Shown here: in pieces, positions 1 to 64,000 of the stretch
Numbering within the stretch: the stretch's first letter is position 1
Layout: every line of letters starts with the position of its first letter
Origin: Prosopocoilus inquinatus
Taxonomy: Eukaryota; Arthropoda; Insecta; Coleoptera; Lucanidae
Length of the DNA stretch: 64,000 bases
Direction of reading: 5' to 3'
Assembly (NCBI GenBank): GCA_036172665.1
Contig: CM069880.1
Coordinates: forward strand, 5,954,501-6,018,500
The notes under the pieces: model-generated
Seen by the model: only the letters and a program-made list of their open reading frames with translations
The model's database searches: none
What the model was told of the DNA's origin: nothing
Made by a program: the position numbers and the translations under genes

Positions 1-2009
1 TCTAACCAAACAGCTATGCCCAAACCGGGGGCAGGGGGTTAGATCTTTTATACGACAAGGTGGTACTAAGTTTTACTTCCGTCTGGCAAATACAGATGGC
101 AGCCAAACTCGTGAATTTTTGATGTTGGCAGACCCAAGACTCGGGATTGTACACCAGAGGTTGGTAGAATTGGTAGAAAATATCATGTGAATACCATATC
201 CACCAATCATGTCCGTCTTTTCGCCATGGTGGATTTCTTTGTCATCTTTGGTTAAGTTTTGCTTTCATTCATCTTTCAAAATTGTACTGACGAATTCTGA
301 GTGATAAAGATAGAAACTGCTAATTTTATGTTTGGGCATTTGTTGAATTAGTGGATTGTGTATGCTTGATTAAATATTTCACATGTGGACATTATTTTTT
401 AACTGGTAACAATAATCTATTAACAATTACTGTTATAAAATACTTACATTAGTATAATTAATTATCATTGCGTCGAAAGAAAATGAGTTAGAAATATGCA
501 TTTCCTGTATTATATTTACCAGGTGAGAATAACAGTTTACGTATACAAAGCAAGAAAATTAAATGTGGTAATTTTATGTAGGATTCAAGGAGCCCCCAAC
601 ACTGGAAAATTGTTTCTAGTGGTCACCACATCAACAATAACCTGTTACACCTGAGAGAAACAAGGAGGTCCGTGTACTAGCTTTATTAGAAGTGTAAATA
701 TTTAAGTCAATTATAGATGCATTGCACAGTGCAATCATCTCTTGAGCATTTGTCACTAACACAAGAACCACACCAGAAAGTTTATCTTCATGACATGGTA
801 ATTGTTTGGAGCAGACAGCTTAGTTATTGAATATGTAAGTGACAGTACACAGCAGAATTTAGTTGATTTAGTTATTTCTCTGAAATATGGTGCGGTGCTG
901 ATTTAGAAGGAGACAAAATAATAATCTATGAGGCATTTGTTGAAGTGTTCTCATCAACTTCTCGGGGAATAAATTATTCAACAGGAATTAGTTTCGCAAT
1001 TGCACCTGATAGTGATAAAAAAATTTTGTTATGCAAAATAAAGGTTGGTTTCGGAAATTAATCTAATAACAGCAGCTTGATTAACTGAACCTTCATCTTA
1101 AATAATGGCTACTAATAGTTAATAAATAATAAGTCAATAGTTGACATAGTTCCTTGACAAAAGTGAACATACAGTTTCTTTCCACTTTCTATGAATTCCC
1201 TTCACAATAAATGTTAATGCATGATCAGTAAATACTAGGTCCTAGATGAGGTCCACTAAAATCTACAAAACCTCTAACAGGATCACTTTGTTTGTCATAT
1301 TCGAGGCCAGGAGGGAGTTCACACTTAGAACAATAATTCCCAGTCAATTTAGTTTTTAAACCAAGTTTAAATTGAGATTAATCTTAATGTTTTGAATTGT
1401 TACTCTTAAGACAATTTTTGTTAAATAAATAGTTTTGTACCATTTTTTAATTTCTTATTATTACTTTTTGTATTTAGCTACACGTTAATAAATCGTATCG
1501 TATAGAATTGTATCGTAATTTATATATCTCTTTTATTTCATTGATTTGATCAAACTTCATATATAGTACACGTGAATTATTCAGTGAAAGGATAGTAAGT
1601 GATTACGTAAATACAAAGTAGTCACTTATTATTCTTTCACCGAATAATTCACATGTACTTATAAATAAAATTTTTTATGGGTGTGTGGGGATTTATTTAA
1701 ATTTCCCGGTCTTTTCCTTTAACAGGGTTCTGCATTATTATTAATGTACTTATATCAGGCAAATACAGATGGCCTAAGAACTCGACACCACTATTATATG
1801 CAAGAGTCAGCAGTCTATTTCCTTTCTTGTCTATGACCGGGGGTGGTAAGTGAGATTACATTAGTGGGCAACAAGTTTAGTTGTGCATGGTAATCATAGA
1901 TGCCGCTGTAATCGAAATAATTTAAGGTTGGCATTAGAAAAACTAGTAGTTTTCGATACACAAGGGATTTTTATTATTTGAGGTTGTACTAGTGGACGAA
2001 GTCGTGTTA
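1..2009. other. intergenic, no gene recognised
   Basis: AT-rich sequence with no open frame longer than about 60 codons that resembles a protein. The only structure seen is a 95-bp imperfect hairpin at 1565-1659. Short phrases such as 'caaatacagatggc' recur near 90, 1758 and, in part, 4483, which suggests fragments of an old repeat. I see no exon with supporting splice sites. Confidence 0.4.
1565..1659. repeat. 95-bp imperfect inverted repeat
   Basis: The left arm (around 1565-1604) is matched in reverse complement by 1620-1659, both including a 'gtgaattattc' core, with a short spacer of about 15 bp. This could be a very small MITE. No target duplication was identified. Confidence 0.6.
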
Positions 2010-2656
2010 CAGTATACACATCAATCAGTAAGAACAGCTTGGGCTTTTCGCTCTTACCGTTTCTGAGAGCGCATGTGCGAAGTGAGCGGGCATTCATCAA
2101 GCGGCCGAGCGTGGCGCAACGGTCAATGGTTGATGGCCTCGTTCAGGTAACCACAGGAGCTGAGTTACTAATTCAACAAAGCTATTCAACAGACATGCTT
2201 TTGGAGTGCCAAGCTTCAGCAGTTAGTATTCTCACATTAACCCTTTAAGAACACGAGTTGTTAACTTTCAATATGCTGAGTCTGCATCAGGGTCTGCATT
2301 CAGGCTCGGTGATCACCTGAACATGGCCAAAAAACGGACGTTCCGCCAGAATTCCCGCACACATTCAATATGGCCATCAATTACCGATCAGCTGTTTTGG
2401 TGGATAAGTAACCATTAGATTATCTTATCGAATTTCATAATGTTTCGACTATTTTGAGCTCACTTGTAATTTTTCTAATAAAACAGGCTTTTGTTTTTTA
2501 AAATAAGAAGTATATCTTACGAAATAAATAAGTTTTTCAAGTAGGGACATCTGGTAGCATTAGAATATCGCGCCCGCCAACATAGGTTCGGAAAATTGTA
2601 GTATGAACTTCAAAGGTGCCGACAGAAGCTGTCCCTATTGCTTGATGGCTATACTG
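2010..2656. mobile_element. non-autonomous TIR DNA transposon, copy 1
   Basis: Begins CAGTATACACATCAATCAGT and ends with the imperfect reverse complement (TGATGGCTATACTG), giving terminal inverted repeats of about 30 bp. The body is nearly the same, base for base, as the element at 5610-6251. The 69-codon frame inside resembles no known protein and is treated as chance. The superfamily is undetermined because no clean target-site duplication was seen. Confidence 0.8.
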
Positions 2657-5609
2657 TGGGCGTGTGATTTGTGTTTGGTTTGTTTAAGATTGTCTATTTT
2701 TTGAGTTTGCTATAATCTCTACATTCGTGCTGTATCTGATTTTTTTAATCGATAGGACCGATATTTGACCAGTAGCGGTATGAAAACATGAGGGTTAGAC
2801 CTTAGTGTCCCCTGTGGAGTGTAACGACAGAGGTACGTAATTGATAATTGTGTTTTAAATAAATTGATAATATGTGTGTGCATCAAACATGGTACCTACT
2901 GTATGTGCTATACTTGCAGATCTTTTACGCCGGCAGATGAGCGCATCGAGAAGGTTTTGCTGAAAAGAATCGGTAGGCAAGATCTCTCTCCAAAACATAG
3001 CCAATGTAAAGAAAGGCTAACCAGTGTGCGAAACACATTTCGATCCAGTTTGTAGGGATCAAGCAGGGTGATTAAAAAGATTTTCGTTACCTACATTGCA
3101 TTTGCCAGGTAGGATGTACGATCTTTATTTCATGTCCCCAGGATTGGTTTAATATTATGTATAATATCTGAACTACAAAGCATGACATTGATTTCAAAAA
3201 TATTTGCTGCAAGTAAAAAGTTCAGAATTTAAAGGTCCTGCCACTCAGGAAACATGTTTCTCTTATTCTAATATAAAACGAAGAATAATTACACCTCAGA
3301 AAATAAGAGGTATGCTATTTCCAGATAGAGAAAGAGTTTGACATTTAATTTATTTAAGGTGTCTGAGTACTTTTACACTGAATTTTATTTTTTCTAAGTT
3401 TGAATAATGTGCATCATGTGCTTAATTTCTAGGAAAAGAGCCACGTTTGCACCTCTGACACTGTGACACAGACATTAAAAGCCTTTGTGACTGTTTCTTC
3501 TTAACTGTATCTTGAATAATATGAAATATAAAGACTTTACCTTATTAACAAGATAAACATGTTTGTCCCTAAAATAAATTTAAGATTAAATCATAACTTT
3601 TTTATGTCAATCTAATGAGGTGTTTGCTGGTAAGCATAAGTTACAACAGTGCAGAGTTGTACTTGAAATGTAAATGTAAGTAATGTAATGTAATGGAATA
3701 TTGACTTGTTTATGTGTATTGTATCATATCAATTTTTAGAAAATAAAACTGAATAAGGTTAGTCAATCTTGTGTTAGGTAGGTATGTATTTTTTCTTATT
3801 GTCACTTTAGATGTTGAATAGGTATAGTTTCTCTGTTGTCTGATTATTGCGATAGGTGTAAATAGTAATTCAACTTTTTAGACAACTGGCAACTACTCCA
3901 CATCCCTGCGCCCACATTTCATGTTCCTTACATTTAATTACTAAAGTTAAAACATTTATTATGATTTTGTTCATGGTTATATCTATTCTTACCTATTTAT
4001 AAGTCTTATTTTGTTAAGTATGTTTACATTTTAAATAAATTTTAATCGTTACTTATGTACTTTATTTTGTATCAAATTATTTAGTAATATATTTGATTTT
4101 ACTTAATTCTGATTTTAAATTCGCGCATTTTAAGTCAACTGATATTTAGGCAGTTTTTGTGAATCGATGTGAAAACATCCACATAAAATTTTTCATTTTG
4201 AATATATCGCGATAATCAGTTTATTTAAAATGGATTTTAACAAATGGGAGGAAAACAACGAGAAAACAATTAAGTTAACAAAACGATAAAGGTTCGGTCT
4301 TTCCATCTTCTGATAAATTTATCTGTTAGTTGTATTCTTGGAAACCATTATGTTGATAATGGTTTCCCAAGATATTACCTAGTTGGAAAGACCAGAACCA
4401 ATTCAAAAAGTTTTATTTGAATCTCCCCCGTAATGGATTACAATTATCTGAATTTTTGCTTCCTCTGAGATGCAAAAGTTCTGTTTGGTAACTACAGATG
4501 GTGCTGAAAGTTGATGCGAAAACTTATTTAGGGACTTCGTCATCTATCCCTATGTAATCTCTGGCCCAAACGCTCTCTTACTGACATATGACATATCAGG
4601 GGGTAGAAACTTAACGATTTGCGCCATCTGTACTTTACGCATGGAAAGGCCACCTCGTTTACACATTAACCCTAAACTAGAAATCTGTAACCACCTGTAC
4701 TGCTTATTGCCTAGGTTATTTACATATGACTACTGTTCGGTAATTTTTACGCTACTAATTATGCGCATGTAGTTGTGTTTTTAAATGAGATCTTGTTGTG
4801 TTTCAAACTATGATATCAAAGATGTCCCTAAGTAAGTACACACTATTCAATTTAATTAAAGCTACTCACTAATTTTAATCGATTATTGTTGTAGATTTTC
4901 GCGAAATGATCCGGTGGCTGGAATGCTGTAATGACGAAAAAGTTTAAAATGAAAACCACAACCACAGATGACAGGACAAAGATTATGACTTTTTTTGTCA
5001 GTGTTGCCAACAGAATAACATGGAAAATCTCAATTTCCCACTTTAAAAACCACCAGAAATCACCAAATTGGACAGCGTTAATACGAAAAATCTCCAAACT
5101 CTTATACTGAATACAAGAAAGTATTTGTAATCTAAATTAAACAATTTATGAGTTAAAAGAAGTTAAATAGAATTTGTTTGCGACGCCTGGGTACATTGCA
5201 CAAAGTCGAGCTGTTTAACAATGTTCTTTTAAACGAACAAATATTTAAAAATGCTTTTAATGAATCCGCTTTCTTTTTGTTTTACGTTTCTTAATTGTCA
5301 TTTCACAGTAACATAACACTTTATTTTAATACATTTTAATATCAGAATAAAGGTTAATTGATTGTTTGCCGTTGATTAAAAAATTTAAAACGGCGAGAAA
5401 GAGGGGAGTTTGTCCATGTTGACTACCAACCTTAATATTAGAAATTACTACTGCATATGTACTCGAACCATTTTTTCTTCTTTACTTATTTATGTCAATT
5501 TTGATTTTTCCTAAAAGTCGCAAAACACTTTAAAATTCACCAGTTTTGAGACAAGTCGCAACCACTTGAAAAAATCACCGAGTTGGCAACACTGCTTTTA
5601 GTTTCTTCA
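2657..5609. other. intergenic, no gene recognised
   Basis: AT-rich, with several short frames none of which is protein-like. A short inverted repeat near 4295-4400 (TTCGGTCTTTCCATC against the GGAAAGACCAGAACC side) may be a small hairpin. Nothing else can be supported. Confidence 0.35.
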
Positions 5610-6251
5610 CAGTATACACATCAATCAGTAGGGACAGCTTGGGCTTTTCGCTCTTACCGTTTCTGAGAGCGCATGTGTGAAGTAAGCGGGCATTCATCAA
5701 GCGGCCGAGCGTGGCGCCACGGTCAATGGTTGTTGGCCTCGTTCAGGTAACCACAGGAGCTGAGTTACTAATTCAACATAGCTATTGAACAGACATGCTT
5801 TTGGAGTGCCAAGCTTCAGCAGCTAGTATTCTCACATTAACCCTTTAAGAACACGAGTTGTTAACTTTCAATATGCTGAGTCTGCATCAGGGTCTGCATT
5901 CAGGCTCGGTGATCACCTGAACATGGCCAAGAAATGGACGTTCCGCCAGATTTCCGGCAAATTCAATATGGCCGTCAATTACCGATCAGCTGTTTTGGTA
6001 GATAAGTAACCATTATTATCTTATCGAATTTCATCATGTTTCGACTATTTTGAGCTCAACTGTAATTTTTCTAATAAAACAAGCTTTTGTTTTTTAAAAT
6101 AAGAAGTACATCTTACGAAATAAATAAGTCTTTCAAGTAGCGACATCTGATAGCATTAGAATGACTGCCCGCCAGCTTGGGTTCGGAAAATTGTAGTATG
6201 AACTTCAAAGGTGCCGACAAGAGCTGTCCCTACTGATTGATGTCTATACTG
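5610..6251. mobile_element. non-autonomous TIR DNA transposon, copy 2
   Basis: Second copy of the 2010-2656 family in the same orientation. The ends CAGTATACACATCAATCAGT and ACTGATTGATGTCTATACTG are nearly perfect inverted repeats, better preserved than in copy 1. Differences from copy 1 are scattered substitutions and small indels, as expected for independent insertions rather than a recent segmental duplication. Confidence 0.82.
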
Positions 6252-6380
6252 TGGTGTCTTATCTTTATTGAGTGATCTGTGTGACATATTCCGCATGCCT
6301 CGCACGGTATGCACCTTAGATTAGGTAAGGGAGGGGATGCCGCACCAAACCCATGAGCGACCACTGTTACCAGAAAAGAC

Positions 6381-6650
6381 TAGTGTTGTTATATTACCGG
6401 TAATTTATTTTTAATGTTATCGTAAGATTACCAATTAAAGCTCAAATGGCGACATCTCTCGCCGAGTTGCCGATTACATTTTCACTAAAAACTCAATTTT
6501 CTCATTAATTTGTAGTGTTGTTAAATTACCAGCAATTTATTATTAATGTTACCTTACCGGTAATGTTACCGTAACATTATCGATTGCAGATCAAGTGGCG
6601 ACATCTCGGGCCGGAGTTACCAATTACGCTTTTACTAAAAATGTGATATT
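6381..6650. repeat. 132-bp tandem duplication
   Basis: A unit beginning 'tagtgttgtta' and containing 'ttaccggtaat', 'tggcgacatctc' and 'cactaaaaa' occurs at 6381 and again at 6513. The copies have diverged clearly. The repeated ACCGGTAA motif suggests a satellite-like or transposon-end origin. Confidence 0.7.
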
Positions 6651-6827
6651 TATTAAATTCTCTGTTTCATTTGATATCGGATACTCACTACATTTTTGGC
6701 TTTTATTAAAAAGTAAGGTTTCCAATATTTAATGTTATATATTTCAACTAAATTATTTCATGTCTAAGCAAAAATCATTTTAGGTTATGAAGAATTCATT
6801 TTATTCTTTTAGTATTTACGTTTTTCC

Positions 6828-7282
6828 TAGAGATGGGCTTCCACCTGGTGCAATCGTTTGCACCGGTGGAAACACGGAATGCACCCGGTGCATTGGGTGC
6901 ATTGCTCGGTTGCCTACATTTACGTAAGACATAAAAAATGCTTCAAAATGACACCAAATATAATATATTTTGTACGGCCTATCGCCAGAGAATTATTTTG
7001 TAACGTTAATTTCAAAAACTTACTCATTTTGTTCAAATTTTAAGCTACAAAGCTTTCGGTTAAAATTAAAAGTTTACTATTCAGCTATTTACCACACACT
7101 ATAATATTAAACCTGTAAACCACCTGCACACAATTAAATAACATCAAAAAAAGGTTATTTCTCGTCCGATTTGCGCGGAAAATTTAAATATTTAAATGCA
7201 CCCGGTACATTCATGTATGTATGGTGAATGCACCCATGTGGGTGCTTTCATTGCACCGGGTTCATTCACTGACCCATCTCTA
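6828..7282. mobile_element. hAT-like MITE, copy 1
   Basis: Starts TAGAGATGGG and ends CCCATCTCTA, the terminal motif typical of many hAT elements. It is homologous along its length to 7397-7827. Both ends are rich in repeated 'gcaccc/gggtgc' boxes, which look like subterminal binding repeats. The eight flanking bases do not match on the two sides, so the target duplication is lost or this is an internal break. Confidence 0.75.
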
Positions 7283-7396
7283 CTAGGTAGGCACTGTAAT
7301 TATAAATTATGACAGAAGAGGGCGGGAATGGGTTTTGAAAGAGTCTCTAAAATTTCGAAATTAGTGAAATACACCACGGGTTTACTTCGTTTAAAT

Positions 7397-7827
7397 TAGA
7401 GATGGAATCACGCAATGCACCCACAATGCACCAGGTGCATTGAGTGCATTGCCCGGTTGCCAACATTTACATAAGACATAAAAAATGCTTCAAAATGACA
7501 CCAAATATCTTGTACGGACTTTCGCTAGACAGTTATTTTGTAACGTTAATTTCAAAAACTTACTCATTTTGTTCATATTTTAAGCTACAAATCTTCCGGT
7601 TAAACTTAAACGCTTACTATTTAGCTATTCACCATACACTATGAAACATTAAATCTGTAAACCACCTGCAAACAATTAAATAACATCAAGAGCAGGTTAT
7701 TTCTAGTTAGATTTGCGCGGGAAATTAAAATTTTTGAATGCACCCGGTACTTTCATGTATGCACCCTGCTGAATGCACCCATGTGGGTGCTTTTAATGCA
7801 CCGCGTTCATTCCCTGGCCCATCTCTA
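7397..7827. mobile_element. hAT-like MITE, copy 2, with 8-bp target duplication
   Basis: 431 bp ending in TAGAGATGG / CCATCTCTA. It is flanked by GTTTAAAT (7389-7396) and GTTGAAAT (7828-7835), an 8-bp duplication with one mismatch, which is the length expected for hAT. It lies 115 bp downstream of copy 1. No transposase is encoded. Confidence 0.85.
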
Positions 7828-8240
7828 GTTGAAATCTTTGGATAATAAAAAAAGTAATATATCTATTTCTTAGCTACAACCCTTATTTCACATCACCTGA
7901 ATTTGCTATTCTGATCTGTCAAATTGGTCCGACTATACAATTAATGTTTCAGACCAAGCTGGTCACATTTTAAATCGCGATCAATTTTTCCAATCAGCTG
8001 ATTGAAACGTGGTACAGTCTGACCTTTGACTTAACGATTTTGCTTAAAATAACTGTTCACTTAACGCAACCCTATTCTATGATATTTTGATTCTATCCGA
8101 TGTTGTATGCACGTCACTGTCTATCCATTATTATCGCACCGAGTTTTGGGTGCGAAGTCAGAAATACAGTCTGGCACAGAAAGGAACCAAGAAATATATT
8201 AAAATTTGATATTAAATTCAAGTGTAAGTGAATCACGAAT

Positions 8241-11200
8241 ATGGCAATATCATCGAGGATATTAAGAAATAGCTTTAGTGAGTAAATTTCTATATGTTCC
8301 TGGGCGATTTAAATTTTACAATAACCATTACATAAAATGTCATAAAAAGTAGTTTGACCTTAACACTTGCCAGCCTATTTAATTTTGTTATTCAAACTTT
8401 TACAGCCTAATATTTTATAATAGCATTTATTGCAGATGTGGCTAAACTAAATTGTTCAGTTCGCTATGCTAGTTATAATGCTACCAGAACGAATTTAAAA
8501 CTCAGTAGTAATACGAAAGTCATTTGCCAGGGATTTACGGGAAAACAAGGAACTTTTCACAGCAAACAGGCCATCGAATACGGAACAAATGTTGTTGGAG
8601 GTGTTTCTCCTGGAAAAGGTGGCAAGAAACATCTAGGTTTGCCAATATTTAACTCCGTTAAAGAGGTATCTTTTTTTATTTTTATTTGACTTTAATAACT
8701 TAGTAAATTGTTCTTGTAAAAAAAGTCAGCATAATGTATGTAAGATGATTATTAGAATATTTATAGATTTTCATAATCCCATAGCACAAAGTTATCTATG
8801 AGATTAACAATGTCATGATAATTTACTTAAATAAATATACAAGGTCACTTAAGCCCACTGGATTTTAATTATAAATTACTTGAATCAATTGCAGACAAAA
8901 CTTTTTTAAATATTAAAACATGAAAGATTTCTAAAGACTGGAAACTAGCAGCAATGTGTTTCTAAATGTCATTACTAATTTTGGCTAAAACTACTGGGCG
9001 ATTTATACTTTTACTCCCAAAATAAGAACACTGGAGCCAGTAGATCTGTGCTGGTGCATCATACTTTCCTGATTCGAGTAACGAACCAACCCATTCTTTT
9101 ATCCTTATCTAATGTATATATTAAAGCAATGACCGAATTTATAAGTTTGTCCATCAGCTCTACTGTACATTCCTTTGAAAAATGATTCAATTACGAGCAA
9201 TCTCACAATTTTTCTTATAAATTTTTCTTATGTAACTTATTGAAATTTATTTCAGGCAAAGGATAATACTGGTTGTGATGCTACAGTTATTTATGTACCA
9301 CCATCAGGCGCTGCAGCTGCTATTTTGGAAGCCATAGAAGCTGAAATATCCCTTATAGTTTGCATCACAGAAGGAATTCCGCAACAGGATATGGTGAAAG
9401 TTAAACACAGACTAATACGTCAAACCAAAAGTCGTTTGGTCGGACCTAACTGCCCAGGAATTATTGCCCCTGAACAAGTACGTTTTTAATAATAATTAAA
9501 AAATGTATACAGGGAAATTCAGGCAACCCATTCAATTAAATTTTACGGACTTCTTTCTGTTTCATATTTTGAAGTTATAAGTTAGCAAAAATGATCTATC
9601 AAAGTATAATATTTCCAATTTTCGAACACTTCCACTTATAGCGGAAGTTGCTGTCAACTTTCTTATTCTAAATGGAACACCCCATGTTTTATTGCATTTT
9701 TGAAATCTTCACGATATTCTAAAAATATTTTGTGCAACAGTGATGCAATGCAATAAAAATGGGATATTTCATTTAAAATAAGAAAGTTGACAGTAACTTC
9801 CAGTACAAGTGGAAGTGCCCGAAAGTTAGAAATACTATATTTTTAATAGATCATTATCGCTAATTTATATGAAATAGAAATTCAAAGGGGAAATCCATAA
9901 AGTTTTAATGGATGGGTTGCCTGAATCTTTCTAAATACCGGGTGTCCCGCGCCATGTGCTCACCCTTCTAGAATCTTTATTTATTAATCGTTTAACCTGA
10001 ATTTAGGAGACAATAAACTAAACAAAAAATGTAATTTCCCGACATACTGATAGTCGTCATAGGACTTCCGGGTTCGCCGGAAGTGATATCAACTTTCTTA
10101 TTTTAAATGGAACACCCTATATATTTTTACATATTTAAAATCTACGGATCATAACGAGTCCTAATACGTATCAATTGTCAATTTTGGTTTCCATGACAAC
10201 GAAAAAAAAAAACTTTTTTATTTTTCTATCTAGAAAGCTATGAATCGCATTTTTTCGATCTAATGCGATCAAATGTTTCGAAAAAATCACTCCTTTGATG
10301 GTATTTTGATTTTTAAAATTTTTACAGTATTTGAAATTTTCATTAGCTCTTAACTCATTTTTTTCGATAGAACCTCATATGTTTCTTAGCTTAGTTCAAC
10401 TGAACATTTTTTTTCTGAATACGCTGATACCAAATACGTCATATTTTCTTTGAAAATAATTTAAAATAAACCATGTCTTATTGAAATTATACACTCCCTT
10501 TATTTCAAATGACTTTCAAATAAAATATGACGTATTTGGTATCAGTGTACTCAGAAAGAAATGTTCTGTTGAACTAAGCTAAGAAACACATTAGGTTCTA
10601 TCGAAAAAAATGAGTTAAGACCTAATGAAAATTTCAAATACTGTAAAAATATTAAAAATCAAAATACCATCAAAGGAGTGATTTTTTCGAAACATTTGAT
10701 CGCATAGATCGAAAAAATGCGATTCATAGCTTTCTAGATTGAAAAATAAAAAAATTTTTTTTTCGTTGTCCTGGAAACCAAAATTAACAATTGGTACATA
10801 TTCGGACTCGTAATGCTGCGTAGATTTTAAATATGTAAAATATATAGGGTGTTCCATTTAAAAGAAGAAAGTGGATATCACTTCCGGCGAAACCGGAAGT
10901 CCTATGATGATTATCAGTATGTCGAAAAATTCCATTTTTTGTTTAGTTTATCGTCTCAAAAATTCAGGTTAATCGATTAATAAATAAAGATTCTAGAAAG
11001 GTGAGCACATGACGCGGGACACCCGGTATATACAAGAATATGTATGAAAACACTTGGTATTACAATTACTTTAATTAGATGAAATGTACATTGAGAATAT
11101 TTTGCCAAGAGTCGTTCTATTGATTACCTGTATAGAAAGTATTTAATTTGGTAAAGTCATTTTCTTTCAGTGTAAGATAGGCATCATGCCAGGTCATATT

Positions 11201-11781
11201 CATCAGAAGGGTAAGATAGGAGTTGTATCACGTTCTGGTACATTAACTTATGAAGCAGTACATCAAACAACACAAGTTGGTTTAGGTCAAACTTTATGTG
11301 TTGGTATTGGTGGTGATCCATTTAATGGAACTGATTTTATCGACTGTTTAGAAGTGTTTCTGCAGGATCCTGAAACAAAAGGAATAATACTCATTGGTGA
11401 AATTGGTGGTGTAGCTGAAGAGAATGCTGCCGAATTTCTGATTAAAAATAATACAGTAAGTTCTTTTATTGTTTACCCTCTGATGTAATGCAAACCGAAA
11501 TATTTAACAGGGACCTAATGCTAAACCAGTGGTCTCATTCATTGCTGGATTATCTGCTCCACCAGGTAGGCGAATGGGTCATGCTGGAGCTATTATTTCT
11601 GGTGGTAAAGGAGGTGCCCAAGACAAAATTAATGCTCTTGAGAAAGTTAGTTATCAAGACAATAGTACCTATTCAAGAAAATTAATAAATTTGTTTGCAG
11701 GCAGGCGTTATTGTGACAAAGTCTCCCGCTCAGATGGGAACTGAACTCTTGAAAGAAATGAGACGTCTGGGGTTAGCATAA
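8241..11781 (+). CDS. ScsalphA: succinyl-CoA ligase [ADP/GDP-forming] alpha subunit, mitochondrial (six exons)
   Basis: The alpha subunit of the TCA-cycle enzyme that converts succinyl-CoA to succinate with nucleoside triphosphate formation in the mitochondrial matrix. Coding exons are 8241-8277, 8436-8665, 9256-9477, 11171-11455, 11511-11645 and 11701-11781. They total 990 nt (329 aa plus stop), and every junction has GT/AG with matching phase. The N-terminus ([12 protein letters not shown]...) is Arg/Ser-rich like a mitochondrial presequence. The CoA-binding Rossmann motif ([19 protein letters not shown]) is in exon 2, [12 protein letters not shown] in exon 3, [20 protein letters not shown] and [14 protein letters not shown] in exon 4, and the phosphohistidine loop [16 protein letters not shown] in exon 5. 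Length and motifs match the family. Intron 3 carries two large hairpins. Confidence 0.95.
9506..9935. mobile_element. ~430-bp foldback element in ligase intron 3
   Basis: The two halves are reverse complements. The left arm begins near 'gggaaattcaggcaaccc' and the right arm ends near 'gggttgcctgaatctttc', pivoting around 9715. It directly abuts the larger hairpin at 9936-11028. Non-coding, with no transposase. Confidence 0.8.
9936..11028. mobile_element. 1.09-kb foldback element in ligase intron 3
   Basis: Starts TACCGGGTGTCCCGCG and ends CGCGGGACACCCGGTA. The arms, of about 500 bp each, are complementary along their length around a short centre near 10480. Examples are the 'gtgagcacat' ends and the shared 'tcaaaataccatcaaaggag' blocks in opposite orientation. 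It would fold into a very long stem in the unspliced ligase transcript. The element carries no gene; the 80-codon frame on the - strand is part of the arm. Confidence 0.88.
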
Positions 11782-11903
11782 TTTCGATTATGTCAGAAAC
11801 TCTATTGTTCCAAGTAATGCGCTATAGTTTCATCCCAGATTAATTAATCTGTCTTCGTAACTATGTATTTCAATGTAAATTAATGTGATCTGTTTTTGTT
11901 AAA

Positions 11904-11940
11904 AATAAATTGTGTATCTACAATTTTATTTTATTTATTT
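11904..11940. terminator. overlapping convergent poly(A) signals
   Basis: AATAAA at 11904-11909 on the + strand follows the ligase stop codon by about 120 bp. On the - strand, AATAAA occurs in three overlapping copies (11925-11930, 11930-11935, 11934-11939), about 16-25 nt past the proposed stop of the MH2 gene. The two cleavage zones would cross, giving a compact bidirectional 3'-end module. Confidence 0.6.
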
Positions 11941-11954
11941 GCTCTTACTTGCCA

Positions 11955-12046
11955 TCAATAACGGTACCTCTGGTAGCAAGATTGCAGACTTACCGTAGCC
12001 CACAGAACCGAGTAAGCGGTTTGGGCACTTCTATTTTCATTAACAT
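11955..12046 (-). CDS. exp: proposed last exon of the MH2-domain gene
   Basis: The acceptor is a tttcag ending at 12047. The two leading bases complete the codon left open by the 18781-18987 exon (giving Asp after SFESGI). The frame then reads DVNENRSAQTAYSVLWATVS and stops at 11955-11957. A second potential donor (CG|GTAAGT, about 11993) lies inside, so an alternative, longer 3' end is possible. The phase match and the poly(A) signals just downstream are the support. There is no homology evidence. Confidence 0.5.
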
Positions 12047-15000
12047 CTGAAAAAATTAAACAGAAGATTTGTTCAGAGCAAGATAGTAATAGAGAACTCG
12101 TAAAATATAACTTTAGAATATAAAATTTGTAAAAAATTAAAATTACAATTTTTGACTTAAAAACGAATATTTTTCTGGAGAAATAATAAGTCAAAATTAT
12201 AGACGTACTTTATAAAATCAAAATGCTCAAAAGCTAATTCGGTTTTAGGAAAAAAAAAGAACAAGAAAAAGTTTCAGATCAACATAAATATCACGTTCAC
12301 AAGCATTAATTGAATATTTACGCAAATAATTTTCTTTTTGGTAATATTAATAAGACGTTTTATAGAATTAATATTGGTAACATTTGCAATTGAAGTTGAC
12401 TTGTCCGATTATGTAACTATAAAAATTGTAATACTTTTCTGTCATATATTTGTCGCAAAGAAAAGCTGATGAAGTGGATAACCAGAACTAGAAAATATTT
12501 TTCTTAATATGCGTTGTGAATTTACAATTGCAAATCGTGACTTATTGATAATTTTACATTACATTAAGGTTAAAAATTATTTATTTATTTGGTTATTAGC
12601 CTTTTAATAAAAAAATCGATTAAAATATTATTTTACGAGTCTCCATTATTCATTTTTTCCGTACACGAAATATTAAAAGAAAACTTAGTTTAACATACTT
12701 ACGTATAAAGAATTTCTTATTCGCCAAAAATAAAAGGGTGAAAAAATTGTATTATAAAAAGAAGTCAATGAAGTATGTGTTAAAAGTCCTTTTACTGCAT
12801 TTAAAGTTAATAAACATATGTAATGAGAAAAGAAGAAAAAGGATTCAACACAAATTATATAATTATAGTATTTTACATTAAATACATCATTACAATTTTC
12901 ATTTTATCTGCAGGTTACCCTCATTACATAGTACTGCACGTGTAAATTTTGAATAAACAACTTGAATTATACATATTTTCATTTTAAAAATCAATTAAAG
13001 CAACATTACGCTGTTTATGAAATCAAAACGCTCAAAATCTAATTTTTTTTATAGGAGAAACTAGTCAAAGATTTAAAGTAAAAAAAAAATATGTAAATCA
13101 ACACATACATAGCGTTACCACTTGCTTTGCTGGCAAAGGAGAACATTTAATGGAAAAATGGAGGACATTTCAAGAAACAAGAGGACATTTTTGAATTTAA
13201 TAAAATTTGATCCTACTAATGTTTGAATTACTTAGATCTAAGACGTTGGTATGCAGGATATAGAGCAAATAAATATTAAAATTTGCATTGATTTGTTAAC
13301 ATATTGTTACGTTTTTAGACTAATTGACTAATTTTTAACGACTTTAACATTAACACTGTTTTATTTAATACACAATTAAAAACTAATTTATTTTAACAAA
13401 AGCCGAGCGATTAACTATTTATAAACTCGAACTGTCGATGACTGACTCCATTCTCCACACGCGTTTTTTTATAGCCGGGCTGTTTTTCTCGGAGCTTCTA
13501 GTCTAGCGAATTCTGTCCCGGATGAAAGTCGCGTCGGCCAAACATTCGAGAGCGTCTTGCCGTCTGTGGAGTTACTCAGAAAATTCCGCCTTGGATACAG
13601 ACAAACTGTCGCGGAAACTTCGAGAATTCAGTTATCAACAGAAATTTTTCTTCTGACCTCATTTACTCGTTGCGTTCAAATCCTGTTTTTGCAGGTAAAT
13701 GACCTTTCCTTTTATTCATTCATTTGTTCATAAACCAAAAACGAACATGAAAAACCAAATGCATAGAAAGAAACAACGCATTTGAACAGCGCGAATTAAT
13801 TTATACATAGTACAATTTGATAAAACGAAAAGAGGTGATTGTACGTAATAAGGTGATAAAGGTGGAATATAATTTGGATAAATGAAATTTGGAAAGAAAT
13901 GAAAACGAATCAGCAGAAAAAAGAAATAAGAGCAGTTACTATCTGTAACATATGCAAAAATGAATTTCTCGCTTTTTTACTTTCCAAACAATTTTAATTA
14001 ATTAACATAAGATGCTTGGTGTTGTCATAACTGGATGAGATAAGAACTTTTAACAGAAATATTTATTTAAGTATTTATCTGCAACGAAAAGTCTTATCAA
14101 TTTTTTCTCCTGACCTGTCCGAAATCTAGTATTATTAAGACGTCGTTCAGCCATTGCTCGGGAAATTATTATGCTGAGAGTTACATTTTTTCCTAAAATA
14201 CCACACTTACTATTATGAATTACAACCCACTAAGCAAAAAAATGTTATGTAAACATTTTGTGAACGTTATTTAGTCAGACGTAATGTTTCCGGTTAAACG
14301 TGTTTAGTGTAGAAAGTAACGTTATGCCGATAGTTCTACGTCCTAGTAAGCGATGTTGCATAATAACGTTATAATAAAAATGTTGATCCGACGTTTCTTT
14401 ATTAACGCTGTATAAACATAAATTGCAATGTTTAAACAGAGGTCTTCTCGGTCAGATGAGAAGAAAGCGCTTCCCTTCGTTTTTGGGGGCTTGCGGCAGC
14501 TAGGAACTTGAAAAAATGAAGGAAAATGTTTAAATAAAAGTGAAGGAGAATGCTTAAAAAAGCGAAGGAGAATGATTAAAAAAAGTGAAGGAGAATGTTT
14601 AAAAAATGTGATGGAAAATATTTAAATTTTTTTCTGTTTTTTCCATTTCTTTTCTTTTAATTTTTAATAATTTTGATAATTGACCATTTTTGTTTGCCCC
14701 AACTTAAATCTGTCAGAGGGTACCAAAATATGGATTGGCACGCGGGCGGCTTTTGGCCTCGCGGGGGCCCTGACAGTACAGGTTCTGTGATATTCGCAAT
14801 AACTCTCAAAATACAAAATTAAACATAGTATAGTAAAATAGTACTTTAAATTTCTGCTGGCATTGACCACTTTCACCAACAAATTTGCTAATTTGCAGAT
14901 ATTTAAAAAAAAAGTTGAATCTTAATATCCACATTTTAAAATGAACTCAGCGTTTTCTACTGACATGCACTAATGCACTGAGTGCGCACTCAGTCTATCT

Positions 15001-18000
15001 CCCATCTTCTTCTAACCTCACGTAATAAAATGAGTTGGAGATACACTCAGTGCATGTAGCGAACGTTAGTAGAAAACACTATCAGTTTTTGTCACGTGTA
15101 AGAAGTCGAGATATACCGGATGTTTAAATTGATTAAATTGGTTATTGGGGATGGTGAGTTGATGATCGGCAAAAAAAAATTCCAATAAAAGTCCTTTAGT
15201 TTTCGAAATAAAAATTACTAAAAATTTGGCTAAAATTGTTGTTACGCCACTGAGTTAAGATGATAAGCTGTCACAATAGTCACAGCTTGCTACATTGTTA
15301 TTACTGAAATGAATGCCGCTTACATGAATAATGAGGTGACGGAAATGGCGTTATTTTATGGAAAACAAAAAAAAAATAAAAATAATAAAAGAAATTTTTT
15401 TAAATGTTTTTTTTTTGGATTTCTTAGGATTTCCAGATGCCATAGTTTTTTTTTGTACTAGCAATTTTCAAACAACCTGTATTTTTTCGATTGTCAGATG
15501 TTTTATTTTTCTTTAGGAAACTATGATTTAACGTTTCATTTTACGTTTTTAATAATAAACATTTGAAAGAGGTAGGAGGTAGTACAAATTCAATCTGCAA
15601 CATATTGCGCGTATGTTAATACAAGATATTTTCCAAATATATGTATAATATATATTATATACATATGTATAGTATACTTAAGGTGTCGCATTCAGTTTTA
15701 TACGTAAAGTAGAAGTATTAAATTAGTCCATAAACTGTTTACCTGTTCATTAAATAGATGATGTTTCATGTTCCCAAATTAAGAACAGCAACTACAATCA
15801 GCACTATCAGTAGCAATCGGAAAATACTTTAAGTCTAGTAAATTGTCGAAACTAGTGAAGAGCAGCAAAAGTTGCGACGCCATATTATTACGCACAGGCG
15901 CATTAAATAATTGAGAAATATTGAATTTGGGTTGTTGTTATAATATTTAAATAAAACTTTACTTATCATAAAAGTATCATGTTTCAACAATATTATGTAA
16001 TGTTTCATGCAGTGCTGTAAAGTTATTTCGATATTTTCAATAAATGTTATTATTCTGTTATGTAGTAACATTACATGTGGTGTTTCATAACATTCCACAT
16101 ACCATTTGTAATATTCTATCAACATTTTGTTCAAAATATTGCTGTATTGTTGTGTTGAAAACGTTTCAGAAATGCTACGTAACATTCTATGCTTAGTGGG
16201 AAGCAACATTTCTTATGCAAAAAAGTACAAAACAATCCTATTATTGTTATAAAATTGCAAATGAGTTGTGTTTTACTTTTTTCTTTGGAAATTTAAAGAT
16301 TTTTAATTTAGTTTTTAATTTATTGATATTTATGTATTATTCAGTTGTACAACGTTTTGTAGTTTCATCAAACTACATAAATTCCAACTATAATGAGCAG
16401 ACGTAATTTATTATCATAAGTTCTTTGATGGGAAAAAATACCTTAAAACGTCTTTAAAATTATTTTCTTGTATTTACAGAAATAAACATTTAAGCAGGCT
16501 TGCACTTTGATCGACACACACCTACATTACACGTTACAAGTGCGTTCGATAAAAAATGCCTCGGACTATTTTTGCTGAATCTGCACGTTTTTCAAAGTTC
16601 ATTAACTGAACGAACACGTCTGATGAAATTACAACCCTTCTTCAAGAACTAAACGGGGGTTAGGCCAATTTTTCTTTTTTTTTTATTTTTCAACAACCAT
16701 TTCTGGTATTATGGCGTCTGGTATTATTGCCAACATTCTTCTTCAGCTGCAAGAACTAAAGATTTTTTCTGCAACGGTCTCTTTGGCTCAAGAACTAAAG
16801 GGGTAACTTCTTCACCTCTTAAACCACTCCCCTAACTTAGGGAATGACCTTCAACGATGCTCACCGGATCTGCTTCGGATAGACACATGCCATCTGCAAT
16901 TTTTTCGAGGTCAAATTGTCCCAGAACCCCGCCAACTATACTATACAATATACAACTATACAATCAAACATTCCACTTCCAAAATAAAAGTATGTTTATA
17001 TCTCCCTAATAAAACTTAGTGCTCCGGTCTACTCTATCTATTCTAATGACTGACGTCACTGAACAATTGATTGCTCCAACTCTTGAAGTAATACAAATAA
17101 ACAAAGCTATTATACATTGATTAGTTATTTCACAATTTATTTCATCAGTAAATCAAATCGCATATTCAAATCATTTAAGGTAATGTCATAAAAATAAGAA
17201 ATAAAATTTTAATATTTCCATCACCTTGTATTTTATATAAATTACATAAAAGATTCTTATTTACAAGTTCTACAAGTTACTTTACAAGCAGTAAACTTGC
17301 GAATAACTATTGTAACAGCATCGTAAGTTATACGCAACTTACTTATCAAAAATAGATTATTCAATACCTTATCGCGCACACATCAGGCGTTTACGAAAAT
17401 TGGAGCGGTATACACCGGTAAATCTATTCTTTCACTTTCTTACTTACATTAAACAGATTCGTTCTATCTCACTTTTTTACCCCGAATCATGTACCGCTCT
17501 AATTTTCGTAAACGCCTATCGATTTACACACACACACACACACACACACAGCATTTGATAGAGAATAATTTTTTTAACCTAGTCTATGTACAGGTTTATA
17601 AAATACAATAATAATTATAAAAAATAATACATAACAAAATACCTAGGTGTTACGTAACATTAAAAATAAGTCTATTAGATTTGAATGCAACATTTTGCAA
17701 TATTGTCAATTACAGTACAGGGAAGAGCGGGGTACGTTGGGACACTTAACTTTGACCGTCTAAATTTCTCTCGGGTACCATGTAACTTAAATTAAATTAG
17801 CAACATTACCTTACACTATTTGCTGATGAATACCACTTGAAAATTTATTGATCTTACTGTAGCTGTTATCGTTATTACTCGTTTTCGCGAATGTTACATT
17901 TGTCCGGACCTGCCTCAATGCGGAGTACCTTCGGACAACGAAGAGAGCATTTTCGGACAGTTAAAATAATGAAAATTACATAATTAGTATCATTTACTCA

Positions 18001-21000
18001 AATAAAACAGTAATCCTATAACAGAAATATAAAAAAATATATATTTCATGAAAAATGAACTTGCGTTAAAGAAGAGTTTAAAACAAAATAAGTACCAATA
18101 TTGCTTTGTAAATGTAAAAAAGAAACAAACTTATTAGATATTGATATGTTGAAAGTTTGTAACAAATGTGAGACATGAGATACTGATGTCTTTTATTAAA
18201 ATTGGTATAAGCTGTTTTGCCACCACGTTTTCACCATTGGTGAGTGCCTGTCCGAATGTGTCCCACCAGAGTTGTCCGAACCTGTCCCTAATAATATATT
18301 TTAAACAATTTTGTAATAAAAAATGAACCTTATTACACAGCCCTGGCTGCATTGTGTCATAGAAAAAGTAATATAATAAACATTCGAGACAGACATTAGC
18401 AAAGAATTGTAAGAAATTTTATTGACGTGAAACCTTGTGCAATTAACTCGTAAAATTATTTCCTTACAACAAGAAACAATTTTCTCCTCTTTAAACTTAA
18501 AGTAATAAATTAGAAATGTCCAGAGGTGCCCCTATCCGAATCTACCCCGCTCTCCCCTACAGGCGATGCAGAAATTTGGAAGACACTCAATTTGCTAGTT
18601 TACAAACACATTACTCAATCCCATTCCCCAATATACATAGTACGTGATTGGCTTGGAATATATCCCCTCGTCGGTATTGGTAAACGTCCGTAAATTTGGT
18701 TGTAAGGCGATTCTGCTACATCGGAATCTAAATTTAAAAGTATACCAAAAATCTGTTCATTTCTTAATTAGCCAACTTACCAATTCCGCTTTCGAAACTC
18801 CTCGTATGCCACATGGGATGTTGATGGATGGGCTGCTGATGGATGTGATGTTGGTGCACCATGGGTAACGGTGGTGGTATATGCTGTTGTGTTATTGAGT
18901 AACGTTTCGACGGAGTTTGTTCTTTTGCTTTAGATTTGGAAACAAAATTTGGAACTCTGGCGCGTAGACCACAATAATAAGGGTCGTCTAAAACAAAGCA
19001 TTACCACCATCACGGACGAAATCAAAAAAGTTAATTTACCATATTTTTTATTGTCTTTTGTCTTTTCTTTATTTCTAGACGATGGGAATGGCTTCAGTCT
19101 ACCTTCCTCTTCATGGTCATCGTAATCGGGCTGGTAGGTATATTAAAAAAAAAGAAACAATTAGGTTTACTAAAACCATAAGTTGTAATTACCTTGGGAA
19201 TATCATGGGGATGATACATGTTCTCGCGTGGTGGCAATTTAGGTGGTTTGTCGCTACGACGTTGTGCATGTTGTTGGCTTTGCAGAAGAAGTTGTTCTCT
19301 GGTGGCAGCTACACTGCCTGGTCCTACAAAACCGGAACTGCCTGAGGAACCACTTCCATTACCTGCAATACTATAAGGATCTTCATCCGGAATTGGAATG
19401 CGAGGTCTGTTTTTGATATCCATTATTCTTTGAACTGAAAGAGAAGTTGAAGATAATACTAAATAGTGACCAGAAATGCACCTACCAGGTGGTAATTTTG
19501 ACTTAAGCATATCCATGGCGACAACATTGATAATGAGAACCCAAATTGGGCATTCCAACATTTCCTGTTCGGTTTTAACAAAAGCAATAGCGCTGAGACA
19601 TTGGCATTCTAGACGTTTGCGATCTGGATAAGCCCTACGAAGCTCTCTGTTTACATTAGACTGGAATTTCTTCATATCAAACAACTAAAACGATAACCAG
19701 ATTCAATGATTAATAGAATTCTGTAGGGTGAGTCACTGAACGCGCCATTTTTGATGGCTCATTTATAGTACGAGACCGATTTTTTTTTCACAGAGAGTTT
19801 TTATCTGTTGAGTTCTATAACAGAAATTATTTTGGCACATACAAGTGTCCCGTAAACTCGTGGCAGCATGAGGCAGATTTTTTTTAATTTAACACCCTGT
19901 ACATTTTCTTACAGAAAGATGTAAATTTGATCCTCCGACACAGCGGTATGCGAAATATTTACATTTACGTATTTAATCAATTAAGTGTAAATGCACATTT
20001 TGTTGAAAACTGTCTGATTATCTGCTTCTCTTTTAACATTTATTACGAATGTATTTTTTGTCATCCAACAATGAAACGCAATAGTGTTATAATTAGACCA
20101 AGGCGCTTTATAGAATATCTGGTCAAAACTAGTACAAAGATAAACAAGGCAGCTGCGCAGATTTCAATGTTTCCGCCGTTCGGTTTATATACGCGGGGCA
20201 GTTTCCCTTCTGGTGCTCATCCACCCCTTAGAAGGAAGCACCTGTTGTAAATTACGTGCACAACAGAATTGCCTTATAGTTTTTTCAAATTAATAATTAT
20301 GAAAACGTTACAATTATTTAATGTAAATGTATAACACGTTTAATTTCAATTATACACCGTGATTCAGAAATGTCTCCCGATATTTTCAGGGTGAATAGAA
20401 CATCAAATAATAAGGTCACCTTCTCATATAATTTTTTTCGAAAAATTAAAAATAAGAAATTGGTAAATTTTAGGGTATTGACATTACAGAATAGATGCAT
20501 AGAAACTTTTAAACCTTAATTACTCCAAAACGGTTGAGTTTATCGCAAAGCAATAAGAGAACCTCTCTTGTGCCAAATAATCTAAGGAATATTTTTTCCA
20601 CAAATTTTTGACGAAATATATAAAAAATAAAAAGTTAGAGATTAAATTACTGAGAGCTACCCCTACTAAACTACCCTTTAAAAAGGATGGAGGATCTAAC
20701 AAATGTGTTGCTAATGCACAGTTAGGTGCCTTGTATCTGTGTTTAAAATATTAGTTTGGTAAATTAAAGGATCCAGAAGATATTGCCAAAAAAACAAAAT
20801 TTTTCATGCCTCTTTCAGAGGTTATAACTCCCTTATTATTCAGTTTTGGAAAAATATTATATAAAAATATTATTTCTCGATGTTCTATTCTCCCTGAAAA
20901 TATCGGTAGACATTTCTCAATCACAGTGTATAACTAACTATTTATATCCTGTCGACCAGAACCATAGTGGTTATTGCGGGTCGCATAGACTTACTCGGGC

Positions 21001-24000
21001 TTCGACTAATTTATTGTTTTACTTTTACAACTGAGACGCGTTAAAGATTCATACTTTTTGCGGCTGTGATCACTTCAGGCTTCAGCATATTAGTAGTTCC
21101 CAGGGTTGCCATGTCTAGGGAATTTTCGCTAGATCTAGGTAATTCAGAAGTATTAAAGGGAAAAATCTAGGGAAATTTGAACAAACAGTAAGGAGATAAA
21201 AAATACTCCAGTTTTTGATGCTGCCTCTATTAGCGCTGAACTTACTTATTACCACAAAGTCAGTAGGGGTAGCTAATTAATAGAGGAATAGTAGTTACAA
21301 TTAGATTTATTTTTGTAACGTCTGCATGTTTATTTAAAAAATTTATTTTGTCATTTTTGAATTTTGTTGGTTTTGTTAAATACTCGTACAATAAAAAAAA
21401 AATTAAGGGACATGCGTTTTTTATACTCACCTCGTTTTGGTGATTTATAAGATAAGTCTAGGGAATTTACAAAATTTCATCTGGCTATTTCTTTAACTCT
21501 CAAATTCTTGTTTAGATAACGATTTTGTAAAAATATCAGCAACTTGATTATTTTGACAGTACGTACTCAATTCTGATGTCACCTTTCTGAACAATATCGG
21601 AATTCGGTTGATTGCATTCCTGACCAGGTGATAGCATTGAGCTATCCAGAAAGGCCTGATATGATTATGTCATTGGACAGGTACGGAACTTGACACTTAC
21701 GGAGTCGGTGACATCAACTGATCCTGAGAACGTATGCTCGGGAGGCAAGGTATGCTATATCCATCGGGAGGGGTGGGTTTTCTATCCACAGGTGAATGTG
21801 GGGGGTAATGCATGTGAAGATAAGAACTCAACGTGCGAGGATGACTTCCCCAGTGTCCAATATCATCATGAGGGAGCTACAGCTTCTAGAATCGCCGCTG
21901 GAGCAGGTAGGGCCGGGAAAACGGCCTCGGTAAGTGGAATGTTCCATTTCACCGAATAGATACTCGTAAAGGGTTACTTATAATTTGCATGGTCATTATC
22001 GAATTGGAATGCGATGCCCGGAGACTAAGACGTTTAACTTCAGCGCCTGTTGCGGTCAGGGAAGCGAGAAAGAAAGAAAGAACATTAGGAATGAGAGACC
22101 TAACTAATCGTGAGTGAATGTTTATTCTAACTCCGTCCTCAGATAATATTGTTTGTCTATAATATTTAAACAAAAAAAAAATCTAGCCAACATATGTTTA
22201 GTCTCTTTATGAAATTCATTGTTGGTTGCTGGTTTTGTTGCAGACTGATTATCAACAAATACCAGTAAGCTTTATTTCATTCGTAACTCGTATCATGACC
22301 CATTGAAAAATACAAAATGTAACACATGCAGCGTTATTCAACGAAAGCATTAGTTAATGCAATGTATGTACCGAGAAATTAGATCAAGGGCATTAATGTC
22401 GTTGGTACACCGGTGCGTCACAGTGTAACAAAATAAATAATTATGCAAGGGCTTCCGATTCCTATAAGCAAACCTTAGTCTACGTTCGAACCTTGGTGCC
22501 AGAAAAATAGAATAAGTCATCAAGGTTTTTTCAGTACCAACGCCTAATGCAAAGCTTACATACACTGAAAGTAGGTCATTTAGATTCATTTAAATAGGTA
22601 GCTTTCTGATCAGAAAGGGAGTTCGACCAGAGAGTTGCTACGGGGCACGAAGTTCATGTCATCTAGAAAAGTGCCTCTTCAGCTCCGAATGTAATTTGTG
22701 TGTCACGTCGTGACACAGTTTTCAAAATTCCAATTTTTTTTTATTAATCAGTCAATTTTCGTAATTTATTTTAAAGATATTGATTGGACTTGGTGTGCAT
22801 GTGCAGTAACATACAAATTGAGGGAGAGTATTGGATTTGCTCCATCCTAAACAAGCAAACACTGAGCCTAATAGAAAAAAAAAAACTAAATAAGTTATCG
22901 AAGAAGGCGCGTTTAGCGACTCAACCTGTACATTAAATTAATTACCTTGACAGGCTTTTCCGGTTCCAAAGCACATCCTGGTAACTTAAGGACTTCATTC
23001 GAGACGGCAGTTTCATCATCTTGTCCCGTACTTTTTATGTAAACGTTGCACTTGGAAATGCGCTTGATAAGAATATTTCCCGCATCATCCATTTTGATTT
23101 TGACGCCCTAAAAGTCAATCGCATATATTCACAAAGAAATAACAAGTTCTTTTTTGCATTTCTTACATGTCCTATATGCCTTTTATATTCTTCTGTTTTT
23201 TGGTCGCGCATGGGATTATCGAACCCATTCAAACCGATTCTACAAAAAAGCGAAAAGTTAAATTTCGATATATCAGATTGACTTTAATTTGATTATATGA
23301 CAAATGAATAAGGAATCTGAGTACACAAAATTGCCTGCAGAGGAGTGAGAAAGAAGAACCAATTTCAACAGAAGATAAATGCAGCAATAGGCTCGTTTGA
23401 TATTAAAAAAAAAAAATTCGACACATAAATATGCAGTGACTAGAAACTTACTGGACAAGTAGCATCAAGCAGATAAACTGTTTCTCGAATGTGTGGTCCC
23501 TACACATGTCGGACAAAACTAATGACCAAGGCCACTTGTTTTGCCAACAATACGAAAATTTAGTACTCGAACTGTGTTAGCCCCGCCCACAACAATCTCT
23601 GTCAAACGAAAACGCTCACATTGCACTCCTCCTCCTGCTCATCTATAACAATTCGATGTATCGGAGTCGTGGAAGCAAAGAGTACATTCGACGTAAAAAG
23701 CATCTGACACTAAGTGGCCTGAATTCTTTTCCCTGCTAATGACTAATGCTCTACAGCAGGGGTAGTCAACCTTTTTATATTTGTCGCTCACTTTGGTAAC
23801 TCTGTTAGTAGTAAAATTTTCTAACCTCTCACCGTTTCCACAGTAATGGTGATTTGTAAAGTCGGGAAGTAATTTTACTTTGCGGTCAGTCGACTAGTAT
23901 TGTTACGAATTTGGGGGTTCACAAATTATAGTCGTTAAATTTCAGAACACTTTAATTACAAACTGTCCCTTTACACAATTAAAAACACAATAGAATGAAC

Positions 24001-27000
24001 TGCAACACTTGTTTATCAAATAACACTTCTACAAAATGTACTTCCTATTCATTCGAGGAACGAACCCTTCGCTTGCTAACTTCTAACTGCTGCTGGCGCG
24101 CCTGACGGGCTTTTATGGTAGATCGCTGTAATTCTCGAACGTGCTGGAATGGACGAGAAACTTTCGATAACATTCTGTGACGCAAGATGGGGTGGCTGGT
24201 GCTAAAAATAGATCTATTTGCGTGTCATGGTTGTAACAGTATGTAATCGCAACGCCGTTTGATTACTCCGCTACCGCCCACCATGAAAGCTGGAGCGCCT
24301 ACTAGTGGGCGTTAGAGACCAGGTTGACTACCACTGCTCTACAGCCTATAGAAACTGGCCTAGCGCATAGTCATATAATAAAGGTGGGTTTATACAGTCA
24401 CGAACAAATAAAAATTAACAATTAGTGGCTCTATAAACTAGGCGTAGAAATTGAAAATAGCCAACTTCTTATGTTGGGTTTGCAGAGTAACTAACACTAA
24501 CAATTAACAGGAATAAACAGAAGATTAAAGTTAAACTATGACTGAGGAAACGTTGCTAAAAGATTAATTTTTACGTGTTAGTTGTTAGCTTTGTACTGTA
24601 TAAACCCACCATAAATCAGATCGGTTTTCCTTCGGTAATGCACGAATACATCTTATACGGCACAGGTTCTTCAGTTCTCGATGCTGTGGATGTGGATCAT
24701 TGCTGAGATACATTGACGTCACAGATTATTTATGCGTCAATCTTACCTTTTCAAACGTTTACCAACTAAATTTAAACTCCAATACCTCTTAACAGATTTT
24801 TTGTTGAATTTTGTTTTGCTAAATTTTGTTTTTGGTCGAAATATTGTATTTTTAATGATTAAAATCACTTTAATAATTCAGTGAACGAGCCCATTAGCAC
24901 GTAGCAATTAACCTCTGGCAACCCTGTTCAGAGCACGGTGAACGATATATTAGGTGACGCCACAAGAACACTCGGCCGTGTGTCGATCTAAACATGAAAG
25001 CGCGAGATCAATTGCGAGAGCGACAGCTGAAAAAGGGGTTCAAATATCAGTGCATGAGAGAGAACGGTGTTTAATCCTTCACCATGAAATAACATTAAAA
25101 TAGTTGAATTCCTGGCTTCGATTAGAGCCGCGTATCTCGGATTTCTTCTACTGCCGACGTTTCGTTTTCGTGTAAGTCTTACAAGAAGCAGCAGCAGCAG
25201 CCCTGATCAAGTTCTTCTGGACACAGCGAAACGTCGGCAGTAGAATAAATCCGAGTTACGCGGTTCCAACCGGAAGCAACGAATTCAATCATGGACGACG
25301 GCCGCGGAAGCCTTCGAGTTAAACTAAAATTAAAATATTTTTCGCTGTTGCGTACATGTTCCGAAGACCTGTGCTAATACTTATTGATTCTTTACTGCGG
25401 TTCAGAGAAATACGACCGCATCGTTGCATTGTTCGTCACTCTGTTTATGTTTTATTCATTTTTAATAGAACAGACAAGAAAATGTAATAAATGCGTTAAC
25501 GTTTCTTATTGTTTTAACAGGGCATGTAGCCGTTGAATTATATTATTTCATTGTTAGCAAATAATTGATAAATTTGTCCCGACTTTGAAATTACTGCTTG
25601 ATTCGATGCGCTTCGCAAATTATTTATGTCGATGTACTTGAAATTTCAAGATACAATAACTTTTCTCGAAATAAACATTCATTGGAAACCTTAGTAGGTA
25701 CGCCAGGAAATACAGTGACAACGAAAGACTAAAACTAATGTAATATATTATTCCGATTCCGGACCTTCCAGGAAAAACGCATAACGAATAAGCTTGTAAA
25801 TAAAGGGGTTACATAGCAGGAAATGCAGATTCGAATAAAATTTCTTTAGACTTCTTACTCTTTTAATCATAACGTTTTGATCGTAAGAATAAAAATTATT
25901 TTTAAAAAGTAATTCTTTAAAGTTTCGATCATGATTATACATATATTATCTTTTACAGAGGAAAACATACTGTCACATCTTTTTTAAATCCCTCAAAAAT
26001 ACTGCTAGAAAAGCGAATACTTTACACTCTTATTTTTTTCTCAGTAAGTATATTGTTTCTTACCCGTATCCAAAAATACCAGGTGTTTGTTTACTGTGTG
26101 CAAATATTTAAAACTATAACACATCACTGTAAATGATAACGATTGAACTCATATGTCCTTAACAAAAAGTTAATAGTTTTCGAGAAAAATACATTGGCAG
26201 AAATTCACCAAACCGTTCGAGAATTGCTGGCATAGCTAATGAGTGAATGGTGGCCTAATTCTCGCGTACGCGATCTCCTTTTGAATGACAACGCGAAGAT
26301 AGGTCAGTGTTTAACTTTGACCTTGTGCACGAACGAATAGTATATTATCCGGTCAATCAAAACATTTTAAAATCATTCAATAAATGTAACTTCACTTCAA
26401 GTAATTACAGTATTTTCAATTATAAACGGAGTGACGAAGCTATCAATCATTATTGAAACGTTGAGTGCTATTCCATTTATAATTCTCTGGAACAAGTTTT
26501 CGGTGTCAATCCTAAAAACCGTTCAACAGATACTGACAATAGTTTAAAAGTATGCAGTTATGTTACAAGAGTGACGGAACCAACGCCTATGAGAAAACAC
26601 GATGAAATTTAATATTTTCACTTTTACTGATCGCATTTATTTCGTTCACATTAAAAGAATATACTTACCTAATATCGACCGTATTTGTAGCTAAGTAATT
26701 TTACGGCCGGTAACTTTGTAACTTGCTGGTTACGTTAAAAAGCATCGCGTTTAAAGATTATAAACTAAGTAAGACAGCGAATTAATTGCCACATTGCCGC
26801 ATGCATTTTTTTCTTATAATTTCCAAGTACCATGTTATGATGATGGCGACACAGGCCTCTAAATATTTACTTGATTTATACCCTTGTCGAAGCAACCTCC
26901 CGCAACGACTGTAATAAGCGTGAATTATGTATAAAATTTAATCCCTTTGTGCTTGCTACTGCAAAATATGTTCACTTAGTTCCCACACGACAAAAATATA

Positions 27001-30000
27001 CATGTAGGTGTTAGCATTTCAAATAAAATTTTTATTCAAAATCTGTTTTTTATTTGTTTTAACTTTAAATATACATAACATTTCATTTAGTAAATTATGA
27101 CAAGTAATTCAATTATTACGAAATGCAATGGAGTATGTAAATTTCATAAATAATGACGATACGAGGTTTGTTCATTTAAAACCCCTTTCGTCTACAAAAA
27201 ATTTATTCACAAAATTACCACTACAATTAAGGTACATAAACTGTTACGAGACACCTAGTGTACATTTTATTAGCAGTGGCGACTCGTCGGGGTGGGCAAG
27301 GTGGGCAAGCACCCTGTCCTATGAAGTTGCACGTTCCGGTTCCTCGTTCGAGCAACTCCGAAAACAAATTTGTTTGGAAAATGTACTCACTTTCCCTTTT
27401 GCGGTTCTTGCCGATTCGTCGATTGTTTTATGGTGAAAGGCGTTGGGAAGCTGAGAAAAAGCTCTCTGTAAATTCCCGCTTAAATTGAATTCAAAAATTA
27501 CAAGCGCGATGGCAAGGGGAAGGAGAAACATTCATTTAAATGAACAAGTAAAAAAAGGCGTCACTTTTGAATTTTGATTGTAACTCAATAACGCGTTCGT
27601 CGATTGTTTTTTTGGTAAAAGGCGTTGGAAAGCTGAGAAAAAGCTCAGTGAATTCCGTGCTTAAATTAAATTGGAAAATTACAAGCGCATTCGCGAGGGG
27701 TGGGAGAGACGTTCAGTTAATTGAGCAAGTACGCGTTGCTTTTGAGTTTTGATTGTAACTCAAGAACGCGTTCATCGATCCCTTTTTTGTAATAGGAGTT
27801 GGAAAGTTGAGAAAAATTCAGTAAATCTCACGCTTAAATTTAGTTCAAAAATTACAAGCATCGAAAAACAAATTTATTTGTAAAATGCACCCACTTTCTC
27901 TTTCGCAATTGTTGCCCACCCGCAGTAAATCATCACGAGCCGCTACTGATTATTAGTAGTATTTTCTCTTTTATTTTCCCAATTTTGGTGCATTAAAATA
28001 TACAAATTATAAGTTTTCTGACACTTACCGAAAACCATCAAATCCATCATCTGAACCGTTGACAGTAAGGACAGGAGCACGGGCATACGCTTTTGCAACC
28101 CTTCTGTTTCGTTCCAAAACAATGACTTTGGCCCAAATTTCATCATCGATTTGTGTCCACTTATCGAGTACTTCTTGAATGTGATCCTTAAACAAATATA
28201 TCAGATTATTTTACTTGAAACAAACAAACAAACAAAGTGCAAATTACCAATGTGCGCTCATAAAAATAATGACCAAGCGTATTCTTTGGCTAATAATTTA
28301 AGGTCGTGTTCTTGCAATCGTGATCCATATGCTTACGATTCAAATGGCAATTAAAACAACAACGATTATGCTGGATTTAAACAGAACTGTTATTGCATTA
28401 GTAGAATTGGGATTATACGCAAATTGCATATTTGTTTATATGACGTATATTGGCAAAATTTTACCTTTTAAGGACATATCAAACATTTTAGAATCAAATG
28501 AACTAATTTTTAAAAAATGCATATTTTAAGCATTCTGTGAATATTTGACGAATAAATGCGTAGGGGAAAGCGGGGTACGTTCGGACAGGGGGCACCTCCG
28601 AATATTTAAAACTTATTACTTAACTCTTAGGTACGATCGAACGGAATCTGTATCTATTAATGCTTTAATTCAGGTGTTGGCATGGTAGGGAAGCATGACG
28701 GGGTATATCCCCTTTCTTCACAATACTAGTTGTGCGCTAATCACAACAACCAATACGACCCGAACATTTTTTGTCATTTCCGTGGGATCACACCTGTTTG
28801 TTAATGGATTCAATCAGATCGTCGAAGAGAAGGGATACTACGAGCTGGCTCTTTTCGGATTTATATGACCACGTTTGCTTTAAACGTTTCATTGCCACAA
28901 CCAGCGTCAATCGGTTGTCTCCGATTTTATCTAAGTTTGTGCCACTAATGAAGGGAATGAAAGTTTCTGGACTTACTGCAAAGGACTTTACTGGCAAAGG
29001 CTGGTGATGGCTCCGTTCCCAGCTCACTTCGAGTTTCACTGCCAATTACAGTCTCTGGACAGAACTCCTTCTTTTCCACATCTGGAATAAAATAACTTCT
29101 GTGGTTGCGTACAAACGGATGTTCGACGGCCTGTATTCTGGTGGAAAGAAGAAAAGCTTGAAGTCACGAGCAAAATCATTCCATCGTTGCCATCCATGTT
29201 TATTGTTTCAGTACCACAGATTTGGTTGTCCCTTCAATAATTTGAATTGGGCACGTAAAACCAAGTCATTTGAAATTGTGTTCTTCGACCTTTTCTAAGA
29301 ATCCAGGTCGATCTGTCTAGGTGTAGGTGACTCAGGTGTCATTGTCACATCGTCTCTTAAATATCTCAACAGACGTTTGCGTAGATCTTCCACTTTGCCA
29401 TCGATATCCAGCCCGAATTTCATTAATTCTGCTGATAATTCATCCTTCTTTAGCTGATATATTCATCCTACTCGTACATCGGCAAGTTCATTTGCACCTG
29501 CTTCTTCGTTTTCGATCGGCATCTTCTTGAATAGTCCCTGCTCGTCGGGCGCCAAAATGTAACTTCCTTTTTTGTCTTGTCCGGTGTAACTTGGTGGATA
29601 TAACAAACAACGTCGCCTCATGGAATGTTCCTTGCGGTGGCCTGGGTTATTGCGGACACTACATGGCGGTGTACGTTAACCACCTTAAGCAACGAAGAGA
29701 GTTAGTTGGAAGACCACACCAGAGGGGAAACAGTACATCTCATGCGGAGGACCGACAGAATATACTAGTGAGGGGAATGGATCATATCCCGCTGTTGACC
29801 AGTAGAATATACTGGGGAGGAGCGATTGATTAGCAGAATGCTGCAACTAATGATGTTTTAACTATGTAATTGAAAGTATGTTAGTGGTATTTCCGCATTA
29901 TAACAATAATAGAACCTTCAAAGAGATCCACAGGTGTTTATACATATGTTTAATGGTTTAAATCAAAGTGATCGTTTTAGTTTGCTCAGGAGCGTTTCGT

Positions 30001-33000
30001 TATTTTAAAACTATGAATAATGGAATGCAAGTTAAATTCGGTTGTGTAATAATACGTAAAGCAAATAATCATCGAATACATCTTCAAATAGGTACTTTAC
30101 ATTGCTAACTTTAAATATTAATTAATTATTAATTTAAAAGTGCGCTCTGTTTGAAATTAGGAATATTTTAATTTCCTAAAGTGCATTTTGATAGATTAAC
30201 ATTTAAAAATTAACTTAAATGATTTAAATATACATTCATGCTTTTGTTTAACATTATTGCCTAGCATTGAAATGCACGAAAATCTTTTGTAATCCTTAGG
30301 CCTAGTACATATTTAGATACAAAGTCGCGCAACAATCTGGAAACATTGTTGCGAGACAAGGTATAATAATAATAATAATAATAATATTTATTGTAAGCCA
30401 AATTACAATCATTTGTCGTTACAAAAGGTAAATAACATTATGTAATGATTTTAATATCTACCTTCACAATTAAATATAAAATAACTTAAAATAAAATATA
30501 TACATGCTGAATTAAACTATCGAGTTGGGTCCAACGTTAAATAATGTGTCAAAATCTGGTAACGTCTATACCATTAGTAAGTTGATCCTCTAGCAATAAT
30601 TTCTTCAAGTTTTTCTTCAAAGCTCCAGGGGATGAATTAATAATCTCATTGGGGATCTGATTTACAATATGCGTTGCCAGATATGAGAAAGAACATTGGA
30701 AGCTACTCGTTTTGTGCACCGGAATACTTAAAGTTGTCACAGGTCTGAGCTCACGAGTTGATGCTTCTTCTCTGAATTCCAATTTACCAAACAGGTAATG
30801 AGGTATCTCCGACTTAATTACCGCTTGCAACAAACACGAGTAATGGACAAATCGTCTCTCTTTAATTTCAAAGAGTTGAGCTCACGAAGTTGAGGAGTGA
30901 TGTGATCTCCATATCTTTTCATATTTTCATAGCGTTTTTGTGCACTGCATTCTATTGGTCATGTACGAAGTAAACCATAACAACTCATTTCCCGATATTC
31001 CATAAAATTGACTGAATCAAAGGCCTTCGACATGTCAAGTAGAGTTAGGATGGAGGCTCCTGTATCATCTTGATTCCGGAGTAGGTCGTCCATTACGTTA
31101 AGGAGTGCGGTGGTTGTACTATGACATTTTCTAAAACCCGATTGGATCTCGGGTAAGATCCTGTTGATTAGCACATAATCATTCAATTGCCGATGAACAG
31201 CTTCAGCAATTTTCGAAGGAATACACAGCAAACTGATGGGTCGAAGGTCCGAAAATTCCTCGGGTCGATTACTCTTGGGCACAGGGACAACTACTGAAGT
31301 TTTCCAAGTTACAGGAAATTCACCACATTCAAAAGAATAATTTATTATATGTGTGAGTGGATCCACACAGAAAGTTGAGGCTAGCTGTAACATTTTGGCA
31401 GAAATACCGTCTAGCCCTAGGGCATTCGATTTTTGCTGTAAAATTAATTTTCTTATATCTTCTCGAGTCACTGAGCGATACACAAATTGGGAACTATAGA
31501 GAGATATTCTGGATCGATTGGTAAAGTTGGAGCGACGTGTATGAAGTGGTTGTTTAGTTCATCCGGTTTATGCAATTGCTCTGGAATTTCTTGTTTACCT
31601 TTGTTAGCAATACCCCAGTTTTTTAGTTTATTCCATATTTGTTTCTGATTTCCTGCAGTAATATTAATTTGATGTTCGTAGTAACTACGTTTCTCGTTTT
31701 TTAAAGCAATGTTGTAATAATTTCGTAGCTGACAAAAATAAGTTCTGTGATTTTCATTTCTTGAGCGTTTATAACGTAACCAATCTTTGCTCTTCAGATT
31801 TTTCAATAGTCTCAAGGTATCGGTAAACCACGGCTGATGTTTTCGCTCGAATGATCCTCCAACGGCAAGGGGGGCATGTTGGTCAAAAAGGGCTATTAGA
31901 GCAGTATTAAATATCTTTACTTTTTCATTGATATCTGGTGTGGAATATAATTTATGCCAATCTATTTGCGAACCATCATTTAAGAAGTTCGAGAGACAAA
32001 AACTTTTGAAGCATCGATATATCTTGGTCTTTTTGGTGCATTCTTTAAGAATTAGGTCAAGTTTGCACGAAACTATATTATGGTCGGATAAATTAGATTC
32101 GTATACCTTCGCTTCGACTACGCTTAATTTTTGGTTAACAATAATCAAATCTAAAATGGTTTCAGAGTTCGCAGTAACACGTGTTGGTTCTTTTATGAGT
32201 TGAATAAGATCAAAGTCATTTATTAGGTTGTCCAAACTAGTTTTAGCTGAAGAGTTCTGTAACATATTTACATTTAAGTCACCCAAAATAACAATGTTTT
32301 CGATTCCTTGAAACAATAGTTGTTGCAGTGTTTCTTCAAGAGCTTATAAATTATTTCCAGAGTTCGGTTTTCTGTACAGAAAACCGATAGCAACGCCTGT
32401 GCCACGTAGAGAAACTTTTATCCATAGTTGTTCAATATAATCACCGGATGGTACATTCAAGACACCAAACTTAATTTAATTTGAAATGTAAGCAGCCACA
32501 CCACCTCCTCTAATTTCTCTGTCCTTCCTAACAATTGTGTATCCCGGAATGATTAAGTTCTCATCAGGTATTTCCTTATGGAGCCACGTTTCCGTAATAC
32601 CAAAAATTTTGAAATTATGAGATCGTACTAGGTCGGTGATTTCATTCATTTTATTTACCATTGAACGGACATTTAAATGGGCTATTTCATGTAAGTGATC
32701 CTCTGTGCTTTGTTTTAGTGTATCTTTAAAATCACTAAATTTACTGCGCATGTTGCTTTCTAAAAAACCCGATTGTAATCAATTTTGAGTTTTAGCGCAT
32801 CGACTTTTTTTGCGATACACAGGACAAGTTTCTTCCCAAACTGCGTGTGACGTATTAACGATTTTCATTTTTAATTTTTCTTTCGCATATATGCAGTTAG
32901 CACAACTTTTTGTTTCTGCTTTGCATTCGGAGACATCATGTTGTTCGGCACAGATTGGACATACAATTACTTTCTTACAATCAGTAGCTTTATGATTGAA

Positions 33001-36000
33001 ACCACAACACCTATAACATCGCAAAATATCAATATACTTGAAGACTCTACAGATATCCCATGAGATATTCACATAACCCTCATTCATACAGCTCTGAAAA
33101 GTGAATCCGTCAACTTCAGCGAGTACATAGTAACGAGATGACCGTTTTAGTTTGCCAATATATAATATTTTGATATGGGCATTTTGATGAATAAATTCAT
33201 TCTGCGCTCGTATGAGGTCGACTATTCTGTCAGCTGATAATTTTTCCTCAAGACCTACGAGTTTTAACATGGGGCACTTCTGATCCGAAATTTTGACTTC
33301 GTATTTGTCCCCTAACTTCTGAACAATTTGCTCTCCCAAAGCAGTACGTGCATCAGTGCCCTTGCATTCCACAACCAGACCACCCTTAGAGATTTTGCGA
33401 ACAGAAGAAATTTTCAGATCCTTTGTATCTATGTTACTTCTGACTACTTTTTTAGTTTCCTTGCACTTTTGCTCAATATTTTTAGGTTTTATAATAATAA
33501 CTGGCTCTTTAGGTTTATTTTTAACTTTAGCGGCATAAGTATTGTCAGCTGATGTAATTTCAGAGGCCCCTGTTAAGTCAATAATATCTCTTAGACCCGC
33601 AATTTCGCTTCTTAAATCTCTGTTTTCATTAATGAGTTGATCAACCTTACTTTGTGTTTTAATTTCGTGCTTTATCATTTGTTCTAATTTATTTTGTAGT
33701 TGATGAATTTGTTCAGACATACAAGATACACTTTTATACAGATCTTCTACAGTTATATCTCTGGCAAGGACAGCGGCAGCATCTTGAGTGCCCTTGCTAG
33801 ATTGAGATGGCACATGCACTACAGCAGCATCTAGGGAAGGGCTTAATGGACCTGGGTCACATTTAATACATCTCCATGTAGATTTCTTCATATGAAAACC
33901 ACGTTTATCAGTGACACCCCCACATAATGGATGACAGTAAACCTTACAAAATGTGCATTGAATTGCTGCTTTAATTTCAGAGAAGGGTTGCTTGCAAAAC
34001 GCACAGGATGAACCTGTGTCACTGGCCATTTCTCTGTTATAGTTTTTCGGGGAAAACGAGCATTGTAAAGTTCACAAAACTCGATATGGAGAACTGGGTA
34101 ATATTTTTTAAACTATTCGCTAACGTACGTATAAAAACACTTCTGACCCAGTTATTGTAACGCGAACAAATTGTTTATGCAGCACTTAATAAATTAATTG
34201 TTTTCGTCACTGTAATATTGATATGTGCCTTTATATTATAGTTTCTAATGTTTTTACCTATTAGTCAGTTGTAAAAGTTCACATCGATCGCATCACCGGA
34301 TAGGGCTCACCAGTAGAATTCGGGACGTCGTACAAAATTTCCGTTTCTTGGTATTTTTACCGCACTTATTACCACTTCTTTGCCACACGTAATCAACGTG
34401 ACCGCTCGACCGCTCGACCGCTATGCTACATCGAAACTGTTTCTACAGGGTGCTGCATTTTGAAATGCAACATAGGAAATCCCATGTTAATTTAAAAGCG
34501 TTCGAATATTGGCTTCCATAATTATTATACAGCAAAATTTCGTCGAGGTTTGAGATGAACCTGTCTGTGAAGTTTGAGAATTTTTCATATGTTGAGTTTT
34601 AAGATATTTAAAAAAAGATTCTGTAACTAAATTCAATTTATACGAATACCAGTAAAGCCTTGATCAATGATAGTGAAAACTGAACAGATAATTAATAAAT
34701 CTAGTTCGTTTCTGAAAAAGATTGAGAGAAAAAAATTTCCCAGTAATTTATTTTAACATTTACTGATCAAGGCCGTGCTGATAGTTTGGTATAAATTGAA
34801 TTTCGTTACTGATCTTTTTTAAATATCTTGAAACTGAACGAATGACAAACTCTCAAACTTCACAGACAGATTCACCTTGAAGAGTACTTTAAAAAAGCTA
34901 AATGTAATTTTCCTGTATAATAATTAGAGAAGCCAATATTCGAGCACCTTTAAATTAACATGGGATTTCCTGTGTTGCGTTTCAAAACGCAGCACCCTGT
35001 ATATATTATCGCATGTCCACACTTAAGTTTCTTTTTAATTGATTGTGTCTTCTTTTTTGAAAGATCGAATCGATTCGCAAAACACATTTAGCGTACCTGT
35101 CCGGATGTATCTTAATTATTTAAGTTTTAAAGCTGTTTCTTTACTACTTAAGGTTTAAACACATTTGAGGTTCACGTTCGCAATCTTTCACATTTTGTAT
35201 CATTTGTTGTAATATCTGCACTTTTTGCAAACTACATCCAAACCTCAACCTTTGGATTTGAGATATACCACAATTTGTTTACCAACTGTTTAGAAAATTT
35301 GTTTTGAATCTTTTCGCCTCAATTCACATAACAGTGTCTCGTGAAATCCAAAATCACATCTTTTTAATACCCATTCTCTTGTCCAAATTATCTTTTTCTT
35401 TTTTTCTTTTTTCAACCAAAGTAGCACAGTTAATGCAGCAGCACATCTAGCTTGTTGGGCTGACATTTCTGAATAATTTTTCAGTACCAATGTAAACGCG
35501 CACGACATATTTTCTGCAATATTACTTGAGATTATTCTTGGATAATTGCTGTAGTGTAAACAGTCATGCCAGTTTATTAAGCAATAAATGTCGCATGTTT
35601 CTTGCTTGTGTCCACGTAGCTTTAGAGAAAATGTTTTGTAAGCAGCGTATACCAACGGTTCACCGCGGCTGCGATGAAAACAAGAGTAAATTTGTGCGGT
35701 CGAAATGTCGACCATTCACTAGTGAAAGTTGTCTACGCTTTGTACTAACATAATATAGATTTCACCCAACACATATCTTGCAAAGTTTCCTATAATTTTA
35801 TAATCAGCAGTTTCATTTTCTCAATTTTAACTTAAAACTCATAAAAAATCAAGCGTATTATGTTTCAAAGTAGGTTTTAATTCCATGTCAATAAGGTGAT
35901 TGTTACAAATCAACACAAGTTGTTCAGGGCATCATTTCTGTGTTCAAGGTCAAATACACGTTCATATTTTTACGTCCTTGATATGAAATGACATTTTTCC

Positions 36001-39000
36001 TTTGTTACATTTAGTGCAAAGACACACGGCGGTTTTCGTCGAGTCGGTAGCCGACACTCGACACATATTTTTGTTGATCTGTATCACTTGAACCTCACAC
36101 AGGCCCGATTTCTCAGTCACAGTTTAACTTTAATCTTCAGTATTCCCATAGAAACAGATGGATTTATCTGAAGATTAAAATTAAACAGTGACTCGGCAAA
36201 AATCGCCGTATGTGTCTTTACCCTTACACGTTCCAATGACAACGAAAACGGAAGGTACATCGCATCATTCATGTAAAGTAACTATTGATTTTACCTAAAA
36301 CACTTTTTAAACATTTTTTATTGGTAATTAATTAATCGTTACTATACAAAAGCATGTGTTCCGCTATGTGTCTATTAATTTCGGATATGATTCTTTGTTC
36401 TGAACGCAGAATGTTCAGGAATAGAATGCACACCCTGTATTTCCTTTATCCTTTGGTCATATTCGGTCCTTAAATTTTCTATTTCTTGTTTCTGTATTTC
36501 TTCGTGTTCTTGAATGTATTTTCTTACCTCGTTTTGACCTTGGGTTTGTTTGTATTGGTAACAATCAACCCTCTTCGAAAACAAATCATGTCTGTCACAG
36601 TCTTAAACTATTTTGTTATCGATGGCCGTCAATCTCTCGTCCACTTTATTTATTTGATCCCATGCCTGCTTCTGAATTACCGCATGTGTTTTTATCATCG
36701 GTTCATTTATTTCCTCTTGCATATCCTCAGTCCCCGTTTTGAAATTGGCTTCAATATAACACCTTGTTTCTCTCTTGTTTTCCTCAAATATTTGTAAAAT
36801 CTCCATTTTATTTTGATAAATTTTGTTATTCATGACTTCCACCACCTTGTTGTCGGGTTCCTGTAATCTATCCTTGATTTCTCTTATACACTGTTTAAAT
36901 TTCTAAGTACAAGAACAAACTTCAAGTTTAAATTTCTGTTCTAATTTGTAATATTAACTTCTATTTAAATCTCCATCCTATTATTTACATCTTCTGGTTT
37001 CGTATCGACTTTTTTAAAATTTTTATATTGTTCCTTCTCATTTCTTGCATCATCATGACAAGTATCATCTTAATATCTCCTGATTCTGCTTTTGTTGCTG
37101 TTGACTCTTCTGTCGCCTGTGTTGCGTCTATTATGTACCTATTCTTCTTCTATTGCTGTCTCCTTTTCTTCTTCTCTTCGGTTCCACTAACTTCTTCCTC
37201 TTTTGGTTTCCCCATTGTTCTTCTTTCCGCTACATCACTGTCTCTTCTTTTCTGTTCCTGTTCCTTATCCATTTCTTTGTTTTGTCTCTAGGCTTACTCT
37301 TGATTTGAGTGTCACATGTATTTTGTCAATCTTTCCTTTTCTTGTCCTTTCTGGTTTTCCTTCCGAGTTACCACTGCAGTTGCCTTCTGGTTTTACTGCT
37401 GAGTTGCCGTTGATGTTCGGTGCCAAAAATTGTCATGTATTGATATAGCTACTCGAGAGCTGGGCCCTGGAGAGATGTTGATTCTCCTACTGTTTCAACG
37501 TATTTAATTTGTTCCCTATTTGAAAGTTTAAGATCTGCCCAAATCTGCCGATTTCTGCCCCGTCCCTCGATTTTATATCGTTCCGGTCACCATCTCCTTC
37601 GCGTACTGCCACTTCATTGCTCTGGTTCAGCGCGCAAGTTGGTTTTAGAAACATTTTTCCGTGCTGTAATTAGATTGGCAACAATGTCACATATCACTAT
37701 TGTGAGCTTTCTTTTCAAAACCCACATTCATCGCACATCTAAATACAATATGTAGTGTTATAAAGTAGTTGTTGTCGTCAATTTGAATATTTATTTGAAA
37801 ACAACCTAAGTGTCTATATTTCTCTATTACCAAAACCTGTCAATGATACTTTTGGACCATTTAATTTTAAGTCGTTAATCAAATTATAGTAATCTTCACA
37901 TTCACGCAATAATGATAGATTACTACCGGTATCATCCAGACTAACAAAAGACATTTTTATGATATCCTTTTGTAATTTGTGCCGGTTTGGCTACTAATAT
38001 ATTTAATATTAATTTTTCGACGACTACTTTGTACATTTTATTGGTCTATTATGTTAGACACAAATCTATCTAGACTTTGTTTGTCACTAAATTTCGCTTC
38101 GTCCCCAAAAATACCGGATTTCAAACATTTCTTACCTAGCTTTATGTATTTACAATCTTTTCAATGATGACCTAACATAGCGCAGTTGAAACACCTCTCA
38201 TCGTTTCTGATAGTTCTGGATGATTGCTTTTGTTCGCAATTTCATCTGGAATGCCATCTATAATATACTCTCTTTGTCGATTGAGCCTTTAGTAGCCAAA
38301 GCCTTCATAATGAAGTAATATTCTCGGATAGATTCACCCTCCTTCATCTTGCGAGCTGCAAACATACGATGCAAGTCAACACTGTTCAAACTTGACGAAA
38401 ACCCCTTGCATAAAACGCTCTTCAATATTTTCCTATCTTTGATGACACCTTCACTCTAAAGTTTGATTGTCTCAATTTATCAAATACTTCTTTTAATCTT
38501 TCAATGTGTTCCTGAAGACTGGGATTTAAAATAATTATGTCATATAAATATATGACAGGTAGCTGTCAACCGTCAAAATGTTAAACTTTTGTGCAATTTC
38601 AACAGTGACCGCTTAAAGGATTAAAAACAATTTTCATCGTACAAGAGTCGACTTTAAATACTATTTTATTGATTCATCGTAGAAATTCTTGATTTCTTGA
38701 AATTTGAAAACAAGCACTGTAACCATTTATCATTTAATATAATTTCCAGCATCTGTGCAATGATCGAAAGGTTAGTCCTGATTGAAAACAAATCTTTTGG
38801 AACTGTTTCACTAATATTGTGGAACAAAAAAAAACTGTTCCTTGTTTCGTTTAAATGGAAAACTTTGGGAACATTAAACGAGCCTGGACGTCTTTTCAAA
38901 CATAGTTCAATTAACCAGAGTTTTCGCATTTAGTTTTTGATTCGACTGTTTCACGTTTAAGTATTTTATTACAACGTGGAATCAAGAGGAAACATTACAA

Positions 39001-42000
39001 CTAACAGAAAAATTGCATAGAACATCTTGTTTTTGGGATATCACATGTCGTGAATATAAGTATGGGAATAAAAAGAGGGCTGCTTTTGAAAACATTGGGC
39101 AGTATTGCGTAGTGAAGTTGAACAGGAAAAAATCTATTTTTGACGGGAACATAAGAACTGCAAGGTGCTAAGAAAAAGAACAATGTATACAGATTGTCCC
39201 GGATCAGTGTTTCGCGATCGTTTAGAAACAGTGTTCAATATATGTAGTTCAGACACGTTGTTTACAGTCTGAACTGGTCTTAAAAATATGTCGGCGCCAA
39301 GTTATGTTTCCAAATTCTTTATCAATGATTTAATGATGTGTTGGCGAACGAACGTGAAAACACGCCGGGGAAACCTGTGCGAACGAAACGAGCGCTGAAC
39401 CAGCAGAATACACAAAGAAAATAAAGTAAGAGCAATAGTTTCTAGGAAGTGCTTGGTGGCGAGGGCGCGGATCGTTAACGTTTTCATTGGCATCTAAATC
39501 TTACATTTTGTTTAATGAGTTTCTAAGCATTGTTATTTTATTTAAATACGCCATCCACTCCGAAAAATATTATAGGTTTTTGGCACTAAATTGGTAAATG
39601 TAACCACTGGATTTATTGTTCCTTGGAGGGGCACATAAAAAATATATAAAACCGAAGAAGAGCAGCATTAACGGCATTCAGCAATAATTCAACTTAATTT
39701 TTTCTATTAAATTCTGAATAGTCTTAAAAAAAAATAGTGCTTGAGTGGAAAATTTTTTTATTTTCTATGACCATTAGATAGAGTAATAATTTATATTATT
39801 TTAAGCAAAAGACTAAAAGAAATATTAACCAAACCATACGTTTTTGAAAAGCTCTCTCAAAACTGTAATATAACTTGGAAAAATCAATATGACTACTATT
39901 CTTAACGCCTGAACGGTCCAGTGGTAAGGGACCGGCCTTGCAATCGTAAGGTCGTGGGTTCGCATCCGCTCGTGATATTTCTCGGGGGTCGTTACTCACT
40001 TTAGGTGCCCTTCAGTGTTGGGGAGAAAATTCGACACTGCTTCTCCTTCAACGGCGAGGAGGTTTGGAAGTAACAAAGCCGTGGAACACTTTACACACAC
40101 AAAAATACACTTCCGCTTCTGATGTCCTTATTATTCCATGCCTTAGAATCCCGTTGGGCAAAGACCACAGAAAAAAAAAATTCAAAATGAATGCCATACT
40201 TACAACAAATAAATATTTAGCCGTTTTCAGTTTTTTTTTTCCAAATTGTGCAAAACCTAAAACGATAAATTATAAATCTGGTGACATATTTTTAACGAGG
40301 TTTAAAAGACGAAACTCTTTTCTCCTTTAACTAACAATGTAACTTTAATAATAAATGACATTCTTGTAGTGCATTAGAATAATAAGAACTAATTTAGAAT
40401 TTTAGAAATTTTTTTATCTGTAATGGTTGCCTAATGAATCGTAAGTCATAGACTTGTCAGGACCTCAGGAGCGGAAGTGTACTTGTGTGTGTGTAAAGTG
40501 TTCCATGGCTTTGTTACTTCCAAACCTCCTCGCCGTTGAAGGAGAAGCAGTGTCGAATTTTCTTTCGAACACGAAAGGGAACCTGAAGTGAATACCAACC
40601 ACCCCCGAAAAATATCTCGAGCGCGGTGCGAAACCACGGCCTTACGATTACAAGGCCGGTCCCTTACCACTTGGACCATTCATGATGATAATAATAATGA
40701 TAAAAGTGTGTCACTCTGTCACTATGTTTTAGCTGCGTTCAGAAAATTCCACTCAATACATAGTTTACAAGAGTTACAGTTAGTGTAATTATCAGTGAAT
40801 CTTAATTTGTTTTATATACGGTACATCGATGTTACTAAGCAATGTAAACTATGTTTAGCTTGCGGCGGCTTACCCGTTATAATAACGTCCTTGTCGCTCG
40901 CTCTACGATCATGTTAGCAAATTTGTAACGCTAACTTTCTTACTAGGGCATTCGACCAGTGTTGCCATACATAATTACCACAGTCACAACGCAGACCAAT
41001 CGAATTTTTGCAATACATTACAAAAAGACTTCTGCTGTGCTCCAATTATTCTCTTGGATAATTAGCACATAATAAATAATTCGGTCGGCGTTTACTTGCG
41101 TTCCAACGATTGATTTATGTTAAAGGAAAGCAACAATAATCACCTTCGCCTTCTCCATCATAACAAATCATCAGCATCAGCAATAAAATTTCTGAGTTTG
41201 AGGTTTTCTTGTACGGACTGCATGAACCTGATATTTGTTGCTTTAGTAAAACATGGCTCCCTAAGGAAACCATGCCAACCATACATATACCGGGCTACAC
41301 ATTAATTAATAACAGCTCTCGACATTATATAAGGGGTGGTAGTACAGCAGTTTGTGTGTTTGATCTCCATTCTGTCTGCCTCTTAATCCCGACATTCACT
41401 GTTATGTCGGATCATTTTATGTTATGCGCAGGGAAAAGAATTGAGCCCACTTAGTGTTGGATGCTATTTACGCAGAATCTTCTACTTACGCCTTCCGCGA
41501 CTCCGATGTTTTTAATTGTTATTAAGTGGGAGGGGAACGGGTATAGTGTGAGTGCTCCCCACTCGGCAGTAATTATTGTGGGCGTGACTAATACAGTCTG
41601 AATACTAAATTTCTGTACTTGTCGCGGATCTAGTGGGTCGATTTCTTCTCCCTGGTTATACATAACGTGCCGTTATCGACGATATTATATTATGTAATAG
41701 GAATTTGAATATGAAATCATCAATAACGTCACGTTATGTATAAATGAAATGATACAACATAGGGGTGATTGTCTGCGCAGATAAAAATTTTGAATTTTCA
41801 CGCTGTAAAATTAAATTCAACATCTTAATTATTATTATTTGTCTTTATTGATCTCCGGATGGTAACTTTAATATGTTAGGCGCCAAATTATTGGATCTGC
41901 TAAATTATATCTCAAAAATTTCAAAGAATATAATAGGTTGTGGTGATTTCAACACTAATTTCTTAGTTAAAACAGCGACATCCTACGACCTGACATTGCA

Positions 42001-45000
42001 GTAGGATAGAGAAATTGAAGCGAGTTTGCTACATAATAAGTTACCCCATGTCAGGCGGCCATGCTTGCTGTAAAAGCACAATGAAAGTTTAAAATTTTTT
42101 TGTTGCAAATCGTTTTTGATTGCAGTTAAAACCTCGAGCAGCCTCGGTACAGCTGTTTCAGCCCTACTTGGGGCTTCTTCAGCGGAAACGTAGCTCGGAA
42201 TTTCCACTGCAAACCAAAAACGACTTGAATAATTTATTCGCAACTGCGATGTAATGGTAGTGAATAGATAAAACAGCGACATCTTACGACCGCTTTTTGA
42301 CCTGATACTGCAGTAGGATAGACAAATTGAAGCGGGTTTGCTACATAATAAGTTACCCCATGCAAGGCGGCCATGCTTGCTGTCAAAGCATAACGAAAAT
42401 TTTTAAAAATTTTGTGGCTCATCGGTTTTGATTGCAGTGAAAACCTCGATCAGACTCTGCACAGCTGTTTCAGCCCTATTTTGGTTTGCAGTGAAAATTT
42501 CGAGCTACGTTTCTGACGAAGAAGCCCAGAATAGGGCTGAAACAGCTGTACAGAGATCTGCAATCAAAAACGATTTGCTATAATTTTTTTTTACTAATTT
42601 CTTAGTCAGTTAATCGAATAACATCTTGCTGGACATTCTAAAATCATATGGACTATGTAGACAAATTTTTGATCCTACGCGTACGCGTACGCGTACACTT
42701 GGTGATACTGCGACTTGCATAGACAATATCTTTAGTGATCTTCCTTGTCTCGACAGTTTTAATGTAGTATTTAGTATCCTCTTTATCGGACCATAAGGCA
42801 TAAATTTTCATATCCGAGATACCTCTACCTGCGACATGCAGTAAAGCCATTTGTACTAGGAGAAAATTCACACCAAACAACCGTTCACTTTTTTTATTCT
42901 GTATCCTACATGAGGAATGGTTCAACTCTTCTGATGGTGACCCTTCATTTGATAAGTTCAAGTGTGTGTTTGAATGGAATTTTCTTTTCCTGTAACTACC
43001 AAATATAAGGAAATTGGACGTAACGTTAAATCGTCTTGGATAAACAGGGAAATTATTATTAAGGTAATTCTGTCCGTGATCTGCTCCATATACATATGTT
43101 CAACATCAGGTAATAATAATTTAAAACATTTTTATCATTTTGCCAAGAAGGAGTACCAACATCTAGTGAAAATCACCAAGATTTCATATTCCCGCAGTAA
43201 AATTCTTAACTCCGCAGGACAGAGAGAAATAGATCTATGTGGAACATGATTAAAGACTCTACTGAATCCCCTCAATCATTTTCAAATCTTGAACTATTGG
43301 TCAATGACATATCTGTAAATGTTTAAATCACTCCGTCTTTTACCTCTGCCTTGTCTTTACGTTTATAACCTTGCAAAGACGTCTCCGGAGGAAGTCAGTT
43401 GTCTTGTGATTTCCACAACGCGTGGTAGGTATCTGAAGGGGCTTTGCTCCGTTTCGCGGTGTATCCGTCTGAGAGACAGCACACAACTTTGGTTAATATG
43501 ATGTGGCGTTTGGAGGACTGAAACTGCTCTCAGTTGTCTCAGCCTCGTCTCCGTTGTGAAGAACCGGCTTTTATTGTGGGGTACAACTCATTTTTACTTG
43601 ACGGTTTATTTTTACGTACGAGGTTAGGTTAGGTTGACTTTCACACAAAACATGTGTTTTTATTTTAATTCATTTAATCCTCTTATGCCATGGAGAAAAT
43701 CAAATAGGCGACGAAATTTCCTTGCATATTTTTATACACTCTAAAATAGAGCAAGACTGTTTTGTAATTCTTGTAATTTATAGGGCAATACAAATATTTT
43801 CTTCACTTATTTTATTCCGTGGTCTGCCAGGTCCTCTCTTAAATTTCACGGATTCTTCGTCTTGATTTTGTTCTACACCTTCTTTTGTGTTTTCAGCTGA
43901 TTGGATTCTTCTCAATGTCTTGTCTATTTCTGAGAATTTTTCTACAGATCCAATACACACTTAAAGGATTCAAAATTGATTGACAGGAAGATGTGTCTTC
44001 GGGGAATTTGACATCTCTACTGATTTATACTTTTCTGTCTTCTGGTATGCATACACAGTAGCCCTTTGATTGATCTGAGTATCCCAGAAAGACTTTGTTT
44101 TTCGATATCGTCTGAAATTTTCCTTTCTACGAAGATCTGTCAAGGATTTACACTTTACATCCAAATTCTCTCAACATACTCACGTTCGGTTTTCTTTCGT
44201 GATATAATTCATAAAGAGGTAGGCAAACCGGACTGGACATTTATAAAAATCAAGAAAAGAATGAGGCCTAGGACCGAGCCTTGAGAAACCCCGGTTTTTA
44301 TGGTGTCCACATCTGAAGATATTCCATCAACTGATAAGATTGTAGCTTTTTGTACTGAAGTTGTAGTACTGTAGCTTGTTTAAAATAGTGTGGTTGACGC
44401 AGTCGAAAGCTTTAGTGAGGCCACGCAGAGTAGCTCCTGAAAGGCTTCTTTGTTCGTGCGAGTTGATTATATAATTTATTAGATAAATAAATAATTGTAT
44501 AAGCCGTAGTTTTATTTTTGCCTAATTAATAAGACCGAAATCAGTTGTAAATAGTAGTAATGTTGGAAATATTTTAAAGTATAGCATTCCATATTTCCTA
44601 AATTATACCTCATTCCAAAAATTTCATAAACTTAATACACTCCTTCGTCCTATGGTTTCCACAAATAGATTACAATTTACTGTGGAAAAAGAAGATAGTA
44701 ATTCAGTGAGTTTTCTTAATATTAATATTATCATAGCAGTTGACTCTTGTCCGATGAAAATTGTAAGTTTTTAATCTATAACCGGATAGAATATAAATTA
44801 AACAAAAATACCTATCATTATCTTATACTAAACCATTACACAATACGATTAGACAAAAACATGATTTAATTTTAGCCAGTAAATCTGTAAATAATTTAAA
44901 TCTTATTTTCTCGAATTTAAAAATCAAAACAATTAAAACAACCTAACGTAGTTTACGAAATCTAATGTTCAAATTGTAATTGAATTTCTATAAGAGAAAA

Positions 45001-48000
45001 TTAAAGAAAAAAAACGTTTAGGCCAAGACGCTACTGCATCAGGGGAAACACCCTAAATCTTCTTTCCTCTTATTTAACTGGCAGAATGCAGACAGTAGTA
45101 ATTAATAATAATCATTCGAAACCTGCTGATATTGTATTTGGTGTACCGCAGGGGTCTATCTTGGGACCAACCTTATTTATTACATTTATTAATGATCTCG
45201 GTTTTTTTCTGCGAAATAGTGATTGTACCTTAGTTTGTTATGCCGATGATACAAATGTATTGATATCGCATGATAACTTTATAGATGTCGAAAAATCTGC
45301 CAAAATGATCTATGATATCATTAAAGTGTGGATGCTCAAGAACATCTCTATTAATCGCGATAAAACGTCAGTGATCCTATTTAGAAATATTAGATCTAAT
45401 TTTGATGTCAATTTAGTAAATTTACATGGGACGGACATTCCAATCGTTAGTAATAATAAACTACTAGGGTTGACTTTAGACTCTCATCTGCAATGGTCTC
45501 CCCACATAAGCTCACTCTGCTCTAAACTAAACAGTTCGTGCTTTGCATTAAGACTTGTTTCTCAGCACTGTAATTATACAACGTTACGTACTTTATATTT
45601 TGCTAATTTTCATAGTCACTTGAGATTTGGTATTATTCACTGGGGATTAAGCGGTGATTGTAGCAGGGTTTTTACTATACAAAAATACGCAATACGTATA
45701 ATTGCTGGCCTTAAACGGCGTGATTCCTGTAAGGAAGCATTTAAAACCCATGGCATTTTAACAGTACCTTCTATCTATGTTTTTGAATTGTGCTGTTTTG
45801 TTTATAAATATTCGGAGTTTTTCACACCAAATATCAATAACATCAAAAAAATGTCACCTTTATATAATTTTTTCAAAAAATTCAAATTTAATTGCAAATC
45901 GTTTTTGATTGCAGTGCATCCCTCGACCAGCCTCTATACAGCTCTATTTGGGCCTTCATCAACATAAGCGTAGTTCGCGAGATCCACTGCAAACTAAAAC
46001 GACTTGTCCAAGAATATTCGCAATACGATGTAATAGTAATGAATAGCTTAAGTAGTATCGCTACGATCGCTTTCTGACTTAACATTGCAATCAAAAACGA
46101 TTTGTAACATTTTTTTGTTTAACTTTCATTATGTTTTGACAGAAAGCATGGCCGCCTTGTGTAGAATGACTTATTATGTAGTAAACTGGCTTCGATTTGT
46201 CAATCCTAATGCAATGTTAGGTCAAAAAGCGATCGTACGTCGTCGCTGTTTAAGCTATTTATAATTTTCTCCTAAAGTAAATAATAAGGAAGTTGTAAGC
46301 CATGAACAAGAAAATTTATATAAAAAGGTGACCTTATTTTTTGATTTCTAATGTCCTCAAAATATCAGGCGATATTTCTGACTCACGGTGTATAACGAAT
46401 TACTAAAAATCTTATGAAATGCCGCTTTCAAACCAAGTTATCTTTGGTAGAGATGTTCGTGAAAAAAAATTGTATGGTAAATATTATTTTTCGTTAAGCG
46501 CATAATACTTATTGGAGTGGCCGGATTGTGTGGTCTTGACATTTTCTTAAGACCCTGAAGGCTAAACCAAACAACTTTCACAATAACAGCATAATTTTAC
46601 TATCAGCACTTTGATTTCAATTTATTTACGTATTCCATTTTGAATTCGTATTTTTTATCGATAACGCTTCATCAATACAGCGTAAATGGTTTTGAAAAAA
46701 TAAAATTCATTTCATTACGTTGGTGTGCAAGTGAATCAATCGTATTTGATGTCAGTAAAATTTCCAAAAGAAAATGTTCCTTTACGGCCAATTGTTTCTG
46801 GTATTAATGTTCTTTTTTACCAATTGTCCAAATTTACATCTATATACTAACATTAGCTTAGAAAAATGAAAATGATTTTAATGTAAAAAAAATCTGTTTT
46901 TGCAGAACAATTGCAAAACTATCAATTACCTTGTCAACCGTCGAGTAAGGTGTACTTTTATTTACGTTGTTTATTGGTTTAATTGCAAAAATAATTTCTT
47001 TTCAGGACTCATTTACGATGTTATTGACTTTATGTTGCATTACAAAATTATGTTTGATGTTTACATTGAAGCAGATTTATGATTGAAAATTAATTTTCGT
47101 AACGGTTCAAAAGTCACGGGAGTACCGAAACTGTTTGGAAGAGTTTAGAACTGAATTTGCCGCTGTATATTGTTGAGTATAAAATATTTGAAGACAATAG
47201 GTACAGATGTTTTGACAAACTGGAGGATCGTACGAAGAACATAAACACATACTGCTAAGGTTACGGAAAGTGCAACACTTGCAGTGGAAAATGCTCCATA
47301 CATCTTTATTCGCTCGTTATCACAATCAATTTGACTAGCTTGAGCTTTCGGTTGGAAGGTGCCACAAATTATTTTCAAATTTGCTCTTGGGTTTTTAACT
47401 GTTGCGTGCACAAGAAAATTTGAAACGATTTTTCACGTTTCTGGTGCAAGGCTTCTTTTACATAAAATTTTGTATTATTACTTTGATTTCTTAATTACAC
47501 AAATCTTCTAACCCTAACTTAGTCTAAGCAGACCGAAAATTGCAAGAATTGCATCTACTTTTTGGTGTGAACCCGTTTAAATCCGTACTTATAAAATCGC
47601 CATTGGTACAAACAGTAAATACGAATTCATGGCTACCACGAAAAATACCGATTTTATAAGTACGGATATTAAACAGATCCAAACTGAAAAGTAGATGCAA
47701 TTCTTGGAATTTTCGGCATGCTTAGACTAAATTGGGATTGTGAGAAACGTATTATGAAGAAATCAAAAACATTAACACGAAATTGTTTGTAAAAAAGGCC
47801 TTGCACCAGAAACGTGAAAAATGGTTTCAAATTTTCTTGTGCATGCAACAATTCGGACCCAAGAGGAAAATTTATTCTGTTAAATATTTTTTATGAATAT
47901 GAGTGAATAAGCTAACCACTCGTAATAGTTAATTTTACATTATTTGTTCTTTACCAAGTAATATGATTGTTACTAGAGTAGATGTTTTTAATAATTTTAA

Positions 48001-51000
48001 TCCACAAATTCAATTTTCCGTAGAAGAAGACACTAACAATTCAGTTCCATTTCTTGATATTAAATTAATAAGATTAGAAAATAACAGAATTATATTAGTT
48101 TGGTATCAAAAACCAACACATTCAGGTAGATTCATTAATATTAATTCATGCAATTCTTTAAATCGAAAATTAAATGTTTTGATTTCTTTTAGGAATAGAA
48201 TAAAAACTTTGTCATCCTACTTTTTTAGTATTTTTTTGGAATAATGGATAACCCTTAAATTTAGTTAATAAAATTTTATTTCAATATAATCAAAATGAAA
48301 ATAAAAATACGCAGAATATTAATAATAATAATTCACAAAATAATCAAAATCATAACATTTTCATTTATAAAAAAATTCCACCAATAATTAGTTATACAAA
48401 TATGATTATTAAAGAATTAAAAAATTTTAATGCTAAAGTTGAGAAATATAATTTAAAAACCATTAATAATCTGTTTAGTAAAACCAAGTATAAAATTCCA
48501 CTTCCTTATTAATACGGTATTGTTTATTGTATTCCTTGTACTGAACGTGATCAGGTTTACATAGGACAAACTTCCAATTGTCTTAAATCACGACTATCAC
48601 AACATAAATCTGATTGTAGATTAATAACAAAAAAAGATAAAAATTCTAGTGCTTTACTACAATATTTTAAAGAAAAAAATCATTTATTAGATTTCACTAC
48701 CACAAAAGTTTTAGAAAAAGAAACTAATTATCATGCAAGATTATTCTTACAGTTATTTCATATTAAAAAAAAACAATAATTTATGAATTTTCGATCAGAT
48801 ATTCAAAATCTTAATTTAGCTTATGAATATTTAGTAAAATTTGATTTCAATCGCAATTTGGAAGAACAGAATCAAAGGGTAAAGGTATTTTTAAACAATT
48901 TTCTAAATCTTGACTATCCTTGAAATAAAATTCGTTTTTTTCGACAATTACTTTGAAATATTGAACTTTATAATTTTGGAATGTAATTTCAACTAAAAAG
49001 TATGTAAGTTAATTTTTATTGTATGTAATTCAATCATTGTAACCTTCCTTTTGTAGTTTTTGCTCAGATGAAGGCAATAAAGGTTGTCGAAAGCTCAGCA
49101 TAAAAGTAGAAAAGTCTTTTATTGATCGCTAGCCCAATATTTTTGATAATAGTATAGTTTGCACTGAGTCCAAAATTACATTCCAATCAAGCAGATCTCG
49201 TAGATAAGTGGTATAGATATTTAAATGGGATGAAAAGGCAATCAAAAGTATAACAAATAAATCCATAGAATTAAAAGAAATTTGTCATACTTTAGGAATT
49301 ATAAAAAAAATTGTCAGGTCAAAAAGCGATCGTAAGATGTCGCCGTTTTATCTGTTTAGGAATTATGTTAAGAAAAATGAAATTCCCAAATTTAATGTTT
49401 GCTATAACTTTTATACTTGAATAGAAAGAATTATACAAATTACTTGTACAAATTTTCACCCAGAATGAAATAGTGTTTTTAGAATATATCTGGCTGACAC
49501 CTGTTTTTTTAGTGACAAGTGTCAAATTATTTTAACTTGTCTTCTTTTTTGTGAAAACAGCATTTGCAATAATTATATTCCGAAAATGTATTTAGAAAAT
49601 ATGAAAACATAGTATTTTGCACTAAATCACATTAGTAGGATATAAGAAACAAAGTACACAACATAAAATTTGATATCAATCTGTCGAATTATTTTAAAGT
49701 TGTTATTTTTTTATGTATTGCTTTATTATGTACTGGACTATTGATTTTTGTACAATTATTAATAATCTTGAAAATTTGTTGTTACATTATATGCCATTGT
49801 AGGAAGCGGTACACAAGTGTTTGCGATTAGGTATACATTTTTTTTTAATATACAGGAGATGAAATTTTAGTATTCAATCTAAATTGTGTGAATCTTGAAA
49901 TGATGGTTAGTTATAATAAATATTCAGTAAATCTTCAATGCGAATTGATTAAAAATAAAGTGCTTTTGAAGACGTAAGTAAATAAAACTATAGTAAAAAT
50001 AAAGTGCTTTTGAAGACGTAAGTAAATAAAACTATAGACCGTGTCGTTACTTTTGTTTCAATAAAGCTGAAGTCAATTTTGCAATAAATAAATAAGACGA
50101 CCTCTGAACCGAGCTGTTGTATTTAACTGTGGAAGACAAACGACGGTCAGCTGAAAAACTTTTATTAGTACCTAGTAGTTCTGACTGCTTGCAAAACTCG
50201 TGTGAATCTTACAAACGTTACAAAAAATATGTTTATATATAAATATGCATTTACGAGAGAATACAAAAAGTGACAAAACACGTCAGTGTTTCTGAATATG
50301 TTAATTCGTCGTTAATAATAATCGAGAAGAGAAAGCTGGTTCAGGTAGTCCAACATCTGATATTATTTATATCCACCTGACATACTCTCTTATTTCAAAA
50401 CTTGGAAAAATAGAAACTAATTGATGGTAAACTAGTTTAGTATGTAATAGGCTCAAAAACGTAATTAGTGCGTGAATAACAAAATTTACTATTCATTTCG
50501 CAAGTGTAGTCGCTAAAAAAGGAAGAACTTCGGATTTACACAATACTAGGCCTGAGAAGTACAAATTTATTCATACGCAACAATTATTATAGGAGTATTT
50601 TTATGTGGAAGTGTCTCAACATGACAAAGCATATTTTATGAACTTAGTAAAATTAAATTGGGCAGGCGTATGGCTCAGCGGTTAGCCTAGCCGACTTTGG
50701 AACTCGTACCACTTGTCGGCATGGGTTCGAATCAGACCGAACAGATCGACCAGACCGATTGGATGTTTGTGTTGTCCGGTTTTCGACCCAGCTTTTTTAC
50801 AAGTGGAAGTGTGTGGAATAATAATGCCATAAGACAACAAATGTGCTGATTATTGCGCAAAGCAAAAGAAAAAAAATAAACGTCCATGCAAGATGTTTAC
50901 GATTTTTATTAGCAAATATACTGTTCATAGAGAATAATATAAAGGCTGCGTATAGTTATTGTAAATCAAATTGTGTTAATTCAAGTAGTAAAATTCTTTT

Positions 51001-54000
51001 ATCAAAGGGTATATTAAGTTTATTTTCGTAAGTAAAGTTCTCGTATATAGTTTAAACTTTAAAAACGGACACTGTAAAATCGCAAGAAATGCTCTACCTT
51101 TCGCTATCACTTGGCAGCTTCGTCAGGAATGAAAAAATATAAATAAACAAGTTGTCAAGAGAAATGAAAAGGCAACACGATTTTAAACTAAAACACGAGT
51201 TGTCCAGGTTGTCTAAATTAAGAGTTTATTTTTTAATTTTATAAATTGACGGATCTCTATCCTATTTAATGAGTCGAGAAAACCATAAAATATGTCACTT
51301 AAATTAGCAAAATCAGTACGTTTATTAATAGAATTCGTTGACATTTTAATTTTACACATTTCTATGAAACGTCTTTTCAAAATATTAGATTTATAATATA
51401 AAATTTCAGTATTATCAAAATCAAAATTATTACTTACTAATGAGTGTTGTACCAGCATTGAATGATTTTGATTATTTTTTTGGATGTGATATTTATGTTG
51501 GTCTAAACGTTTTTTTTTTTTTTAAATTTTGACTTGTTTCTCCTATATAAACCGAATTACAATTTGAACATTTGATTTAACAAACAACGTTAGGTTGTCT
51601 TAATTTAGTTTTTAAGTTTGAGAAAATAAGATTTAAACTATTTATAGATTTACTGGCTAAAATTAAATTATGTTTTTTGAAAATGTGTTTAAATGTATTG
51701 TGTAATGGTTCAATATAACGTAGTGATATGTATTTTTGAAGTTTGTCTTACATTATTATTGACATTTAAATTTTGTAAATGTTTAAACGATTTTTAATTT
51801 GATTCGAGCAGATTTATTGGATATTAAGAATTTTGAATAAGAGTTTTCTTTATTAAGCTTAAGTTATCATAAATGCAAATTTTATCAGAAAGTTAAATAG
51901 CTCGATCTGCTAAGGAAATAATAGTCGCAATTTTATAATTTTTTGGTGTGTACGAGTGAAAATTTGTGTATCTACCTAACCAAGTAGATTTATGAAACCA
52001 ATTATTTATTAATTTGTCAGTCTGTCTGATAATATTTACATCAACATAAATATCATATCCAAAAAAAATAATCAAAATCATTCAATGCTGGTAAAACATT
52101 CATTAGTAAGTATTTTAATTGAAATTAACCTCCGCCCACAATAATTTTTATATCCGTAGTTACGTATTTCGGCAGCTAAACTGCTATCTTCAGTACGCTA
52201 CCAACTTAAAAGCAGTAAAAAGATCTAAAAACAACCTAATCAGTTTTAACATTTTTATGATTTTATTAGGATGATTAGGTTGTTTTTAGATCTTTTTAGT
52301 ACTTTTAAATTGGTAGCGTACTGAAGATGGCAGCTTAGCTGCCAAAATACGTATCTACGAATATAAAAATTATTGTGGGAGGAGGTTAATTTCAATTATC
52401 TCTTAAACCACTGTCTCCTTTACTATATTTGAGTAAGTATTTTGATAATACTGACATTTATATTATGAATATAATATTTTCAAAAAACTTTTCATAGAAA
52501 TGTATAAAATTAAAATGTCAACGAATTCTATTAACAAACGAACTGATTTTGCCAATTTAAGTACATATTTTGTAGTTTTCTCGACTCATTTAATAGGATA
52601 TAGATCTGTTAATTTATAGATATTATAAAATTAAAAAAAAACTTAATTTACTTCTAATTTAGTTATTTTACCTTTATGTATCTCTGGACAACTCGTATTT
52701 TAGTTTAAAATCATGTTGTCTTTTCGTTTCACTTGAAAACTCGTTTCTCTTGACAACTTGTTTATTTATATTTTTTCACTCCTGACGAAGCTATCAAATG
52801 ATAGTGAAACGTAGAGCATTCTTTGCGATTTTACAGTAACATTGGTTTTTTTGTTTAAAATTCATTAATTAAAACCATATCGACATGTTTTTCTTTAAGA
52901 TATATTATGTTTTTAATCTTAATAATTTATTTAGATTATATTATTTAGAAATTTTCTTATTCACCAGTGTATCACCGAGACCGCAGTAAAATACAGAAAC
53001 AAAATACACATTAAATTTTGATTTGCGCAGTAAAAAAGATTCAATCTTGTAAAAGCCAAGGTTCTGTTTTAAGCAACATTTCCAAAAACATACTGTATAG
53101 ATATTTGAACATAGATATAATGAAAAAAAGTTTTGTAACAAATGGAGTATAAAACAACTAAAAAGTAAAATGTATTAGCTATTACTTTTAATAACAAACT
53201 TTAATCTAATTTATCAGCTCTTCAAGAGCTATCAAAACATGTAATAAAATATATAAATTTCCAATAAAAAAAAAACACAAGTTTGTTGTGTAACATAATA
53301 AAAAAAACTGTATAGTTGAAAATAATTTTAGATTATGTAGATTATGATCCTGCACAACTTATGTTAAGAAATTTTTTTGATAAAATGTAGGTAAAATCCC
53401 ATTTTCGTATCTCCCAGAACGTTGGCACACCCTGTATAAAAAGCAACTGTATCAAGTTATTCACGCAAACCGTTCATTAAAAGCGAATCAGGGAAAGAAT
53501 TTAGGTAGGAATTTAATTAAAATTTTATTCTACAAGATATGAGGTGAAATGAAAAGCTGAAATATCTGCAGATAAATAGGTGCCAAATTCAAAAACGACT
53601 TGCAAGACGGAATATAAGAATATAAGCAATCGATATTTACAGCAGACGTACAAATACACAACTAGCAGATCAACAGACAAGAAGGACGAAAAACTAAAAC
53701 CCAAAAATTGGGTAAAAAGTTACGGCTGCGATTAAAAAAAAATAACGTTGAAGTCAGAAAAACGCCAGAACTTTTACCACCAAAATCAGAATCATTCCAA
53801 ATTAACAAAATATGAATACCCTATATCGAGTTACTACAGGTATGCCCATTTTAATGAGCGCTCATTGGCGGCTGTCGATTTAAATTAATTTGTAAAAATA
53901 TTTCTTCTGTGTAGATACAAAAAAATCAGATTTCTTGTACATAGAAATCAAAATCTCATTTGACCATCTACATTCTTTTATGAATTATTCAAGATGACGT

Positions 54001-54793
54001 AAAGCACTGCTACTGCGTACTTTTTGTTTTAGCATAGATTTAATCAAAAACGATGCACTTTAGGTACAACAAATATTTTACAAACTGACCTTTATATTCG
54101 ACGAGAAATTCAAAAATGTAATAAAAATTTCATCATTTCATTTCATTTAAAATATCGAAGTAGGTACTTAATATGAGTTACTTCCGGTTACACATATTTG
54201 AAAATTGTTCAAGAATGAGAATACAAAACTAGGAAACTTTTGTACAAAACATTTTTACCTATTTTAAACAGTTTTCGCGTTAAGGAAGAAATACGTGCAC
54301 TTGGGCTACCCTGTATTATAGTCAGCAATTGTATTGCCGAAATATTATAAAAATTAATTAGGCACCTAGTATTTCAATTTATTACCTATCCTTCCATTGT
54401 TTAAATGACTAGTAAATTCAAAAATGAGAATAACGATATAAAAGTAAGTATTTAGCCAGATCACATTTTATTATTTACTTAGACAATTTTCAAAAAAATT
54501 GAATATATTCAATGAATAATTACATTAATTAAATAATTATCGATTAACACATCTACATTTCTCTTCGAGGGAAAAATCTTTCTGATCTTGAACCATTTCT
54601 AAGAAGTAGAAATAAATGTGTAAGTAATATGCTTACTTTGTACAACTTGTTCTTTTGGTACCAAACATCTTCTTCATCTTCAGCTTGCTGGAACGTTGAA
54701 TCCATATGCAGATCATCACGTGATCGTGAAAGAATTTTACGACGTGAAACCATCTCGGAAGGTGTTGTTGGTAAAGGCAGACCAATTTTACTT
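11955..54793 (-). CDS. exp: MH2-domain protein, Expansion/Rebuf family (partial; nine exons, N-terminus missing)
   Basis: Exons in transcript order are 54793-54637, 28186-28029, 23239-23167, 23107-22946, 19684-19486, 19434-19193, 19130-19040, 18987-18781 and 12046-11955. Each has AG/GT sites and all phases agree, giving 459 codons without the start. Exons 2-5 align with SMAD MH2 domains: EIWAKVIVLERNRRV, LTVNG, GFRIGLNGFDNPM, RHIGHGVKIKMD, ISKCNVYIKS, VLKLPGCAL, CLSAIAFVKTE and CPIWVLIINV match the known strand order. No MH1 domain or SSXS tail is seen. The C-terminal part is proline/histidine-rich (DKPPKLPPRE, PPPLPMVHQHHIHQQPIHQH), suggesting SH3/WW ligands. From family knowledge, insect Exp/Reb act apically with chitin synthase. 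The MH2 assignment is firm; the Exp/Reb name rests on memory. The last exon is the least certain. Confidence 0.8.
12047..14225. other. MH2-gene intron, mostly featureless AT-rich DNA
   Basis: Part of the 6.7-kb last intron. Long A/T runs, no protein-like frames. 13305-13950 begins TGTTAC and ends near GTAAC(A), with a GC-richer centre, and could be an old gypsy-type LTR, but its flanks do not give a clean duplication. Confidence 0.35.
14517..14630 (+). repeat. five-copy ~23-bp tandem repeat
   Basis: The unit 'tgaaggagaatgnttaaaaaa' is repeated at about 14517, 14541, 14564, 14586 and 14609, with small length changes. A short minisatellite inside the 14226-16200 element. Confidence 0.75.
14949..15080. 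repeat. 132-bp hairpin
   Basis: The left arm 'gcgttttctactgac...cactgagtgcgc' is mirrored by 'actcagtgcatgtagcg...agtagaaaacact'. Small foldback MITE, non-coding. Confidence 0.65.
16201..17384. other. intron sequence, nothing recognised
   Basis: A GC-richer patch around 16620-16930 contains related words (CAAGAACTAAA near 16643, 16750 and 16790) and may be an old repeat. I looked for an exon here on the - strand and found none with consistent splice sites. Confidence 0.35.
17385..17517. mobile_element. 133-bp TIR MITE, copy 1
   Basis: Starts AGGCGTTTACGAAAATTGGA and ends with the near-perfect complement (TCTAATTTTCGTAAACGCCT). A possible 3-bp ATC duplication flanks it. Same family as 61899-62029. 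Confidence 0.8.
17526..17550 (+). repeat. (CA)n microsatellite
   Basis: An uninterrupted run of CA dinucleotides, about 12 copies, directly after the MITE. Confidence 0.95.
17721..18557. mobile_element. 837-bp non-autonomous TIR element
   Basis: The left end GGAAGAGCGGGGTA and right end TACCCCGCTCTCCCC are inverted repeats. TACAG flanks both sides (17716-17720, 18558-18562), compatible with a 5-bp target duplication. The inner ends share 'gtccgaa/ttcgga' type words. The 72-codon frame inside (18134-18352, - strand) is not protein-like. A partial copy begins at 28561. Confidence 0.72.
18781..19684 (-). CDS. exp: MH2-domain gene, exons for the MH2 C-terminal half and proline-rich tail
   Basis: Four exons: 19684-19486 (FDMKKFQSNVNRELRRAYPD through MDMLKSKLPP, the last MH2 strands and helix), 19434-19193 (IMDIKNRPRIPIPDEDPYS, a Gly/Ser stretch, then PPKLPPRENMYHPHD), 19130-19040 (PDYDDHEEEGRLKPFPSS) and 18987-18781 (DDPYYCGLRARVPNFVSKSK, then a His/Pro-rich segment ending RSFESGI). 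Introns here are short (51-62 bp). Phases run 0/1, 1/0, 0/1 and 1/1. Frames on the + strand over this interval are shadows. Confidence 0.88.
20351..20932. mobile_element. 582-bp foldback element
   Basis: TATACACCGTGATTCAGAAA at the left is mirrored by the complement of TTCTCAATCACAGTGTATA at the right. The arms then share 'cccgatattttcaggg' and 'agaacatc'. Single ends of the same family occur at about 46315-46395 and 63886-64000, where the second is cut by the window edge. Confidence 0.8.
21480..21620 (-). pseudogene. copia-type pol C-terminus remnant
   Basis: Read on the - strand, one frame gives IVQKGDIRIEY and the next gives CQNNQVADIFTKSLSKQEF followed by a stop. This is the typical C-terminal RNase H end of Ty1/copia polyproteins. 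A frameshift lies between the two parts. No LTR could be delimited. An isolated fragment within an intron. Confidence 0.75.
22946..23239 (-). CDS. exp: MH2-domain gene, two exons of the MH2 core
   Basis: Exon 23239-23167 encodes IGLNGFDNPMRDQKTEEYKR and HIGH. Exon 23107-22946 encodes GVKIKMDDAGNILIKRISKC, NVYIKSTG and EVLKLPGCALEPEKPVK. Together they are the central MH2 beta-sandwich (compare the HIGKGV and FVQS positions of SMADs). They are separated by a 59-bp intron with standard sites, in phases 2/0 and 0/0. Confidence 0.9.
23757..24336. mobile_element. hAT non-autonomous element interrupted by a solo LTR
   Basis: Ends CAGGGGTAGTCAACCT and AGGTTGACTACCACTG are inverted repeats of hAT type. 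A perfect 8-bp duplication CTCTACAG flanks the element (23749-23756 and 24337-24344). Without the inserted LTR (23901-24238 plus one 4-bp duplication) the element is about 240 bp. Confidence 0.9.
23901..24238. mobile_element. solo LTR, gypsy-like
   Basis: 338 bp beginning TGTTACGAATTT and ending GGTTGTAACA, so it has TG...CA ends with a 6-bp inverted repeat (TGTTAC/GTAACA). The 4-bp duplication GTAT (23897-23900 and 24239-24242) flanks it. No internal region remains, as expected after recombination between LTRs. The clade is inferred from the ends and duplication length. Confidence 0.8.
24383..24610. mobile_element. 228-bp TIR MITE
   Basis: Starts GGTGGGTTTATACAGT and ends CTGTATAAACCCACC. 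ATAAA flanks both sides (24378-24382 and 24611-24615), compatible with a short target duplication. Both inner arms contain 'aaattaacaattag/ctaacaattaac' type words. Confidence 0.8.
25104..25288. repeat. 185-bp hairpin with hammerhead/PLE-like centre
   Basis: The arms 'ttgaattc...cggatt...ctactgccgacgtttcg' and 'cgaaacgtcggcagtag...aatccg...gaattcaa' are complementary. The loop contains CCTGATCAAG followed by GCGAAACGTCGG, the order of elements found at the ends of many Penelope-like and hammerhead-bearing retroelements. The core here (CUGAUCA) is not canonical. Confidence 0.6.
25289..27265. other. intron, nothing recognised
   Basis: AT-rich, with only short non-protein-like frames. No repeat arms were noticed. 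Confidence 0.35.
27274..27948. mobile_element. hAT non-autonomous element with triplicated interior
   Basis: 675 bp. Ends CAGTGGCGACTCGT and the complement of ACGAGCCGCTACTG. The 8-bp duplication is TTTATTAG (27266-27273) against ATTATTAG (27949-27956). The interior is a tandem of about three ~180-bp units marked by 'cgattgtttt...aggcgttggaaagctgagaaaaagc' near 27419, 27598 and 27774. Frames inside are not transposase-like. Confidence 0.85.
28029..28186 (-). CDS. exp: MH2-domain gene, exon 2 (start of the MH2 domain)
   Basis: Encodes DHIQEVLDKWTQIDDEIWAK, then VIVLERNRRVAKAYARAPVL, TVNGSDDGFDGF and the first two bases of Arg. EIWAKVIVLERN and LTVNG correspond to the first two MH2 strands (FWCSIAYFEL and VTVDG in SMADs). 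The acceptor is at 28187-28188 and the donor GTAAGT at 28023-28028. It is isolated by introns of 4.8 kb and 26.4 kb. Confidence 0.88.
28561..28760. mobile_element. partial copy of the 17721-18557 TIR element
   Basis: 'aggggaaagcggggtacgtt' followed by 'cggaca' matches the end of the 837-bp element. Only one end is present. The right limit is arbitrary. Confidence 0.55.
28788..29522 (-). pseudogene. gypsy-type retrotransposon gag remnant
   Basis: On the - strand, from an ATG at 29522, the broken frames give a SAP-like segment (LKKDELSAELMKFGLDIDGK, then VEDLRKRLLRYLR), then LRAQFKLLKG and WQRWNDFARDFKLFFPPEYR, which is the retrotransposon gag signature. A degraded zinc knuckle (RCGKEGVLSRDC) follows. 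Stops and frameshifts separate these pieces. The + strand frames here are shadows. Downstream pol is missing. Confidence 0.78.
29534..29554 (-). other. primer-binding-site-like sequence
   Basis: On the - strand, TGGCGCCCGACGAGCAGGGA lies 4 nt after the putative LTR end and just before gag. TGGCGCC is the usual start of a tRNA-primed site in gypsy and retroviral-type elements. Confidence 0.6.
29559..29905 (-). mobile_element. putative 5' LTR of the decayed gypsy element
   Basis: Read on the - strand it starts TGTTATAATGCGG and ends GGAAGTTACA, with TG...CA ends and length (347 bp) like the solo LTR at 23901. It adjoins the primer-binding site and gag. The outer boundary is inferred from the TG only. 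Confidence 0.5.
30549..32751 (-). pseudogene. LINE ORF2 (endonuclease-reverse transcriptase), broken
   Basis: The endonuclease parts are readable: HLNVRSMVNKMNEI, FGITETWLHKE, RGGGVAAYISN (stop at about 32475), a second stop near 32345, then ENIVILGDLNVN and SNLSDHNIVSCKLD. The RT N-terminal part continues in another frame (VVVPVPKSNRPEEFSDLRPI, IQSGFRKCHSTTTALL, MSKAFDSVNF) to about 30959. What follows (30955-30549) is the RT C-terminal tail (SFSYLATHIVNQIPNEIINS). The palm with YADD is absent, so the deletion is internal rather than a 5' truncation. Confidence 0.85.
32779..34029 (-). CDS. LINE ORF1 protein, 416 aa, intact frame
   Basis: An RNA-binding ORF1 of a non-LTR retrotransposon. The N-terminal PHD-like zinc finger has the C4-H-C3 spacing C9-C12, C25-C28, H33-C36 and C54-C57. 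A likely coiled coil lies around residues 95-155 (MSEQIHQLQNKLEQMIKHEI). Near the C-terminus are two zinc knuckles, CYRCCGFNHKATDC and CPICAEQHDVSEC. The frame is open from an ATG to a stop although the ORF2 next to it is dead. The + strand frames over the same bases are shadows. Confidence 0.88.
   Translation of the reverse strand: MASDTGSSCAFCKQPFSEIKAAIQCTFCKVYCHPLCGGVTDKRGFHMKKSTWRCIKCDPGPLSPSLDAAVVHVPSQSSKGTQDAAAVLARDITVEDLYKSVSCMSEQIHQLQNKLEQMIKHEIKTQSKVDQLINENRDLRSEIAGLRDIIDLTGASEITSADNTYAAKVKNKPKEPVIIIKPKNIEQKCKETKKVVRSNIDTKDLKISSVRKISKGGLVVECKGTDARTALGEQIVQKLGDKYEVKISDQKCPMLKLVGLEEKLSADRIVDLIRAQNEFIHQNAHIKILYIGKLKRSSRYYVLAEVDGFTFQSCMNEGYVNISWDICRVFKYIDILRCYRCCGFNHKATDCKKVIVCPICAEQHDVSECKAETKSCANCIYAKEKLKMKIVNTSHAVWEETCPVYRKKSRCAKTQN
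34444..35001. mobile_element. 558-bp foldback element
   Basis: Starts TACAGGGTGCTGCATTTTGA and ends GTTTCAAAACGCAGCACCCTGTA, with arms complementary through 'aacat(a)gg(a)aatccc', 'cgaatattggcttc' and 'cagacag/ctgtctg'. It lies just beyond the 5' leader of the LINE. Non-coding. A TA duplication is possible. Confidence 0.85.
35290..35715 (-). pseudogene. PIF/Harbinger-type nuclease N-terminal fragment
   Basis: A 141-codon frame. Its C-terminal half (AAALTVLLWLKKEKKKKIIW, TREWVLKRCDFGFHETLLCE, LRRKDSKQIF) resembles the N-terminal region of HARBI1-like DDE nucleases (a basic-aromatic W.R.W..R stretch followed by ..LL.ELR..D...F). The frame then stops and the catalytic DDE region is not found downstream. 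The first 80 residues are not recognised. The assignment is by eye. Confidence 0.5.
36018..36219. mobile_element. 202-bp TIR MITE
   Basis: 'aaagacacacggcg' at the left and 'cgccgtatgtgtcttt' at the right, extended inwards by 'gtcgagtc/gactcggc' and by 'tttaactttaatcttca/tgaagattaaaattaaa'. A compact hairpin. Confidence 0.8.
36375..37272 (-). pseudogene. LTR-retrotransposon gag-like coiled-coil ORF, broken
   Basis: From an ATG at 37272 the - strand reads a highly charged protein (MDKEQEQKRRDSDVAERRTM), then after stops MEILQIFEENKRETRCYIEA, INKVDERLTAIDNKIV and IQEHEEIQKQEIENLRTEYD. This looks like the coiled-coil N-terminal gag of insect gypsy-type elements. It lies directly downstream of a primer-binding-site-like sequence and an LTR. 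The hydrophobic + strand frames at 37028-37448 are shadows. Confidence 0.55.
37407..37691 (-). mobile_element. putative 5' LTR plus primer-binding site
   Basis: The LTR on the - strand starts TGTGACATTG (37691) and ends ATACATGACA (37431). It is followed after about 6 nt by TGGCACCGAACATCAACGG, a plausible tRNA-primer site, and then by the gag-like frame. No matching 3' LTR was found, so this is inferred from order and ends. Confidence 0.55.
37830..38410 (-). pseudogene. gag-protease fragment of an LTR retrotransposon
   Basis: Broken - strand frames give a gag segment (RKMKEGESIREYYFIMKALA, then SIDKESIIDGIPDE), a zinc knuckle CFNCAMLGHH-KDC (a stop replaces one residue), and a retropepsin motif (LDDTGSNLSLLRECEDYYN, then LKLNGPKVSLTGFG). 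The order gag-knuckle-protease is right for one element. It is heavily mutated. Confidence 0.7.
38420..38600 (-). pseudogene. gypsy-type reverse transcriptase fragment
   Basis: On the - strand PVIYLYDIIILNPSLQEHIE and RLKEVFDKLRQSNFRV match the catalytic palm of Ty3/gypsy RT, with the second catalytic position changed (YLDD to YLYD). It lies upstream, in reading direction, of a gag-protease piece, which is the wrong order for one element, so at least two insertions are joined here. Confidence 0.72.
39908..40180 (+). mobile_element. tRNA-derived SINE, + strand
   Basis: The tRNA-like head (39908-39972) has A-box-like GGTCCAGTGGTAAGGG and B-box-like GGTTCGCATCC. The body continues to a poly(A) run at 40171-40180. 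The body is shared with 40442-40682. The tail words 'ttattccat' and 'gcaaag' are shared with the SINE at 50661. It is not a functional tRNA: there is no proper acceptor stem. Confidence 0.82.
40442..40682 (-). mobile_element. tRNA-derived SINE, - strand copy
   Basis: An inverted copy of the same SINE family, 260 bp away. Its head on the - strand is GGTCCAAGTGGTAAGGGACC and the body includes 'ggcgaggaggtttggaag'. It contains a (GT)n stretch where the first copy has 'acacacac'. The 3' part is truncated relative to the other copy. Confidence 0.8.
41968..42592 (-). mobile_element. tandem-dimer retrozyme-like element with hammerhead-like motif (copy A)
   Basis: A 625-bp insertion flanked by the perfect 14-bp duplication ACTAATTTCTTAGT (41954-41967 and 42593-42606), inside the LINE endonuclease. 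It consists of tandem units of 301 bp (TAAAACAGCGACATC at 41968 and 42269), with the last ~100 bp inverted. Each unit contains a rod hairpin. The best, 42122-42210 read on the - strand, has CUGAAGA, stem AGCCC/GGGCU, GAAA and the stem III-like ACAGCUGU. No protein is encoded. Confidence 0.75.
42122..42210 (-). ncRNA. hammerhead-ribozyme-like hairpin
   Basis: On the - strand: outer arms GCAGU...ACUGC and CGAGC...GCUCG form a long stem I. The core is C3-U-G-A-A-G-A9 (42182-42176). Stem II is AGCCC(CAAGUA)GGGCU (42175-42160), followed by GAA (42159-42157). Stem III is a very short ACA-GC-UGU (42156-42049 side, ending at 42049 equals position 42149 minus-strand numbering in this rod), with the expected cleavage after the A at 42148. 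All conserved core positions are present. The tiny stem III is typical of retrozyme and PLE hammerheads that may work as dimers. Activity is inferred only. Confidence 0.6.
43778..44260 (-). pseudogene. copia-type integrase/linker fragment
   Basis: On the - strand: LPLYELYHERKPNVSMLREF followed by GCKV matches the copia integrase C-terminal signature (..PYELW..RKP..S.LR.FGC..Y). It is followed by a degraded segment in changed frames (DLRRKENFRRYRKTKSF) and by KFKRGPGRPRNK, the basic spacer typical before copia RT. Stops and frameshifts are present. Confidence 0.72.
44240..44470 (-). pseudogene. LINE reverse transcriptase fragment
   Basis: On the - strand: ATLRGLTKAFDCVNHTILNK and LQYYNF, then GVSQGSVLGP, i.e. 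the D-x-SKAFDCVNH and GVPQGSVLGP blocks of LINE RT. It abuts or slightly overlaps the copia fragment, and its orientation is opposite to the flanking LINE. Confidence 0.7.
44630..45035 (+). pseudogene. Penelope-like element fragment
   Basis: RLQFTVEKEDSNSVSFLNIN corresponds to the RT thumb start seen at 48000 (PQIQFSVEEDTNNSVPFLDI). Further on, the DNA from 44835 ('ccattacacaatac...ttttagccagtaaatctgt...ttattttctcgaattt') matches the complement of about 51580-51710. Between them, 44737-44800 matches the complement of 60110-60180 and is probably a separate repeat. Confidence 0.65.
45041..45862 (+). CDS. LINE reverse transcriptase, catalytic palm to C-terminus, open frame
   Basis: An open frame with DIVFGVPQGSILGPTLFITF, INDLGFFLRNS, CTLVCYADDTNVLIS (catalytic YADD intact), INRDKTSVILF, NNKLLGLTLDSHLQWSPHIS, LRFGIIHWGLSG and IQKYAIRIIAGLKRRDSCKE. 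This is the full second half of a CR1/Jockey-type RT. The first part of the RT is missing (replaced by PLE and other fragments). A retrozyme-like insertion enters near the end at 45875. The same orientation as 41130-43320 suggests one original LINE split by later insertions. Confidence 0.88.
45875..46259. mobile_element. retrozyme-like element, copy B
   Basis: Flanked by TATAATTTTTTC (45863-45874) and TATAATTTTCTC (46260-46271), a 12-bp duplication with one mismatch. The first half (to about 46083) is in the - orientation and includes the rod hairpin (45911-45988) with a degraded hammerhead core (UUGAUGAAGG, GAAAC lost). The second half is in the + orientation and ends at the family 3' end (CGTCGCTGTTTAAG). 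This is a head-to-head structure, probably from template switching. Confidence 0.72.
46310..46395. mobile_element. single end of the 20351-20932 foldback family
   Basis: 'aaggtgaccttatttttt', then 'aatatcaggcgatatttctg' and 'ctcacggtgtataac', match one arm of the foldback at 20351. The opposite arm is absent. Confidence 0.65.
47380..47875. mobile_element. ~496-bp foldback element
   Basis: The arms are reverse complements: 'tcttgggttt...tgcacaagaaaatttgaaac...cacgtttctggtgcaaggc' on the left, and 'gccttgcaccagaaacgtg...aaattttcttgtgcatgcaac...cccaaga' on the right. The centre is near 47625 with 'ccgtacttataaaatcg' facing its complement. Non-coding; the - strand frames here are arm sequence. 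Confidence 0.82.
47945..49130 (+). pseudogene. Penelope-like element with GIY-YIG endonuclease, copy 1
   Basis: The + strand encodes the RT thumb region (FNPQIQFSVEEDTNNSVPFL, VWYQKPTHSGRFININS), a linker broken by stops, and then the GIY-YIG endonuclease: YGIVYCIPCTERDQVYIGQT, SNCLKSRLSQHKSDC, ALLQYFKEKNH and a C-terminal FRSDIQNLNLAYEY. The RT-GIY-YIG fusion is diagnostic of Penelope-like elements. The 3' flank at 49058-49100 has a hammerhead-like CAGAUGAAGGCAA...UUGUCGAAAGC. The RT catalytic part lies outside or is lost (5' truncation). Confidence 0.85.
49303..49354 (+). mobile_element. retrozyme-like element, copy D (52 bp)
   Basis: Only the last 52 bp of the family (TTGTCAGGTC...GTCGCCGTTTTATCTG) are present, between perfect 12-bp duplications TTTAGGAATTAT (49291-49302 and 49355-49366). 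An extreme 5' truncation that pins down the 3' end of the family. Confidence 0.85.
49951..50036 (+). repeat. 44-bp tandem duplication
   Basis: 'aaaaataaagtgcttttgaa...aataaaactatag' occurs at 49951 and again at 49995, virtually identical. A recent local duplication. Confidence 0.9.
50661..50880 (+). mobile_element. second tRNA-derived SINE type
   Basis: The head has A-box-like TGGCTCAGCGGTTAGC and B-box-like GGGTTCGAATC, spaced as in a tRNA with a longer variable region. The body includes 'aataatgccataag' and an A-rich end after 'gcgcaaag'. The head differs from the SINEs at 39908/40442 but the 3' tail words are shared, suggesting a common LINE partner. Confidence 0.75.
51060..52034 (-). pseudogene. 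Penelope-like element, copy 2
   Basis: On the - strand: RT thumb (NIIRQTDKLINNWFHKSTWL, GRYTNFHSYTPKNYKIATI), a broken linker (ILASKSINSLNLIFSNLKTK), and GIY-YIG (CSNCNSVYIGETSQNLKKK, HKYHIQKNNQNHSMLVQHSL). It ends with IEMCKIKMSTNSINKRTDFA and a stop at 51213. The 3' region holds CCTGACGAAGCTGCC...GATAGCGAAAGG, a hammerhead-like hairpin, at about 51085-51125. It is joined head-to-head to copy 3. Confidence 0.82.
52035..52850 (+). pseudogene. Penelope-like element, copy 3 (GIY-YIG to 3' end)
   Basis: The + strand starts inside GIY-YIG (HKYHIQKNNQNHSMLVKHSL equivalent) and is interrupted by a 315-bp hairpin insertion (52117-52431). It continues with the C-terminal KIKMSTNSINKRTDFA-like stretch and the 3' region, including CCTGACGAAGCTATC...GATAGTGAAACG (about 52785-52815). 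It mirrors copy 2, with 3' ends pointing outwards. Confidence 0.8.
52117..52431. mobile_element. 315-bp hairpin element with 12-bp target duplication and hammerhead-like arms
   Basis: Flanked by AGTAAGTATTTT (52105-52116 and 52432-52443). The arms are complementary ('gaaattaacctcc...cacaataatttttat' against 'aaaaattattgtggg...aggttaatttc'). Each arm carries a hammerhead-like unit. The right arm reads CUGAAGAUGGCAGC UUA GCUGCC AAAA UACGUAUC. The left arm, complemented, has CUGAAGA...GCUGCC GAAA UACGUA. A 30-bp non-palindromic tail precedes the right duplication. Confidence 0.8.
52851..54636. other. intron, nothing recognised
   Basis: AT-rich. Isolated transposon-end-like phrases occur ('ggcacaccctgtata' near 53427, 'gggctaccctgtatta' near 54303) without their partners. 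No protein-like frames. Confidence 0.4.
54637..54793 (-). CDS. exp: MH2-domain gene, most upstream exon found
   Basis: Encodes SKIGLPLPTTPSEMVSRRKI, LSRSRDDLHMDSTFQQAEDE and EDVWYQKNKLYK. It is hydrophilic and probably disordered, with an Arg/Ser cluster ahead of the MH2 domain. The acceptor AG is at 54794-54795 and the donor GTAAGC at 54631-54636. One leading base completes a codon from an upstream exon not found in this window. Splice phase 0 into the 28186 exon supports the join. Confidence 0.75.
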
Positions 54794-56384
54794 CTGCAAC
54801 GGAAAAATATTATTACCATGATCAGTCATTCACACACAGTGTAACAATGACAAAAATACGTTTGATGTTATGTGGTGCAGTTTGTAGATCTGGTTAACTA
54901 AAGAACTTTGGTATATTAGAAGTACTTAAAACTATTTCATTTGAACTCTCTTTTAATCAGGTTGAAAGCTAAGTTAGAAATTCCCAGATAATTTAAATAA
55001 GCCGATCAAATTGTTGGAAAGAAAACAAATATTTATTAAATCTTAATTCTGGTTGCATGGCAACAATCAGGGCTATTCCGTAACATTGACATGCATATCA
55101 GTTGATATGGTCTTCAATAATAGAGGAGAACTTGATAGGAATTCATAACAATTCAAGTCGACTGCCAATTGAAGAGAGATGCATATTAATTTGATATCAC
55201 TCTTGATACGGATTGCAAGTTGTTACGAAACTGTTTACAGAATACCGATTTTGCAAGGTCACCTAATACATAGCAATAATTAAGAGGTATCAATTATGCC
55301 AAAAAAAATAAACAAAAATATTTGATATACAATGCTTTTTTTAACTGTGGCCAAAGTGATTTACATGGATAACATTTTGCGTCTTGCTAATTTACGTTTT
55401 AAGAAAATTTCAGTTTCTAATAATCAATTATAATTTATTACAAACTACACATTAACAGAACTACATGTACTGTCTAAAAGTGTTTGTGCGACAAATTAAT
55501 TAACTTCGATCTACTAGATTAATATTTGATCATTAATTTTTTTATTATTATTATTATTATTATAAATTCTAATATTAAAATAATTAAATTAAGTATGCCA
55601 TGTCATTCTGGTAATATGCAATTTTCTATTTTTATCTTGTTCTATAAATGATTAATTATGAGTTGCTAAATAAACGACTTATAATAATCCAAAAAGCAGC
55701 CCTTAGTAACTCCCTCTGTAGGTTTTGAAGGACACAAATGAAATTAATTCTAACTAATGTTTACATCATATAATAAATTATATTTTGAACGTTTGAATAC
55801 TAATAATATAAATATTCTTAAGTTCAAACACAAATAAAACATGTTTTGAGAAAAAAACAACAAATATCGATCAAGTAGATTCGTTTAAAAAGTGTGATAA
55901 AAATGTTCTACATGTCCTTCTTCACGTTTTAGATCATTTGGTAGAAGATCATCAAATGCTTTTCCAGTATTTATTAGATTCACGATTTAATTTCCGACAT
56001 TTCTTACTTGAAAATAACTACATTTATTTTATCGAAACGCATGAAGAATGTATTAATGGTATTAATTAGTGTACTTGCTTGCAATCTTTTTTTAATAAAA
56101 TTGAACATACTACTTTAACTATGCATAAATATTTATAGTTGTAAGAAATATAAAGAAAATAAAATTTCATTCAGATACGACAAGTAGTTTTTTAAAATAT
56201 TGGACAGTTTTTCAACATTGCTCCGCCGCCATTGCGCCGTGTGTCATAATAACATTTATTTTCTTTTGTAGTTTACCACTTACGGATAGAACACTGTTCC
56301 TAGATCTCAAATGTTAGTAGAATTGTAGTAGCGAACAGTGTCAGCTAATAATGTTCGTCTTGGTATGGACCATAAGGACATAAG
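54794..56384. other. no gene recognised
   Basis: Presumed intron or 5' flank of the MH2 gene. AT-rich, with an (ATT)n run at 55541-55563. I searched the - strand for another coding exon with a fitting donor phase and could not support one. Confidence 0.35.
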
Positions 56385-57300
56385 GTACTGTCTACTGTGA
56401 AAACCCAACACACTACATCAATTCAAAACAACATTGAGTCAAGAGATGTTTCTTTCAACTTCTAAGGCTCCGTCTACTACGGACACCCAACACACTAGAC
56501 CAGTTCAAAACAACATTGTGTAAGTGTCAAGAGAAGTTCCTTTCAACTTCTAAGGTACCGTCTACTACGGAAATCCAACACGCTACACCAATTCAAAACA
56601 ACATTGTGTAAGTGTCAAGAGAAGTGTCTTTCAACTTCTATGGTACCGTCTATTACGGAAACCCAACACTACATCAATTCAAAACAACATTGTCTAAGTG
56701 TCAAGAGATGTTTCTTTCAACTTCTAAGGCACCGTCTACTACGGAAGCCCAACACACTAGACCCAAAACAATATTATGTAAGTGTCCAGAGAAGTGTCTT
56801 TTAACTTCTAAGGTATCGTCTACTACAGAAACCCATCACACTACACCAGTTCAAAACAACATTGTGTAAGTGTCAAGAGAAGTTTCTTTCATCTTCTAAG
56901 GTACCGTCTACTATGGAAATCCAACACGCTACACCAATTCAAAACAACATTGTGTTAGTGTCAAGAGAAGTGTCTTTCAACTTCTAAGGCACCGTCTACT
57001 ACGGAAGCTCAATACACTAGACCCAAAACAACATTGTAAATGTTAAGAGAAGTTTGTTTGCACCTTCTTAGGTGCCGTTTATTACGGAAATCCAACACAC
57101 TACACTTATTGAAAACAACAATATGTAAAATGTCAAAAGAAGTGTCTTAACTTCTAAAGTTTGTGTCTACTACGGGAACCCAACACACTAACCAGTTCAA
57201 AACAATATTGTGTAAGTGTCAAGAGAAGTTTCTTTTAACTTCTTAAGTACCGTCTGTTACGAAAACCCAACACACTACATCATTCAACTTCCTTGATATT
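56385..57300 (+). repeat. ~88-bp tandem array, about 11-12 units
   Basis: A unit built of 'gtgtaagtgtcaagagaag', 'tttcaacttctaagg', 'accgtctactacgga', 'acccaacacactac' and 'ttcaaaacaacatt' repeats. The 'tctact' marker occurs at 56391, 56473, 56561, 56649, 56735, 56819, 56907, 56995, 57078, 57166 and 57253 (spacing 82-88). Unit variants recur (for example 'aatccaacacgctacacc' at 56561 and 56911), suggesting multi-unit duplications. Confidence 0.92.
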
Positions 57301-57346
57301 TTTTAAGGTTTTACAAATCAAGAACAAATTAGTCATTTAGACACTA

Positions 57347-57480
57347 ATAGTCAACTTTTATTCAATCATAACAAAGTGAGCAAACTCACAGCACAGTCAA
57401 CTTTTAAGCAATCATCACAAAAGTGAGAAACCTTACAATCAACTTTTAAACAATCATAACAAAAGTGAGAATACTCAGCA
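57347..57480 (+). repeat. three-copy ~46-bp tandem repeat
   Basis: 'tcaacttttaancaatcat' followed by 'aacaaaagtgagaa' occurs three times directly downstream of the 88-bp array. It is followed (57480-57900) by GC-richer sequence with repeated 'cagtacactggact' phrases, which may be retroelement LTR debris. Confidence 0.7.
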
Positions 57481-58615
57481 AGTCGTCAATTTTCTGGAAG
57501 AATTTCAATCATTCACTGACGACTACTCCCCTGTCGTCAGTTGTTGATGCTGGCCCTCCACCACATTGTTTTCTTCGGACAGACTTCATGACTTGGTTCA
57601 CGTGTTGTCCCAAGGGCGTGATTTCAGTTGCAAGGCACTCTAGGCTGCTCAGTACACTGGACTACCAGTAGCTCACTGAGCCCTTCAAAGCATCTGAAGT
57701 ACACCGGACCGCTCAAATAATTGCAGTACACTAGACTCTCGGCAGCACACTGGACTGCTCAAAACAATTAGATTGTAAGCAGCATCCCGGAGCGCTCCAC
57801 TTGGCTAGGGTATTCATTAGGCTCCCAGCTCTAACACCTTGCAGAATACCGAAGGAGGTGTTCAGTGGCAACAATTCCATTGAACCGCCTTCGGTCTGTA
57901 GAGAAGGATACTAGTTTGAAACGGCCTTTATCCAATACATCAAGATTTTGAAACCAATGTATTTGAGAACAAGTTATCCGCTGGGGTATCCTCGAATCAG
58001 CTTCGCCCGTACTACATATACTACAACCCCTACATTAAATTACGTAATCGTATGATTACAATCATATCTCTCTTTCATCTTTTTAGCGACATCACATGAG
58101 TCCATTAGAATCAAAACCATCCATTTTTCAAAATTTTTCAGGAGACCCAAACAAACAACAAAATGTAAATTCCAAAGAGAGTACCGATATTTCTCAAAGT
58201 AGTATCAATAAATGTCCTAAAATGGCACACTGTTTTGGTGCAAAGGTCATTTCTTTACGCCCCTTACATTTCAGAAATTTTCAATTTTATTTTGGATTTA
58301 GCAGGTTTTGATTCAAAGTCCACGAAATATTACCCAAATTCCTCATTTCCCGCTATTTTTAGGCGCATTTTCCGAGTAAGGCTTGTTAATTTCACTGAAA
58401 TTATTATTATTATTATAGTTATATTATAAAAAAATCTTGATCGACTCCCGTCATTTCTGTTCAAAGGCGCGGTGTCATGAATGGTGTCACTACATCATGT
58501 ATTGTGTATTAAATTAAATTAAATTTTGTGCGCGATACTGGAGTCTGATGAGTCAGTGAAGTGGGAGGTAAATTAAGCGCGTTTCAAGAATATCCGCCGA
58601 ACTATAATTATTATA

Positions 58616-58751
58616 CAAAATTTCATTATGCTTTGACAGCAAGCATGGCCGCCTTGCATAGGGTGATTTATTATGTAGCAAACCCGCTTCAGTTTGTCAA
58701 TCCTTATGTACTTCAAACAGCGATCGTAGGATGTCGCCGTTTTAGCTAGTT
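58616..58751 (+). mobile_element. retrozyme-like element, copy C
   Basis: 136 bp, flanked by the perfect 13-bp duplication TATAATTATTATA (58603-58615 and 58752-58764). It contains the family segment 'gcaagcatggccgcc...ttattatgtagcaaac' and the constant 3' end (GCGATCGTAGGATGTCGCCG). The hammerhead-like part is missing through 5' truncation. Confidence 0.87.
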
Positions 58752-58764
58752 ATAATTATTATAT

Positions 58765-60690
58765 TCATTCATCGCACTAAAAATTGAATCATTTTGATAG
58801 AAATAGATAACGGATTTCATTAAAAAAACAAGAAATAAATTGTATTTTATTGTCCATAAAAGTATTTTCTTTGAAGTGAAAAGGGAAGGAATGAAACGCT
58901 GCAACGCGTGTTCTGACTGACACTACCACTAAATTTTGTAACAAAAATTGTATGAGCGCCTGCGCAATATGGGATAGTACATGAAGAACACGGAGATTTT
59001 TAATTTTGTTGTTGGAATCCACATCAATATAACCTTGTCTACGTTTAGGAATATCACTTAAATTAATAACTATTCATCTATTTAAAGTGTGCTATTTATA
59101 AAACCACAACTATGAAATTCAGTTATTTATTTCCACCTTCCTTATGTCACAGGTTATGTTCATAGGTAAACACGTGAAATTGCCGCCAATATTATGAAAA
59201 TCAAAAGCGCAATTGCACAGTAAGCTTCTGTGCGTTTTTTGAACAGAATTTATCAGTTTTTAGAACGTGTTTTAAATAATTTTGCGAATGTAAATTTTAT
59301 ACCAAATTTGAATACAAAATGCCTAAGACACCACGTAAAATTTTGTAACAATTTTTATCATGAAAATTTTGTACTAAATTTAGCATAGTGTCAGACGGCC
59401 TTAACATTAGTTTTTGAGGAATCTATCGTTTGTCTTATATACTACGACTAAATCTACGAACTATATTACATACATATACATACATACACTTACATTATAT
59501 GAATAAAAAGTGTATCCAATTTTTTTCTTTTGTAACTCAAAGTTACCGGTCTGTTTCTAGTTTTGCAGTCACAATAACGTACATACGCATACTTTGATTT
59601 CAGAATTAAAGTAATACTAATATTTATTTAAACATTTGATGTTGCAATATACTGGTATAAGAATAAAGAGCAAGATTACATTATTTTTAAGTAATTCATT
59701 TTTGATTGAGAATGTTAAGTGTATAAACGCTTGTTTACGTATTTGCAAAGATTATTGTACTTTGAAAGTATTCCAGTGTCGTACTGAATACACATTCGTT
59801 TCTATCAGTACGATCGTAAAAAAACAATCTCATCACGAACTTTATTTTCAAATAAATCCGTGTTTTCAGTTTAAGGCCAGGTACACATGACGTTCGATGT
59901 GTATACGACGAAGAAATGAGCACATACAGATTTACTCAGAATATGAAAGAAATAACTTAATCCAAAAACAATATCGATAAATCCAGGGTCTATACGCAGA
60001 AAAATATGCCACCCCGTTAAGAAAAATGCAGATATAAAATTTATCAGGACTGCAATACACTTTTTTTAAACAAATAACATTTATATTAATACGAAACTAC
60101 TTTTCCATTTATATTCTGTCTGGTTATAGATTAAAAACTTACAATTTTCATCGGACAAGAGTCAACAGTGCTATTATGTTAATACGGATGAACAGTAATT
60201 ATTGGGACTCTAGTTAATGTTGCACGTATAAAACATCGTAAAATAAATAGTATACCTAACTACGTAGTGCGAATGCTCAGACTAGTGGACGGTAATAATA
60301 GGCTTTGAATACGTTCTGTCACTAAAAACCTTGAAAGAACTCAATATTACAGGAATGTTTTCAAGTGTTCGATGTGAAAATTACATGAAGAAACGGTACC
60401 TTTGCTGAATGGTGTGTTATGAATAATAATTATCTGAACTAGAATGTGAAACTACTACGCAAAACTGTCATTACCGGGACAAGTTAAGAACTTTATTATT
60501 ACTCGCTTACACTATTAAACACTTGAGAGTTCAAATTTTTCGTTGCATCTTTTCGCATTTGCCTTTCTCGAATAAATTTATATTTCCTCATTTTTATGAC
60601 TATTAAAGTCGACCCGAAGTAGACAGCAGTCTTTATTTACTTTCTAGGTTCTAAAGTGGTGATATATTCCCTAGATAGCTTTCATTACAT
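58765..60690. other. no gene recognised
   Basis: AT-rich. 60110-60180 matches the complement of 44737-44800 (a shared phrase is 'ttgtccgatgaaaattg'), a small dispersed repeat. Otherwise no protein-like frames or repeat arms. Confidence 0.4.
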
Positions 60691-60693
60691 TAC

Positions 60694-60848
60694 CTTTGTT
60701 CCAACTGCTCGAAAAACCGTATAATACACAATCATGAGCGTGCGCATTACACAAAGGGTATGCGCAGTAAACAAAAGGACAAATAAATTGTTTACTGCGC
60801 ATGCTGATGATCGTACAATGTACGGTTTTTCGAGCAGTTGGAACAAAG
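60694..60848. repeat. 155-bp hairpin
   Basis: The left arm 'ctttgttccaactgctcgaa' is mirrored by 'cgagcagttggaacaaag'. Inner arms include 'tgcgcagtaaac' and its complement. Non-coding foldback. Confidence 0.85.
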
Positions 60849-61898
60849 CTGTTAACACTCACGCTTAGCGTAGATTTTGCTTGATTTTGAAATTAAAGTA
60901 AGTAAGTATAGAGAGCTGTAAGTAAGCATTTTTCTTACGTACTTCTTTTTCTTACATTTTCAGTAATAGTACCTACATTTCTTTCAAATCATAAACTTAA
61001 ATTAGTTTTAAACACAAGATTGTATTATCAACTTTATATTCTCTTTAAATTTGAAACCGCATAAATTCAAAAGACAATTGTTTCTATGGGAATAAATCAA
61101 AGCTTAAAGTTAGTCTAAGACTAAAATACCGGCCCTGAAGGCCCTATGCACCGATCACTTCAGCTCAGTTTAAATTTTTATGACGTTTATAATATGACAA
61201 ACTTCATAACACTGTGTCATTTACATTCCAAGTGACTCTATAAAATTAAGCCAGTGAGTACAGATCTTATACAGTGCTATTTTTAACTGTGATCATAGTG
61301 ATCATTTTACATGGTAAAAATTTATGCCTCGTGTTAACTCATGTTCTGCTCAAAATTTTAAACAAATTACAGTTGCGCTAATAATCAATTACACAATTTA
61401 TTACAAATTACACATTATACCAGAGAAAAGTTGTGTCATTAATTTAATTATTTTAATATGAAAAGTTGAACTTATTAATAATCAAATATTAATCGATATT
61501 AAGTATTAAAATAATGGGTACAGAAATAATTTCAGATAATTTAAATGGAAATCCTTATTTTTTATTGCAAGTTCTAAAAGGACATACTTTTCACGTACCT
61601 ACATCACTATAAAAAATTTAAAAATTCACGTAACTTTTTTGAAATAAACCGAGTTCCGACAGTAAAAGGAAAATTGTGTCTGCCTAATATTTTAATTACA
61701 TTAATTAATTTAAAATGAAACCAAATATAAAATTGTTTTCCATTCACTATTAGATATTGGTCTATCTAGTCGAAAAAGTGCATCTCCATGTCGTTTATCT
61801 CTTCCTTTTAGAGAATGATAAATTTTGCACTTTTCGTGATAAAGAGCGTTGATATGATAATCTTACATTAGGCGTTTACGATAATTTAAAAACGTAAG

Positions 61899-62029
61899 AG
61901 ACGTTTACGATAATTGGAGCGGTACGTACTGGTTAATTTATTCTCTCACTCTTACTTGCATTAAACGCATTCGTTCTATCTTACTTTTCTACCCCGATCC
62001 ATGTAGCGCTCTAATTATCGTAAACGCCT
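61899..62029. mobile_element. 131-bp TIR MITE, copy 2
   Basis: 'agacgtttacgataattgga' and 'ctaattatcgtaaacgcct' are the ends. The centre matches the copy at 17385-17517 ('ttcgttctatc', 'accccga'). An extra half-end (61870-61886, 'aggcgtttacgataatt') sits just upstream. Confidence 0.8.
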
Positions 62030-62431
62030 ATTGAGTATTTTTCATCTACTTGATTTTTTGTAGATACCATTTGTTTCCTTTTTTATTTTTATTTAAAAAA
62101 AAATTCTTGTAACCGTATATTGTAGCTCTACGTAAAAAATATAATCTTTTGAAATTCTAATAAAAAATTCCTTTTAAAAAGTTAAAATTATATTTATGTC
62201 TGAACAAGGGCGACGACCTGCGATATATAGTAAACCGTAATACCTACGGCTTTGGGGAAAAAAATTATAGTCAAAGTGACCAAGAGAAATTTAAAAATGA
62301 TATTTTTAAATATTTGAGTTGACCGTAAGAGAGCGCGATTAATGGGCTCAATAATAAAAATTAATTTTACTAACAAAATTCTCGGAATAAGGTATAAGGT
62401 TTTTCTGACGGTTGATTTTAGGTGTTTACAT

Positions 62432-62460
62432 ACATATACATATATATATATATATATACA
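62432..62460 (+). repeat. (CATA)n/(TA)n microsatellite
   Basis: 'catacatatacatatatata' grading into (TA)n. Slippage-prone simple repeat. Confidence 0.9.
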
Positions 62461-62843
62461 TCCCGCTATCATTTGGGCGTCTCTATATTGTCAATTAGCC
62501 ATCACTTGGGCGTCCCCCGTAATTGAGCGTCCGTATACGGACGCTCGATTGTATCCCATGCAAAAAAATTTTTGGGGACTCCTAGGACCTCTACCTGTCA
62601 TTTGGCAAAATTTTTCTGGACGGCCGAATGATGATCAAATGGAAACAGTCGTATATTTTTAGTTCCAGCGTATATCCACTGGTGGCGCTAGTATCATTTT
62701 CGTATATAGAACTGCAGATATACAACTTTCACTTAAGTGCAATAGAGCGTCCAGTAAATTTGTCAACACTGTAATCCTATTTAAATATGCTTCTGTGATT
62801 CCCGCTCGAAAAAAAATCGTAGTCTGTTAGGTTTGATAGATAA

Positions 62844-63047
62844 CATGGACGAGAGTGGTCATTATTTTCCTGAAGAATACGTAAGTAAAATTTACTTTTT
62901 ATAAAATATGTTACGTTACAACTGTACATGCTACGTAACATTTTTTAGTATGCTTTTACAGTCGCAAATTCCGCTAAAAAGAATGAAAGGTAATGGTGCA
63001 ATCCGTTATCACCGACATTACAAGTGTAATGAAAACGAGAAAAATGA
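62844..63047 (+). CDS. putative first exons of an unknown + strand gene (low confidence)
   Basis: An ATG at 62844 (MDESGHYFPEEY) runs straight into a GTAAGT donor at about 62880. Downstream, a pyrimidine-containing 'tatgcttttacag' acceptor at 62961 is followed by SQIPLKRMKGNGAIRYHRHY and KCNENEKNE, then GTATGT at 63048. The phase is compatible. No domain is recognised, and a similar arrangement could be chance. The following intron would hold the 63136-63884 foldback. Confidence 0.3.
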
Positions 63048-63135
63048 AGTATGTTTATTGGTTTATAGTATCAATAGCATGTTTTTAAACTAGGAATAAT
63101 AATTGCTTTAGGTTAATTGACACTGTATAGATTTA

Positions 63136-63884
63136 TACAGGGTAGGGCAAAAGTATGGAACCGAAAACTGTTTGACGTATCTATTTGAAATTTGGTATGT
63201 GACTCAGAGTCAATAGGACCTACATTACCGATTGTTTCAATTGTTTATCTGCTCTTGTTTCTGAGATCCAACGCCTACTTGGTTTTTCTTAAATAACAAC
63301 CTGCTGATTTTTTTCCTCTATTTAATAGTTCGTTTAATTCTTTACACGACCACATAAAAATATTTATCTATTGCATAAGAAAGTTTCTAGGAAATAATGT
63401 TTGAATGAAAAAGTGAGAAAAGATGGTTTACGCTGATATTTAGTATTTGTTTTCTTGTTTTTAAGGCAATTTTTATTAAATTTTTCTTTAGTTCTATCTT
63501 AAAAACAGCCCATAATCTTGTGGTTTTACAGTTTTTTTGTTAAAACTATATTTTTTGTCGAATATCAAACAATTAACCATTTTTCCTAACTTTTTCATTC
63601 AAATGTTTTTTTCTCGAAAATTTTCTTATGTAATTGATAATTATTTTTATATGGTCGTTTAGAAAATTAAACGAACTATTAAATAAAGGAAAAAAAAAGC
63701 AGGTTGTCATTTAAAAAAAATCAAGTAGGCGTTGGACCTCAGAAACAAGAGCCGATAGACAATTGAAATAAACTGATGATGTCTGAAATCTTATTGACCC
63801 TGAATCACACACCAAATTTTAAACAGATACCGCAAACAGTTTTCGAAATAATAAGCCGGTTCCATACTTTTGCCCTTCCCTGTA
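63136..63884. mobile_element. 749-bp foldback element
   Basis: Starts TACAGGGTAGGGCAAAAGTA and ends TACTTTTGCCCTTCCCTGTA. The arms are complementary through 'cttgtttctgag(a/g)tccaacgcctacttg' and its partner, pivoting near 63510. Non-coding. Confidence 0.88.
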
Positions 63885-63885
63885 T

Positions 63886-64000
63886 ACGGTCGTTTAGAAA
63901 TATCTCCCGATATTTTCAGGGTGATAGAACATCTAAAAATAAGGTCACCTTTTTATACAAAGTGAACAAAATAGAAATTGATAAATTTTATGTTTTAACA
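63886..64000. mobile_element. end of a 20351-type foldback, cut by the window edge
   Basis: 'cggtcgtttagaaatatctc', 'ccgatattttcaggg' and 'aataaggtcacctttt' match one arm of the family at 20351-20932. The rest lies outside the window. Confidence 0.65.

Follow-up and report, generated by a model that had tools for sequence, protein, structure and literature searches.

The 625-bp insertion at positions 41968-42592 of the window, the whole 64,000-nucleotide stretch of Prosopocoilus inquinatus DNA analysed here, is most probably a copy of a 312-bp retrozyme with a predicted type I hammerhead ribozyme, likely inserted by the enzyme of a Penelope-like element (PLE) that primes at two internal sites of the RNA, S1 and S2, one for each cut DNA strand. 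As the earlier note had claimed, the insertion lies between perfect 14-bp direct repeats, found by repeat search, and this is borne out by the flanks, which, when joined with one copy of the duplication, give a single non-LTR endonuclease frame that spans the site with one stop. The tandem repetition described in the note was also found, at another unit length than the 301 bp given there: the direct repeats inside the insertion (41987-42172 and 42299-42484, 86%) are spaced by 312 over a 186-bp stretch and by 301 over no more than 27 bp, the 3′-most unit lacking 11 nt, a deletion that rules out the shorter unit. Successive cleavage sites are exactly 312 nt apart. The right-hand ~113 bp are inverted (arms 42143-42219 and 42479-42555, 88% complementary). 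The single frame of at least 90 aa inside the element matches no Pfam family and has no protein relative, and no reverse transcriptase or GIY-YIG open reading frame (ORF) was found there. The parts of the insertion are as follows.

41954-41967, no strand: target-site duplication, left copy (ACTAATTTCTTAGT; repeat search, 100%)
41968-42484, minus strand: sense arm, comprising 1.7 units of 312 bp in tandem, with the outer 3′ end (41968) at unit position ~191, site S1
42100-42232, minus strand: rod containing the hammerhead (RNA fold of 42100-42230, -54.3 kcal/mol, z -6.2 against shuffles)
42142-42188, minus strand: type I hammerhead-like ribozyme with full core (positions 1-45 of 45 of the Rfam Hammerhead_1 model, 13.6 bits, below gathering; family conservation)
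42455-42484, minus strand: second hammerhead, truncated, 3′ half only, with G at H17 (alignment)
42479-42592, plus strand: inverted head-to-head arm, its hammerhead rod lacking C3 and U4, with the outer end in an A/T tract at unit position ~54, site S2
42593-42606, no strand: target-site duplication, right copy (repeat search)

The minus-strand rod with CUGAAGA, AGCCC/GGGCU, GAAA and ACA/UGU that the note had picked out proved to be present, and its fold is the one listed above. A search for CTGANGA with an adjacent stem II of at least 4 bp and GAAA gave one match in the 64 kb (both strands), compared with an expectation of 0.033 (20 hits in 600 simulated windows), and the predicted cut, read from the sequence, falls between 42148 and 42147 (GUA/C). 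The inverted rod, besides its two lost bases, has a CTGACGA that is present but 3 nt off stem II, and the third rod is truncated and, having G17, uncleavable. Because the full core in register is thus found in just one of its three rods, the window copy is probably a dead-end product. In the covariance scan proposed earlier, Hammerhead_1 (RF00163) aligned end to end with the window copy (13.6 bits, E 0.84) and with a young copy at locus L030 (23.0 bits, E 8e-4 over 4,227 families in a 111-base stretch), but the Rfam gathering score of 34 bits was reached neither by these two nor by loci L040 and L055. The free rod is more stable as a plain hairpin than in the hammerhead fold, both in the young unit (-38.4 vs -32.4 kcal/mol) and in the window copy (-34.0 vs -26.6 kcal/mol). 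The 10.1-11.1 pair, which is usually G-C in hammerheads, is A-U here. Stem III is a palindrome, ACAGCUGU, that in the model could also pair between two units; minimal PLE hammerheads acting as dimers were reportedly described by Lunse in 2017, and a 2014 paper is said to treat PLE hammerheads.

The low Rfam score of the window copy and the plain hairpin as best fold of its rod would suit an ordinary tandem satellite or SINE-like repeat, with a hammerhead likeness that is accidental or a relic. The family as a whole makes this explanation very unlikely, since a pattern search of the 650-Mb genome found 14,278 exact hammerhead cores (1,568+1,462 with GUA, 5,588+5,660 with GUC plus CAGAG, and 0 each in the reverse-read control), and its copies include dispersed insertions with target duplications. 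Common polymorphisms, moreover, fall only at hammerhead-tolerant positions: among 114 rods a single base makes up 95-100% of each catalytic column, and a minor allele reaches at least 10% only at 2.5, N7, two loop II bases and H17. These rods, each required to span the ribozyme, came from 31 of 46 fetched loci, selected by similarity to the whole element, the other 15, which were redundant, partial or arrays, being excluded. ARAGORN, furthermore, detected no tRNA gene, and hence no tRNA-like head of a SINE, in the 64-kb window.

The retrozyme reading, on the other side, is supported by what is known of the units themselves. The genome search suggested in the earlier note found the tandem unit genome-wide (at least 181 matches, 40 of 6,721 candidates scored), the largest array noted having 40 rods in a single 12.3-kb stretch, and at locus L055, 20 of 21 excised units are 312 bp long and 98.7-100% like their majority. 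The features by which retrozymes are recognised are present, namely units of 150-450 bp in tandem, from dimers up to large multimers, a GC content below 50% (42-43%), target duplications that, when present, exceed 4 bp, and, as judged from sequence, a putative type I hammerhead in the units (full core, stems, cleavable H17). None of the three outcomes that the note had named as speaking against a retrozyme-like element (no covariance match, no tandem copies, no conserved core) was found, and the element is supported by the conserved core, the tandem copies and the end-to-end alignment. No relative of it was detected in plasmid records; in IMG/VR, the hammerhead pattern search gave no match, and the matches (L001-L019) to a 16-base piece were rejected, having only short stretches in common with the element.

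Three further insertions of the family lie in the window, their duplications being read from the sequence.

45875-46259, plus strand: second insertion, head-to-head, with ends at S1 (right) and S2 (left); duplication of 12 bp with 1 mismatch, 45863-45874 and 46260-46271
49303-49354, plus strand: third insertion, ~50 bp, ending at S1; duplication of 12 bp, 49291-49302 and 49355-49366
58616-58750, plus strand: fourth insertion, sense only, ending at S1; duplication of 13 bp, 58603-58615 and 58751-58763

The mode of insertion was followed in 79 uncut insertions, which had 131 of their 158 outer ends at S1 or S2 and 27 at neither; sample C1 was chosen with the ribozyme pattern. By class, and with a few segmental duplicates included in the counts (L033/L034, L048/L049, L072/L073 and two copies in L035), 64 ends fall at S1 (unit 185-212, around 200), 67 at S2 (unit 45-75, around 57) and 11 elsewhere, and 16 are of the 5′ type; the two end windows jointly cover 59 of the 312 unit positions. 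No 3′-type outer end lies at the ribozyme cut. Where both ends could be assigned, 48 of 54 insertions combine one S1 with one S2 end (P 1.6e-9 for independent ends). Of 77 insertions, 60 are simple head-to-head arm pairs, 5 of the 77 having complex patterns that were omitted from the arm counts. Target duplications, at a threshold score of 9 or more, accompany 37 of the 79 insertions, compared with 2.3% of 774 mismatched flank pairs, and are not found at that threshold in the other 42; they are 80-84% AT and measure 11-14 bp in 29 of the 37. When the circle is folded in the model, both S1 and S2 fall in stretches predicted to be unpaired.

Fixed ends at two sites, together with AT-rich target duplications, might be taken to indicate a DNA transposon or MITE whose termini are both fixed and whose interior was scrambled later, an explanation that is hardly credible, given that the S1 and S2 ends are, by eye, not mutual inverted repeats, that the duplication length varies from 9 to 16, and that cut-and-paste transposition would yield neither variable unit numbers nor spread inner arm ends. 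Somewhat more plausible, though still improbable, is a retrozyme mobilised by LINEs, with the inverted 5′ part a product of ordinary twin priming: Jockey/CR1-type remnants with LINE reverse transcriptase and endonuclease are found in the window, duplications of 11-14 bp are also compatible with LINEs, and the inverted arm was not detected in two of the four window copies. Twin priming, however, fixes only the 3′ end, and in the 48 of 54 insertions the inverted arm likewise has a fixed outer end, at the second site; at the S1 junctions listed there is no poly(A) tail of non-unit letters, and S2 is an A/T tract within the unit. Given the fixed S2, the LINE explanation is disfavoured. The same observation bears on the inverted last ~100 bp of the earlier note, of which the inversion stands and the origin by strand switching is the less likely account: in most copies the inverted arm, too, has its outer end at a fixed position, which random strand switching explains less well than a start of priming at a second fixed site of the RNA.

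The arms also contain information on the template. Of 132 arms, 93 verifiably cross the ribozyme cut, and therefore the template is a circle or an uncleaved concatemer; a ribozyme-cleaved linear monomer is thereby ruled out as the usual template. An apparent clustering of arm ends at the cut (unit 1-3, 12 of 132 arms) was rejected on inspection, most of these arms continuing past it; the arm at L052 truly ends at unit 2, and those at L028, L059, L061 and L079 continue for only ~3-8 nt. After removal of this query-edge artefact, the 132 arms show no excess of ends at the cut, and therefore no genomic trace of template cleavage. The inner ends of the arms are spread over the unit, and the number of units varies among copies. 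Between the left and the right arm of the same insertion, 72 of 590 diagnostic cells differ, as against 0.441 between insertions (63 insertions). Nevertheless, of the 53 insertions whose arms have at least 3 diagnostic columns in common, 11 show differences of at least 30% between the arms, the window element (locus L020, 2 of 6 columns) among them, and locus L062 has mixed unit types in one insertion; the arm discordance and the mixing at L062 are unexplained by a single circle.

PLEs are the candidate partners. The PLE remnants that the note had placed nearby are represented in the window by a Penelope-type GIY-YIG domain:

48513-48776, plus strand: fragment of a GIY-YIG endonuclease from a decayed element, likely Penelope-like (Pfam PF01541, 30.8 bits, E 3.6e-7)

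Relatives of this piece in the genome share their frames with a reverse transcriptase, and PLEs are abundant, with at least 150 endonuclease matches (150 scored of 2,886 candidates) and open frames of up to 718 aa. The three PLE frames that were fetched all have an RVT_1 and a GIY-YIG match (that of GIY-YIG in L123 being just under the cut-off), and inverted copies were found at the end of L122 (948 bp) and of L123 (385 bp) and in L124 (144 bp, reaching the edge of the stretch). Comparison of the unit with four PLE 3′ regions revealed no sequence in common beyond the shuffle maximum; the 3′ region of L122 scored 22, with a shuffle maximum of 22, and is an unproven lead. The tail protein at 51213-51521 has no protein relatives and no Pfam match above its cut-off. 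As far as the accessible parts of the sources go, the PLE enzyme starts reverse transcription in vitro internally at two adjacent sites and prefers AT-rich targets, with both strands cut and extended and a hammerhead present (Frangieh 2024, PMC11167929), and PLE insertions have direct repeats and a head-to-head inverted one, with duplications of 8-10 bp in the quoted cases (Arkhipova 2013, PMC3846280). The fixed internal ends, head-to-head arms and short AT-rich duplications of the present insertions match this signature, and the agreement of fixed ends and head-to-head arms with published PLE behaviour would, by analogy, point to mobilisation by PLEs.

The pathway would begin with a multimeric RNA transcribed from tandem genomic copies. 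By analogy with the pathway known for animal retrozymes, the hammerhead is predicted to cut this RNA into 312-nt monomers, which a host ligase would close into circles, and the stem III palindrome may let the hammerhead act across two units. A Penelope-like protein would then bind the RNA and make nicks some 11-14 bp apart in the two strands of AT-rich DNA. One DNA end would be extended from S1 (~unit 200) and the other from S2 (~unit 57), as the observed fixed ends suggest, and the cDNA arms are seen to pass the ribozyme cut, some for several units, and to join at a variable point. In its broader form, that animal retrozymes are Penelope parasites which use circles, one closed 312-nt RNA being read simultaneously from both cut strands (at S1 and S2) into a two-armed head-to-head copy, the proposal is put forward tentatively, at somewhat less than an even chance. 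If it is true, the thousands of copies would document in vivo a target priming on two strands and at two sites that has so far been demonstrated with purified enzyme. The two-end signature separates PLE-type from LINE-type insertion, and supplies positions that can be tested with purified enzyme.

In what is accessible of their description (Cervera and de la Pena 2020, PMC7229834), the metazoan non-LTR retrozymes resemble the present element in their type I hammerhead, ~300-bp tandem units, dimers to large arrays, GC content (42-43% here), target duplications of more than 4 bp and coexisting PLEs. They differ, as described there, from the present insertions, which are head-to-head with two fixed internal ends, and from the present hammerhead, with its A10.1-U11.1 pair and score below Rfam gathering. 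The words “inverted”, “head-to-head” and “junction” are absent from the main text of that study, and a limited literature search found no paper combining “retrozyme” with “head-to-head”, although further papers may hold the result. The axolotl retrozymes, of 330 and 350 bp as against 312 bp, resemble it, by description, in having a short, dimer-capable stem III that has a tetraloop and, in one of their two types, is palindromic (PMC7229834, in the part available); dimer action is predicted here. With hammerhead-bearing PLEs, as presented in the available portions of PMC11167929 and PMC3846280, the element shares repeats in tandem and head-to-head arrangement, target duplications that are short and AT-rich, and internal insertion ends downstream of the ribozyme cut. 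Unlike PLEs, it has no ORF, and its start sites are ~140 nt apart, compared with a PLE “tail” of 30-40 bp. Its signature suggests a different RNA start site for each DNA strand, whereas the accessible in vitro results on the anole PLE report no strand difference (PMC11167929). Integration of animal retrozymes was left between LINEs and PLEs in the 2020 study, with PLEs regarded as a strong candidate (PMC7229834, same portion), and it is on this undecided choice of inserting enzyme that the present ends bear.

Judged from its sequence, the element at 41968-42592 is close to certain to belong to a retrozyme family, a reading put forward in the earlier note and now borne out by hammerhead cores, 312-nt tandem units and dispersed insertions; the family of P. 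inquinatus is new as a member. Perfect 14-bp repeats bracket the insertion, and joining the flanks with one repeat copy gave a single non-LTR endonuclease frame over the site with one stop (IIGCGDFNTNFLVS*SNNILLDILKSYGL); because this frame is otherwise uninterrupted, the repeats, already described as perfect duplications, are a genuine target duplication. Comparison with other copies placed the sense of the element on the window minus strand, where an inverted arm (42592-42479) is followed by a direct arm (42484-41968) of ~1.7 units, the arms being the two head-to-head parts of an insertion. The distance from ribozyme cut to ribozyme cut is 312 nt, i.e., the unit length, and the 301-bp unit of the earlier note is explained by an 11-nt deletion in the 3′-most unit of this copy.

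Retrozyme insertions and other features of the window
41968-42592, minus strand (sense): retrozyme insertion 1, with a perfect 14-bp target duplication
45875-46259: retrozyme insertion 2
49303-49354: retrozyme insertion 3
58616-58750: retrozyme insertion 4
51071-51421 and 52439-52837: decayed head-to-head element, an inverted pair 79% alike when inverted
51126 (minus) and 52782 (plus): hammerhead-like motifs of the decayed element, one per end
52116-52398: palindromic insertion between the inverted pair, both of its arms bearing a hammerhead-like motif
49065-49090: degenerate hammerhead-like motif CAGATGAAGGC..GTTGTCGAAAGCTC, downstream of a GIY-YIG remnant
56381-57287: tandem array of 88-bp units, ~10.5 copies; also periods of 258 and 346
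19094-19684, minus strand: exon similar to an MH2-domain protein (24.8 bits against a cut-off of 25), presumably insect ‘expansion’
11147-11488, plus strand: exon resembling succinyl-CoA ligase
41656-41743, 47377-47872 and 60694-60848: self-inverted stretches (palindromes of ~88, 500 and 155 bp), 74-78% alike

Each of the four retrozyme insertions has its own target duplication of 12-14 bp, one with a mismatch, those of insertions 2-4 being taken directly from the sequence. All four share an end near position ~191-197 of the unit, which is numbered from the predicted ribozyme cut, and in both copies having an inverted arm its outer end lies near an A/T tract (unit ~54-64). Two of the four lie in Jockey/CR1-like remnants on the plus strand (41164-46300), one in the endonuclease part and one in the reverse transcriptase part. 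The decayed pair, which we take to be likely Penelope-like by resemblance, gave no Pfam match above cut-off over 51071-52837; the motif at each of its ends reads CTGACGA-A-GCT..AGY-GAAA, with one extra A ahead of stem II. The palindrome at 47377-47872 adjoins a likely Penelope-like remnant.

The minus strand at 42188-42142 reads as a 2.x strand, CUGAAGA, AGCCC-CAAGUA-GGGCU, GAAA, C-AGCU-G and UA|C. The core with an adjacent stem II of at least 4 bp and GAAA occurs once in the 64 kb on both strands, and 20 times in 600 first-order Markov windows (0.033 per window); extending the motif by stems I and III left no match in 60 simulated windows. Rfam returned no match in the window at the gathering threshold, no hammerhead up to E 10 in a 1.6-kb scan, and no gathering match in L030 (a young copy), L040 or L055 (part of an array). 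In the covariance-model check proposed earlier, Hammerhead_1 aligned over its full length to the window copy when restricted to 90 nt (13.6 bits, E 0.84) and to the young copy (23.0 bits, E 8e-4, all families, 111 bases), but the gathering score of 34 was not reached. A C1.2-C2.2 mismatch is present in the hammerhead of the window copy. Of its other rods (hammerhead-containing hairpin stretches), the inverted one lacks C3 and U4, while the truncated one has an uncleavable G17. A plain hairpin was more stable than the hammerhead fold by 6.0 kcal/mol in the young unit and 7.4 in the window copy, in a program that ignores tertiary contacts. Folded as a circle, the young unit reached -112.1 kcal/mol (z -4.2 vs random sequences of equal dinucleotide make-up); that of the window copy was weaker (-79.2 kcal/mol, z -2.4).

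Conservation of the core across copies, another expectation of the earlier note, was examined in 46 loci, of which 15 (redundant, partial or array) were set aside. In the 114 rods of the other 31, catalytic columns were 95-100% and the remaining core and stem columns 92-100% one base; detection of a rod required a good match to the ribozyme region, and units within one insertion are not independent. A minor allele of at least 10% was confined to N7 (A, C or T), H17 (C or A), position 2.5 of stem I (U or C, facing G) and two bases of loop II, all of them positions of known hammerhead tolerance to change.

The assembly comprises 649,647,856 bases in 173 contigs, and a search with the element gave at least 181 matches (best 40 of 6,721 candidates scored). 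Exact cores numbered 3,030 with GUA before the predicted cut and 11,248 with GUC then CAGAG, against none for either pattern read in reverse, and a 27-base piece from outside the ribozyme occurred 11,462 times. Fetched for study were 35 stretches chosen by similarity, 11 longer ones overlapping some of the same places, and 40 surrounding GUA cores in the first part of contig C1 (from 100 of the 3,030). Tandem copies were indeed found elsewhere: L055 and L056 together contain 40 rods over 12.3 kb, a head-to-head turn included, and 20 of 21 L055 units are 312 bp, their 98.7-100% identity to their own majority speaking for recent activity or homogenisation.

A total of 87 insertions were parsed, and the 79 that no stretch edge cuts have 158 outer ends; the counted loci include a few mutual segmental duplicates. 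Two internal positions hold most ends: 64 fell in S1 (unit 185-212) and 67 in S2 (unit 45-75), windows that jointly cover 59 of 312 positions, with 11 elsewhere and 16 of 5′ type; for the 41 insertions (82 ends) of the C1 sample, the corresponding counts were 29, 39, 3 and 11. Among the outer ends of the 79 insertions, no 3′-type end lay at the ribozyme cut. Where both ends were assigned (n = 54), 48 insertions paired S1 with S2, two were S1/S1 and four S2/S2 (P 1.6e-9 under end independence). Simple head-to-head arm pairs made up 60 of 77 insertions and complex patterns five, after removal of two duplicate loci. Both S1 and S2 lie within predicted unpaired stretches of the young-unit circle fold. 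A target duplication (score at least 9) was seen in 37 of 79 insertions vs 2.3% of 774 mismatched flank pairs; of these, 29 measure 11-14 bp, with an AT content of 80-84%.

The inner ends of 132 arms were scattered across the unit and 93 of these arms verifiably crossed the ribozyme cut, which argues that most of the copied RNA had a closed or uncut ribozyme site. A pile-up of arm ends at unit 1 was mostly a query-edge effect. Within an insertion, the left arm differed from the right at 72 of 590 diagnostic cells (63 insertions), far below the 0.441 for arms of different insertions, and units within one insertion by a mean of 0.075 (21 insertions, including L079 at 0.504, where the script had merged two insertions) vs 0.435. 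This concordance fits one circle per insertion and also transcripts of homogeneous arrays. Discordant arms in 11 of 53 insertions, the window's own element included, go against a single circle in those instances, as does the L062 insertion, whose tandem units differ in subfamily, with 40% mismatch at diagnostic columns, and are hard to derive from a single RNA circle. A circular RNA template is plausible.

Penelope-like element (PLE) endonucleases are abundant, with at least 150 matches in the genome (best 150 of 2,886 candidates scored), with open frames of at most 718 aa. RVT_1 and GIY-YIG matches stood in one frame at all three fetched PLE loci, that of GIY-YIG in L123 reaching 21.6 bits, below the cut-off of 22.6. 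An inverted terminal copy spans 948 bp in L122 and 385 bp in L123, and L123 has a hammerhead-like motif close to each end. Comparison of the unit with four PLE 3′ regions showed no common sequence beyond the shuffle maximum. An 11-mer, CTATCCTACTG, common to the PLE 3′ end at L122:3540-3580 and to unit 139-149, was not above shuffles; it is a possible shared recognition element. Mobilisation of the retrozyme by PLEs is the best-supported inference. The two-end head-to-head insertion signature was not found in a limited search of the retrozyme and PLE literature. One report describes purified anole PLE as starting reverse transcription at two adjacent sites inside the RNA, favouring AT-rich targets and cutting and extending both strands, with a ribozyme dispensable for in vitro insertion (PMC11167929), and another describes genomic PLE copies with direct repeats, a head-to-head inverted repeat and short target duplications (PMC3846280). 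The retrozyme insertions have the PLE design: fixed internal ends, head-to-head arms and short AT-rich target duplications (PMC11167929, PMC3846280).
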